In this document: positions 1-64,000 of the stretch, in pieces
Layout: every line of letters starts with the position of its first letter
Position numbering within the stretch: the stretch's first letter is position 1
From: Boletus sp. NGJ
Taxonomy: Eukaryota > Basidiomycota > Agaricomycetes > Boletales > Boletaceae
DNA: 64,000 nucleotides
Direction: 5' to 3'
Assembly (NCBI GenBank): GCA_019096195.1
Contig: JAGTXK010000095.1
Coordinates: 248,001 to 312,000, forward strand
Position numbers and translations under genes: made by a program
The notes under the pieces: model-generated
What the model saw: only the letters and a program-made list of their open reading frames with translations
Told to the model about the DNA's origin: nothing
Database searches by the model: none

Positions 1-3000
1 CCATATGTTACACTTCTTGTTTTAACATCTAAAACCTCACCAGCTCTCCAGAATGGAAATGGGCCCATGATGTTACCACACTTGGCCAGGAGCTGCAGAT
101 CCGAAACTTAACTGATCTCATATGTAGATTTCTTTTTGAACAGAAGAACTCATAGGATCACTGAGAAGCATCCAAGGTCCCACTGTCTGAATGCCCTTAG
201 GTTCATGGCTGGATACACACTTATAACTTGGTGTCATCCTGATACTATGCCCCAAGCAATCTAAGTGGTGTTTAAGGCATGCGCATAGAGTATATTTGCT
301 CAACACTGAATTGGAGGAATGAAGGTCCCCATCATGACTGGATTTTCATTGGTGTAAAGAATATACCATTGTCTACTACAGTGACTGAGGTGAGCTACAC
401 TATTCATTAGCTACACTCTTACTAACATTACCTTAGTCCTACTGTGTTCAATATGCTATACAAAGATAAGAATAATGATGCTTGTGGTAACCAACCTATG
501 AGGGTGACATGTTTGGGTGAGTTTCAGCTGGTACTCTGGTATGAGATTTTCTGAAGGCACCATGGTCTTCTATGATGAATCTCAGATATGAAGCTGCTAC
601 CTTTTGAGGCAAATCATTTAGCAAACTTCCATTTGTAGTGAACAAAAGGTCAGCTCAAAGGCCATTATCTATTTGAAGTGAGTTAGGGCCACACAAGATG
701 GGGCATACTGTGTAATCCAACATACCCACAATAAGGACAGTGTCATGCCATGAATGACAGGATTCCTAAAGTAACATTCAAATATAGATGAGCTGAACAC
801 AATGTGGAAGATGATTATAACTTGATGACATGTCAAGTCAAGTAGGGCATCTGGTAAAGCACAGTTTTTCTTGATTGATATTTCCCTCAGTATCAGGATT
901 TAGCTCAAGTGAAGGCTGGTAAGGGGGGAATACATGTAGGATGACCACAAGATGGTGAGTTATTGCAAAAACACAGCAAATAACTACATGATCCAATGGA
1001 TAAACTGGTTTGAGGATTCAAGATTGCCTGATTAGCCTATGAATTGGATAATTTACCCTATAACTCACTGAAAATACATGTCTGAAGCCTAGGCTTGGCT
1101 ATGTAGTGATATCATCCATTATGCAGTTTGCACATTCACTATGTTCAGGATCCAACTGAGCCAGCCTGGTATCTAAAGCATAACGTTTCAACTGATCCAG
1201 CTGTGATCCAGCTGCTCTTCACATGTTGAGAATGCCAACATATCTTTCTCATAGGCTTGATGGAGAAAGTTGATGCCATCATCTAGGTCAGATCTATTTT
1301 TTGAAGACAGCAATCTTTCAAAGGATTCCACCTCCTCTTGAGCCTCTGTATATGCACTTTGGCAATCTGTTTTTACTGCTTTAAGGAGCTCCACATGTCT
1401 CTCCACTTCTTTGAGCTCCCAGGCCAATATGAGGACATGGTGACAGTATATTTCTCTTGTGACCTGCTTAGCTTGAATAACTTTCTGGACAACATCATCT
1501 GACAAGCCTCTTAGATCTGGATGAGGATTGCCTTACCCTATATCAAAGTAATAAGATGTATATTAGAGTTAATGCTGGATACAGATACTGACCATCTTGG
1601 CATCTTTCAATTTAACATCACATGGGATGCTCTACCCATATATATGCCCATCTAGCGAAGCTCTAGTGGTGTGGGCTCACTGTGCTTTGGGTAGGGTAAA
1701 AATTTGACAGGACAACTTGGAGTGGATTCTTCATTTCTAAACATTGGGTCACAACTAACTATATGTGTGTATCAGCCAGGATATTTGGTGCTTGAGGGTC
1801 TGGGAGTCTTAATGTCTCCTATATGGTGGTGAACCAGAGAGCTTGGCAGTGGAATCATACTAGGTGATAATTAAACTCATTGGAGGTGACCATATTTAGT
1901 AGAGGTAAGAGAAACCACTGAGTGAATTAGTTGGAGCCTGAAACACTTGGAAGAATTTTCTTTGTTTCAGTTATTGCGGAGCACCTGGTTGACTTGCAGC
2001 AATAATTATGTGTAACACCATGTTCCACATAAACCCATTATTTGAGATCCCAGTAGATTTATTCTGGTTTCATGTTTCTGGATCTAACTCCTCACAAAGG
2101 GTATGATGATGACAATGAGATATGGGCAGTTAATGGTTGGGCTCTAGTATTGTTCCCTAGCATTGTGTTGCTTAAGCTGCAACAGTCTGGTCCTTCCAGA
2201 CTTGCCCTACATCCTCACTAGCAAGTAGCATAAATTGCAGGTGTTGAAATTTTGCTTTTGCCCAGAACACGATATAATTCTTGCTTGCAGAATTTTAAGC
2301 CAACATGCACAGCACTCTAATTCTGCCTTGTGTTGCTTGGTACTGTTGGCCTATTAAGATTCAGGCTCGAGATTGGGAGCTCTTTAATGTCTACAGAGGC
2401 ACATCAACTTGTAAAGATGTAGACATTTCAAAAAGTTTTATTGATGTGAGGTATGCCTGCATAAAAAGTCCAGTCATGGAGGTGTTGGAGATTGTTGGTG
2501 TGTACTAAGATCTCACTTATGGGATTGGATGCATATTGATCACTATGGGCCACCAGAGTCACCTGCACTCATAGCTTTTCAAGAAACTCCATCAAGAGTG
2601 TATTGGGTTAAGAAGAGTGTCATCTTGTCAAGGGTAAGCTATTGTTGGAGATCAATGAAACTGTATCGTCACAAATTCATGACTTGCCATGGCCCATAGT
2701 AGAAAACAGAATATGTATTGTTATTACTCATGTTTATATTTTACATTTGCAGGCCCCTCTGTATGCTGCATATGTCAATCCCAGATGGGTCTGACTGACT
2801 CCGATGTCCCTCATATATCTTGGGCCCACCATGGAGTCATCCATACTGGCTAGGCATTTTGCAAGCAGGCTAGCCATATGGTATGGCAGAGTGTGACCAT
2901 ATTATGTGCAGCATTTGACTTCTGGTTACTCCCTGTCACTCTCCATGACATGAGTTGCTATATAGACATACTGTATTTACCCAAGGCCAAGGTGGCGAAG

Positions 3001-3720
3001 GCACTCTGAAAGATGTGATGTGTTCACACAAGCTGAATTTGATGTTGGAACCATGTGGAAGGTCTAATAAGTTATGGATGAATAAAAAACAGTTAGGATC
3101 ATATAAAGGATGATGATGGTAGTCTCAAGCAATTCCAAATATATTAAATCCTATTTGAATGGAGTTAAAGACATGCAGAATGACATGATGGATAAGAGCT
3201 GGTACAGAAACTCTGAGATCAGTGAAGCTGGATGTTTGGTTGTGTTTTATTGAAAGAGGCATACTGGCAACTACAAGTGGAGATCAAACTACTAGCAAAC
3301 TTTGTTTGTAACATAACCATGCATCCAGAATGTACTCACCCTCCACTAAGTCATCCACTACAAACCATTCTACCTTCACTTATTCTAATTTTTTTCACCA
3401 TGCATTACATCACTGTCATAATGCAGTCAAATCATGATGGAAAAGAAACAATGGAAGCTGACCCTGCTGCAGTAAGTACTGTATCAGACTCAGTTGACTG
3501 TAATGAGCAACTGAATTACCTGTAGTAAGTATCAGACTATAGGGATGAGAGTAAAGAATATTGTATAGTGAGTATGTAGGAATGTTATCTCATATAAGTT
3601 GACTGTAATGAGCAACTGAGGTGTGTTGAAGAAGACAAACAGGCAAATAAAGGGAGCATGCAATTAGGTAAGCATGAGCAACTATATACAACATTTAAAC
3701 TTCTATATCTGCAACTCCTA
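1..3720. other. AT-rich, CpG-poor gene-free stretch
   Basis: No recognisable protein family, RNA gene or complete element was found here. The sequence is AT-rich and CG dinucleotides are very sparse compared with everything after about 15 kb, which fits old, methylated or otherwise mutated repeat DNA. Open frames are short and scattered; the only one with protein-like character is the coiled-coil frame at 1188-1505. The stretch ends where the palindrome begins. Confidence 0.6.
1188..1505 (-). pseudogene. Coiled-coil-like ORF fragment, unknown
   Basis: A 105-residue open frame, not recognised. The composition is protein-like: rich in Glu, Lys, Leu and Val, with heptad-type spacing across most of its length, as in a coiled coil. 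The frame can be read a little upstream of its first ATG, so it may be an internal exon or the remnant of a longer protein rather than a complete gene. It sits alone in AT-rich, CpG-poor DNA, so a decayed transposon-associated protein is as likely as a host gene. No signal peptide or membrane segment is visible. Confidence 0.25.
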
Positions 3721-3729
3721 CATCAGTAA

Positions 3730-4245
3730 ATACAGGATTTCATTATAGTGCTCATAGTGCCATAGTAGTTTTATAGATAACTCATGGTGTTCATAGTGTT
3801 CATAGTGTTTATAGTGTCATAGTATTGAAAGTGTATTTATAGTATCCATAGTATATCCATAGTGTTCATAGTATCATAGTATTATAGTACCATAGCATTT
3901 ATAGTACATTCATAGTAGTCATAGTCATAGTAGTAATTTTAAGCTAATCCTAATCCTAATCCTAATCCTAATCCTAATCCTAATCCTAATCCTAATCTTA
4001 ATTCTAAATCAAAAGTATACAAAAAGTGTAGTCAAAGGTGTAGTCAAATGTTGTTCCAAAAGTGTAGGAAAGAGCATAGTATAGTATAGCAAAAGTATAG
4101 CAAACAAAGTGTAGTAAAAAAAGCAAACAAAAGTGTAGCAGAGTGTAGTACAGTGTAGCAAACAAAGTGTACCAAAAGTGTACCAAAAATGCGCACCAAA
4201 GTGTAGTAAAAGTGTAGTCACAAAGTGTACCAAAAGTGTAGACCT
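3730..4245 (+). repeat. Subterminal repeats: CATAGT, CCTAAT and AAGTGTAG tracts
   Basis: Three low-complexity blocks follow one another just inside the palindrome end. First, about 3730-3940 holds degenerate short repeats around CATAGTGTT. Second, about 3946-4005 is a run of roughly nine CCTAAT units (ATTAGG on the other strand), close to but not the TTAGGG telomere repeat. Third, 4015-4245 has repeats around AAAAGTGTAG. The same blocks occur reversed at the other end of the palindrome. Subterminal repeats of this kind are common binding sites for transposases, but that role is inferred here. Confidence 0.8.
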
Positions 4246-4339
4246 ACACTTAAAAAAAATACCCAAGTCCATTTTCCCATACTTAGTGTTAAAAAAGTGG
4301 ACACTGTTTGCCAATATTTGTGCCACCATTCTTATATAA

Positions 4340-4530
4340 ACAAGCCAGACTTCAAAAACTTTCCCACATCCTCTTGTTTGTCAATTTTTATCCTTCTCTA
4401 CTCATTACATGAAGTCAACACTTCACTTTGTAAATCAGGATTAGGATTAATAGAATTAATATTTGATTGAATTTGTAATAAGAATTGGCTTGAAATTGAA
4501 TTAGGATTAGGATTGCTAAGCCACTATGAA
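4340..4530 (+). repeat. Secondary inverted repeat inside the left arm
   Basis: The stretch from the TTCTCTACTCATTACATGAAG region to ATTAGGATTGCTAAGCCACTATG at about 4530 recurs in reverse at about 9225-9470 within the same arm. It also recurs at 11800-12045 and 14235-14400 in the other arm. Each arm is therefore itself a loose fold-back, so the structure is nested. Confidence 0.7.
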
Positions 4531-5430
4531 AGAATTATGTGTTATGGCTAGGGAAGAGGGTATACCTTTTTCCCTACCATCACCTCCTCCTAGGCTCTGG
4601 GACAACCTCCTCTTTGACTCCTCTGACACAGGATTCCCCTTCTACACCAACACAAGCATCACCCTACCCTACCCCCTTCTAAACGATGCAACACCACCCC
4701 CATGGCTGTGACACAGCCTTCTATTTCTTCTTCTCTATTTCACTTTCTGATCTAATCAATAGACATTGCCTCCTTGGCTGTGTTCTCTTGTACACAGCCC
4801 AGTATTTCCAATCCTCTATTTGTCTGATGTTCCAAACCCTTCATATAGTAATACTAGATCTTCAATCTCATATAATAGGAAGCCTGCCCTCAATAGGGAA
4901 CATCTATTTATATGGGTGTTCGCCCTTCACATATTTCCCTAACCTTGATCTACACTGATCAACCTGGGTGTATATCATTTTCACTTCTCCATCAACTTCT
5001 ATTTCTAGAAGTTAATGCTGGAAGTATTGCTTCTTCTTGCACTAGTGATTCTCACAATCTCTAGTTTCTTTGTTTGCTTCACAACCCATTGAGTGTTACA
5101 GTTATAGAAGGGGGTACATCTTTTTCTCTTCCTTTGCCCCCTTCTGGACTATGGGACAACCTTCTCTTCGACTTCTATGACCAGGGATTCCCCTACGATG
5201 TCTACACAAGCATTGCCCCATCTGGAACTCCCCTTCTAGGTGATGCCCATCTTGGTTGTAACACAGTCCCTTCTATTTCATTGATATATGCATTTTACCT
5301 TGGATCTGATCACAGACATTGCCTCCTCGACTGTGCTCTTTCACACACAGCCCAGTATTCCAAACTCTTCATTTGATTAATACCTTAATCCTTTATGGTA
5401 ATATTCAGTCTGTGACTTACTATTATTATA

Positions 5431-5615
5431 CAGTGGCTCAAAAAAGTGTCCCAATGTTTGGCTATTTTGCAAAGACTTGACATTTGCAAAAGAACCAAAA
5501 GGTATTAGCCCTAACCCTTGCCCTAAAGATGAGCCCTTAGTCATATAATTTGGTTGTCATGGCACTGAGATATAGCCATATTAAAGTGACATGTCATTGG
5601 GACACTTTTTTGAGC
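5431..5615 (+). repeat. Left terminal inverted repeat of the Tc1 element
   Basis: About 185 bp match the right end (6789-7001) in reverse. The outer GTGTCCCAATG motif at 5448 recurs inverted near 5595-5607 (CATTGGGACAC) at the inner edge. Each TIR therefore begins and ends with the same motif facing outward and inward. Long TIRs with two transposase-site-like motifs recall the IR/DR class of Tc1 elements, but here the inner motif is inverted. Confidence 0.85.
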
Positions 5616-5634
5616 AACATTTCTATTCTTCAAT

Positions 5635-6650
5635 TTAGTACTTTGTATGCCCTCCCTTTGCTTTTATCACTGCCTCTAGTCTTCTAGGCATACTCTCTAT
5701 CAATCCTTGACACTCCTCAACCTCTATCTTCCCCCACTCCACTTCAATTCTCTCCCAAAGCTCCCATACTCCTTTTGGTGGTGTTGTATAGCTATTGAGT
5801 TTTTTTTTGAGGATTTGCCAGAGATGTTCAATGGGATTAAGGTCTGGAGATTGTGCTGGCCAGTCAAGAAGCTTGATCCCTTGAGATTCCAGCCACTCCT
5901 TGGCTCTTTTAGAGGTGTGCTTGGGGTCATTATCTTGTTGAAAGATAATGCTCTCTTCAGGAATTCCAGAATTTTCCATGGAAGGAAGCAGATTATCCTC
6001 CAAAATGGAGACATACTGCTCAGCATTCATCCTCCCTTCAACCTCTGCAAGAATCCCCACTCCACTCCAACTCATGCATCCCCAAACCATCAAGAACCTC
6101 CTCCAAACTTTACTGTTCCCTGAACTTCCTTGTCTTGCAAAGACTTTCCTGCCAATTTCCATACATACTTCCTTCCATCTGACCCAATCCTGTTGATCTT
6201 GGTTTCATCTGACCATATAACCCTAGTCCAGTCCTCCACAGTCCAATGTTGGTGCTTGAGAGCAAAGGCTAGCCTATGTTGCCTATGCTTCACAGACAAG
6301 AGTGGCTTCTTTTTCTTGACTACAGCCTTGAGAGATGCAGACTTGAGAACATTCCTAACAGTTTGAGCAGAGACAGGAGAAGAGAGAGCAGAATTGATGA
6401 GATGGGTAGCCTGGACAGCATTTTCAACTTTGCCAGAGGTAATACTAGAGACAATTCTCCTTTTATCAGTAGGAGAAAGTTTAGAAGGACATCCTAATTT
6501 GATGTTTTCCTTGCCTGGGTGGATCTCCTTGATAACCCTGGCCACAGTAGACTTCCCCAGACCAGTTTGGAATGATATTTGCCTAGTAGAAAGGCCAGAT
6601 TCAGAGAGAAAAAGAATATTGGCTCTAGCAGAGGAGGGAGTGGATTTCAT
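5635..6650 (-). pseudogene. Tc1 transposase, one frameshift, DD34E
   Basis: Cut-and-paste transposase of the Tc1 group. The first 186 codons, from the ATG at 6650, hold the N-terminal helix-turn-helix region and the first catalytic aspartate in IWSDETKI. The frame then runs into a stop just after KFGGGS at about 6090. The next frame continues immediately with LMVWGCMSWSG and carries the second aspartate (QQDNDPKHTS) and the final glutamate (SPDLNPIEHLW). There are 34 residues between the last two catalytic residues, the DD34E spacing of Tc1. One missing base near 6088-6105 is the only defect seen, so the copy is young but probably inactive by itself. The frame ends at 5635, about 20 bp inside the left TIR. 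Confidence 0.93.
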
Positions 6651-6788
6651 AATGAAGTAGGGTTGGCTGAATGGTATCTCTGCTCTTTATACCATTTGGA
6701 GTTATGTAAGTGACATAATCAGACAGGGTTGAAGCACAGCATCCATCAGAACCTTATGTTATTTACTAAATGATAGTTGATAATATCA

Positions 6789-7001
6789 GGGTCAAATAAG
6801 TGTCCCAATGACATATCCTTTTAATATGGCTATAACTCAGTACCATGACAACCAACTCACATGACTAAGGGCTCATCTTCAGGGCAAGGATTAGGGCTAT
6901 CAATGGCCCAGCAAGGGTTAGGGCTAATGCCTTTTGGTTCTTTTGCAAATGTCAAGTCTTTGCAAAATAGTCAAACATTGGGACACTTTTTTGAGCCACT
7001 G
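6789..7001 (-). repeat. Right terminal inverted repeat of the Tc1 element
   Basis: Reverse complement of 5431-5615. It is about 28 bp longer because the stretch containing TAGCCCTAACCCTTG (here TAGCCCTAATCC plus GGGTTAGGGC-type sequence around 6885-6925) is partly repeated. The inner edge again carries GTGTCCCAATGACAT in inverted orientation. Confidence 0.82.
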
Positions 7002-7440
7002 TATATGATATGAAGCCTGCCCTAGATTGGGAAGGCCATATATATAGGGCACTCACCCCTCATGTAACTCTAACCTAGATCTACAAAACTTCCTGTGTAA
7101 TCTACCAAGCTCTCAGTTCCACTTCACCTCAGAAGCCTACACTCACTCTGGAGGTGATCACCACAGTGCTTGTGATCATCCTTCTCATCACTTCACACTT
7201 GTGTGGCCTTGTTACTGTTTGGTTGCATACCTAGCCAACAGCAACACCAATGCAGACAGAGGTCTGCCCGTCTAAGCCCAGGACTCCACCACCGGCCACC
7301 ATACACGATAGGTCTGCACCTCCACTGGACTGCACCACCATCATCAAAGTCCAAGACTCCGCCATTGATCATAGAGTAGGCTTCAACCCCAAGGGAGGCT
7401 CTACATAGAAGCTAGCTGTCAGTCCCCATCCAAGGAACTT

Positions 7441-8383
7441 TGTTACACCGGGTAACAATGTGACACGTTCCTGTATAACCCCTGTTGGATTATAGGACTA
7501 GCAGGACTTGAGGGGAAAATACCTCCAGAGGCCCAAGGTTTCCTCTGACTGGGGACCAACTGCTAGCTTTACGTAGAGTCCTCTCATTACCTCTACAACC
7601 AATGGCGGAGTCTTGGATTTACCATGGTGGTGCGATCCTCTGAGAAGGATGGGCAGACCGGTGCACAGGCCAGGAGACAGTTGCCTTCCGTCAGCTAGTT
7701 CTCCTGGGCTTACTGGGCCTAATGCTGGTGGTGGAGTCCCGGGCTTTACGAGTTGCCGGTGGCGGAGTCCCAGGCTTGCTGGGTCAGTGGCGGAGTCCTG
7801 ACCAACAACAACCAACCTCTATTGGTTGTTGGAGTTGCTAAAGCTTTAGAAGCCTGTAATGGCAATGACGGCGCACAAATGTGAAGTGATGAGAAAGATG
7901 ATCACAAGCGCGAGGGCAATCACCTCCAGAGCGTAGGAGAAGGCTTCTGAGGTGAAGTGGAACCTTTGCAGGAGAAGCAGGTAGATTATACAGGAAGGAG
8001 TGTAGATCTAGGTTAGAGTTACATGAAGGGCCCGCATCCCTATTTATAGGCCTTATCCATCTAGGGCAGGCTTCATAACGAATATAGTAATCGTTAGTCG
8101 CAGACGAAAGATTACTATAAATGGATCAAGACATGAGTCAAAATGGAAAGGTAGGAATGCTAGGCTATGCACAAGAGAGCACAGCTGAGGATGCAATGTC
8201 AAACGGGTAGGTTCCTAAAAAGGGAGTTATGAATAACTTCCTAGAAAGGAGGTTATGGATGGGGCAATGCCTGCGTTGATGTTGCAGGGGAATCCCAGGT
8301 CTGAATCGAAGAATAGGTCATCCCATAGTCCTACGGAAGGTGAAGGAAGGGGAAAAGATGTGCCCCCTTCGGTAACCGTAACA
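7441..8383 (+). mobile_element. Younger solo LTR, 943 bp
   Basis: Starts TGTTACACCGGG and ends CCGTAACA, flanked by the 5-bp duplication AACTT (7436-7440 and 8384-8388). The matching site in the right arm (12858-12862, AAGTT on the plus strand) has a single copy and no insertion. Its interior matches the old LTR at 12759-13663 along nearly its whole length, for example GCTTCTGAGGTGAAGTGGAA and GTGTAGATCTAGGT, so it belongs to the same family. It has inserted into an older member of its own family in opposite orientation. It keeps many CpG sites that are TpG or CpA in the old copy. Confidence 0.93.
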
Positions 8384-8817
8384 AACTTGGGCCTTGGAAG
8401 GTATTTTTCCCTCAAGTCCAGCTAGTCTAGTAATCAACCAGGTGGTTGATTACTCAGGAACATGTCACTTGTTACCTGGCATAACATTGAGGTTAAGATG
8501 AAGCCATCCTCCCTGTTATTGGACCAGGGTTATAAGAGGCATCTGCTCTACAAGGGTAGAGCAGGTAGTAGAAACCTTACAGAGCATATGTCGCAGACGG
8601 TTGCTGCTCTGAGATATGTTGGGAGTAGGACACCTTTGTTGCTCACATATTTGTGTTAGGTGGTTATCTTAACACATATAAAGCCTCACTACAGTACTTG
8701 CTGGCTGATCAAACCCTTGCCTATCTAGAGGAAGAGAGAGTAGCAGGTCCTAGTGAAACCCAGATCACCTTCAGTTCACTCAGGTTACATGTCCCATTGT
8801 TATGAGGCCGTAACATT

Positions 8818-9220
8818 ATGTAGACTATGGCATTACTATGACCACTATAAAAGTACTACAAGAATATTACATATGAGACACTATGAGAATACTTATGTCA
8901 GACCATGGCCACACTATGAACAGACTACAAGACACTGTCATAGTACTATCAAACCACTATCCAGTTTGACCCCCACTATGAGCACTATTTTACTGTCCAG
9001 TACTGTCCAGCACTGGACAGTTAGTCCTGTTTTTACTGATGATAGTCTGTTCATAGTGTGGCCATAGTCTATTATAGTATTCTCATAGTATCTCATAGTA
9101 TCTCATACTGTAGTATTCTTATAGTACTTCCATAGTAGTTCATAGTGTCTCATAGTATGCTCATAGTACTTCCATAGTAGTCATAGTGATGCCATAGTAT
9201 ACATAGTGCTTTCATAGTGG
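8818..9220. repeat. Inner palindrome of CATAGT repeats in the left arm
   Basis: 8818-8935 reads as the approximate reverse complement of 9046-9215; for example GGCCACACTATGAACAGACTA at 8907 and TAGTCTGTTCATAGTGTGGCC at 9046. The two halves meet around ACTGTCCAGTACTGTCCAGC near 8990-9020, followed by TCCTGTTTTTACTGATG (9030-9046), a close inverted relative of the outer end of the palindrome. The same structure is present at about 12020-12425 in the right arm. This suggests that 3721-9046 and about 12193-14996 are each an older element with CATCAGTAAA-type ends. Confidence 0.75.
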
Positions 9221-9584
9221 CTTAGCAATCCTAATTCTAATCCAATTTCAAGCCAATTCTAATTTCAAATTCAATCAAATATTAATTCTATTAATCCTAA
9301 TCCTAATCTCAGTCCCAATTCCAATTCCAATTCCAATTCCAGTCCTAGTCCCAATGTCAATGTCAATCCCAATCTTTATCCTAATCCTAATGATTTACAA
9401 AGTGGAGTGTTGACTTTATGTAATAAGTAGAGAAGAATAAAATTGAGAAACAAGCAGCATCTTCCTATTGAGGAAGAAAGTTAAGATGCTGGAGTCACTC
9501 TGAATCATTACTCTGGTATCACTTGCTGGGTTGTGCCACAGCTGAGTTTGGAATTCCAAGTGGCCACATATGAATGTATTTTTA

Positions 9585-11096
9585 CACAGATGCAGATATT
9601 AATCGCTACCACATCCATAGTGATAATCTAGAGCTGGTCACAATCCTAGAGTGTGCCAATGCTGCAGGTGACACAATGCCATCTTGGTTTGTCCATAAAA
9701 AAGACAAGCCATCTGACATTCAATATTTTGGAGATTTAGTTGGCAGGTAAAATAATCTAAATATATTGTTAGAAAACATAACTCATTGTTATTATAGTTT
9801 GTCATTCTCAGTCAGATTGAACAGATTGTGAAATTGCAGCATTCTGGCTCAAGCATCACTTTGTTTCACATGCTGAGAAGCACTGTGTCAATCCTGATCA
9901 GCTAATTGTTCTGTATCTTGACAGTCATGATTCCCATGAGACAGACAAGTTCAAAGCCATTACATACAAATATAATATTATTGTCTGTGCATTCCCATCA
10001 AAAACCACCCATAAACTCCAGCCTTTGGATGTTGGTGTTTTCAGAATATTGCAACAAGCATGGACCAAGCATTGTGACACATGTCTTACTGAGGGTGTTC
10101 ATGTTGACCACTTTAACTTCATGCATGAATATATGTCAATTTGGCATGTTATTACTCCAGAACTCATTCACAAAGCATTCTAGAAGACAAGGCTCTATCC
10201 TCTTGATCCATTAGTCTTTACTGACAAATATTATACCCCAAGTCTTGCTTCCTTTAACACTGCCCATGTTCTGCCATCCTACCCAGCCAATATTCCATCC
10301 TCTCCAATCTTGGCAGCATCTGGCCATTTCACTGATTCAGACTGGGACTCAGATGGTTCTGACTTCATACTCTCTGAGTCAGATGTTGAGATGGACAATC
10401 AATTCAACAATGAATTGGAGCCAGATGTGACTGCCAACAAGGACAGATCTGAGTCAGAGCATGAGAATGCTTTCAGATCTCACACTATGAATACCTAGTC
10501 AATTGCCATGACTGCATCTGCTTCCAGTTCCTTGCACTCGCCCATCATTTTGACATTCAAACAGATGCAGACCCTCTCAAAAAAAGAGCTTTGTTATGCA
10601 TTTCAGAAGTTATATCAGCAAAATCTCAAATTGCTCAAGTTGAATCAGAGTCTACAAGTGCAGCTCAAAGCTGCTAATGCCCACTGCACTTTATCAAAGT
10701 GCAAGATATCTGAAATCCACCTACAACTTGACAACTTTAAAAAAAATCAGTCCCATCAGTCTGTCAAAGTTTGGGGCAGATTTTGTGAATGTTGTCACAT
10801 GCAGCTGGATTTCAGATATCTTGCACTTTGATAAGGTGAAGGCACAGCAAAGGGAAAAAGAGAAGGCTAATACTGAAAAGTTAGAGAAAAAGAAGGTGGA
10901 TGAGGAGGTGCAGCAATTACAGATTGAGCATAACATCAGAAACAAGCTTTTTGAATCATTTTCAACATTTCACTATAAGTACAACTATGTTACACTCACT
11001 GGCGCACTCAGAATTTCATGTGATGGGACTGTTGAAAAACTCAAGGCTCGTATTAAGGAATACCTTGCTGATTCTTCATATTCAGACATCACTTGA
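9585..11096 (+). pseudogene. Pogo-like DDE transposase, decayed
   Basis: The reading frame starts in the left arm (DADINRYHI..., then LVTILECANAAGDTMPSW) and stops at about 9750. After a possible intron it resumes near 9815 and runs into the palindrome centre. There it holds LYLDSHDSHETD and PSKTTHKLQPLDVGVF, the second and third catalytic regions of the pogo/Tigger DDE_1 family. An in-frame stop lies near 10183. An acidic, Asp/Ser-rich tail runs to a stop at 10498. Further on are a coiled-coil-like Lys/Glu segment and, at the end, DGTVEKLKARIKEYL, which resembles a SAP DNA-binding motif. The helix-turn-helix N-terminus is missing. It looks like the transposase around which the palindrome is built, now dead. 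Confidence 0.8.
10691..10834. repeat. 29-bp perfect snap-back repeat in the transposase tail
   Basis: 10691-10719 (starting TTATCAAAGTGCAAGATATC) is the exact reverse complement of 10806-10834, with an 86-bp loop. It lies inside the C-terminal part of the pogo-like frame and changes the reading frame there. This looks like a small template-switch duplication rather than a designed hairpin. Confidence 0.8.
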
Positions 11097-11333
11097 AATC
11101 CTTGTTTCACAGCTCTTTGTCAAGCCAGTGGAAAATCAAGCACTTAGAATACAACAGATAGCACACCGGTGCTGGTATTGCCACAACCTGAACCTCAAGT
11201 GATCAAAAATTTTATGCTGTTTATGCAAAAGCAAGATGGTGATGCTTGTTTATCACTTCACAGCACATATAGTATATATGGACATTTCACATCTGACGCT
11301 TACAGCAGATACACAGATTATTTTATAACCAAT

Positions 11334-11670
11334 ACACAGTGCTGCTCAGCATGTGAAACAAAGTGATGCTTCATGCCAGCTATGCTGGCAATTGCACACT
11401 CTGTTCAATCTGACTGAGAATGACAAACTCTAATAACAATGCAGTTATGTTTTCTAACACATACATTCAGATTATGTTTAGCCTGCCATACTGACTCATC
11501 CAAAATGCTTGAATGTCAGATGGCTTGATACTTTTTTATGCCCATTACCCAAGCCATGCCATGGTGTCACCTGCAGCATTGGCACACTCTAGGATTGTGA
11601 CCAGCTCTAGATGACCACTATGCATGTGGTAGCGATTAATATCTGCATCTGTGTAAAAATACATTCAGAT
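11334..11670 (-). pseudogene. Inverted copy of the pogo transposase 5' part
   Basis: The minus strand repeats the sequence encoding the first visible part of the transposase at 9585-9888, including the ATTAATCGCTACCACAT and GTCACAATCCTAGAGTGTGC regions and the probable intron. It has small indels and substitutions that break the frame. It exists only because the palindrome arm ends inside the transposase gene, so this is a by-product of the inverted duplication and not a separate gene. Confidence 0.8.
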
Positions 11671-12758
11671 GTGGCCACTTGGAATTCCAAACTCAAGGAC
11701 CGTGGCTCAACCCAGCTAGTTGATCACTCAGAGTAATGATTCAGAGTGACTCCAGCACTCTTAAAAACTTTCCCACATAGGAAGCTGCTGCTTGTTTCTC
11801 AATTTTATTCTTCTCTACTTATTACATAAAGTCAACACTCCACTTTGTAAATCATTAGGATTAGGATAAAGATTGGGATTGACATTGACATTGGGACTAG
11901 GACTGGAATTGGAATTGGAATTGGAATTGGGACTGAGATTAGGATTAGGATTAATAGAATTAATATTTGATTGAATTTGAAATTAGAATTGGCTTGAAAT
12001 TGGATTAGAATTAGGATTGCTAAGCCACTATGAAAGCACTATGTATACTATGGCATCACTATGACTACTATGGAAGTACTATGAGCATACTATGAGACAC
12101 TATGAACTACTATGGAAGTACTATAAGAATACTACAGTATGAGATACTATGAGATACTATGAGAATACTATAATAGACTATGGCCACACTATGAACAGAC
12201 TATCATCAGTAAAAACAGGACTAACTGTCCAGTGCTGGACAGTACTGGACAGTAAAATAGTGCTCATAGTGGGGGTCAAACTGGATAGTGGTTTGATAGT
12301 ACTATGACAGTGTCTTGTAGTCTGTTCATAGTGTGGCCATGGTCTGACATAAGTATTCTCATAGTGTCTCATATGTAATATTCTTGTAGTACTTTTATAG
12401 TGGTCATAGTAATGCCATAGTCTACATAATGTTACGGCCTCATAACAATGGGACATGTAACCTGAGTGAACTGAAGGTGATCTGGGTTTCACTAGGACCT
12501 GCTACTCTCTCTTCCTCTAGATAGGCAAGGGTTTGATCAGCCAGCAAGTACTGTAGTGAGGCTTTATATGTGTTAAGATAACCACCTAACACAAATATGT
12601 GAGCAACAAAGGTGTCCTACTCCCAACATATCTCAGAGCAGCAACCGTCTGCGACATATGCTCTGTAAGGTTTCTACTACCTGCTCTACCCTTGTAGAGC
12701 AGATGCCTCTTATAACCCTGGTCCAATAACAGGGAGGATGGCTTCATCTTAACCTCAA

Positions 12759-13663
12759 TGTTATGCCAGGTAACAAGTGACATGTTCCTGAGTAATCAAC
12801 CACCTGGTTGATTACTAGACTAGCTGGACTTGAGGGAAAAAATATCTTTTGAGGCCCAAGTTCCTCAGATGGGGATCAACAGCTAGCTTCTATATAGAGC
12901 CTTCCTTGGGGTTGGAGCCTGCTCTACGACCAATGGTGGAGTCTTGAACTTTGACAATGGTGGCACAGTCTGGTGAAGGCACAGACCTATTGTGTACGGT
13001 GGCTGGTGGTGGAGTCCTGGGCTTATATGGTTGCCAGTGGCAGAGTCCTGGGCTCAGATGGGCAGACCTCTGTCTGCATTGGTGTTGCTGTTGGCTAGGT
13101 ATGTGATCAAACAGTAACAAGGCCATACAAGTGCAAAGTGATGAGAAGAACGGTTACAAGCACTGTGGTAATCACCTCCAGAGCGAGCACAGGCTTCTGA
13201 GGTGAAGTGGAACCAAGAGCTTGGTAGATTACACAGGAAGTTGTGTAGATCTAGGTCAGAGTTACATGAGGGGCAAGCACCCTATATATATAGGCCTTCC
13301 CAATCTAGGGCAGGCTTCATATCATATATAATAATAGTAAGTCACAGACTAAATATTACCGTAAAGGATCAAGGCATCAATCAAATGAAGAGTTTGGAAT
13401 ACTGGGCTGTATGCGAGAGAGCACAGCTGAGGAGGCAATGTCTGTGATCAGATCAAAGGTAAAATGCATATATCAATGAAATGGAAGGGACTATGTCACA
13501 ACCAAGATGGGCATTGCCTAGAAGGGGAGTTCCAGATGGGGCAATGCTTGTGTAGGCATCGTAGGGGAATTCCTAGTCATAGAAGTTGAAGAGAAGGTTG
13601 TCCCATAGTCCGGGAGGGGGCAAAGGAAGAGAAAAAGATGTACCCCCTTCCATAACCGTAACA
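12759..13663 (+). mobile_element. Old solo LTR, right arm, 905 bp
   Basis: Starts TGTTATGCCAGG and ends ACCGTAACA, flanked by the 5-bp duplication CTCAA (12754-12758 and 13664-13668). This is the reverse complement of the TTGAG flanking the left-arm copy, so both descend from one insertion that predates the palindrome. It is uninterrupted and therefore shows the pre-insertion state for both the Tc1 and the younger LTR of the left arm. Compared with the younger family member at 7441-8383, many CG positions read TG or CA, for instance GGTGGAGTC in place of GGCGGAGTC. Confidence 0.9.
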
Positions 13664-14509
13664 CTCAATGGGTTGTGAAGCAAACAAAGAAACTAGAGAT
13701 TGTGAGGATCACTAGTGCAAGAAGAAGCAATACTTCCAGTGTTAACTTCTAGAAATAGAAGTTGATGGAGAACTGAAGATGATATACACCCAGGTTGATT
13801 AGTGTAGATCAAGGTTAGGGAAATATGTGAAGGGTGAACACCCATATAAATAGATGTTCCCTATCTAGGACAGGCTTCCTATCATATAAGGTAATATGAG
13901 ATTGAAGATCTAGTATTACTGTATGAAGGGTTTGGAACATCAGATAAATAGAGGATTGGAAATACTGGGCTGTGTACAAGAGAACACAGCCAAGAAGGCA
14001 ATGTCTATTGATTAGATCAGAAAGTGAAATAGAGAAGGAGAAATAGAAGGCTGTGTCACAGCCATGGGGGTGGTGTTGCATCGCTTAGAAGAGGGTAGGG
14101 TAGGGTGATGCTTGTATTGGTGTAGAAGGGGAATCCTGTGTCAGAGGAGTCAAAGAGGAGGTTGTCCCAGAGCCTAGGAGGAGGTGATGGTAGGGAAAAA
14201 GGTATACCCTCTTCCCTAGCCATAACACATAATGCTTCCATAGTGGCTTAGCAATCCTAATCCTAATTCAATTTCAAGCCAATTATAATTCCAAATTCAA
14301 TCTTAATTCTATTAATCCTAATCCTGATTTACAAAGTGAAGTGTTGACTTCATGTAATGAGTAGAGAAGAATAAAAATTGAGAAACAAGAGGGTGTGGGA
14401 AAGTTTTTGAAGTCTGGCTTGTTTATATAAGAATGGTGGCACAAATATTGGCAAATAGTGTCCACTTTTTTAACACTAAGTATGGGAAAATGGACTTGGA
14501 TATTTTTTT

Positions 14510-14990
14510 TAAGTGTAGGTCTACACTTTTGGTACACTTTGTGACTACACTTTTACTACACTTTGGTGCGCATTTTTGGTACACTTTTGGTACACTTTGT
14601 TTGCTACACTGTACTACACTCTGCTACACTTTTGTTTGCTTTTTTTACTACACTTTGTTTGCTATACTTTTGCTATACTCTTCCCTACACTTTTGGAACA
14701 ACATTTGACTACACCTTTGACTACATTTTTTGTATACTTTTGATTTAGAATTAAGATTAGGATTAGGATTAGGATTAGGATTAGCTTAAAATTACTACTA
14801 TGACTATGACTACTATGAATGTACTATAAATGCTATGGTACTATAATACTATGATACTATGAACACTATGAATATACTATGGATACTATAAATACACTTT
14901 CAATACTATGACACTATGAACACTATGAACACTATGACTACTATGAAACTACTATGGCACTATGAGCACTATGATGAAATCATGTATTTA
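14510..14990 (-). repeat. Subterminal repeats of the right arm
   Basis: Mirror image of 3730-4245. CTACACTTT-type repeats (14510-14745) are followed by about four ATTAGG units (14752-14785) and ACTATGA-type repeats to 14980. The ATTAGG run is shorter here than in the left arm, as expected for a slippage-prone microsatellite that has changed length since the arms formed. Confidence 0.78.
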
Positions 14991-14996
14991 CTGATG

Positions 14997-15250
14997 ATCA
15001 AGACATCAACTTTGCACACATCATGTAGCTATCACTTCATCTGGGCGAGTGCAAGACAAGCTCGATGACTGAAAATGGGTCACAAAGACTAAAATGTGCA
15101 GGATGATCAATGATTGATTGCCGAGTCAGCACCAATCAAGCTTGTGACAAACTTCCTGCCAATGGTTCCGGTTACCAACGACTCGGATGCATGGTAAGTT
15201 AGTGCACGTGGTCGACTTCAATTCAAGGAGTCACAACGACTGTGGGCGGA
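14997..15250. other. Junction between palindrome and GC-rich sequence
   Basis: About 250 bp of unremarkable sequence directly outside the right palindrome end. Composition switches here from AT-rich and CpG-poor to CpG-rich. No direct repeat matching the left outer flank (before 3721) could be seen, so no target duplication for the whole structure can be named. Confidence 0.5.
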
Positions 15251-17084
15251 AGTGTCGCAACCCCGGCGAGCAGCAAGGATGACAATGGATGGCGAGGACA
15301 CGGAGATCTGTCGCATGTCGGTCCACCCTCAGCAAATCCCGCTAACAAGTCAGGAGGTCATCGACAAGGCCACTGACACACCGAACCCAAACATGACGAG
15401 TGCCGGGCCAGTAGAGCCAGTGGGCCAGTCGCATGAGGCTCCAGACGATGCGTCAATGACCATGCATCAGTACGGACGCCACACGTCAGGAGATCGTGTG
15501 GAGAAGGCCAAGAGGCAGCAGGTACCGAGCGAGAGGGCAGGGAGGTCGACGAGAGGACTCGAACGACCAACGACGAAGAATGTTAAGTGCACGAGCACGT
15601 CGACGAACCACCCAGTCGAGCAGAGACGTCCACAGACGAGACCTGTGATGGACTAGCGCATCGCTCGCGGGGGAGCGAGACGGTCAGTTGACGACCGACG
15701 ACACTGGAGCAGAGAGAGCCGAGGTCACTGAGGACCAAGGCATTGAGCTGACGAAGCACAGCGCGAGCGCACGGAGCGTATCGCACGATCACGACCGACC
15801 AGACGAGTCCGACAAGTCGAGACTGTCGAGAAACCCTGCGGACACGACGTGTGACAACGAGCATCATCCAGACAAGTCCACACAGCTGCCCGACGAGCCT
15901 ATAGGCACGGGTGGAGTGCAGGTCGAGGGAGTCGAGGAGGCCGAGTCGAGGCCACAAGATAAGCAAGTGGCGATGAGCGGGGGTGACGATGACAACAAGA
16001 CGCGTCGACCCAATCGACCCACCAAGCCTCCAGGCGAGGTGGACGACATGCATACGCAAGCGGAACGGCGCGACGACGAGCCTACAGGCACGGGCAGAGC
16101 GCAGATCGAAGGGGAGAGGAAAGTGGCTGACGAAGAAAACGATCAACGCACCTGGATGGACCCAGGAACACCTACCAGCCCACCTGCACGAACCGCACGA
16201 CGAGACCAACCCCCGAGTGTCGAGCTCGAGGGGGCGTCGAGGGCAATCCGGACCACGGAAAGGTTATCGACAGCGCTGAACACAATGGGATAAGTCCAAG
16301 GAGCCGTAGAAACGAGCGTGCTACGTCGAGGTATAGGGCCAGGAGGTGGAATAGGCGAGAAGCCCGAGGAGGACAAGCCGGAGCGCGCTGAGAGCGACGC
16401 GACGTGCCAAGACGGTCCACACGACACCCAGAAATGCCCCACAAGCGGCGAAACGCAGCGCATCGTCGAAACGAGCGCACGGCGTCGACACAGGAGGCCA
16501 GAAGGTCGAAAGGTTGAGTTGGCCAAGTTGGGAGGTGTCGAGGGCAAACCGCACCACCCAGAGGTTATCGAACGCGGCGAAACAGATAGGATAGGCCCAA
16601 GGAGGACCAGGATCGAGCGCGACGTCTAAACGAACGCGCTATGTCGAAATCCAGGGGTTGGAGGCCAACCAGACAAGGAGTGGCGTCGAGAGGCGTCGAA
16701 GGCGAAACGGAGCGCGAGAATGATGGGGAAGGCGTTGGATACCATGAGAGAGTGTATGGCAAGGACGGCGCAACGAGCGGCGCACATTGCGACTCGAAAC
16801 GAGTTGAAACGAGGCGGCTAGCTGAAATCGAGTCAGATCAGCAAGACCGGCGCAAGAACTCAACAGACAACGTACTACCTGGGCCACCCAGACCACCTAG
16901 CAGGGACCACAGACGTCCTACCGAGCCCGTGAACCCACCACGTCGACGCGGAAAGCTCAAATCGCGATCTAGAAGAGTCAGTCGAGCAAAGACGAGAAAA
17001 TGCACATACCGAGCTAGAAAATCGTATCAAGGCCGAATCGGGCGAATCGGAGCCACCGGATGCGATGTATAGAAGCCGGGGGAG
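15250..17084 (+). pseudogene. Decayed 3' region of a probable Gypsy-type retroelement
   Basis: A long CpG-rich stretch with several plus-strand frames (15252-15656, 15688-16293, 16318-16629, 16641-17072) in two different phases. They encode very polar Arg/Asp/Glu/Pro-rich protein and no recognisable protease, reverse transcriptase or integrase motif. It ends in a polypurine-like CCGGGGGAG (17076-17084) directly before TGTTACGCGAC, the usual junction between the internal region and 3' LTR of fungal Gypsy elements. Internal direct repeats are visible: GACGAGCCTATAGGCACGGG at 15892 recurs at 16075, and a block starting near 16234 recurs near 16539. It is best read as the spacer after pol in a truncated retroelement. 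Confidence 0.5.
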
Positions 17085-17240
17085 TGTTACGCGACTTGCC
17101 TTATTTGGGCACCGCTCGAGCACACGGCGGACCTGCGCAGATGATGCTCGTTTATTGGTAACCCTTTCGAGGTATAACTTTCTTTGATTTTATCTGTTAG
17201 GACAAACGCTTACAGCTGCTGATAAGCTAAACGTCTATCG
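17085..17240 (+). mobile_element. Possible start of a 3' LTR
   Basis: TGTTACGCGACTTGCC at 17085 follows directly on a purine tract, as the first bases of a 3' LTR would. The right end of the LTR cannot be placed, because no matching 5' LTR exists in the window and no target duplication was found. The end coordinate given is arbitrary. Confidence 0.4.
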
Positions 17241-17243
17241 TGA

Positions 17244-17860
17244 GTGTTTTTTCCTAGTCCAGCAGCGTTACGGTTTCTCATGTGGCCGTGTCAGGGACAG
17301 GGGGATTGCTTCAGGTCAAGATACCGGAGCATGGGTTCGTCGCCCTGCACACTCAACATGAGGGTGGACAATTCGTGCTTCGTCGTCGAGCACGAGGTCT
17401 TGCCGTCACCTCGTGACGCTCACTTACGACTCTACTGTGAACATTTTCACCCAAACGCAACCTACGTCCACGAGCGACTCAAGAAAGCGCTCGTCGACTT
17501 CATTGACGACAAAATCCACCCCGCTATAAAGTGAGCATCTAGGCTGTGCCCTCGTGCACGAGCATAACCTACGACAAGATCCCATCCATCAATGCGTTGC
17601 TGGACCGACTCAAAGGCGCCGACCAGATTTTTTAAATACGATGATCTGCGAGGCGCTGAATCTCCAGTGGACGTGGACGTTGCCCCCATCGCCATCTGTG
17701 TGAATCCAGAATCAAGTGTCATCCACCCGCAGAAAGCTCTGCCTACTACAAAAGCGTTTTTTTCACGCTTTCCGACATTTTTTTTAGAGCGACCAATCGT
17801 GTACATTAGGTCTCGTGTCGTCGAATTCGTCACCTTTTCATGCAGGATCGATTGACCACC
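17244..17860 (+). other. Exon-like frames of unknown identity
   Basis: Two plus-strand frames, 17244-17534 and 17592-17855, read as ordinary protein (for example HLRLYCEHFHPNATYVHERL and APIAICVNPESSVIHPQK). A minus-strand frame (17462-17902) over the same DNA is equally open. No family is recognised and the frames do not join through a clear intron. It could be one more retroelement piece or a broken host gene. Confidence 0.2.
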
Positions 17861-18137
17861 TTCTCTTGTCCTGGACCTGCTTTGGGGAACAAGGTTTAGC
17901 ATTGAAAATTAGGAATAAATATCCAAGTGGGTGCCAAGTCTGAGATTTGAGGACGATGGGTTTCAATCCAATTCAATCCCCTGTCTGCTTAGATCTCCGT
18001 ATGTTAGAAAGCGGTCTATGGATAGCAATGTGTTCGTCGACGACAACTATGAGACTTGAAGAACAGAACGAAGGATATCGTATATCGTACATCATACTTC
18101 GATGCCGTCGTCCAACTAACCCTTGCGTATATAGCAA

Positions 18138-19872
18138 CTAGGACGATACCTCCATGGGCGTATGGCCGCTAGCAACAATCACGTCTTCCGCCGCCGACCG
18201 TCGCGCTGTGCGTTCTGCAGCCTGTGCTTGTAGTACCTCGACTTCCTGCTGTAACTTCGCCTACCAAAACATCAGCCACGTTGACACGTACGTCGTCGCT
18301 CGGATTTACTCACCACCTTGGACTCGAGCTCGAGCTCGTCAAAAATCGAGTATGCGGGCGGTGGTGGCGGTGGCGTCATGAGAGTACCTTGCCACGTCGT
18401 GAGTGGTACATATTACGAGGATGGGTTCGGTAATCGGGATAGTTACCAAAGGCAGCCTTTCTGAAGACTTCTTCCATGAGTTCATGGTTGCGTTTATAGC
18501 GCGTGAGCGCGAGCGTCCGCGTCGATATCACCTCGAACTCATCTAATACATCAGAACTCTATGAGATTCCCAACAAATGACGTGTCCTACCTGCAGAGTC
18601 ATCGTCGTCCAATCGAGGTGGGCCAGGCCGCTGCTACAAAAAAACACCGAGGATACATCCTCAGTTTGACAAGCACGGTCAAATGAGAGCGAAAACGCAC
18701 CGTTCCCATGCTCCCACTTCGCTCCCGCGCACGTTCACGTTCACGTTCCCGCCGTCTTTCCAGCGACTCCATGTTACTGTTCTGCTGTGCCAGCATGGCT
18801 TGCTGTGTCATACCTATTCCCTGCGGGCTCATACCCATGGCCTGGGGGTTCATGCCCTGTGGTACCATGCCCATCCCTGGTTGATTCATCCCCATTGGTT
18901 GAGGGCTCATGCCTATTGGACCCTGGGGAGGAGGAGGGGCGGAGGAAGGTGGATAGGCTTTTTGTCCAGTCTTGTCGCCCATGACATACACGGGAGGGTC
19001 GTTGATTTGACGGAGCGGGTATTGCCGCACGGGCGAATTCATCAATGAAGGAACGGTCTCTGCAAGTGTATCAGTATCGAAAGTGGAAAACGATAAAACA
19101 GGTGTGGGGCGTGGGTCGAGACGTGTAATAATGTTACTATGATTGTAATGCAGGGTTCCGAAGTGCTGATGAACTTGAACAGGACGAGGGAAAAAGTTGT
19201 ATAGCTAGAAACCAGAGAAGAAGAAAAAGGGTTTATCCCACAAATTCCGTGCGATAAGGAGTGAGAATGTATGGGGTATCTGAAACACGGGACGTGATGG
19301 AAATGCAAGAATGTGTCTAGACTCACGGATCATTGGTCCACGTGTGTAATGCACGAGCGTGATATGTGGGTGGCCACCCTTGATGAGACGGTACCGACGT
19401 CGCACGCGCCACGCGCTCGTCTCTTGCGTATTAGGCACGAATCCGTATTTTATCTCCATGACTTCGATTTCCTAAAGAAAACACGTTACGAGGTCAGTTT
19501 ATATGGCTCTACTACGATGCATGGAGGCAGGACATGTACACGGTTGCCGGGTACTGGGAGCGCGTAGCGCGTTTCTTGGTCTTGGTAGCGAATGCCATCA
19601 TTTGGGGGCTGCGCGGGGTTGGGGAGGAAGATAAGAACGACTTGACCCTCTGTAATTGAAGTAAGTACGTCAGCGCGCATGGTTCGAGTCCTGTCGCGGG
19701 CTGGCGTACCAACAGGCTTGTCAATAAACGTCCATGAATAAGGAACGGTGAGAGATAGTTGTGCAGCGCGAGCAAGCATGTTTGCCGCAGCCTCGATGGT
19801 GACATTTGCATGAAGCCCGATATTTTCTGGAAAGCGGAGGCACGGAGCATCAGGATGTTGTTGAAAAGACAT
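18138..19872 (-). CDS. ssr4: SWI/SNF and RSC complex subunit Ssr4 homolog
   Basis: Subunit of fungal SWI/SNF-type chromatin remodelling complexes, acting in the nucleus. The ATG at 19872 starts MSFQQHPDAPCLRFPENIG, followed by LHANVTIEAAANML, a FIDKP segment, PNDGIRYQDQETRYALP, YGFVPNTQ and VRRRYRLIKGGHPHITLVHY, in the order of the conserved N-terminal Ssr4 domain. A Met/Gly/Pro/Gln-rich linker (NQPGMGMVPQGMNPQAMG) and an Arg/Glu stretch follow. The C-terminus has LALTRYKRNHELMEEVF, a PPPPPP run, IFDELELESK and a short coiled coil ending in a TAG at 18138. Introns of about 45-65 nt separate the exons (first intron 19650-19709). It lies 184 bp downstream of the aldo-keto reductase on the same strand. 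Confidence 0.92.
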
Positions 19873-20056
19873 TGCAACACGCGAAACTGAGTGTTTGTCG
19901 TCCCGTTTTGGAGAACTGCGTGGGTGGTTGTTTGGATCGGAAGCTCATGCCAAACAAACACAGTCCGTCACATGATCAGGGAAATTTACATGAGTTTGTG
20001 TCACGGAAAACAGATCGTGTACATAGTGCTATTAAAACAATATTGGATGGATTCGC

Positions 20057-21793
20057 TTACTCCCCATCAAACACGTCGAAGGGGAGATTCCAGCCCTTGC
20101 TGGGGTTCACGACACGTTTGGGTGGGTGCGAAGCAGCAGCCCTTTCGAGTTTTTCGAAGTCCTCTTGAGGAATCTCGAAGACTAGAAAAGACGATCAGTA
20201 ACTTGCACTCGCGACGAGTGAAACCTACCGTCAAAGTTCTCGACGATGCGAGAAGGTGTCACACTCTTAGGGAGAACAACCGTCTGCAAACCGGCGGTCA
20301 AGCTCATATCCGACTTCATGCGATAGTACTTACGCCACGCTGGACATGCCACGATATGATCACTTGCGCAGGGGTAATACCAAGCTTGCAAGCAATATTC
20401 TTTACCTGGGAACATGCAGTGAGAATTCGGAAGCACATAATTGAGCGAGAGTCTCGCGTACTTCAGGAACTGCAAGACTCTCTCCAACTTGTTTGTTGCT
20501 ACCGAGTGGTGAGTATGCCTCCAACAAAAGACCATTCTCTTTCGACCACTGAATAATATAATAAGGATGACAGTCTGGAAAAACGCAAATACGCTGCAAA
20601 ACTGACCTTGAGGAGCTCAGGTTGAGGGTTCCAGAAATTAAGCTCAACCTGGTTGACAGCTGGCTGATACTTCAAGGAGTTGGATGTCAAATTCTGAACC
20701 CTGCGAAGCAAATGGGGATATAAGGAGGCTGCAAACGAAGAGGTGTGTCGATAAACCTTCGGATGTTGAAGCTGGGTGAACACATTACTGTAAGCGAGCA
20801 TCCAAAAGTAACAAAACGTAGTGCTCACTTGCTGATACCGATGTTTCTGACCTTGCCTTTGTCAACTAGCTCCTCAAGTTTCCGCCAAGTCGGATATGGA
20901 TCTGCAGTGAGGTCCTCCTCCAATATGTTGTTTCCATCCTTCTTGAATGCGATGGGCCTGAAAGGTCCAGCATCAAGAAATGCATAGCAGACAAGATATA
21001 TTGTGAAATACCAATGGATCAGGTACAAGTCAAGATAATCAGTGCCGAGCTTGGAAAGTGAATCGTCGAGGACAGGTTCGATATCCTCGGGAGCATGAAA
21101 AGTGTTCCAGAGCTAACAGACGAGATCGAATCAGTACACCCGACATTCAGATGGAAGGGTGACTTGCCTTGGACGTTAGCCAGAGTTGTTCACGTGGTAC
21201 GTCGCTCTCTTGCAGGGCTTGCCCTACTTCAGCTTCATTCTGGACAAATTCTCAGACTGTCGCCGAGCTTTGTATGGAAAGAGGTACGTGCCCTATAAAT
21301 CCACGCCCCGTCGATGTGCCGGTAACCAGCGCCCAACGCCGTCTGTGGTCCTTAGCATCATCTGGTAAAGATGTATAAGGCAGCATACCTTGACAGCGCT
21401 GCCAACCTCGCCTTTTCCGGCCTGCCATACGCCTAGATGACCGGGGGTGAGATCATCACGCGATCAGCACATCATAAACCTACCGAGAGCAACAGAGGGG
21501 ATCTTATCTCCAGATGGCAACGTATAGTGAGATGGGAGCCTCGCTAAGTTGCTCTGATTCCTTCGTGGGCCATAGCACGTAATCCAGAACCCCCTGGAGC
21601 GTGCGAGCCGCGTTGCAGAGAATAGAGCGCACATAAGGGCGGCGGAGGAGAGAAAATAGAGAATAAATCTCTTCTTCCCAATAGGTTTTCTGCGGTGAAT
21701 GAACTGTTCACTTTCGTCGTCTTTGTCGACAGCGGAGAGAGGTTCGTAACGTGGTGGGAAGGCCATCGTCGAAGCGTTTGGGCAACTTGCCAT
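20057..21793 (-). CDS. Aldo-keto reductase with N-terminal membrane anchor
   Basis: NADPH-dependent reductase of the AKR superfamily; the substrate cannot be told from sequence. Splicing gives about 384 residues: LPSGDKIPSVALG, then YRHIDGAWIY (catalytic Asp and Tyr), LWLTSK (Lys), LYLIHW (His), RNIGISNFN, QVELNFWNPQ, LEAYSPLGS and VVLPKSVTP for cofactor binding, ending in GWNLPFDVFDGE. Before the barrel there are about 85 extra residues with a hydrophobic stretch after KKRF (FILYFLSSAALMCALF), suggesting a membrane anchor that cytosolic AKRs lack. A TATATA lies only about 20 nt upstream of the first ATG, so the second ATG at 21763 (MAFPPRYEPL) may be the true start. Two of about nine introns appear to use GC-AG borders (after WIYR and after LTSK). 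Confidence 0.9.
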
Positions 21794-23609
21794 TTCTTTC
21801 CCGTGCTTGATGATATATAAGCACCTGACCTTGCGTCATTATTACCCCAGCACAGCTGTGGCGCTGACTCAAGAGTACTTAGGGGCTTTTGCTACCACTG
21901 GCACTGCTGCCCATGCTTGTAGCACACACGTCTACAGAACCTCTGAATTTCAGTGGCAATGGTACCATATCATCATCCAGTCTGAAGATGTCGAAATAGC
22001 GGATGCAGATGCAGCTGCCGATCCAGTTCCAGAGTCGGTCGAAGGCGATACCAGTATCCCTTCGTTGAACACACAAAGAGGTTTCTTGCATTTTCTCCAT
22101 TCCGATGCTTGAAATCTGTGAGCTCGATTTCTGCAAGAACTACTTGGATAGTATCAAAGATTATGGTTGCCGATCACTTCTTTGGTTCACATCCCCCTCC
22201 CGGTCGAGTATATGAAGGGAGGATCTGGGAGGCAGTTCCATGTTTCTACTCTGAGCTTCCCGATGGCGATCAGATCCAATACCCTCCCGTCACCTAAAGA
22301 GATCCAAAGAGAAATCCGGAGACGATCAGACGAATGAAGTCCTCGGAGCGATTGAGTAGCGCAGAGTTGTACTTGGAGGGTATGGCTTGCGGGTCTCTGA
22401 GAATACTAACACCACCCAGGCGTGACGCGCTGATCGGCCACTACAATATTGCTGTAACATACGCGGACTATAAGGGAGTCTTGTCGCCGGGTCGCCGTCT
22501 GACATGCGGAGAGAAATGCGAGCTCACCAGGAGGAACGTGACAACGAGATCGTGTCTGACAGATTCAAGCCGCGTTTATCGGCGAGATAGAGTTCACTGT
22601 CAGTGGGGCTCTCGGGGTCTCTCGGACTACGTGGCAACTGAAACGGACCCAGTCCACATCCTTCATCAGGGCAAGTACTTCCGCAGCCACACCAAGATTT
22701 GCTGCAGAGCACCAGTGATTAGTTCACCAAACACCTGCCTCCAAAAAGGCAATCTCCCGCTAAAGATCGGCGAGGTCACTGCGCTGCTTGAAGCGGCTCA
22801 ACAATTGAACATTGAAAGCGCCAGGATTCCTCTTTTGCTTCTTCTGGTGCAGAATCCAGCTGCACGGACGATCGGCCAACCTAACGTCTAAGCTGCGCTG
22901 TCAGATGGGTCAGTCGGCAAACTTGAAACAAGGTGTGGAAACCCAGAGGTGAGATACTACCTACTGCCCGTTTCATTTGTGGTTTTCGCGTTGTGATCTG
23001 AAATAAGAAGGAAAAACAAAGATGCTGGAAGGTACAACTAGAGACACACCTTTGATCGCCTTGAAGGTACTCGGTTTATGGCAAAGGGCGCTGAATCACT
23101 GGACTCGAAGTTGCAACTAGCACGGGCACGCCTCGGACATTTCCGCAAGTGAAACGGTTTCTGTAGATAAGATGGTACGGAAGTCTTAGTCATGAACGTC
23201 GAGAGACTAGCCGATGTCAGTCTTGATTGGGATCCGACATGAGCATGTTAGGCCATGACCCATCGCAGAGTAATCTGTTGTGGGTTCAAGTCCTCGTTAG
23301 TAGAATCACCATGATCACCCACCAGCTACACTGTGATTCCTGTCGGACTGAAGGTGAGTCGTTCGGAAACGAAAATTTCGCAGTTAAAGTAGAGATAATA
23401 ACGGGGGCCCTGTTCATTAATAGTAGTGACACTGACAGTGATCCGCTGCCCACCTAGTCAAATGCCGCCTGTCCGATGATCGCTCATTATTAAAATGTTT
23501 GCTGTGTTGGTCGCGGACCCACTCGAAAATTCGATTTACGGCACACTACAAGTCGCTGCAGCAAACAGCGCAGTTCCACGTTCAACTTTCAACGCTTTCA
23601 ACTGCCGTC
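21794..23609. other. Intergenic stretch with one doubtful ORF
   Basis: The longest frame is 22334-22891 on the plus strand (185 residues; contains EVTALLEAAQQLNIESARIP). It matches no family I recognise and other frames are nearly as long. A degenerate host gene is possible. Nothing else is supported between the aldo-keto reductase and the gene starting at 23610. Confidence 0.3.
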
Positions 23610-24847
23610 ATGTCTGACTTGATCTCCACACCATCCCAAACGCAGAGCACAGTTTCGAACGATGCTTTCGAAACGCTCATAGATCTCCTTGCATCCGATG
23701 GCATTGACGAAAACCCTTCACTACTTCCAGGGGACGGTGCCCGCACGCAACCAAACGCGACATTGAGAGATCCATCGGGAAAACTAGACTTTGATAAGAT
23801 TCGTCTGATGTTTGCAGCGCAAAACGGGAGTCACCGCATTCCCGCCCCGGAACCTCTTGGAGAAAATCAAGATCGCACACAGTCCCCAGATGAGCTCAAC
23901 GAGGACGGAGACAGTGATTCTGAGCCCCACTCACACCGGAGCACGTCCTCGACGGTCTCTTCCCGCTCTAATTCCATGTCCCCGAGGCTGGCCGAACCTG
24001 CAGCTGCTGGTCATAGGCGTAGCTCGACATTCGGAAATCAGCCCTGGCCGGCAATCCATGAGAACGCGACGGCAGCCAAAGTCGTACGCGGTTCTTGTCG
24101 TTTTCAGAATTATGTGCTGAAAACGCTTCACAGGAGGACGTGGCACCTACGTTATTGCACCAACCACCTTCCCTTTCGTTTGATGAACTGAACCAGGCGC
24201 TTGCAGGTGCCCATGAAGAAGTGAGGACACTTCGTCTTCAGTACGATGGACTTCAAGCTTTGGTTTCCAAGCGTTTCGGAGCCGAGACACGGGATCAAGC
24301 CAAAATTTCCCCCGGTGCTGTGGACACTGAAAAGGTTGTACCTAACCAGGACGACGGACGTGTTGAAACGCGAGACGCGGGTTCCCATGCACAGTCAAGC
24401 GCCGTTGTGCCTCCGGCCCCTCTACCCTATGTCTCCCCGGAAATTGTCAACCTCTCTGAGAACGAGGCAAAAAGGGCATTAAGCGTGAGTGACATTACTT
24501 TTTGTGTAATTGGTGGCTGAGCTATCTCTTTTGTCTAGGCTCTTGCGCATACATTGAATCTTTCACTAAGTGCCATAGGCCCGATGGCCAGTCTTTCCAC
24601 CCCCGTCGCGTCCACGCTGCCACAACAGAGTTTATCTCCTCCGAATCCAGCTCGACAACACGATGTAGCCTCCATCACTCGTGCAGTCAAGTTCCTTGGC
24701 GCAGTGGATGAGCTTGTCTGGCGGCGGGCTTTGGATTCATCTGGACCTCGTACGTTACTGCCGGTATTTTCGGAGGAGAATATTGTTGCCCTCGTCGCTC
24801 GTCTAGAGCTATGGGAGCGGGCAGTCCGGCGATCGTCAAGAGTTTGA
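23610..24847 (+). CDS. Conserved-looking fungal protein of unknown function
   Basis: Starts ATGTCTGACTTG at 23610. The N-terminal third is polar and Ser-rich (DSDSEPHSHRSTSSTVSSRS), as in a disordered region. Intron 24019-24062 (44 nt) joins it to a segment with RTRFLSFSELCAEN and LSFDELNQALAGAHEEVRTL, the latter likely coiled coil. A second intron, about 24489-24539, leads to the C-terminus with LAHTLNLSLSAIGPM, VKFLGAVDELVWRR and VARLELWERAV, ending at TGA 24847. With these junctions the frame closes at 380 residues. The helical C-terminal part reads like a structured domain, but I do not recognise it. The gene lies upstream of SEA2 on the same strand. Confidence 0.65.
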
Positions 24848-25320
24848 AGCCTGGTCCTGTGACGTGACTGACGACAAGCTTGTCCGAGTTCACGAATCAC
24901 GGGGTGTTGGACGAGACCATCATTTCTGGAATCCATTCGCACAAAACTTGACGTCTTGCGTCGTCCTTTCATGCTGGAACCTCATCCAAACTCATCATCC
25001 GGGAGGACCATCTGCGATACCCTTGTACCCAAGTCTCATGCTTTGCCAGCTCGATCTATACCATTTGTTTCCAGTTGTTGATCTAGACTCTCATATGTAC
25101 TCGTGACTCTCGCATGATCTGTAGGATTGGATGTCGGTTTGTCTTATAGTATCGCCACTCAATACATACACATTTGCTATCGTTGCACATACATTTACTA
25201 CGAGCCCTGCTGGCATTGTGTACACTTTTCTATAAGTGCTGGCGCCGTTGTAGCTAGTTAGGGTGTTTCCAAATTTGGTAAACCGAGCTGTGGTGTCGCT
25301 TGACGACGACGACGTACTGT
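24848..25320. other. Intergenic, no gene seen
   Basis: About 470 bp between the stop of the unknown gene and the ATG of SEA2. Short frames on both strands do not look coding. It should hold the 3' UTR of the former and the promoter of the latter, but no clear signal was identified. Confidence 0.5.
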
Positions 25321-28300
25321 ATGCAGGCAACGGTCCAGAGACGCTCCTCGACGTTCACCCCAGTGGCTCCCCCACCACTGCAACCCTTCGTAGGTGATCT
25401 CTTCTCGGATTCGCGCTTTCATGGGTACCAGGGACCGAGTCGGAACGTGCGCATACCTCGTGCGAGCACCAACGGAGGGGGCACGGTGGCCAAAAGTGAG
25501 GACGGTGTGAGGTGTGTGGTCGCAGGAAGGGAATGTTCGTCCAACTACTCATTTCTCCGTTCGGTGTCTCCTGACGATGGTGTCGAACAGCCCTGCGCAT
25601 CCTTCGGTTGTCGGATCCGGAAGACGCAGTATTCACGGAGCAAAAGTCGGGCGTTGGGCATGGTGGGCATCGCGTCGACTTGTCCAAGAACCTCTGGGAT
25701 GGAAGCGGGCTCAAGATCGAAAGTGCAAGTACCGATGTTACGTGGTGTAGCGGCAGTCAGTATTTCTTCGCAACGCGACCCACGCCGAGGACTGAGATTA
25801 CCAACAGATTACAACAACAAGATACTGACGAGCGCGAGGAACGGCGATCTCATCATGTGGGACTTGGACAAGCCTGGGAGTACCAAGTACGGTACGTGTC
25901 TTTGACTCTCTGCTTTCATGACTAACGTGCCTGTAGAAAGAAAGGCGAAGAATCACATTCGCTCTATTCACAAGTTGTCCTGCTCGCCCATTGTCCCGTA
26001 CTATTGTATCACTGGCTCCGCGGATGGTGACATGCGCATCTGGGTACGTTGGCTTGCCCCTTGTTTTTGTGCTGGACTGATGTCGTGTAGGATTTGCGGG
26101 ACATGTCGCGTTCGGTGATGAAGATTCACCACCCCACTTCCGTCCGGTCCCTTGTCTTCTCGCCCTCCCTCTCACATCCTTTGCAAGCCGTCGTCGGTCT
26201 TGACAATGGTTCCATATACCGTTGGGACTTGCAAATGGGCCAACGCGGTCAGCTAGATCGCTTGCCCATGGCGCATACATCCCCCATCCTAGCCTTGGAT
26301 TGGTGTAGCACCTCGGTCACGAGCAAGGGTGCGGATAACGTCCCTACACAGATGGAACAGAGTTGGATCGTCAGTGGTGGGCTCGATCATACAGTAAAGG
26401 TATGTCGCTTTCATCTTGCTGCTGCCTTGCCTGATAGTGCAAAGGTTTGGGATCTCCCGGGGGCCACTACCTCATCGCACATCATGAACAAACCGACATA
26501 TGTACTACACCCTTCATATCCTGTCAGGCGTGTTCTTTGGCGGCCTGAATATCCCTGTGAGTTGGCATTAGTCTCAAACGCAGAGTTCAGCTGCGGAAGT
26601 AGTGCGGAGCTCTTGGCGAGCCCTCGGATGCAGAACGCCACGCCCAGCTTTCTTTCTACGGTCGCTCCAGCATGCGATTCGAAGGAGGCAGAAAGCAAAA
26701 CCCGCTTGGTAGGCGAGACAGTCGAGATATGGGACGTGCGCCGCGGGTGGATCGCCAAGTGGACTGTCGATGCGAGCGTTTCTGATGGCGGGGTGACTGG
26801 TACGCGTCCATCCCTGTCCTTGGCGTTGGCCAGCCCATCCTCAAGCCTTGTCCAGATGCTGTGTTCCGCGACTCTCATGCAGTTTTGGTTCAGCATGCGT
26901 CTGGGACCTTTGCCCAGATCGACCTTCGACACTCACATCGACCCATTGATGCAGTACCGAGGGTTTCTTTGTCTTGGAATAGTGTCAATGGTTCAGATGG
27001 GGCGCTGGCGTTCGTTGCTGACAAACGTTTCAAGTGGGAGGTGCCTTATGACGATGTGTGAGTTCATTTCGTTCTCTTTCCGTGCGCTATTCATGGTTTC
27101 CCGATGACAGCCACCCAGATCGGCGCTCGTTATTCGCCGACCGGAAGTCGAGGTTGAAGGCATTGGGCGACAAGAGTCGTGTTCCGGGTCTACAGAACAT
27201 GGGGATGTATGTTTCCGCACCCCCATCCGAGAACACTGGGCCGGACGTGTTCGTGAGACTTGCCAAGGGCTATGTTGTGCCCGAGAAGCCAGCAAAGAAG
27301 AAAGAAGTTTGTGCTTTGAACGCGGAGGTGGGTGCACGTCTTTGCGGATACTTTGCCAGGTACATAGGTTTACATTATGCCTGCTTAGGTTGCTATGCAC
27401 GCTGGGAACATACACGCTGCTCAAGCGTGGATCTTGTTGGGATCACTTTTAACGGACATCGTCCCAGGGTCGGTTATCGCTTCGTTACCAGCCCCAGGCA
27501 AGGTGGACCCACCGTATGCGCTCAGTCACTCAGCCTCAGCACCGGGTGTTCTCCCTTCGACTGAAGGCGTGAATGTGCATAAGAGTGGACCTGTCTCCAA
27601 ACCAGCTTCTTACCGCGCCAAGTCTGCCGATTCTGTCGCCCAGTCCGCTGCATCGCCCCTCCACTCCCCATCTCAATCGCGTATTGGTCCCCATCACAAC
27701 CATGTACAATCACCACGTTCTGCGTCGGCCAATGGTGCCAGCCCTGCCATGTCTACATTAAACGAGGACCGGAAGCATCTACGACATCATTCTGAGGCCC
27801 AACCGCCTCTACCTACCAAGCCACCCCCCAACTCGCGTAATCTGACGCCGGTATCCTCGGCGTCGTCATCACCACGTCATGTGCCTATCGCACTTCCCCC
27901 TACACCAGCTCTCCCACCCACGACAACGATGACGCCGACCACGGTCGCGCAGAGACGGCCCTCCATACTCGTGTCGACCACTTCTCCATTGCATTCACAC
28001 GCTCGCCGGCCCTCGGTCTATAGCCGCATGACGAGCACACACAGCGAGAGTCCGAGCGCAGCGAGCGTGAGCGACAAGAGCCTCCGCCACGTCGGTGAAG
28101 GCGCGCTCGACGACTCGGACTCGTCGGACGGTGCGGCGAGCGAGAGTGTCGCGGACAGCCATGCGAGCGAGATCGAGTATATCGAGTTGGCGCCTGTGCT
28201 CCCCAAGCCGAGCGTGAGCAAGGCGCGGTGTATGAGTGCCGGGCGGGTGGGTCCTGCGCATCCGAGTCCGTTGTCGCGACTCGCGGGTCAGCAGCAGTGG

Positions 28301-29753
28301 ACGGAAGAGGAGGAGGAGCCGAACCCAAGCCCGAGTCCGGGGCCGAGTAAACGCCTCGTCGAAGACGATGACGGGAGTCCCTCCCCTGTCTCGTCCGACA
28401 CGGACGGCGAACGAAGCGACGACTCGGAGGGGGATGTCGGGCGACATCGTTCGGTGAGGAAGAAATCGCAATCGATGACGCGGTCGAGGTCGCGGAAGAA
28501 TTCGAGCGTAAATGCGAGGCGGCTGAAGAGCCAGAGTCGGAGTTCGACGGTAGCGTCGCTCGCTGCGCCGTTGCTGTCGCCTGCACGGTCGTCGCACAGC
28601 AGGCCATCGTCGAGCTCTCCTAAGCACCCTCGGGGTGGGATCGGGGGGAGGGATAGTCAGAGTAGCGTTGAAACGGTCATCGCTACGTCGATTCGTGAGC
28701 AGGAGATCGAGGTGGTGCCAGTAGACTCGGGCAAGGATTTTGCGGGGGGCGAGGAGCCTGAGAGTTGGGCGGAGATGAGCTATCGGCGGAAGGTGGCGGT
28801 TGTGGAGGAGGAAGGTCAGTTACGGGAGGCGAGTTGGCGCGCGCTGCGAGAGGCTCTAGAAGACTATGCGGACCAGGTTGGTGATTCGCTTTGTTTTCGA
28901 AAGAGTACGTGGTGTTGAAGAGATACGACCATCAGGGCGATGTCCAGATGTGTGCGATGCTCGCGCTGGTGGCGCCTCAGGAGCTCAAGCTAGAGCTCGG
29001 TCGAACGATCCAATTCGTCGAGGCGTATGTCGGTGAGTGAATGCAATCTGAAGGACCTCGTTCAACGACATCTGAATCGTTTGTGCAAAAGACATGCTGG
29101 TACGATGTCGACTTCACACCTGTGCAGCATACCTACGCAAGCATTCCCGAGTGGAAGAAGTGCGAATGGCGACCAGGGTACGTTCCGGTCGAACCAAATC
29201 CATGATCCACTCTCATCACACAGCGGGCGGAATAGCTTGAGACCGTCATTTACACTGCATGCCGCAAATGCCGCAAGCCCGTGATCGCCGTTCGTTCGAG
29301 GAACCCGTTCGTGAAGACGACGCATGCGATATGTGCCACGTGCAAGGAGGCCTTGGTGAGATGTTCGATATGGTGCGTGGTTTTGATGTGGTGCGGCGGT
29401 ACGCCTGACTTGTGGTGGTGGTGGACCAACCCAAAAGTCATCTTCCCGTCCGTACCCTGCTCTTTCGATGCTCGGTCTGTTCGCACGGCGGTCATCAAGA
29501 TTGTTACAGGCGGTATTATATGGAACGTCCGATGGTCGAGCTTCCAGTACCTTCGCTGATGCGGGGGCGACAGCTGGAGCGGGAGCAGGGTGGCGAGGAA
29601 TGGCAGGGAGTGGGTGAGAGAGCGGGAGAGAGGGGTATGGCGGGACATCCATGTGCGGCTGGATGTGGACATTTTTGCTGGGCAGCTGTCGGTCAAAGGA
29701 GCAGCAATCAGGATGGGTTTCTGGATGGGAAGACGAGAGGAAGTTCGCACTAA
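25321..29753 (+). CDS. SEA2: SEA/GATOR2 complex subunit Sea2 (WDR24/Rtc1 homolog)
   Basis: Vacuole/lysosome-associated regulator of TORC1 amino-acid signalling. From ATG 25321 (MQATVQRRSS) the spliced product has an N-terminal WD40 propeller: KILTSARNGDLIMWDL, YCITGSADGDMRIW, PLQAVVGLDNGSIYRWDL, SWIVSGGLDHTVKVWDL and VGETVEIWDVRRGWIAKW. A helical part follows (MHAGNIHAAQAWILLGSLL). Next comes a long Ser/Pro-rich acidic region (about 27500-28780), then LRLYADQ-type helices (ALREALEDYADQ, then ELKLELGRTIQFVEAYV). The C-terminus is a RING-like zinc module: CRKCRKP, CATCKEA, RCSIC, CSVCSHGGHQDCY and HPCAAGCGHFCW. Around ten short introns were placed. It converges with HEM13, 91 bp away. The order of domains matches WDR24 throughout; the long Ser-rich insert is larger than the ordered parts require. 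Confidence 0.92.
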
Positions 29754-29844
29754 ATTGTTGGTCAAAGAAACGTGTCGGAATAGAAGTTGTAGGTAGGTAA
29801 TCGTAAGAATGTACTAGGTTCATGCGTAGCATCTCGACCTATTC

Positions 29845-31052
29845 TTAGTCGGCCCAATTCCTCGGCTCTTTGAGCACTTTCACCATTTCTGCTTCTTCCG
29901 TGTCTTGGTCCTCGACCCCGACTTCGCTACAATACTCCCACCTCGCCTCTGGAGGCAATCCTACCAAGACATTCTCGGCCTTCACTCCAGGTGCAGCAAG
30001 CCCAAATTTGGTTCCCCTATCCACGACGAGGTTGAACTCCACGGCGCGACCACGTCTGAGCAGCTGCCACCGCCTCTCGGATGGTACGAGCGGGTCGTTC
30101 ATCCGCCCATCCAAAATACCTATAAAGGATGGCAGAAAACTGTCACCGAGAGACGCGACGAGCTCAAACAAGGCTTCCCGAGTGCTCAAACGAGCGACAG
30201 TCTCCTCCGATACGTCCGGGGACTGTGCGCCGAGCAACGCACGCATCGCGTCGGAATCCATGTCGTCGAAGCGGACGCCGCCGATCCCTCGGTGTTCGTG
30301 CCTGTGCGGGATGAAGAGGTAGTCGTCGCAGGATGTCTTGAAGGGGGAGTAGACAGAGGCGGCGGTGTGGGGGGCGTCGCTCCATGCGTCGCAGGCAGCC
30401 TTGAGCGTCGTGTGAAAGTGACAAAAGTCGGGCTCGTTGACGTAGAAGGGTGTGAGGTCGGTGATGACACCGAACCACCATGCGAGGACGACGGGTTCTG
30501 GGTTGAGATGGTCGTGGTCGCTGGACGTGGGTGCTGTTGGGAGGGGCGCGTCGAGGACTTCAAAGTAGCGGTAGTTGGCGTGAACGCCTGGGACGCGGGG
30601 GTGCCGTGGGTGGATGATGAGGCTGAGGCCGGCTGCGAAAAAGGGGAGGCTTTTCTCGATGTCTTTGAGGGCTGTGTGAGCTGTGCTCATCTGCTTGACG
30701 GCGGCGGGCGGGAGGATACCGTTTATCGTCGAGATGTTGACGCCGGCTTTTTCGATAGGGTGATCATCTACCCGTCGTGTGGATATACGTGAGGAATGAA
30801 CTCATGATTGACGGACGGGACGCGCGTACTAATTCCGATGGCCTGAGATGTGGCGTCGGAGGGCGGGAATGTGGAGGAAAGACCACCTCCGCCTTCGTCG
30901 CGGGTCCACGACTCACGTCTAAACTTTTGGCCTGACCCATATGTTTCGAGCTTGGTCACGATGGCCGATTGCAGCTGAGTGATGTAGTCGATCACGCGGT
31001 CGCGCATAGGCTGGGGAGCAGAGGAGACCAGCGATATCGAGGTGCTAACCAT
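29845..31052 (-). CDS. HEM13: Coproporphyrinogen III oxidase, oxygen-dependent
   Basis: Converts coproporphyrinogen III to protoporphyrinogen IX by two oxidative decarboxylations in haem synthesis; the yeast enzyme is cytosolic. ATG at 31052; one intron at 30768-30829 (62 nt) joins exons into exactly 381 codons plus stop. Family landmarks in order: SWTRDEGGGGLSS, EKAGVNISTINGILP, GLSLIIHPRHPRVPGVHANY, WWFGVITDLTPFYV, FCHFHTTLKAACD, YLFIPHRHEHRGIGGVRFDD, RRWQLLRRGRAVEFNLVVDR, GTKFGL, VLVGLPPEARWEY. Length and motifs are normal for the family and no targeting peptide is apparent. It is divergent from YAE1 (513 bp between start codons). Confidence 0.97.
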
Positions 31053-31565
31053 GGTGAATGGGGCTCAAGATGCCCAGGAGACTAGATGTAGTAGTAGCTT
31101 CGTGGATCTTTGTAGTTTAGACTTGACTCTCAGTTCAGTCCAATTCAGAGGACGGATGATAACGATCAAACTTACCAACCTGAGCAGCCCAGCACTGCGG
31201 ACTCATTGCAGCCTAACGCTTCCAAAATTAGAGACGTTCGGAGGTTGCCAGTCTCTGGGAAACTTGGTCTCAGCACGGGATAAGCCCCATGATGTTCGAA
31301 CCTCAAACCGTCGTCTTGCAATGTCATGGAGCGCCGTTTTGTTTTTTTGCTAATGAATCCATTTGCCCTACCTTGACGAGGTCATCCTGGGAGTAATGTT
31401 GTAATGTTGTAATGAACCCAGTCTTAGTCCTAATCAGATTCAAAGCCAGCCGTTATCTTCCTCTGAAACGGGTTAGACAAGTTTGTACAGAGCGCTGCCA
31501 GTGAAACTTGACGTTTCCCAGAGCGACAAAGTTCACCTCCAATCCTCACCCAAGGACATCGACGA

Positions 31566-32136
31566 ATGGATCCCGATTCGCCATGGGAACAGAACCCTCA
31601 CAATGATCATGCCCCAGAGGCTGAATGGACCAAGATCACCTCTGAGTTCACCAACGTAGGCTGCCGTGACCCGTCATTCCTCGCTGGATCGTGTTCATTT
31701 CTTATCATAGTCTGGGTACCGAGAGGGCATAATTGCAGGAAAAGAGGCCTTTTTACAATCAGGCTTTGACGCTGGTTTCGCCGACGTTGGCGTACCTCTC
31801 GGTCGAGAGCTTGGCAACCTCCGTGGCGCAGCAGCTGCGATGGGGTCTTTCTTGAACTCTCAGAAGCCGGATTCACTGGAGCTCCAAGAACTGCGTCGCA
31901 TGTCTTCTATTCTCTCAACCATACGATTTTCCGACATCACACCCCGCGACCTTGAAGCTGAACAACATGCCAAGGAACATCTTAGCTTTGACGATCACGA
32001 TCCAGCGATCATCGAAGACGCGGGGCCGATGGGGGAGACAGTACCACAGGAAAAACAGACGGTAGAGGACGTCGCAAAACTGAAAGAAAGACTGGCCTTG
32101 CTCAGCGCAAAGCTCGGGTTGCCTGTCCTGACTTGA
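31566..32136 (+). CDS. YAE1: Yae1-like protein, Fe-S adaptor
   Basis: In yeast Yae1 acts with Lto1 to bring the Fe-S assembly machinery to the ABC protein Rli1 in the cytosol. Exon 1 (31566-31655) and exon 2 (31711-32136), joined over a 55-nt intron, give 171 residues. The conserved core is right after the junction: SGYREGIIAGKEAFLQSGFD, then AGFADVGVPLGRELGNLRG, the Gly-spaced helical repeat that defines the Yae1 domain. A charged region and a C-terminal helix (AKLKERLALLSAKLGLPV) follow. The second exon is present again as a broken copy at 40458-40856. Confidence 0.9.
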
Positions 32137-33059
32137 GATACTGGGCTGCCTATTCACACGAACATCGCACAATTCCAAACACGCTTTTCATGGCTGCCGT
32201 AGCGGAGGTCACGTTATCGAACGGCTTAAAATGAGTACCATGCGTGCTTATCGCGTCCATAACACAACTTTCCGACTCTAACTATAATAACCGTGCTACC
32301 GCATGGTTTCTTCATGATTGCCGCCCAGGTATGCAGTTATATGCGGGTGTTCGCACTCATCGGTTTCGCAGAAGCGCGATCCCGTGATCTATATCAGGCC
32401 GAAAGCTTGTCGGAGGCGACGCTGTTTGCGGGGCGTGCTTTATATAAGTGGATCACTAGAACGTAACAGTAACTTTGTGGTTCATAGGCAAGGACCCAGA
32501 TCACTCTTACTGTTTGGTATTGCTCACTTATCGCGACTCAGCATCGCACACGATTGTACCCATGACCTGAAGTCACAACAGGATTCCGGTTTCCCAAGAG
32601 CTCCTCCGAGATGTCCGTGTCTCCAGGATCGCGTTAGTCCCCAATATGGGCCACCTCTTGACTGCACTGATATCTTCCCCACCCGATCTCGCAGCAGTCA
32701 AACCCATGGATGTTCGTGCGTACCCCTGTCCGAGCCGCTTCCCGGAATCATCCCGATGAAGGAACGCTCCGCACTCCTTTGTCACATCCATTCCTACCAC
32801 ACGGCATCAGTATCTTCTCTTGATAGTGAGTGTCTACTCCGAAGTATTATTGGGTTGTTGTTGACCAATCGGTATTTCCAGCCACTCAGCGGCCTGCTTC
32901 CGCGACCGCATTGTCTCGATGTATTCACCTTGCCAGCATCGTCCCATTGCGATTGTACCTAGTCCAAGAGGGGGTCCCGTGGTATGACCTCCATACCTCA
33001 TCTTCACACCGTTCCTGTTTTCCATGAGGCGGACGGACCGATATCAGCTTGGGCTGTGA

Positions 33060-33066
33060 TATTTAA
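33060..33066 (+). promoter_or_regulatory. TATA-like element of GH18 copy 1
   Basis: TATTTAA, 73 bp upstream of the chitinase ATG. The second chitinase has the same element at 41639, also exactly 73 bp before its ATG, with CCTGCGACGA and CAGCTACCCTTGCAGCTC conserved between box and start. Confidence 0.5.
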
Positions 33067-33132
33067 TGCCCTGCGACGAACAGCTACCCTTGCAGCTCGT
33101 TTGCGCACCTACCTCTCTCTTCTTTCAGTGCC

Positions 33133-35171
33133 ATGGTCTCCTTTCGCTCTGGCGTGACCATATTTGCGGTTCTCTCTTCCTTGTTTGGATCGCTCTATGC
33201 TGTTCCATTAGCGGAAAAGCTTGAACGTCTCAGTCCCTCTGCTCGTGGTTTTTTAAAGAGGACTACACCAGCTCCGCCTTATTTCGTGGCCTACAATGAC
33301 AAATGGCTCAATCCGTTACCCAGTTCTTCCGACCTCACTGTAAGCGAGAATTGTCCGTCCCCCGCCGAGTTCCCCGATCTGATGGTCACTCACCCAAGGG
33401 ATACAATGTTTTGCAAGTATTTATTGGATAGCGTTTTGTAGCGCGACTAACTTATTTGCAGTGCCCTCACCTTTTTGTTGGCCTCTGGTGCAGTCGACGA
33501 GGCTCAGAATTGGGAGGGGCTGACGTCCAGCCAGCGTTCCTCCTACCTGTCAGAGTATAACGCCGCTGGAATCTCGCTGATCGTTTCTGCATTCGGGTCC
33601 ACTGAGACGCCGACCTCGTCGGGGTACGATGCTGTGACCACGGCAAACACCATGGCTGCCTGGGTGATCCAATATAGCTTTCAGGGTATTGACGTCGACT
33701 ATGAGGTGCTGCCTGAGTGATTTTTTTTATTGACGATGTGACGGTAACTTACGAAGACGTTGGGGATTAGGACTTTACTGCGTTTAACAGTGGAGGTGGC
33801 TCTGCGGAGACCTGGCTCATTAGTTTCACCCAGCAGCTCCGCACGCAGCTTCCCCAGGGACAGTATATTCTGACTCATGCCCGTGAGTCGTCTGTGGTTG
33901 CATTTAGTTCGACAAGGTCTGACGTGTACCTCGTAGCTGTCGCGCCATGGTGAGTGCAATCGAATTATAAATAATTGGTGAACTGAATTGAAACAAGGTT
34001 CTCTCCCACTATATGGAGCGGAGGAGGATACCTAGCGGTCGATAAAAGCGTGGGATCTATGATCGACTGGGTGAGTAAATGACATTCGATATCCTGTGGG
34101 TTTCCGCTGATCGGTTTTTCAGTACAATGTCCAAGTATGTTCAATAATTCATTTCATGGACGATCATTGATTCATTGATGAAATGACACAGTTCTATAAC
34201 CGTGAGTGATCGAGCTAAATGACCCCGAACTTGATATACTGAAAACCACTTATACTCGGTCGACAGAGGGAGCCACGGAGTACACCACGTGCGCTGGCCT
34301 CTTGACGGCCTCTTCGTCTACCTGGCCCGAAACTGCCCTCTTCCAGATCTCTGCCAATGGTGTCACTCTCGACAAACTCGTGATCGGGAAACCAGGCACA
34401 ACCTCGGACGCAAGCAACGGATACATAGACCCCTCGACGCTCGCAACGTGTGTCTCTCAAGCTGCTACCAGTGGATGGGGTAAGTCTTCCGACCGCTCTT
34501 CCATCTGAAGAGAGCCGCAAACTCACGCGCAGCAACGTGACAGATGCTGGTGTGATGGTGTGGCAGGTGCGTCGTGTTGTGTTACATTTGTTGTGCCCGA
34601 AACGAAGGTTGAATCTGGTGTACGTAGTATCCTGATGCGACCTCGACGTGGATTGAGACCGTCCGAGGGAACACGTGGCCTGTCACCAGTTCCCCATCGC
34701 CGACCTCGACCACGACTTCGACGACCTCGACCTCAACGACCGCAACCTCGACCACGACCACGACCACGACGACAACCGCGTCGCCCACGGCCACATCAAC
34801 GTCGAGCTGTACTGGCGTCTCTGCATGGGTCAACAACGTCGCCGTAAGTCACTCCACGCGACCTATCATACCAGGCCCTTCGTGTACTCAAATTTTCCAT
34901 CCCATATAGTACGTCAGCGGGAACCAATGCACCTACAAGTGAGTCAAGATACCCCACGCCCCCGTCTCGGGATGGATTGGGTCGGATGTTGATACGACCT
35001 TTTTCTTCCAGTGGCGATCTCTGGACTGCAAACCAGTGGAACCAGGATGAGGTACCGGGAGGTAAGCTGCGTTTGGTTTTGCTCTCGCTGAGCTGTGGTA
35101 ATCCTCATGCGCGCATGCACTGCAACACTCAAGGAGTCTCTGGTGCCTGGAACTTGGTCGGTGCATGTTAG
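33133..35171 (+). CDS. Secreted GH18 chitinase-like enzyme with chitin-binding module
   Basis: Hydrolyses chitin or related beta-1,4-GlcNAc glycans outside the cell. ATG 33133 begins a signal peptide (SGVTIFAVLSSLFGSLYA), then a short propeptide ending FLKR, a Kex2-type site. The GH18 barrel has LTFLLASGAVDEAQNWEG, YSFQGIDVDYED (catalytic Glu in DxDxE), GQYILTHAPVAPWFSPT, YNVQFYN and AGVMVWQYPDA, the last two being usual GH18 substrate-site strands. The first Asp of the consensus DGxDxDxE is Gln here. A Ser/Thr-rich linker with a run of nine Thr leads to a CBM5/12-like module (SAWVNNVAYVSGNQCTYNGD, LWTANQWNQDEVPGG) ending in GAC and TAG 35171. About twelve short introns, including micro-exons of 18 nt (GYNVLQ) and 12 nt (YNVQ). 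Confidence 0.92.
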
Positions 35172-37660
35172 AAGATCTCGTCTACGGCCGTCTCCCTTGC
35201 CGGTATACGCGTTCGGATGGATGAATTCAAGATGATGATTGATGATGTACGATTACTTGGTATTAGATTCGCATTCTTGGCTTGGTTGTGTCTGTTTTCT
35301 TCAATGTACGGTATCGTTGGTGGTTGTATGTATCACGGAAGAATCTGAATCTGTTCTGTCTATCATGGCGTCGGAGATGGGAATACGGACACAGTACGCT
35401 TTACCAAGCTCATGACCGAGAAAGTCGTCTTGAGTGACGTATGGGGACAGGATTAGGTCCGAACTCGAACACGTTGATATGCGTCTCACTGATGACGCCA
35501 GTGTAAGCCCCGTTTCTCGCCTTATTGTTTGTCTTGCTCGACCGCCTTCGTTCGACGGGGTTACCTTGATACTGTCGCAGGATGTGGTACTCCCGCTACC
35601 AAAACAAAGTCTCACCTCTGCCCATCTTGGATCGTCTTGTTTGGGGACGTCACGGGCGCGTTTCTGGGGGCCATGGAGGAGGATAGGCAAGGGTACATGA
35701 AGAGGAGAGAAAAGTCGAATGTATACGTACGCTTTTAGCGACCGTAAACGAGGTGGAATACGGAATCACCGCTGGCTGTCCAATGACATGGAACTTACTT
35801 TGAATGACTGTCATTCTGTCAACATGATCGTCACTGCATGTCAAAGGAAAGTGCGCGACAGACCGGCAAATCAAGCGTGAAAAGCGGAATTAATTAATGG
35901 ATACTTCCGGGATATGGTCATTATACGCATGGATGAGCCACTTCGTCGCGGTGATTTGATTTTCACGTACCTTTTTTTTTTTTCCTTCGAAGGGGCTCAT
36001 TTGTGCGTACACCTCCCGGCACAGAATACGAAGCATATATGCGAAGTGTTTACGTTGGATATTTTGAGTCGTTCCGAAGCACCATGCGCTACCAGGGAAG
36101 GTGACGATAGACAGTGGAGGCGCGGGTATCGATGCAGTGCAGTGCATAGATTGCACATAGCACCAATAAGGGGCATCTATCTTCGCACATACAGTCGCAT
36201 GCTACGGTCAAAGCGACGTTGAAAGCCGACGTGCGGGAAGACAGAGGAGGCGCTAGGGAATGGGCTGGATACTCAAGTGTCTGCTTCAATCCAACCCAGC
36301 CCCAAATCTTTCTTCCCCATTGTCGGTACACAACGACCTCGGAAAGCGTGTCACGGGAGCAACGTAATCGAGGCCAGATACTGCGCTTGACTAGTATGGT
36401 TATCTCTCGAGAGGGCGAACGTAGCTGGAAGCGGTTGTGAAGGGAGTAATCCTGCAGCGAAGGCTCCACGAATAAACGTAAATCCGTGGCTTTCGCACGT
36501 GCAACTGCCCATTTGTTCTGACGACCGGACGGTCAAGTCATCGAGCCAGAGGAGATCGGTTGGGGTCTCGGACAAACTCTTCCGCGCGGGCGATTTGGGA
36601 ACGGATGCATTCGGACAAATGGGCGGACCGTTTCATAGGGATGGGGTTCGGGGAGGAAGGCAGATAGAAGTGTCGGTGATGAAAGGCGCGGCCGCGGCGT
36701 TGGAAATGTCGACTTCCCACTCGAAAAGTAGATGGCTGGAGGTGGTCATGTGGGGGAGTAACGAGGGATGGAGAGTTGAGACTGCTCGAACGAATGCTCG
36801 CGACGATTGGAGGTCGTCGAGCGTTCTCGTCGTCCATCGCCGATACTGGCATCGTTGTCTCGTAACTAGCCACATATAAAGTGACCCTCGACACCGCCAA
36901 TGCGCGCAATCCGACGCGCAGGCTGTAAACCTCTAGAGGGGTTCTCTGCAAAAGTTTATTCGCGTCTGTAAATCACGCCAAAACGTCGGCTATAATAGTG
37001 TTCAAGTCACATGCGTCACCGACACCCTCATTTTATTCAAGTTGACATTCCAGATCAACTTTTTGCGATAGCTCGAATCAATCAGACAATGAGTAATGAT
37101 CTCCAACCTTCTCATGCATAGGCTTCCTCAGTGACCGTCGAGTCAATATCCTAGCGAGCTCAATCATGGGCGGTATCAGGACTTTTCCTACAAGTAGTGC
37201 CGCGAGACGACACGAACTCGTCCGCGTAGTCATGTCTGCATGTATTGCATCAGATCATCCACGCATCGGACACGCGATCGACAGCCTCAGGATAGCCCTG
37301 CCTGATTCTCGCTATCAGATGTGTAATCCGCTATGAGTCCCATAAGATGAGCATATGGAAAGTATGCGCACCGTGAGATTGGCCCTGGATAGAGGGCTGA
37401 GATGGATTGTTCACGGGACGCGCATAATATGAAACGAGCTATCATGGCATGGTACATAATAATCAGAAAAAAACGCACAGGGCCGGCTTCTTTCGGATCT
37501 GCAGGGTCTTCGGAGCATCGTTCGGAGCAGCCTTGGCAGGCGATCTAGGCTATAACGTCTGATGAGTCCCTGCATATAAACTCGGTGGGCAACCGACCTT
37601 TGGTTTTCATACCGGTTTTGCGACCGCTCACTGTGATTCTATGTTAGTCACACCGGGTCA
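35172..37660. other. Gene-poor stretch between the two GH18 copies
   Basis: No recognisable gene. Minus-strand frames at 35301-35690 (contains SVRRISTCSSSDLILSPYV) and 36538-36912 (polar, MDDENARRPPIVASIRSS) read acceptably as protein. The latter has a TTTATATG box at about 36873-36880 upstream, but neither matches a family and their splice structures are unclear. They may be small orphan genes. Confidence 0.35.
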
Positions 37661-37669
37661 GATCGTCTA

Positions 37670-38812
37670 TCAAGGAGGAGCACTCACTCGCTTACGTTTA
37701 TGTGCCGCCATCCCTGATTCGTGGTTTCTTCCCTCGGGAAGGAGATCGAGGGTCGGGAGGTTGATGCGACTTTCTGGGAACTCGATCGAGCTCATGCGAA
37801 GCTGGGTCCTTGTTAATACTCCTGATTCTGTCCGCCATTTGAGTATCAGAATTCCCTGAGACGACTCGACGTACTTCCGGAGTGGAAGCAATGGGTAGCG
37901 CATTTGACGACTGTCGTTCACCACGGGGCAAGTGCGTCGTCCTGACGAGAATGGGTGGACAGTGGCTCCAGCATCGTCAACACAGATGAGAGAGAGATCA
38001 CCAACCTCATCATAGTCGAACTGAGCAGCGGGCGTGTTCGTCAGCATGTCAACCTATGCGATCATGAGAACTTGCTTCAGTTGGGAAAAGAACGAATGGA
38101 TACCTCGAGGAGATCGCTATCGCCAACTTCAATGTGCTTTTTTGGGTGGATTGGATTTCCCTGGCTCTTCCTGGTGTGGATACTATGCAATAATGGAGTC
38201 AGAGCTCGTTTTGGTGATGGCAGAATGACACACTTTTACTGGCTCAGCACCAGGTGGTGGTTTGTTGTCGTGGTTACCCGACTCGGGTTGAAGGTTGCTT
38301 GTCTGGTTGCTGGTCCTCATGAGTAGATACCTAATGTAGTGTATCAATATGGGATGTGGGATGGTGCTTAATGCTTATCCAACAAGCCAATATCATTGAA
38401 GGACAAATGCTTACATGGAAAGGACCATACGAGTGCCGCACATGTGGACTGAGCCACTGTTGAGTGGCGGGCCGACGAGTCTCTCCCCACTCGTTATGCT
38501 CCAGATGCTCGCTTCCTTGCCTCCAGTCCTGGTGGCAAACCTGATTGAGTCTGGGGAGATGTCGACTGCAGACACTGCCACTGGCTCTGTGCCCTCCATG
38601 TCGATGACCGTTTCGTGCATCTCCATATCCCACATGCTTGCCCTCTTGTCAGTCCCACACAGTACCCACCTGTGATCCCTCGACACAGAGATGGTATTGA
38701 AGTCCGACATTCCTGTTCGCTTTCCAACCTCTTGACCATCTGCGAGTCGCCGCATCGTCGATTCCCTTGAATTGTCAGCGCCGCACAATCGCTGCTCAGA
38801 TCTGCTACACAC
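37670..38812 (-). pseudogene. WD40-repeat protein fragment
   Basis: The minus-strand frame 38411-38812 carries WD40 blades: TISVSRDHRWVLCGTDKRAS, MWDMEMHETVID, AVSAVDISPDSIRFATRTGG and EASIWSITSGERLVGPPL. This style is typical of the large agaric NACHT-WD40 or stand-alone WD40 families. After it the frame is lost; a second open frame at 37670-38047 (FDYDEVGDLSLICVDDAG) may be a later exon. No complete start or N-terminal domain was found upstream, so it is most likely a fragment. Confidence 0.5.
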
Positions 38813-39360
38813 CGGTATTCGTCGACGACATTCTCACCAACGGTACACAGTCGTGGGGTTCGAAGAGTAAAAAAACGAGATGTTTCGGATTACTCGTGCT
38901 GCGCAAAGACGGTATTCTCAATATGGGTCTGTTTTCGTATCTTCGGCCCTATTCTTACTCGGAAGCTAGCAGGTGACCTTATAAGCAAGCAGTCAACTTC
39001 GGCCGATTTTTGCCTCATTGCCAAGGGTGGTCTTACTCCTGGGACTTGTGAGCGCTCGTCATATCTCTGTTGCAGGACTCGCTCCACGGACCACGACGGT
39101 GTACAATCTGGATCTGGATTAGACCCATCCGCCATATACCGCACGCATCACGTGTGCATATCCATGACGGTCTCGGACGGGCGGGGAGCATTCATACTCC
39201 GGGGGCGCGTTCTCCGCAAGATGGGAGACGACTGTCGGTTTGCTACCCAACCGCGAACCACGTCACGTTCCTATTCATTTGTACGTGGTTTCTCCGTGGC
39301 TCGAAAAGGTTTTTTTATTCACCACGGGCTGCATAATATATCGCAGGCATCGATATGGAA

Positions 39361-39729
39361 CCCACAGAAATGCTAGAGATTGCTCTCAAGTATTATACCG
39401 AGTTCTTGAAGGCGCATTCTACCAATGCGACTGCGGACCGGTGAGATTGGGCATGCGTCGTGCTCTCGTACTGCTTTTCCCCAAAGGAAATCTGAAGCGC
39501 CATATATTCCCCTCGTCCCTCGAGCAACCAAGGTAGACACGTGGATCTCGATCAAGGTCCACATCAGATACATATGCTCGCCTTCGAGAAGTTGAGGATG
39601 GGTAAGATCACATTTCCGAGCCATGGATGGGGTCGCTATGTTCAGTTTGGTACAAGTGTTGATATGATGACGCCGAAGACAATTGAAGCAGCTCGGATCG
39701 TCCTTGTGGTGTGGCATAAACACTGGTAA
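39361..39729 (+). other. Short exon-like frames, unknown
   Basis: A plus-strand segment MEPTEMLEIALKYYTEFL (about 39355-39440), and after a possible intron HMLAFEKLRMGKITFPSHGW with GRYVQFGTSVDMMTPKTIEA, ending TAA-region at 39729. It reads like protein but matches nothing I know. It directly precedes the broken ABHD12-like copy. Confidence 0.25.
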
Positions 39730-40275
39730 ACATCCCTCTCAAGGCGTTAGTGCTCGCCTCTGAATCCGCTATCGAGAATTCTGTCCTGGATCAAATGGAT
39801 CTCATGCTAGAGTCGCTGTCGAAAGTGTTATGCATCGAAATCCTCATGGAATGAATGCTTCTATGCACCGAAATGATACGGTTTCGCGCGTATGTCGCTG
39901 ATCTCCGGGTCGATTGGGATGCCAGACTAACTCGACGCGCCCGCTGCCAAAAAGACCTTGAAATCAGCTTCAAAATTGCCACCTCGGATCACTACACCTT
40001 CGTGGTTCATTCACTATGATCACATTCACTCATTACCGTTTCCTCCGTCATCCTCTGCTACATCTCTTGAAAGCACTTTGGCTCCGTCCCCACTATGGCC
40101 TTCTGTCATGGAAACGCTGCCATCCGTGTGCCCTTTACATCAAGGCTCCGAACTAAAGTACCGTGGATGCCCTTGTGAACACGCACAGTGTATTTGGCAT
40201 CCTGTGCGTATGAATCTTAGATGCACACTCAGGAGCTGACCATTTCCACAACATTACAAGGTCACAAGGTCCGGC
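39705..40275 (+). pseudogene. Broken copy of the ABHD12-like hydrolase
   Basis: Matches the intact hydrolase gene at 48064-49110 in patches. GTGGCATAAACACTGG recalls its 5' region, TACGGTTTCGCGCGTA its second exon, and AAAATTGCCACCTCGGATCA its third. ATGGAAACGCTGCCATCCGTG matches the oxyanion region (HGNAA). It then jumps at about 40165 to GGAGCTGACCATTTCC of a late intron. Most of the catalytic domain, including the nucleophile serine, is deleted and the frame is lost. Confidence 0.8.
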
Positions 40276-40444
40276 CTCAATTATACCAATGAAGCTTACC
40301 AGCTCGAGAGGCCCATTTGAGAAGCTGGATTGGGGCGGAACAATCATGTGGAGTGGTTTCATAAGTAAAGGTTGTACAGGGTCCGAGAATTGACATTTCC
40401 ACAGATTGGCAAAGGTCTCTTCCGATATCATCGACCACATCTAA

Positions 40445-40856
40445 GGACGATCTCATAGTTTGGGTACCGAGAGGGCCCATCAATGAATCCTTTCTACAAG
40501 TAGGTTTTCGCCGACGTGGGCCTACCTCTCAGTCGATAGCTTGGCAACCTCAGTGGGGGAGCAGCTTCTCAGATTTGGTCTCGAACTCTCAGAATCCGCA
40601 TTCGCTGGAGCTCCAAGACATGCGTGACATATCTTCTATTCTCTCAACCATGCGTTTCTCCGACATCACACCCCGTAGCCTGGTAGCTGATCAACACGAC
40701 AAGGAGCACCTTGGTTTTCACGATCCAGCGATCTTGGAAAATTGAACTGGGGACAGAAACGCTACTACAGGAAAGACAGATAGTTGAGGATATCACAACC
40801 GAAAGAGAGACTGGCTTTGCTCAGCGCAACGCTCGGGTTGCCACTCAGGGTGCCCA
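40445..40856 (+). pseudogene. YAE1 pseudogene lacking exon 1
   Basis: Starts at the YAE1 intron acceptor (CATAG then TTTGGGTACCGAGAGGG) and follows exon 2 of the gene at 31711-32136 to GCTCGGGTTGCC. Deletions and frameshifts remove part of the Gly-repeat core; an in-frame stop follows GATCTTGGAAAAT. As exon 1 and its promoter are absent, the copy could never have been expressed as Yae1. Confidence 0.9.
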
Positions 40857-41638
40857 TTGGCATGACCATCCCATACATGATGCCAAACACGCTTCCCATG
40901 GCCGCCGCATCAAACTTCACGTTATCGAACGAGATGAGCACCATGCGCACATCATATCGGCGAATCACAATCTTCCGACTCTATCTATACTCATCACGCT
41001 ACCGCATGGGTTTTATTGATTGCCACCTAGGTATGCCGTTTATGGACCGTGAATTATGTAAACGGATGATTGGACCGTCGTAGACAACAACCCAAATCGC
41101 TCTCACTCTTTGGTGTTGCTCACATATCGCGGTTCAGCGTCGCACACACCCGTGACATGTTGTCAGGATAGGATTCCCGTTTTCCATTAGCTCGCCGAGC
41201 TGCCCGTGTCTCCAGGCTGGCATCAGTCCTAATGTGGTCCATCTCTTGAGGCTACCCATTTCTTCCTCACCTGATTTTTCAGCAGTCGAGCGCATGGATG
41301 TTCGTGTGGACCCCTGTCCAAGCCGCCTCACCGAATCATCCTGATGAAGGAGCATTCTGCACTCCATCGTCACACCCCTTCTTACCACGTGGCATCAGTG
41401 TCTTCTGACTCATCGCTGTGAGGTATCATTGCATTGTTGTCGACTAATCGGTATGTCCAGCTACGCAGTGACCTGCTTCTGTGACTGTATTATCTCGATG
41501 TATTCACCTTGCCAGCATCGTCCCAAGGCGGTCGCACCTAGTTCCAGAAGGGGTCTGGTGGGATGATCTCCATACCTCATCTTCACATCGTCCCTGTTTT
41601 CCACGAGGTGGACGGACTGATATCGGCTCGGGTCGTGG

Positions 41639-41645
41639 TATTTAA
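41639..41645 (+). promoter_or_regulatory. TATA-like element of GH18 copy 2
   Basis: TATTTAA at 73 bp before the ATG, conserved in sequence and spacing with copy 1. Preserved upstream sequence suggests that the second copy kept its own promoter. Confidence 0.5.
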
Positions 41646-41711
41646 TTCCCTGCGACGAGCAGCTACCCTTGCAGCTCACTTGCGCCTTTACCTTCCTCTT
41701 CTTTCGGTGCC

Positions 41712-43714
41712 ATGGTCTCCATTCGCTCTGGGGTGACCACATTTGTGGCTTTCTTTTCCTTGTTTGGATCGCTCTGTGCTGTTCCGTTGGCGGAAAAACT
41801 CGACCGTCTCAGTCCTTCTGCTCGTGATCTCTTAAAGAGGTCTACACCAGCCGCACCTCACTTTTTGGCCTACAATGACCAGTGGCTCAGCCCTTTTCCC
41901 AGCTCATCAGATCTCAATGTAAGCGAGAACTGTCCGTTTCCCCGCCGACTTTCCTGGTCGCTGACGGCCACTCACTCAAGGGATTCAACGTCTTGCAAGT
42001 ATCTATCGGGTAACGTTTTGTAGCGCGACTAACATATTTGCAGTGCCCTCACCTTTTTGATGGCCTCTGGTGCAGTTGACCAGGCTCAGAATTGGGAGGG
42101 GCTGACGTCCAGCCAGCGTTCCTCCTACCTGTCAGAGTATAACGCCGCTGGAATCTCGCTGATCGTTTCTGCATTTGGGTCCACCGAGACGCCGACCTCG
42201 TCTGGGTACGATGCTGTGACGACAGCGAACACCATGGCTTCCTGGGTGATCGAATACGGATTTCAGGGTATTGACGTCGACTATGAGGTGCTGCCTGTGT
42301 ACTTTTTTTTTTTTTGGCGATGTGACGGTAACTTACGAGGACGCCGGGAATTAGGACTTTACTGCGTTTGACAGTGGAAACGGCTCCGCGGAGACATGGC
42401 TCATTAATTTCACCAAACAACTTCGCACGAAACTTGCCCAGGGAAATTATATTCTGACTCATGCCCGTGAGTCGTGTAAAAAAACAAAATCTCGTGCGCC
42501 AATGGTCTGATGTGTACCTCGTAGCCGTCGCACCATGGTGAGCGTAATCTCAACGATTTAAATAATAACTTGAATTGAAACCAGGTTCTCGCCCAATATG
42601 TGGAGCGGAGGAGGATACCTGGCAGTCCACAAAAGCGTGGGATCTATGATAGACTGGGTGAGTAAACGTAACTTGATATCCTGTGGGTATCGATTGATCA
42701 GTTGTTCAGTACAATGTCCAAGTAAGTTCAATCATTCATTTCATGGACGATCATTGACTGATCGATCAAATCATCCAGTTCTACAATCGTAAGTGATCGA
42801 GCTAAATGACCCTGAACTCGACATGCTGAAAGCCACTTATACTCGATCGACAGAGGGATCCACGGAGTATACGACATGCGCTGGCTTGTTGACGACCTCT
42901 TCGTCTACCTGGCCCGAAACTGCCCTGTTCCAGATCTCCGCCAACGGTGTCACTCTGGACAAACTCGTGATCGGAAAACCAGCGACGAGTTCGGACGCAA
43001 GCAACGGATACATAGACCCCTCGACGCTTGCAACGTGTGTCTCCGAGGCCGCTGGCAAAGGATGGGGTAAGTCCCTCGGCTCTTTCTCACCGAAAATGAG
43101 CCGCAAACTCACGGGCGGGGATGTGTTAGATGCCGGTGTGATGGTGTGGCAGGTGCGTCTTGTGTGATGTGTCCCTTTGAGATGTTCTGGAGATGAGCTT
43201 TTGGATGCGGTGTGCGTAGTATCCTCATGCAACATCGTCGTGGATTGAGACTGTCCGTGGGACCAAGTGGCCCGTCTCTGGCACTGCGACAACGGCGACA
43301 ACGAAGACGACCAGTACGACCTCGGCGGCGTCACCCACGACCACTTCGTCGTCGGGGAGCTGTACTGGCGTCTCTGCATGGGTAAACAATGTCGCTGTAA
43401 GTCCCTCCACTCGACCCTACATCGCATACCAGGCTGATCCATCCTATATAGTATGTCAGCGGGGACAAAGTCACCTACGAGTGAGTATCGACAAACAGGT
43501 GTGTCGGATGCTGACGCGACTGTTTTTTTCTTTTTTTTTTTCTTTCCTTCCAGTGGCGATCTCTGGACTGCGACACAGTGGAACGAAGATGAGACGCCGG
43601 GAGGTAAGCTGGGTTTGGTTTCGCTCTCGTTGGGCTGTGGTGATCCTCATGCGTGTTATGCACCGCAATACTCAAGGTTCCTCTGGTGTCTGGACCAATG
43701 ACGGCGCATGTTAG
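41712..43714 (+). CDS. Secreted GH18 chitinase-like enzyme, second copy
   Basis: Paralogue of the gene at 33133 with the same exon layout and no visible break. It has the signal peptide (SGVTTFVAFFSLFGSLCA), a propeptide ending LLKR, LTFLMASGAVDQAQNWEG, YGFQGIDVDYED with the same Gln in place of the first motif Asp, YILTHA, YNVQFYN and AGVMVWQ. The C-terminal chitin-binding module (YVSGDKVTYNGD, LWTATQWNEDETPGG) ends at TAG 43714. The Ser/Thr linker is shorter (ATTATTKTTSTTSAASPTTT) because the long Thr run of copy 1 is missing. The final residues differ (SGVWTNDGAC against SGAWNLVGAC). Both copies look functional; different binding-module tips may mean slightly different substrates. Confidence 0.9.
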
Positions 43715-44299
43715 AAGGTACCCCCCACATGACGCGTACCCTGCGTTGAAAGTCGAGTCGGATGCATGAACGAAGAAGAGCGTTGATGATGTACGATGAG
43801 TATTGGATTCGGCTTCTTCGATGGGCCTAGTTATGTTTGTTTCGATGAAATTCGTGTACATTATATCAGTGGCACTATGTGTTATCTGACGAGGATTCGT
43901 ATTCCGATTCTTGCAATTCGCACCCCGCGCGGTTCTTCTCGCCTCTTGATCGATCGATCGGTGATATCGGAAGTAAACTGGAACTGCGTCACTCTGGGAA
44001 ATCTCGGATCTCGGATCTCAAATGGCCCTGCCTGACGTCACCCGTATCTGACCACTTTCCAAAACTCTACAAGAGGGTACAGTATATCAAGTTGAATGCT
44101 AAAAAGTCCCACTGCTCTCAATTGCATACTATTCGACTCTCTGCATCACCCACAGACATTTGATGACAGGGACAAACGAATCAATGCCATTAACAGGGGA
44201 AGATGATAGCAACTGCACCAGTGAGCGGTGTCAAATATACGTACCCACTGGCAGCTACTCATGCCAAGGGGTGGACCGGTTTCCAATAATTTCCGTTGA

Positions 44300-44570
44300 G
44301 TGTGGCGATGCACGTGACTGTCGGTCCCCCTTCTCAATCCAGCCTCTGTCCATTCCTTGGATTATTGTTCAGGGCCAAACACATTGTACGTACCCGGCCT
44401 GCCAGTGGGTACTGATGCGGACATTGACACCAACCCTCTGAATCAGAATGTTTCTTTGGGAAGGCACACAGCAAGAGACGAGCTTGCATGGCCTGACAGC
44501 AGTGCCAAGGGTGACCCACGACGAGGACCAGTGGCAGCTGCTTCTAAACACGGGTCCTTAGAGATAGAAG
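44300..44570 (-). pseudogene. Inverted fragment of the ABHD12-like hydrolase
   Basis: On the minus strand this matches the nucleophile-elbow exon of the intact gene (48860-49010). CGTCGTGGGTCACCCTTGGC corresponds to CATCGTGGGTCACAGCCTGG, then TCTCTTGCTGTGTGCCTTCC, AAGAAACATTCTGATTCAGAGG and TACAATGTGTTTGGCC. Small indels destroy the frame and the catalytic serine codon. It is the fourth trace of this gene in the window and the only one on the minus strand. Confidence 0.78.
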
Positions 44571-44574
44571 CATA

Positions 44575-45930
44575 GTATCTAATACCTTGTTTATTGATTC
44601 AACCCATACTTGGAGAGTGCAACGAAGGTGTAGCACGTTTCAATCCTCTGCTGCAGCCGATGCGTAGAACGTAGGATCATGACCATCCTTCGGTGATCCA
44701 CCAATGACAGTACCCTTCGGTGTGGTGTGGGCTGGACCAGCGGAGATTACTAATGCCCGGCGATCTGGCAGCATGACCTAGAATCGATTATCATATTCGG
44801 ACTTGATCAAGATTGACCGCTCAGTACTCAGTGGATACGTCTTCGACGGCCTGGCGGCCACGCACCAAGTTGAATACGTTAGTATGTGGACTCAAGGTTG
44901 AGCGCTGAGCGCTGAGCCCGAGTGGGCCCTGGCGCGTATCAAGATCAAGGTTGTCCCTTCTTATCCATACTAATTAGTACTTGTCGCACTATGCACTACT
45001 CTGCAAGTCACAAACCGCGTTTTTCTTGACTATCGCGTAACATACTCCAGAGTCCAGAATTATGCTGCCCCGACTGATGTGTGTGGCCGCCTCCAAGTCA
45101 CAGTCTTACGGCTGAAAAACAAGAGTCAATCAAGATTAGTCCGCTTGTTGATCGGCGCCTACTTACCAATACACATGCACGCAAATGGGGGTCGTCCTCG
45201 TTTTATGCGATCCGGACTTCTTAACGAAATCAGATTTTGTTGGACCTTGTGTCCCTCCCCCAATCATGTGCACCCTACCAATGAACGCCATCATAGTACG
45301 ATCCTGACTACCTGAAGTGCTGCAACAGTCTCATCTCGCACTCCGTACATACACTCTTCAGTCCTCAGAATGATTATCGTGAGTTTCCGCATTTGTTCAC
45401 CTATCATACATGGTTTGAGCCAGGCGTTTGTATTGTGTGTTCCGTCTGTAACAATAACATGTGGTTTGGATCAAAAGCTCCTGGCAGGCAATACTCGGTT
45501 CAAATCATAGTAGAAAGTAGACGTCATATGGTGGGCATGTCGATTAACATCCTTCTGAATCACGACCCGAGCGGCCAGGTTCGATCTTTCCGTTCCCCTT
45601 TTCCTCGGTCTTTATGGTCATGATTGTGGAAGAGCTACAGCAGGGTCTCGCAAGGGCATTTGAATTCATCTCAAGATTTGTCGATAACTATAATCACGGT
45701 TTAGTTGTAATCAAATCGAAGTTACCCTCTGGAATTTCGAGTCGAAATGAAGGCGCTGGCGGGCCGCTCACTTCGAAAGGGCAGTCGGACGTCTGCCGCT
45801 GGACGATGACATTACCGCTCTGCAACTAGTAGCCTACTTAACCACGACCACTCAACAAGCTGCTCCACAATACCTCCATACCCCCAGCAGGCCAGCATTG
45901 CTCTAAAAAATATTCAAGATTCTTACTCGT
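44575..45930. other. Intergenic, no gene seen
   Basis: Only short frames. The stretch right after the hydrolase fragment (ACCTTGTTTATTGATTCAACCC at 44584) resembles the 3' flank of the membrane-protein gene at 46600 (ACCTCGTTTGTTGATTCAACC). The inverted fragment may therefore have been pasted next to a partial copy of that gene's end. Confidence 0.4.
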
Positions 45931-45936
45931 CACGTA

Positions 45937-46580
45937 ATGGCACTTACTCTCTACGATATGGTCCAGTCGTCGCATGACTTTCAAGACGTCAAGAAGGCCC
46001 TGAACGATCGCACGGGTTGGTCAATTAAGCTCGTCAGTACCTCTCGCTCACTTCACCATTCCGTGAATCATTCGTTCTATAGTTCCATAGCTGCTTCACG
46101 TAGGGGTCTATTGTCGTCTCTCCGTCAATATCGACTAAACATACCTTGTAGCATTCATCTCACCAACGGCAACCACCTGTTCATGCTCTGTACTCTTTTT
46201 TTCTTGGTTATGGCTGAAAACATACACATCCATTATGGCCGACTCTCACCTGTGGAACTCAAGGTATTCACCTTGTCCGACGTTGGAGTCTCATCTAACG
46301 TGATTTGGCCCAGGACCGCGCTGAGAATATGGGATACGCGACGTTTGCCATTCTCTTTGGGATGCTTGACCTTGGTTTCATCATCGTTCGCGTCGCCGGA
46401 CTCATCATATTGTATGGATCCCCTGCTCTTGCTACGAGCCTTGTCCTCGTCAGCATGTCCCCATCAATCATCCTCCCGATGCTCACCTACCCTGCGAGAC
46501 TTCTCAAGCGCAAGAAACGCGAGTCTGATGGAGAAGTGGAGATGGAAGCTGCTTCTGTAGTTAATGGAACTCGGAACTAA
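45937..46580 (+). CDS. Small multi-pass membrane protein, unknown
   Basis: ATG 45937 (MALTLYDMVQSSHDFQDVKK). Splicing over introns near 46033-46081, 46099-46152 and 46264-46314 joins it to FMLCTLFFLVMAENIHIHYG and DRAENMGYATFAILFGMLDL. Then GFIIVRVAGLIILYG and VLVSMSPSIILPMLTYPA form further hydrophobic segments, and a basic then acidic tail (RLLKRKKRESDGEVEMEAAS) ends at TAA 46580. Three to four membrane helices with a cytosolic tail seem likely. I do not recognise the family. The splice choices at the first two introns depend on a 17-nt exon and are uncertain. Confidence 0.5.
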
Positions 46581-48156
46581 GAATTTGTAGTCTCCGATAC
46601 CTCGTTTGTTGATTCAACCAGCCCCGCTGCTACAAAGTGGAAGAAGGAGTACTCTTCCTGCCTATAATACTGTTTCATCCTGACGACGCTCGGTATCTGT
46701 CGTGCCTGAGATTGTGACTCTGAACGACATGTGAATCAACGGGGGGATGAGAATGATGATTGAAATCAGCGATGATAGCGACCACACAGCAATATACTTT
46801 TTGACGCCGGGCTGGTGCGCGTCGCTGTCCGTGTGGTGTCGTCTGGGCGCTCATTTATCCTAGGCGACATGGACGGAATCAGCAAGATACCACGGGGGAA
46901 CGTAGGCTAGATAAAGAATACCTATGTAGATCGTCCACTGTATATTCCGAAAGATCAACGTGCCTAGAGTGAATGAATCCTCGTGAAGATATGTAGAAAC
47001 GTCGACCGCAAGGCCAGCTGACGCCGACTGACGTTACTTTCCCGCTTGTCCAATTCGCATCAAACCGCGCTAGGCGATCGTCCACTCATCATCCGAGTTG
47101 GTGCGCAACACCGCCGTGTCCAATAAGAGCGGGCAGGTCCTATACAGGTCGTTCCATCCGTTCATACTGGGACTTTGCCAAGGGACGACGACGATCCCGT
47201 GGGCATGTAGGGTCAGTTTGACGTGTTGGATCCATCAAATGGCATTCGGCGGGGCCGTCCATATTTCGGATGAATGGTCGAGAGTTGCGATCGAACGCGT
47301 TCATTCCCCGACATGGCATCACTGGACGGTTGTCTATCATTTTCTGATATCTGCATCTCGTATTGCGATACGTGTCTTCGTTGGAAAACGGTCGATTACG
47401 GTGCCGGATGGTCGTCTTTATAGGTCTTTAACACGGTAATGGTGAGCGTCGCTATCTGTGTGGCATGGTCCTGGCATTTTCTTACACAGCTGTCACGGAC
47501 GGGGAGACGCGGACGGAACTGGCAGGGGACCACAAGGACAGACGTGGCACCAAGGCACCTAAATAGCAGCCTTATCTGAATATCCAGCCAGTACACATAC
47601 TGGACATGGTCGCAGTCACATTCATTTATATCGAGAAGCTTCGTGCGGACCAGGAGAGAGCTTGGAGAAGGAATGGTGGGAGCGGACGATGAGAGATCCG
47701 CTGCCAAGGTTTTTTTTTTCATTCTCGGCCAGCGAATCAGCATTAGGAAGCGTTAAGTAAATAGCGCACCCAATGCAGTCATGTGTACAATGCAAGTCGT
47801 GTGACATGAAATTTCGATCTTCAGCTGGGCTCTACGCCATACAGGAGGTCTGTGATTTGAAGTCAATGCACAACGGCGGTCGTCGTTACACGAATACCTG
47901 GATGACTTTCTTTGCATTATTATCTGTAATTACCGGGTCGAAGAGAGCGCTTCCCAAACGCGATAGGTCGTGTGAGCATAAGGGAGTCCAGCAGGCCTTG
48001 GGAAGGGTCGTCGTCGCACATGGTTCCGGTCTCTGAAATTAGACCATAAAAGACACAGTCATTCAAGATTTGTGCTGTGGCATAAATACCGGCAAACAAC
48101 CTCTTGCAAGACTCTACTCGCTTCCTCCTGCTATCAACGCGGCCTCCTCACACCCA

Positions 48157-49579
48157 ATGGCCTCCAATAACACGAAATCAGCGGATGTTGTCAACCCAGG
48201 CATACTCTCGCGCGCCCGGACATTCTTTACTGTCTTGGGAGGTGTCTATGTCCTCGTTGTACTGCTCCTGCTGGTTCCATACATTCAGTCCCAGTGAGCA
48301 AGATCGACAAATTTACCCTGGATCATCTAGATAGCTCACGCCGGAGTTGCGATCCAAAGTCTCATATATATGAATGCGTTGAAATTGCCGTGGAATGCAC
48401 ACTTTGATGCACCAGAACGATACGGTTTGGCGCGTACGTCCTCTAATCCCGATTCTTATGCCAGCCTGCTGACTCGAACGCGCTCGCAGCCGGAAAGACT
48501 TTCAACTTCAAGATTGCCACCCCGGATAATCACACCCTCGGGGCGTGGTTCGTTCTTTCTGACGATCACTATCGTTCATTACCTTTTCCTCCGTCACCCT
48601 CTGCTGCAGAGGCACATCTCTCGGAAGCACTTCAGTCGCGCCCTACTGTGATATTCTTCCATGGAAACGCTGCCACCCGTGCACTTCCCGTGCGGGTTCG
48701 GCAATACAGTGCGTTTACATCGAGGCTCCAAACCAACGTGTTAGCCATCGACTACCGCGGCTTCGCCGACAGTCAAGGGTCTCCGAGCGAACGTGGTCTG
48801 GTGACAGACGCGCGTGCGGCCTTTGACTGGTTGATTTCCAATGGTGCAACACCAGAGGATGTCCTCATCGTGGGTCACAGCCTGGGCACTGCTGTTGCAT
48901 CGTCCCTTGCTGTGTCCCTCTCCGAAGAAACGATCCGATTCAGGGGACTCGTGTTGATGTCCCCGTTCACGTCCATGCATACCCTTGTGGATACGTACAG
49001 TGTATTCGGCCTATTCCCTGTCATGCTTCCGTTGACGATGGTACCCCGCGCTGCCGGTGAGTACATGTAGTATTGGATACAAGCTCGGGAGCTGACCACT
49101 TCCAGAACTCTACAAGACATTCCTTCAACACAAATTCGATACATTGTCGATAATTACAGTGAGGCTCTCTCATCCCTCTCCGTATCGAGCTGATCATTGA
49201 ATGTGCATCACAGAGTGTCAAAGTACCCGTGTTGATTGTACACGCGGAAAATGACTGGGATATCTCACACACACATTCAGATGCGCTTTTTGATGCACTG
49301 ATAGATCCTTTTTTGCCCTCCGTAGAGGCACTTCCACGCGAGGTGGGGTCGTGGACGGACGAGCAGTGGGGCACATACCAGCAGCAAATGGTGAGAAAGC
49401 AAGAGGCCCGCGAACGACTGTTGATCACGACGGACATGCCCCACTTTGGCGTCATGGACACGTTCGCAGCGTCTGGCGAAACGATCGTGCTCTTGAAGAC
49501 TCTGACAGGGTCCCATAATGAGGTTGGGACATTGGAGGGCACCCAAGAGGTCATACGAAAGCTGTTTTCGTTGGCTTGA
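48157..49579 (+). CDS. ABHD12-like alpha/beta hydrolase, copy A
   Basis: Predicted membrane-anchored serine hydrolase; animal ABHD12 is a lysophosphatidylserine lipase, but the fungal substrate is unknown. ATG 48157 (MASNNTKSADVV) leads to one membrane helix (FFTVLGGVYVLVVLLLLVPY). After two introns: LPWNAHFDAPERYGL, FNFKIATPDNHTLGAWFVLS, VIFFHGNAATR (oxyanion hole), NVLAIDYRGFADSQGSPSE, VLIVGHSLGTAVA with nucleophile Ser, and LVLMSPFTSM. Two more introns follow, then VPVLIVHAENDWDI with the acid and TDMPHFGVMD with the His. TGA at 49579. The triad is complete and no break was seen, so the copy should be active. Confidence 0.9.
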
Positions 49580-49948
49580 CCCCTCCTTTGGCGATATTGG
49601 CTTGGAGCATCGCCGAGGATACAGACTACACACATGCTAGGATTCGTTTACTCCGGTGCAGGGTCCGGAGAATCTACTTGTCCCTACTCACACATACCTT
49701 TGTACAACATCACTACGTTCACGCGCGACACATGCAAAGTTGGGTTTCGGATAACACGAGCGGGATATCCGTGGTATTTCTCTTAGGGCGTGAGGGGCCT
49801 GGTGATGGGTGTGTTAAACAAGAGCATAACGGTTTCATTGAGGGAGGAGAACATCAAGTAAGTACTTAAGAGTCAGTCCGTCGTTTGGTCAATGCTATGC
49901 TCATGTGACTAAGCATGACGGTGCCAGGTGGATTTTGTGCGCCACAGA

Positions 49949-50520
49949 TTACGCCTGCTTGTTCTCCTTTACATCCCATAGGCCACATTGATGTGCACCA
50001 ATCATTCTCACTGAATATTCCTTGTGTTCGAACCACGGCACCCACACCCGTGTCTCGCAAAGCTTGGTATCGCTGCCCATCTTAGCGTATTTCGCCCCAC
50101 CTAGTGGTAATAGCGACATTCAATACCCCCTTCTGCACTCAACGCGAGTACGGGCAACTCACCGGCATTAGCCATCATCATGAGTGGCGCTGCGAGGGGC
50201 ACACCAACTCCCTCCCAGCCCATGACGATGGATGTGACGCCAGTTATGACTGACGCCGTCCCAAATGCACAGGCTGTTCCGATGGTTGCACCCATCTCCC
50301 ATGACTCCTCCGGAGAAAACTCGCGTGATCGATAGGCAGTCCCACTGTCATAGTCTGCGCGTTCGACCCAACGCGCCTGGAAATAGAGCGGGAGGGTTGG
50401 CAGGTGTGTCGTCCACCGCTCGCCAGGCTGAAGGTTGTTTCTCCAGTTGGTTGGCGCTGTGATGAAGAAGGCAACGTGGATGGCTTCATCGAGGTTGTTG
50501 ATGATAGTAAGGTCAGGCAT
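49949..50520 (-). CDS. Small conserved-looking protein, unknown, copy A
   Basis: ATG 50520 (MPDLTIINNLDEAIHVAFF), then NWRNNLQPGERWTTHLPTLP, LYFQARWVERADYDSG, FSPEESWEMGATIGTACAFG and a hydrophobic Gly/Ala/Val stretch (VPLAAPLMMMANAG). A 54-62 nt intron ending near 50100 leads to CETRVWVPWFEHKEYSVRMI and GAHQCGLWDVKENKQA, stop TAA at 49949. The N-terminal half looks like a beta-rich domain and the middle could insert in a membrane. No signal peptide, no family recognised. The gene is convergent with hydrolase A, and a close second copy sits in the same relative place in unit 2. Confidence 0.75.
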
Positions 50521-50633
50521 GTTTGTACTTTAAACGGATGAGCTCAAGGGAGCTCGAGGAAGTAGGTGAGAGTGTTGGCAGGCTGGAAGGGTGCAGGATG
50601 GCTGAGGGAATGAGGTGAGGTCCAACGCATGCG

Positions 50634-50640
50634 TATTTAT
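50634..50640 (-). promoter_or_regulatory. TATA-like element of the small gene, copy A
   Basis: ATAAATA on the minus strand about 115 bp before the ATG at 50520. The block CAGATAAATACGCATGCG is kept unchanged upstream of copy B, where the box is at 57427-57433. Confidence 0.4.
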
Positions 50641-52660
50641 CTGGGCTGAAATGTGTTCGACGATCCTCCTAAACAGGCGAGCGGCGTAACCCCTGTGTCG
50701 AAAAAAAATTACATGGAACATGCGGCATCCATCCAACTTCACGCCCTTATCGACGTCGAGTAACGTAGAAGACTCTGTCTCTATTCAATCAGCGTTTTGG
50801 TTGTTAGTCACCAATTACGTCCCACTGCGGCTCCGATACGTCAGGTACCCTACTATCTTCCTCGTGGACATTATCCGTTTCGAGCAAGGGACTTCGAGGT
50901 ACAGTATGATGAACTCAGGCGAACTGCTAATGTGGTTCGGGAAGGGTCATCGGCAGCTCTTGACTTGGCGAGGTTGAGTGGCTCAGTCGTATTTACTTGA
51001 GGGGTGATTCGTTTCTTGCTGGGTTGTCGTCTGTCCATCCAGATCTTGTCAACCGGCTTCGGAAACTGTCAGCCGAATTAGAGAACGCTGGCAACAAACA
51101 GCATGCTCATACCGTCGCCCATCCAGCAAAGATCTTCAAGTCCGTGTTCTAGCCATCCCTCAGCCACATTCAAATGGCCAATTTTGGTTTTCATACATTC
51201 ACGCCGAGCACACAAACCACCCCTCCTGGAGTCTTGTATTGGAACGGCGGAAGACGTGCTCTTCCAGACGAAGCACGCGCACTTGGTTCAATTCGCATGT
51301 CACGCCATCCAAGATGCCAATGAGCCTGACTGATAGTGGACCCTGTCCCGCCGATCGATTGACGACGCTTGAAAAGTGACTCGTCCCCCGGGTTCGCATT
51401 TCCTCTCTACACGTTCGGACGGCGACCGTGAGGGGCGACAAATAACTCTCGGACGTATGCCCGTCCACATCGTTGCAGGTATGTTACTTGCGGATTACGG
51501 AGGCGTCGCTTGTACGATGTGGTCCATAAACGACTCACTTTGCGCCTGTTGTGACCAAGGACTAGACCACACATGTTGAGTCACTTGCACTCAGCAAGTT
51601 GAAATCAGCAACGATAGCGACCGCAAGTCAAAATACTCTTGACGCCGAGGTGGTGCGTGTCGCTGTCCGTGTGGCGTCGTCTATGCGTTCATTTGCCCTA
51701 TCCTACGTGGCTGTCGCGGAAGGCGACACGGACGGAATTGGCACAATACCACGGGGAGCAGATCGTCCACTGTAGCATCCGAAAGATCTGTGTGCCTGGG
51801 ATGAACGAATCCCCTTGAAGCTATGTAGAGACAGTATTGCCAGGTCAATGCATTCGATGGGTGACCGGTGACGTTACTTTCCCGCTCGCCTACTCATCCC
51901 CTTTGACGGTTGGCTCCATCAACTGGCACCGGATGAATAGTCGGGAGTTGCGATCGGACGCACTCATTCCCCAACGTGGCATCACTGGACGGTCGTCTTT
52001 ATAGGACTTTGACACGATAATGGTGAGCGTCGCTATCTGTGGCATGGTCCTGGCTTCCGTCTTACACGGCTGTCACGGGACGAGGAGACGCGGACGGAAC
52101 TGGCGGGGTACCACAGGCACAGGCGTGGCACCATGGCGCCTAAATAGCAGCCTTTATCTGAATATCCAGTCAGTGATACACATACTGGACAAATGATGGG
52201 AGCGGACGATAAGAGCTGCCATGTCTTTTTTTTAATTTCTGGGCCGGCGAATCAGCATTAGGAAACGTTAATAGCGTACCCGATACAGTCATGTGTACAA
52301 TGCAGGTCGTGTGACATGAAATTTCGATCTTCAGCTGGGCTCTACGCCATACTGGAGATTTATGATTTGAAGTCGATGCACAACGGCGGTCGTCGTTACA
52401 CGAATACCTGGATGACTTTCTTTGCATTATTATCTGTAATTACCGGATCGAAGTACTAAGCGCTGCCCAATTGGCAAATGCGACAGGTCGTGTGAGCATA
52501 ATGGTGTCAACTTGCAGGTGCCAGTGCGAAGCTTCGCGCGTCGCACATGGTATCGGTCAGATTAGACCATAAAAGACACACTTGAGAGGTATGCTTTGGC
52601 AGAAATACCTCTGTGGACTCTGCTCACCTCCGTCCGCTATCAACGCGGTCCTCGCACCCA

Positions 52661-54087
52661 ATGGCCTCCAATAACACGAAATCAGCGGATGTTGTCAACC
52701 CAGGCATACTCTCGCGCGCCCGGACATTCTTTACTGTCTTGGGAGGTGTCTATGTCCTCGTTGTACTGCTCCTGCTGGTTCCGTACATTCAGTCCCAGTG
52801 AGCAAGATCGACAAATTTACCCTGGATCATCTAGATAGCTCACGCCGGAGTTGCGATCCAAAGTCTCATATATATGAATGCGTTGAAATTACCATGGAAT
52901 GCACACTTCGATGAACCAGAACGATACGGTTTGGCGCGTACGTCCTCTGATCCCGATTTCTAGTAATGGCAGCCTGCTGACTCGAACGCGCTCGCAGTCG
53001 GAAAGACTTTCAACTTCAAGATTGCCACCCCAGATAATCACACCCTCGGGGCGTGGTTCGTTCTTTCTGACGATTACTATCATTCGTTACCTTTTCCTCC
53101 GTCACCCTCTGCTGCAGAGGCACGTCTATCGGAAGCACTTCGGGCCCGTCCTACTGTGATATTCTTCCATGGAAACGCTGCCACCCGTGCACTTCCCGTG
53201 CGGGTTCGGCAATACAGTGCGTTTACATCGAGGCTCCAGACCAACGTGTTAGCCATCGACTACCGCGGTTTCGCCGACAGTCAAGGGTCTCCGAGCGAAC
53301 GTGGTCTGGTGACAGACGCACATGCGGCCTTTGACTGGTTGATTTCCAATGGTGCAACACCAGAGGATGTCCTCATCGTGGGTCACAGCCTGGGCACTGC
53401 TGTTGCATCGTCCCTTGCTGTGTCCCTCTCCGAAGAAACGATTCGATTCAGGGGACTCGTGTTGATGTCCCCGTTCACGTCCATGTATATCCTTGTGGAT
53501 ACGTACAGTGTATTAGGCCTATTCCCGGTCATGCTTCCATTGACGATGGTGCCCCGCGCTGCCGGTGAGTACCTGTATTGGATACAAGCTCGGGAGCTGA
53601 CCATTTCCATTTCCAGAACTTTTCAAGACATTCCTTCAGCACAGATTTGATACATTGTCGATAATTACAGTGAGGCTCTCTCGTCCCTCGCTGCGTCGAT
53701 CTGATCAATGAATGTGCATCATAGAGTGTCAAAGTACCCGTGTTGATTGTACACGCGGAAAATGACTGGGATATCTCTCACACACATTCAGATGCGCTTT
53801 TTGATGCACTGATAGATCCTTTTCTGCCCTCCATAGAGGCACTTCCACGCGAGGTGGGGTCGTGGACGGACGAGCAGTGGGGCACATACGAGAAGCAAAC
53901 GGTGAGAAAGCAAGAGGCCCGCGAACGACTGTTGATCACGACGGACATGCCCCACTTTGGTGTCATGGACACGTTCGCAGCGTCTGGCGAAACGATCGTG
54001 CTCCTGAAGACCCTGACAGGGTCCCATGAGGTTGGGACATTGGAGGGCACCCAAGATGTCATACGAAAGCTGTTTTCGTTGGCATAG
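52661..54087 (+). CDS. ABHD12-like alpha/beta hydrolase, copy B
   Basis: Near-identical paralogue of the gene at 48157 with the same five-exon structure, membrane helix and complete triad (GHSLGT, HAENDWDI, MPHFG). Changes are mild: VLSDDYYHSLP for VLSDDHYRSLP, ELFKTFLQHRF for ELYKTFLQHKF, YEKQTVRKQ for YQQQMVRKQ and one residue fewer before EVGTLEG. Introns differ more than exons, including a 9-nt expansion (TTTCCATTTCCAG) at the fourth. TAG at 54087. Both copies look intact, consistent with a recent duplication kept under selection. Confidence 0.9.
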
Positions 54088-54468
54088 CTCCCTCCCCTTG
54101 GCGATATTGACTTGGAGCTTCTCGGAGGATGCATACTACACACATCCCGAGTTTGTTTGCTCCGGTGTAGACTCCGGAGAATCTACTTGTCCTACTCACA
54201 CGTGTAGATTTGTACAACATGGATCTTTGCTTTGGACGTTCGAATTCGTACAGGGTAATCGAACTAGATTTCTTTACCCACCAATTCATGCAATTTCGGT
54301 CCCGGAGATAAAGTTTTTTCGCTACATGTGTTGGTAAGACGTACGTACCGAATCGACTGCATGCATAACAGGACGCCGCAGACGATGTGACAGTAAATGT
54401 GCCATCGTAACAAAGCAAATCTCTCAACCTCCTTTTGCGCATCTTTCGCGCGCACACCAATCGTCTCC

Positions 54469-55721
54469 TCATCCACGTCCTGCATAAGGTACCCCAGTCG
54501 CCCTGGTAAAAAAAAGTACAGATTCAGAAAAAAAAAAAAGGAGACGGGTTCGTAAATAATTGAATCTCGAAAAAAAAAAAAAAGTGAGACGTACATGATA
54601 TTGACGTCCAACACTGTGACCGAGTTCGGGAGACTGGAAATGTGCACGATCGTCTGAGCGACGTGCACAGGATCAAACGTCGGCTCGACGACGCGGCGTC
54701 CGTCGGGCTGTAATGCGCCGAGGGTGTGTCCGGCTGCCATACTCGTGTGTGCGTTTCCTGTGCGTCATTCATAGGTTGGGGGTGAGCACAATCGCCAACC
54801 TTGGACGGCGCGTGGGGGGACGGAGGGAGGGAGAAGGACGTGGAAGGAATGAGACGGGCAACCGCGGGTACATACCGATGTCGATTTGGGTCACGGAGAT
54901 GTCAAACTTGCGTCCTTCGATGGCGCTGGACTTGGTCAGCCCTGACACGGCGTGCTTGGAGCACGCGTAGGCCGCAGATAAGGGTCGCGGGACGTGCGCA
55001 GCGAGCGAACCGTTGTTGATAACTCTGCCTGTCGCGGAAACCAAGTCAGTGGAGAGTGAGATATGGTCTTGAGAGGAGGGGCAATGACAAGGAGAAGAGT
55101 GTCATGCGACGCCCGTCCGAGATGCGGAGCCGATCGGTAGTTTACGTGTGGTTGTCGTGTTACTTACCTCCCGTGGGTGTCTGCGACTTGAAGATCTTGA
55201 ATGCTTCGCGGGTACAGAGGAACGATGCGACGAGGTTCACGTTCACGACGGACGTGAAGAGCTCGAGTGGCATTTCCTCGATCGGATGCGGTTTGTCGGA
55301 TCTCCCCGCATTCTAGGTTCGCAATCCCAAGTCAGCCAAGGGAAAGAAAAGAAGGGACGACAATACGCCACAGCGACGTACGTTGAACAGCAAGTCGAGC
55401 CTACCGAATCGGTCGATTGTTTGCTCAAAGAGACGCTTGACGAACGCTTCGTCGGTAATGTCACCGTCCAGAAGGAGACACCTCTCTGGATCGGCACAGG
55501 CGGCTTTGGTCTCTTGCAGCTCGGGCAGACGTCGTGCCGTCAACGTCAGACGCCATCCCGCAGTTGAAAGCGCAATCGCGGTATGCCTCCCAATCCCTAT
55601 GTGTCATGTGTCATGTCGTACGTTTCGCGGTCAGCCAGTCGGCACGGCCCGAGTGTTAGCGACATGGGACGTACGTACCAGCTGAAGCGCCGGTGATGAT
55701 CGCTACCTTTCCGGTCGACAT
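54469..55721 (-). CDS. Short-chain dehydrogenase/reductase
   Basis: NAD(P)-dependent oxidoreductase of the classical SDR family; substrate unknown. ATG 55721 (MSTGKVAIITGASAG) spliced to IGRHTAIALSTAGWRLTLTA gives the TGxxxGxG cofactor motif. Then LLLDGDITDEAFV, RLDLLFN joined to NAGRSDKPHP (NNAG), GRVINNGSLAAHVPRP (active-site Ser), YACSKHAVSG (YxxxK), and the C-terminal VTVLDVNIMATGVPYAGRG with TGA at 54469. Five introns; the last (about 54490-54592) has three long T runs on the coding strand. The gene exists only in unit 2 of the tandem module, so it was either inserted there or lost from unit 1. Confidence 0.93.
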
Positions 55722-56460
55722 TGCACCTTTGAGACTACTAGTTTTTGAGAGTATCGGAAGGAATCTAGGTCCACGCCACGGCAGGTTCGAATGTATCACC
55801 ACGGCCAGAGTGACAGTCCGCGATGCCACATTGCGGAAGCCCGCCACGGATACCTTACGAACGACGGGAGGTGCACATGACCATGGCAAAGATAACGTGT
55901 TGATCAGATGAGTGGACAAAAGAACCGAGTAGTTCACAGTCGACTCTCATGGCGGCCGATCGAGAAGTCGAATGCGAGGGTGGTGCATTCATAATATTAG
56001 TGCGTGCGTGAATAAACAGGCCATCCCAGACATTTGCTAATCAGATAGGCATGGAAAATCGGCAGGAATGGTACGGATCTATGCTTGTTCGATGGCGCAT
56101 CACTCATGTCAGCAGCGTCCCTATGCACCATTGCGCAGAGCGCACCAGGCGCATGGAGATGCAGGGCGGACCGCTCGGGGCTAGGTCTCCTCGTAGTTGG
56201 GTATCATAGTCCAGCCTTGGAGCGTAAGGGATGGTCCGAGGATAGTCAACCAGCGACAACCACACGGTCAATTACTCGGCTGTGCTACTCCCACGACTCT
56301 GCGTGCTTGTCCTCGTACTTTCCGATGAAAATTGCTTCTCGCCGTAATTTGTCGGTGATAGTTACTACTGAATAGAAAAATGAAATGCCTCACAGCGAGT
56401 ACAAAACCATCCGTCGAGTCAACATGTCCGACCAATCGCCGAGCGGCCGGTCGTCCTTTC
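55722..56460. other. Spacer upstream of the SDR gene, no gene seen
   Basis: About 740 bp without a supported gene. The minus frame could extend the SDR protein upstream (ATG at 55937), but the residues before MSTGKVA do not look like part of the family. Confidence 0.4.
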
Positions 56461-56776
56461 GACAATTCCACGAGCGGGATATCCGTAGCGTTTCTCTTGG
56501 GGCGTGGAGGTGCGATAGGTGTGTTAAACAAGAGCATGACGGTTTCGTTGAGGGAGGAGAACATGAATGTGTGAGACTCTGAGTCAGTCCGCGACATGTT
56601 CATGTGACTAGGCGCTCGTGGATTTCGTGCGCCACAGCTGTGCTTCAGTGTTCAACCAGACTCGCTGATATCCCGCATGGCCCGAGTAGAAAGCGGGACA
56701 CGTACAATACCGTACAACAAACGATATTTACTTCATGCCTGACCAAGCCGTGAAGTCTGACCATGTGGCAGACAGA

Positions 56777-57321
56777 TTACGCCTGCTTGTTCTCCTTTAC
56801 ATCCCACAGGCCACATTGATGTGCACCAATCATTCTCACTGAATATTCCTTGTGTTCGAACCACGGCACCCACACCCGTGTCTCGCAGAGCTTGGTATCG
56901 CTGCCCATCATAGCATATTTCGCCCCACCTAGTGGTAGTAGCGACATTCAATACCCCTTGCTGCACTCAACGCGAGTATGGGTAACTCACCGGCATTTGC
57001 CATCATCATGAGTGGCGCTGCAAAGGGCACACCAACGACGCCAGTTATGACTGACGCCGTCCCAAATGCACAGGCTGTTCCGATGGTTGCACCCATCTCC
57101 CATGACTCCTCCGGAGAAAACTCGCGTGATCGATAGGCAGTCCCACTGTCATAGTCTGCGTGTTCGACCCAACGCGCCTGGAAATAGAGCGGGAGGGTTG
57201 GCAGGTGTGTCGTCCAGCGCTCGCCAGGCTGAAGGTTGTTTCTCCAGTTGGTTGGCGCTGTGATGAAGAAGGCAACGTGGATGGCTTCATCGAGGTTGTT
57301 GATGATAGTAAGGTCAGGCAT
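56777..57321 (-). CDS. Small conserved-looking protein, unknown, copy B
   Basis: Paralogue of 49949-50520, with the same start, intron and C-terminal CETRVWVPWFEHKEYSVRMI. It lacks nine residues (27 bp, in frame) in the hydrophobic middle: ASVITGVVGVPFAAPL against ASVITGVTSIVMGWEGVGVP in copy A. Otherwise only a few substitutions (for example VEHADYDSG). An in-frame deletion and an intact frame on both sides argue that the gene is still translated. Confidence 0.75.
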
Positions 57322-57426
57322 GTTTGTACTTTAAACGGATGAGTTCGAGGAAGTAGGTGAGAGTGTTGGCAGGCTGGAATGGTGCAGGATGCGGCTGAGG
57401 GAATGAGGTGAGGTCCAACGCATGCG

Positions 57427-57433
57427 TATTTAT
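57427..57433 (-). promoter_or_regulatory. TATA-like element of the small gene, copy B
   Basis: ATAAATA on the minus strand about 108 bp before the ATG at 57321, inside a block identical to that of copy A. Confidence 0.4.
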
Positions 57434-58833
57434 CTGGGCTGAAATGTGTTCGACGATCCTCCTAAACAGGCGAGCGGCGTAACCCCTGTGTCGAAATTAC
57501 ATGGAACATGCGGCATCCATCCAACTTCACGCCCTTTCGGCGTTGGGTAACGTAGAAGACTCTCTGTCTCTATTCAATCAGCGTTTTGGTTGTTAGTCAC
57601 CAATTACGTCCCACTGCGGCTCCAATACATCAGGGTAGCTTCTTCGTTCGGTACTACCCACCCCGAATGGTGAGTACAGTATCATAAACTCAGATGAGCT
57701 GCTGATGTGGTTCGGGAAGGGCCATCGGCAACTCTTGACTTGGCGAGGTTGAGTGGCTCAATCGTATTTACTTGAGGGGGTGAGTCGTTTCATGTTGAGT
57801 TGTCGTCTGTCCATATAGATCTTGTCAGCCGAATGAGAGAACGCTGACGACAAATTCTTGTCCTCATGCTTGGAACAGACTCGAGGTGCTGAGCATCGTT
57901 AGACGCGGTTCTTTTTGAACAGGCGGCCGATAGTCACAGTACGCTCGCGATGGAGCGAGATAAATCTTCTATAGGTGAGCCGGGGATGACCAGGTTTCGA
58001 ACGATTCCAGATCCTCCAAAAGGAATTTTTCTCAGCACTGTGCTGCAGCGCATTCTGGACCAACCGGACCGTTTATGTCCCTTCCCTTATCCATATGGCT
58101 GGCCTTTATGATACCCAGCATTCGCACGTCACGTCATCCAAGATGCCTACGAGCCCGACTGATTCTAGACTCTTGTCTCGCCGATCGATTGACGAACATT
58201 AAAAAGTGACTCGTCCCCATGGCGGGCTCGCATTTCCTCTCTGCATGTTCAGACGACGACCGTGACGGGCGACAAATAACTCCCGGATCTGTGTGGCCGT
58301 CCACATCGCTGCAGGTATGTTACTTGCGGATGTTGTCCATAAGCGACTCGCGTTGCCTCTTGTGACCAAGGATGTATACGAACAATTTTTTTTCGGACAG
58401 GCGTAACCCTGGATTATCTGGAGGCTGCGCGGGCGTTGCATGATGCTGTCAAACGTCTTTACGATTCATGGAGTGGCTTCCGTTCATCCAAGTAGTAGGA
58501 CTCTGGCCACTGCAGGGCATGGATGTCTTTGTGACTTTGTATGTCGCGTCATTTATATCTATATCTAGCTGTATGCATCCTTTTCATACCAAGTCGTCGC
58601 CAATGTCAAAGATTCGTGTAGCGCCCAATGCTCTCGCCCGCCGATTCGCCGCCCCCGCATTTGATACCAGACCACATGCGTTGAGTCAGTTGCACTCAGC
58701 CGAGGCCCAATTGTGACGCGTATACCGTAGGTCTGATATGACTCGTAATAACATTGAACGAACTACGAATGTCATACATGTGGTCCAAATTAAAATATAC
58801 TTCACTGAGCTAGCAAAAATTCTCCAAGGCTTT

Positions 58834-60475
58834 CTAGACAACAGGGAGCCCCACAAGTCTTTTACCATTTCGTTCATACTTTCCGGAATGGGATCTCTCG
58901 TTATCAGACTTCGAGGGGTGGTGGTATTGACCATCCGAGCGCTTCTGGTGGCTCTTTCCAGGATGATACTTCCCATCGTCAAACTTGGCGTCGGGATGAT
59001 ATTTTCCATCGTCGAAGCGCCTTTCATGGTCCTTTCCAGGGTGATACTGACCGTCGTCATACTTGGAGTCGGGATGGTACTTGCCGTCATCGAACTTGGA
59101 GTCAGGGTGGTACTGACCATCATCAAAGCGCCTCCCGTGGTTCGTTCCAGGGCGATACTGACCGTCATCGAACTTGGGATTGGGATGATATTGACCGTCG
59201 TCATAACGCTTCTGACGGCTCCTCCCAGAGTAATACCTCGTATCGTCATACTGTCGCCGCCTAATGCCTCCAACTATACCGGTGACCGTTGATGTCACAC
59301 CTGAGTCCGTGGCGGTTGCGGTGCCCGTAGCGGTCGTTGTATCCGTGCCAGTCGCGGTGCCTGTGATGGTCGTTATGCCCGTAGCGGTTGCGGTCGTTGT
59401 GTCTGTGCCAGTTGCGGTACCCGTACCAGTTGCAGTGCCCGTGACAATCGTCGTGGCCGGGGCGGTCGTTGTGCCCGTGACGGTTGCGGTGGCCGTGACA
59501 ATCGTCGTGGCCGGGGCGGTCGTGGTGCCCGTGGCGGTCGTTGTATCCGTGGCGGTCGTGGTGCCCGTGGCGGTCGTGGTACCCGTGGCGGTTGTGGTGC
59601 CCGTGGCAGTTGTTGTGTCCGTCGCGGTCACAGTCGCAGTCGTGATGGACGTGGTAGTGTCTGTGGCTGTGAGTGATCCCACGATCCCTGTCACAGTACC
59701 CGCGGGATCTGATGATGTGGTCGTCGCTGTAGCGGTTGTTCCTGTTGCAGTCGCAGACGTGGTAGTTCCCGTGGCCGTAAGTGATCCCACAATTCCTGTC
59801 ACAGAACCCGCCGCACCAGATGATGTCGTCATCGTGGCAGAAGTTGTTTCCGTGGCCGTGACTGATCCCACGATCCCTGTCATAGAAACTCCAGGATCTG
59901 ATGCTGTCGTCGTCGTTGTCGCAGACGTGGTGGTCATGGCGGTAGTGGCGGTAGTGGTGGACGGATCCTGCGTAACCGAAAGTCCCACGGTCGAGATGAA
60001 AGTAACCACTTCGACGCCAGACGTCGAGGTCGGGCTGGTGGTCTGAGGAGTGTACTGCCCGTTATTATACGTCGTCGTGGGGTACCCCGGGTGATACTGC
60101 CCGTCATCGTACGTGGTAGTAGGGTAACCGGGATGATATTGACCGTCATCGACGTAGGTAGAGCTGGGGGGGTCGGCCTGTGTCGCACTGGCGGTTTGGG
60201 AATTCTCGGGAGTGTACTGCCCGTTGTTATACGTCGTTGTCGGGTATCCTGGATGGTATTGTCCATCATCATAGCGTGCCTTGTGGACCCTGGCACGATG
60301 AAAACGGCGAGCGTGCCGGGAAGTCGAGTCGCGCTACAGGGCTGCATGAACAAGGAGACGACATAGCAATAAATGAACCAACTTCTGCCATCATGCCGTT
60401 GGTGGCGGGATGCGCGGCCGCGACCGCCAGGCAAAGCGCGAGGAGAAGGGTGAAGCGAGAATTGAGTTGGACCAT
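58834..60475 (-). CDS. Secreted DDGQYHP-repeat protein, candidate Kex2-processed precursor
   Basis: Exon 1 (60475-60383) encodes a signal peptide (FTLLLALCLAVAAAHPATNG). A 49-nt intron (60334-60382) joins it in phase to exon 2 (60333-58834), 530 residues in all. After a basic stretch (RHARRFHRARVHKAR) come five repeats of the YDDGQYHPG / YNNGQYTP type separated by GYPTTT. Next is a Thr/Ala/Val-rich region of about 230 residues with TGIVG recurring four times. Then about nine (Y/F)DDG(Q/K)YHP units follow, set off by RRR, KR, RR, RR, KR and KR. The last KR leaves the tail LVGLPVV. Dibasic sites between repeats are the hallmark of fungal Kex2-processed repeat proteins; the Thr-rich part may be O-glycosylated. 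Processing and function are inferred. Confidence 0.82.
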
Positions 60476-60577
60476 GACGATAGTGATGTGGATAATGAAT
60501 GTGAAGACGCTAGTGATAGTGATGATGGAGGAAAGACGAGGCGAGGGAACAACACAGCGGAGAGGGGGGGAGCTAGA

Positions 60578-60584
60578 TTATATA
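60578..60584 (-). promoter_or_regulatory. TATA box of the repeat-protein gene
   Basis: TATATAA on the minus strand, 103 bp upstream of the ATG at 60475, with no competing ATG context in between. A clear TATA box in a fungal gene often goes with strong, regulated expression. Confidence 0.55.
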
Positions 60585-60599
60585 CCCGCGAGGAAGGCG

Positions 60600-61040
60600 G
60601 ATGACCGATGGCGGATGACAGGGAGGGTGACGTCATAGGAATGCACCCAGCGTACATGTTCCGTGCCATACAGACATTTGGAATTCCGTTGAGCACATGG
60701 AGCTGGCAGCAATAGCATCCTCGGCCTTCGGCTGCATTCTTTGGCTCCCATCCTTGCAATCTGGAATCGTTATACCAGCACCGTCCGGTACTTGAGGGGT
60801 CGATAATGGTCAGCACTTTCCTTGTCGTAGCGTGTAGACCTGTCCAGAAATCCGGCTTTGACGCGAAAGATGAATGTACAACTGTAAGTCGACTAGAGTA
60901 ACGCAGCTTGGTGGCATTTTCCGATATACGCGTGAACTGTCAGATCCCTTGCCACGGGTGGTCCTGAGGCTCGTATTACTACCTTGTGCGTATCATAGAA
61001 CATGATTAGATGTTATCCCCCGCGCTACCACGCATATAAC
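60600..61040. other. Intergenic, no gene seen
   Basis: About 440 bp upstream of the repeat-protein gene without a coding frame that can be supported; promoter-side sequence of that gene. Confidence 0.45.
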
Positions 61041-61044
61041 CTGC

Positions 61045-62226
61045 TTACCTCTGGTAGAATTGGTATTCCCATGTCATGTCTATTTCACGCTTCAAAGCTT
61101 CATGCCCAGCCCGGTCACTGACCTCTTTGGTCGAGTCCAGTTCTACCTCGCTCGAGCCTGAATCAGAAACTACTGACATGGGCTCCGAAAGTCTATACTT
61201 CGAGCCTGGTAAGCACGGCGAACGCTTCACGATCCGAAAGGAACACAAGCATGAATATAAAAAGTGACTCACAGCGCCAATGTGTCCATTTTACTTCAGC
61301 AACCGCTCTCGATAACGATAACCCGCATTCGCAGGCTGGTGACAGCAAAACCCATCCGCGCAGTTTGTACGACCGTGGTCACTATATCAAGTCATCATTG
61401 TTACCTTCAGACTACCAACAAAACACAGCCCACCTTGTCGAGACATTTTTTATTTCCTTGTCATCTTCTGGAGCAAATGGTCACCGTCGTATACAAAGGG
61501 TCTTCGACGAATCGTGGCCTGTTGAGTCGCGACAGCCGAAGTGCCTTGCTCTTGCCAAATGTTACGTAACCTGTGTAGCCCCAATACCCATCCAAGGGGG
61601 CCAAAAGCACTCCAAGGTTTGATTTATCTCTATACAAATGTACATGGTTGTCCACGCCTCACAACCAAGATCCAGATTTTCACTTCTCAGCGCTCAGCAT
61701 CCACACTCGCATCGCGCCACTGCTTAGATATGCACGTTATTGTTGGCAAAACCAGGCATAGTAAACAGCGGACGGGAAACCCCCACATCGCCAAGTTTCG
61801 CCCCTTTTCTCATCTCCACAGTCACCTTTCGGTGTTTGTATTCCGGGCGTTCCATCTTCTCATTTAACGGATTGTTCTCGCTTAACACCATTTTCTTGCG
61901 CGAGCTTGTTGTGTTCCTGCCATACGTGTGCTTCAAGACAGTTTGGTACGTTCAAACATCCATTTCGTCCGGAACGTATCCTTGGACTCTCAAACAATAC
62001 TTGGTGGGCTGCTCGCTTTTGGGTAGTGCTCTTCCTTGGTGATTACCTGTCCTGTCAGAAATGGAGCACTATCGCCAGGAACCAAAAGACCGCACGCCAA
62101 GTCAATCTCTGCGAGAGCCCACCCGGATAGGGCCAAATGAAGGACCCGAGAGTGGTCCAGAATAGTAAATAGTCCGCCGTTTATGGGGTTCATAACTGTC
62201 TGCGAGCGTTGCAGCGCTTCGATCAC
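61045..62226 (-). other. Exon-like minus-strand frames, unrecognised gene
   Basis: Minus-strand frames look coding in order: 62226-62042 (NPINGGLFTILDHSRVLHLA then LSGWALAEIDLACGLLVPGD, followed by a GTAATC donor), 61936-61724 (SSRKKMVLSENNPLNEKMER), 61655-61461 (LGVLLAPLDGYWGYTGYVTF) and 61272-61045 (SVVSDSGSSEVELDSTKEVS, ending in a stop). They could be exons of one gene ending at 61045, but the junctions were not resolved and plus-strand frames overlap. No family recognised. Confidence 0.3.
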
Positions 62227-62446
62227 AAACGAAGGAGCCTACCCAGCTGCCTGAAAAGCCCGCATGCAAATAACAAAGAACCTAAATGGTCTTCGAAATT
62301 GCCACGAATGGCCGAGGCTACTGTAACCAGCGTGAAGGAGAACGAGTAGACGAGCTGACAAACCAATCAACTGAAGCATGTAATCTTGTTCATCGTCTCA
62401 GGGGCTTCTTTGGATTGCAGGTTTATACAAGAGGGAGGAAAGCATG

Positions 62447-64000
62447 TCATGTTTTTATGTCACGCTCCTCGTAAGTATACTGATTGTTGTTGTTAACCAC
62501 GTTCGCTCGTACAGGTAGAATGACAAGCCGACCTTTCCGGTGTTCGACCAAGCTCCGCGGATCATCTTCCATGGGTGTAGGTTCGATCTCAAGCTTGATC
62601 GCATCTTCTGGAGGCGTTGAAGAGGTACTAGGCGTCGCGTTAGTGGATACATCCTCGCCCATAGGAGCGGCATCCCATGGGTTGTCGTTGGATTGTTGGG
62701 AACCTGGGTCGTGGGTCGTGGTCCGTGAACGTCGTGAAACGGGAACGGTCATCAGAGAGCTGGAAACACCCAACTTTTAGAACTCTTGCAAATCACATAT
62801 TGCAAGCTGCGCCAGGCATCGAAGGCGAGCCATGCCTCCGGTGTGGGTGGAACGGCAACCCGGTGAGAAGCTACGAACACTTGAGTGGGAGTTAGTTCAG
62901 CGGCCGATCGCCGATCTAGCTCCCATCCAAGCTACCGTGGCCATATGACGAGAAAAGTAAGGCTGGCTGATCCTCGAAACATACCAATGGGTATGTGATA
63001 TCAGTAACTGGATAAGTTGTAGCAGATAGCATCTGGACTTGCAAAAGGAGAGATCAATGGTCGATGCGTAAACATTGACCAGCCCATGGGAAACACCTCC
63101 AGGAGCGGGGCTCTGAGCCACATAAAGCTCAAATTTTGGGGGTAAAGTTGAATATCGGGCATCTGTACCCGAAATATCTCCCGAGAAACACTTGTTCCTC
63201 AATTCGGGTCATGCATCACCTGCCGCTTACTCACCGACGAAAGTATTCCCAATCCAAGCCCAAATTGGCAGCATGAATAGGCATCGAGAATTACTGTTCC
63301 CAAGCCACTGGAATAAGCATAGAATCTGAATATGGCGACCTTAAGAGAGCACTCACCTGGTGTGTTTCAAAAATACGACAGATTGACCCCGATAAAGTGG
63401 TATTATGCGAAATCTCGTTGGAGGATTTTAATGAGAATCTCGGCGAATCCATGATGAAACTTGGGCGTGAAGAATGGTCGGCCGACGCAGGGCCAGCCTG
63501 AACGTAGATCTTATGACTGTAAACTCGGTCAGCGGCCACCCGACCTGTACCCTACAGAGCGCATACATAAATGATCAAGAGGCTGAAGCATGGACACTGA
63601 ACAGAAGGCTCCTCGAGGAATACCACTTCAGCCGAGCAGAGCAGTACAAACTCCCCGTGGATATCAAATCGATCAAAGACAAAAACAAAACGCCTTCCGC
63701 TCGTGTGAGATTTGTCTGCCCATCGACATGGAATGAGGCTGCATCAAGAATATGAAATCTTCCTCGACAAGTTAATCGACTGGGTCGATGTTGAAAAAGC
63801 GAAGAAAACAAGACGTGGGGGTCGTACTTGAAGCTTTAAAGTTTCGTACTCAGCATGCAGGGCGAACATGAAGGTTTCGGGATTTGCCGGCGACGGGGAA
63901 TTGACCCCTTCCTTAATCGGATCTGGCAGGTGTACGCCAGTGGGCTGCAGTCGATACATATCCAAGGGGGGGGAAAGAACACTCAAAGGTTTCGACGAGT
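62447..64000 (-). CDS. Partial multi-exon gene, unrecognised, possibly a membrane protein
   Basis: Reading from the window edge on the minus strand: 63986-63830 (LHLPDPIKEGV-like start, then NPETFMFALHAEYETLKLQ), a short hydrophobic exon near 63300-63240 (SRCLFMLPIWAWIGNTFVG, followed by a GTGAGT donor), pieces near 63200-62950, and a polar acidic tail at 62773-62447 (IKLEIEPTPMEDDPRSLVEH) with a stop at 62447. The hydrophobic exon and charged tail suggest a membrane protein with a cytosolic C-terminus. Exon joins are not established, the 5' end lies outside the window, and plus-strand frames compete (for example 63474-63755). Confidence 0.3.

Follow-up and report, generated by a model that had tools for sequence, protein, structure and literature searches.

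The minus strand of the window, the whole 64,000-nucleotide stretch of Boletus sp. NGJ DNA that was analysed, carries a gene predicted to encode a hybrid repeat protein, in which a tail of repeats would be processed by Kex2 while a long part bearing the same motif stays uncut. We hold this reading with somewhat better than even confidence. The repeat protein is real at the sequence level, and cutting of its tail by Kex2 is likely, judging from the placement of the basic sites; secretion, cleavage, glycosylation, location and function are what we infer for it. Precursors in which a signal peptide is followed by three or more repeats lying between Kex2 sites are known as KEPs (PMC6339444, PMC7329392), which are described as widespread and largely of unknown function (PMC9769878). 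The gene probably belongs to this known kind, but joins the predicted cut tail to a stalk part with the same motif that would stay uncut, so that it might yield free peptides and a larger glycoprotein that share one motif.

On the minus strand, the start codon at 60475 and the stop at 58834 of the gene model match the coordinates given in an earlier sequence-only reading. The repeat frame (60333–58834) comprises 499 open codons, and a hydrophobic start with the ATG lies in another frame, joined to the repeat frame only via an intron. GT–AG pairs at least 35 nt apart were enumerated at the 5′ end; three of the pairs tried gave more than 400 aa, one of them keeping the whole hydrophobic start and a second most of it. 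The pair that keeps the whole start is the predicted 49-nt intron, whose removal would bring the hydrophobic start into the frame of the repeats; its donor, GTTGGT, lacks the purine usual at position +3 of 5′ splice donors. Candidate donors for 3′ splicing are present in exon 2, and the predicted 3′ end may differ. On this predicted splice the signal peptide claimed earlier was recovered as a signal-peptide-like hydrophobic start, judged by composition and hydropathy. Over the stalk, positions 59234–60061 also hold long open frames in other frames (270 aa on the plus strand, 266 aa on the minus strand), in all likelihood shadows cast by its repeats.

Table 1. Features of the predicted repeat-protein gene, in window coordinates.
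Feature	Position	Strand	Details
Predicted gene	60475-58834	−	530 aa; a single intron of 49 nt
TATA-like box TATATAATCT	60575..60584	−	109 nt upstream of ATG; consensus match only
Start codon and signal-peptide-like stretch	60413..60475	−	aa 1-21, GRAVY 1.64, cleavage site by eye
Predicted intron, phase 0	60334..60382	−	49 nt, GTTGGT...CTGTAG; GT-AG pair enumeration
Exon 2, including stop	58834..60333	−	aa 32-530
N-terminal repeat block	60046..60273	−	aa 52-127, 3 DDGQYHP + 2 NNGQYTP
Thr-rich mucin-like stalk	59263..60018	−	aa 137-388, four TGIVG motifs, last at stalk end
RRR, putative Kex2 site separating stalk from tail	59254..59262	−	aa 389-391
Predicted peptide 1	59134..59205	−	aa 408-431, 24 aa, two repeats
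Predicted peptide 2	59023..59127	−	aa 434-468, 35 aa, three repeats
Predicted peptide 3	58945..59016	−	aa 471-494, 24 aa, two repeats
Predicted peptide 4	58864..58938	−	aa 497-521, 25 aa, one degenerate repeat

The N-terminal block contains the five repeats counted in the earlier reading, resolved into DDGQYHP and NNGQYTP forms, with zero dibasic sites between them. The Thr-rich domain described there is also present, at 252 residues (44% Thr, 52% Ser plus Thr) rather than about 230. Eight repeats are recognizable in the tail, and the claimed number of about nine is reached only by including a degenerate QYDDTRYY. GQ occurs in 10 of the 13 repeats (8 DGQ, 2 NGQ) and DGK in 3 of the 8 tail repeats, and the N- and C-terminal blocks contain 13 and 14 Tyr, respectively. 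The 530-residue protein has no Cys after residue 21 and no QFQFD. KR or RR lies at residues 40, 389–391, 406, 432, 469, 495 and 522; all eight adjacent basic pairs end in Arg, with KK and RK absent. These sites, which had been thought to separate the tail blocks, are indeed there, yet they stand directly before only four of the eight tail repeats, the other four being preceded by a single Lys, and each of the eight thus follows a basic residue. No GPI-like C-terminal signal was found in the predicted protein, which ends LVGLPVV with only seven hydrophobic residues, and a GPI-anchored adhesin was discarded as a candidate for want of such a hydrophobic signal at the predicted C terminus.

Basic sites at repeat starts exceed chance. 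With the repeat cores fixed and the linker residues shuffled 100,000 times, at least four cores were preceded by a dibasic in 0.0004 of the shuffles, and all eight had a basic residue of either kind in front in 0.00005. Taken alone, the number of xR pairs that the tail contains was only borderline (0.05 of 20,000 whole-block shuffles). A detector that calls at least three similar fragments between dibasics, run on stop-to-stop frames of at least 60 aa in 124 kb (the window plus six 10-kb stretches), was positive in 1 of 941 frames, that of the gene itself. Among the seven regular tail units, 108 of the 168 core codon pairs differ (80 silent, 28 replacement), where the choice of units by motif match, with the degenerate eighth omitted, lowers the number of core replacements and the pair counts are non-independent. 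The next three codons after the core, 63 pairs, hold 0 silent and 49 replacement differences, the latter raised by the presence of linkers of two kinds. A one-step null predicts a silent share of about 0.18 in the core codons and 0.21 in the linker codons; for random codons the figure is 0.055. With a silent share far above the null, the tail cores appear to be old and to have had their amino acids conserved. A pooled Nei–Gojobori ratio was saturated and was dropped.

In silico cutting after KR or RR gives pieces of 20 aa, 350 aa, 16 aa (starting with Gln), 26, 37, 26 and 27 aa, dibasics included, and a 7-aa end; terminal dibasics were removed for the final peptide lengths. The earlier reading expected short, very similar peptides, an expectation that the dibasic sites do not support: cuts there predict four peptides of 24, 35, 24 and 25 aa with 2, 3, 2 and 1 repeats, all very hydrophilic (GRAVY −1.9 to −2.4). 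The first three would start with YDDG or FDDG. As every second tail repeat on average follows a lone Lys, the dibasic cuts are out of step with the repeat unit. For some Coprinopsis precursors expressed in Pichia, cuts after single Arg and products ending in Lys have been reported (PMC9769878), and unit-length peptides through single-Lys cuts are therefore possible. The 350-aa piece carries all five repeats of the N-terminal block together with the Thr-rich stalk; since dibasic sites are absent between these repeats, they would stay on the large Thr-rich product. At the seven predicted cuts Asp occupies P2′ in four, and an acidic residue occupies P1′ in none and P4′ in one; acidic residues are described as enriched at P1′, P2′ and P4′ in cut yeast Kex2 substrates (PMC2515848).

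The genome contains a Kex2-like gene on contig C22, with a Peptidase_S8 match (E 2.8e-30) adjoining P_proprotein exons, and this contig is the sole place in the genome with a P-domain match. Together with the signal-peptide-like start and the placement of sites beyond chance, this S8 and P-domain gene supports the earlier assignment of the protein as a Kex2-type repeat precursor. The precursor would enter the secretory pathway, and Kex2 would cut after RR (residues 40–41), after the RRR before the tail and after each KR or RR within it. Trimming of the Kex1 type would follow, yielding the four hydrophilic, Asp/Tyr/His-rich peptides and the short Gln-starting peptide, with the N-terminal repeats remaining on a stalk product of about 350 residues that is probably O-mannosylated. 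Both products would be extracellular; their likeliest place of action is the wall or surface of the hypha, or else the peptides would be secreted and aimed at other organisms. Peptides from KEP-type precursors have been seen by mass spectrometry in four Agaricomycetes, and six kep deletions in Coprinopsis cinerea are reported with zero visible phenotype (PMC9769878). In Coprinopsis, such peptides are reported to persist when a single kex gene is deleted (PMC9769878).

A more speculative extension, to which we give only a small chance, is that one gene supplies the motif both tethered and free. Five copies would sit on a wall stalk glycoprotein, and diffusible, multivalent tail peptides (2–3 copies) would co-assemble with them, for example through Tyr cross-links or Asp/His metal bridging, to form either a patterned coat outside the cell or a signal for self-sensing. 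A motif that is shared by a mucin-like stalk and, perhaps, by released peptides hints that wall glycoproteins and secreted peptides are connected in a way open to testing.

The placement of dibasics directly ahead of cores, all of them xR and beyond what linker shuffles produce, argues against the main alternative, that of an uncut mucin-like surface or wall glycoprotein whose repeats are structural or sticky, perhaps tyrosine-cross-linked, and whose dibasics are a by-product of a basic-rich linker. We consider this possible but doubtful. It is consistent with an N-terminal block that has the same motif free of dibasics, with the single Lys ahead of four of the eight tail repeats, with the Tyr richness of both blocks and with one short tyrosinase-family match in the genome, and it sits less well with the absence of a GPI-like tail and with the Kex2-like gene.

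The hybrid Kex2-processed reading finds its closest relatives among the KEPs, with which the gene has in common the signal-peptide-like start, at least three similar KR/RR-bounded fragments and the Kex2-like gene, as KEPs are described in PMC6339444, PMC7329392 and PMC9769878. The predicted peptide sizes fall in the published range of 3 to 352 aa (PMC6339444). Unlike in KEPs, the sites frame blocks of one to three repeats rather than each repeat, and a 350-aa Thr-rich part retains more copies of the motif without sites. Three KR/RR-bounded fragments have a similarity of at least 0.6, under a rule specific to this analysis and distinct from the programs of the surveys, and a fourth is degenerate. 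The 2019 survey requires that repeats make up at least 15% of the protein (PMC6339444); here they make up 13.6% (24 aa × 3) or 18.1% (× 4) of the 530 aa. The 2020 survey allows no separated sequence above 100 aa in the wording of its results, its methods applying the limit to repeated sequences (PMC7329392), and the gene fails this size filter as worded in the results on one fragment, that of 350 aa. We treat the 100-aa limit as a survey filter and not as a defining KEP trait. Given that the 350-aa part fails one filter and the repeat share is borderline for the other, the hybrid layout may be under-counted. The repeat of the gene may coincide with KEP type G-1, for which a repeat logo and 49 mostly mushroom genera are given (PMC7329392).

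The GH128 protein 365456 of Coprinopsis cinerea resembles the gene in having a Kex2-released peptide and a larger retained part, but is described with a single peptide and an enzyme domain, in place of several repeats and a mucin-like stalk (PMC9769878). Rsp3 of Ustilago maydis, which decorates the hyphal surface, is likewise repetitive and secreted, as is predicted for the gene, and is set apart from it by the description of a Cys-rich region and different repeats (PMC5923269).

It is improbable that the protein is a PIR-like wall protein with the Gln of DGQ esterified to β-1,3-glucan. Yeast Pir proteins are described as O-glycosylated, with a dibasic site after the signal peptide and before the first repeat (PMC8975586), and the gene shares with them a DGQ in many repeats, the Ser/Thr-rich composition and a predicted site (RR at residue 40) between the signal-peptide-like start and the first repeat. 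The GQ present in most repeats fits this assignment, but QIxDGQ[IV]Q is absent and with it the leading Gln, without which a two-repeat Pir1 of C. albicans is reported to fail to be incorporated into the wall (PMC12359137). The DGK repeats and the lack of QFQFD and of any Cys beyond the signal-peptide-like stretch also separate the gene from yeast Pir; Pfam gives zero matches for the protein, and the sole PF00399 match that the genome yields lies on a different contig and scores below cut-off.

The repeats of Rep1-type repellents are hydrophobic, whereas those of this gene are strongly hydrophilic. The analogy with the Ustilago repellents drawn in the earlier reading stands for the layout, which fits, and is limited to it because of the GRAVY values of the predicted peptides. 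A Rep1-like repellent coating aerial hyphae, with the same layout of repeats with Kex2 sites and a longer part, is accordingly very improbable, and the genome has 21 hydrophobin-domain matches, so a repellent substitute is not obviously needed. Rep1 of Ustilago maydis shares with the gene the repeats with Kex2 sites and the longer part, but that part is described as lacking similarity to the Rep1 repeats (PMC2515848), and the retained part here carries the same motif; the repellents are assigned a water-repellent role (PMC7329392). Least credible of all is a dikaritin-type cyclic RiPP precursor with Tyr cross-linked by UstYa proteins, which shares a signal-peptide-like start, repeats, dibasics and Tyr/Asp-rich cores, but matches to UstYa (PF11807) are confined to contigs C89 and C141, with none on C35 (where an intron-split gene could escape), zero known RiPP tailoring families occur among the 41 ORFs scanned in the window and the 9 scanned in the 20 kb rightward, and the predicted peptides exceed the typical 8–14-aa repeats described for three known precursors (PMC7329392).

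DNA patterns and protein searches found no second gene of this hybrid repeat type in the fungus's own genome, where an intron-split gene could be missed. The loosest DNA pattern, of GQYHP type, gave 20 exact matches against 2 for a backwards control, 6 of them in the gene and 14 elsewhere; a stricter pattern gave 10 matches, 9 in the gene (control 2), and a third placed 9 of 9 in the gene (control 0). The 14 off-gene matches and the one from the stricter pattern lie in stop-to-stop frames that measure 23 to 120 aa and hold only one GQY each, and are for that reason not counted as repeat genes; the off-gene excess of the loosest pattern (14 against 2) is read as composition, as the frames are without repeats. 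Two matches from the protein searches were set aside: a weak one on contig C89 (E 0.04, two internal stops) and a reverse-strand shadow (E 2e-6, eight stops). Pfam, NCBIfam and PDB sequence searches with the protein gave zero matches, and structure prediction from the single sequence was uninformative (mean pLDDT 38.0 and 48.7). The tail was run once against prokaryote contigs and once against viral ones and found no relative, and none is expected since the gene is fungal. A literature search by the motif letters DGQY, DDGQY, GQYHP, DGKYHP, GQYTP, DDGKY and NNGQY found no fungal repeat precursor by title and abstract starts; the motif matches included DDGQY in HtrA2 protease work and a single GQYTP in Cunninghamella lipid enzymes, the sole fungal title.

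The Pfam scan of the gene's surroundings covered 41 window ORFs (33 of the 57 with at least 150 aa, together with 8 below that length) and, over the adjoining 20 kb on the right, a further 9. Matches in the window comprise alpha/beta hydrolases (two ORFs, 48–54 kb), coproporphyrinogen III oxidase and pieces of Tc1-type transposases, and those in the right flank RRM/eIF3g, MFS and AAA ATPase; weak matches below cut-off were WD40 and Mre11-like. To our knowledge, the scanned neighbour families include no known RiPP tailoring partner. The two hydrolase ORFs (48447–49070 and 52967–53650) are on the same strand with similar scores and are perhaps a tandem duplicate.

Elsewhere in the genome, contig C89 has two UstYa (PF11807) matches with HxxHC motifs about 7 kb apart (26253–33754), a possible dikaritin-type cluster, with no repeat precursor by the detector rule in 20 kb near the pair. 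The 21 hydrophobin-domain matches genome-wide fit a filamentous fungus, and nine of these domain matches form a dense cluster on both strands within 19 kb of contig C119 (100155–119014). Within the window, a large inverted repeat spans 3721–14996, with outer arms (3721–5430 and 13327–14996) that are 94–97% complementary in pieces and a nested inverted pair (8404–9486/11759–12841) at 99%. The region is low in GC, contains short tandem repeats and encloses the Tc1-type transposase pieces at 5.6–6.7 kb; the structure is probably one of nested DNA transposons.
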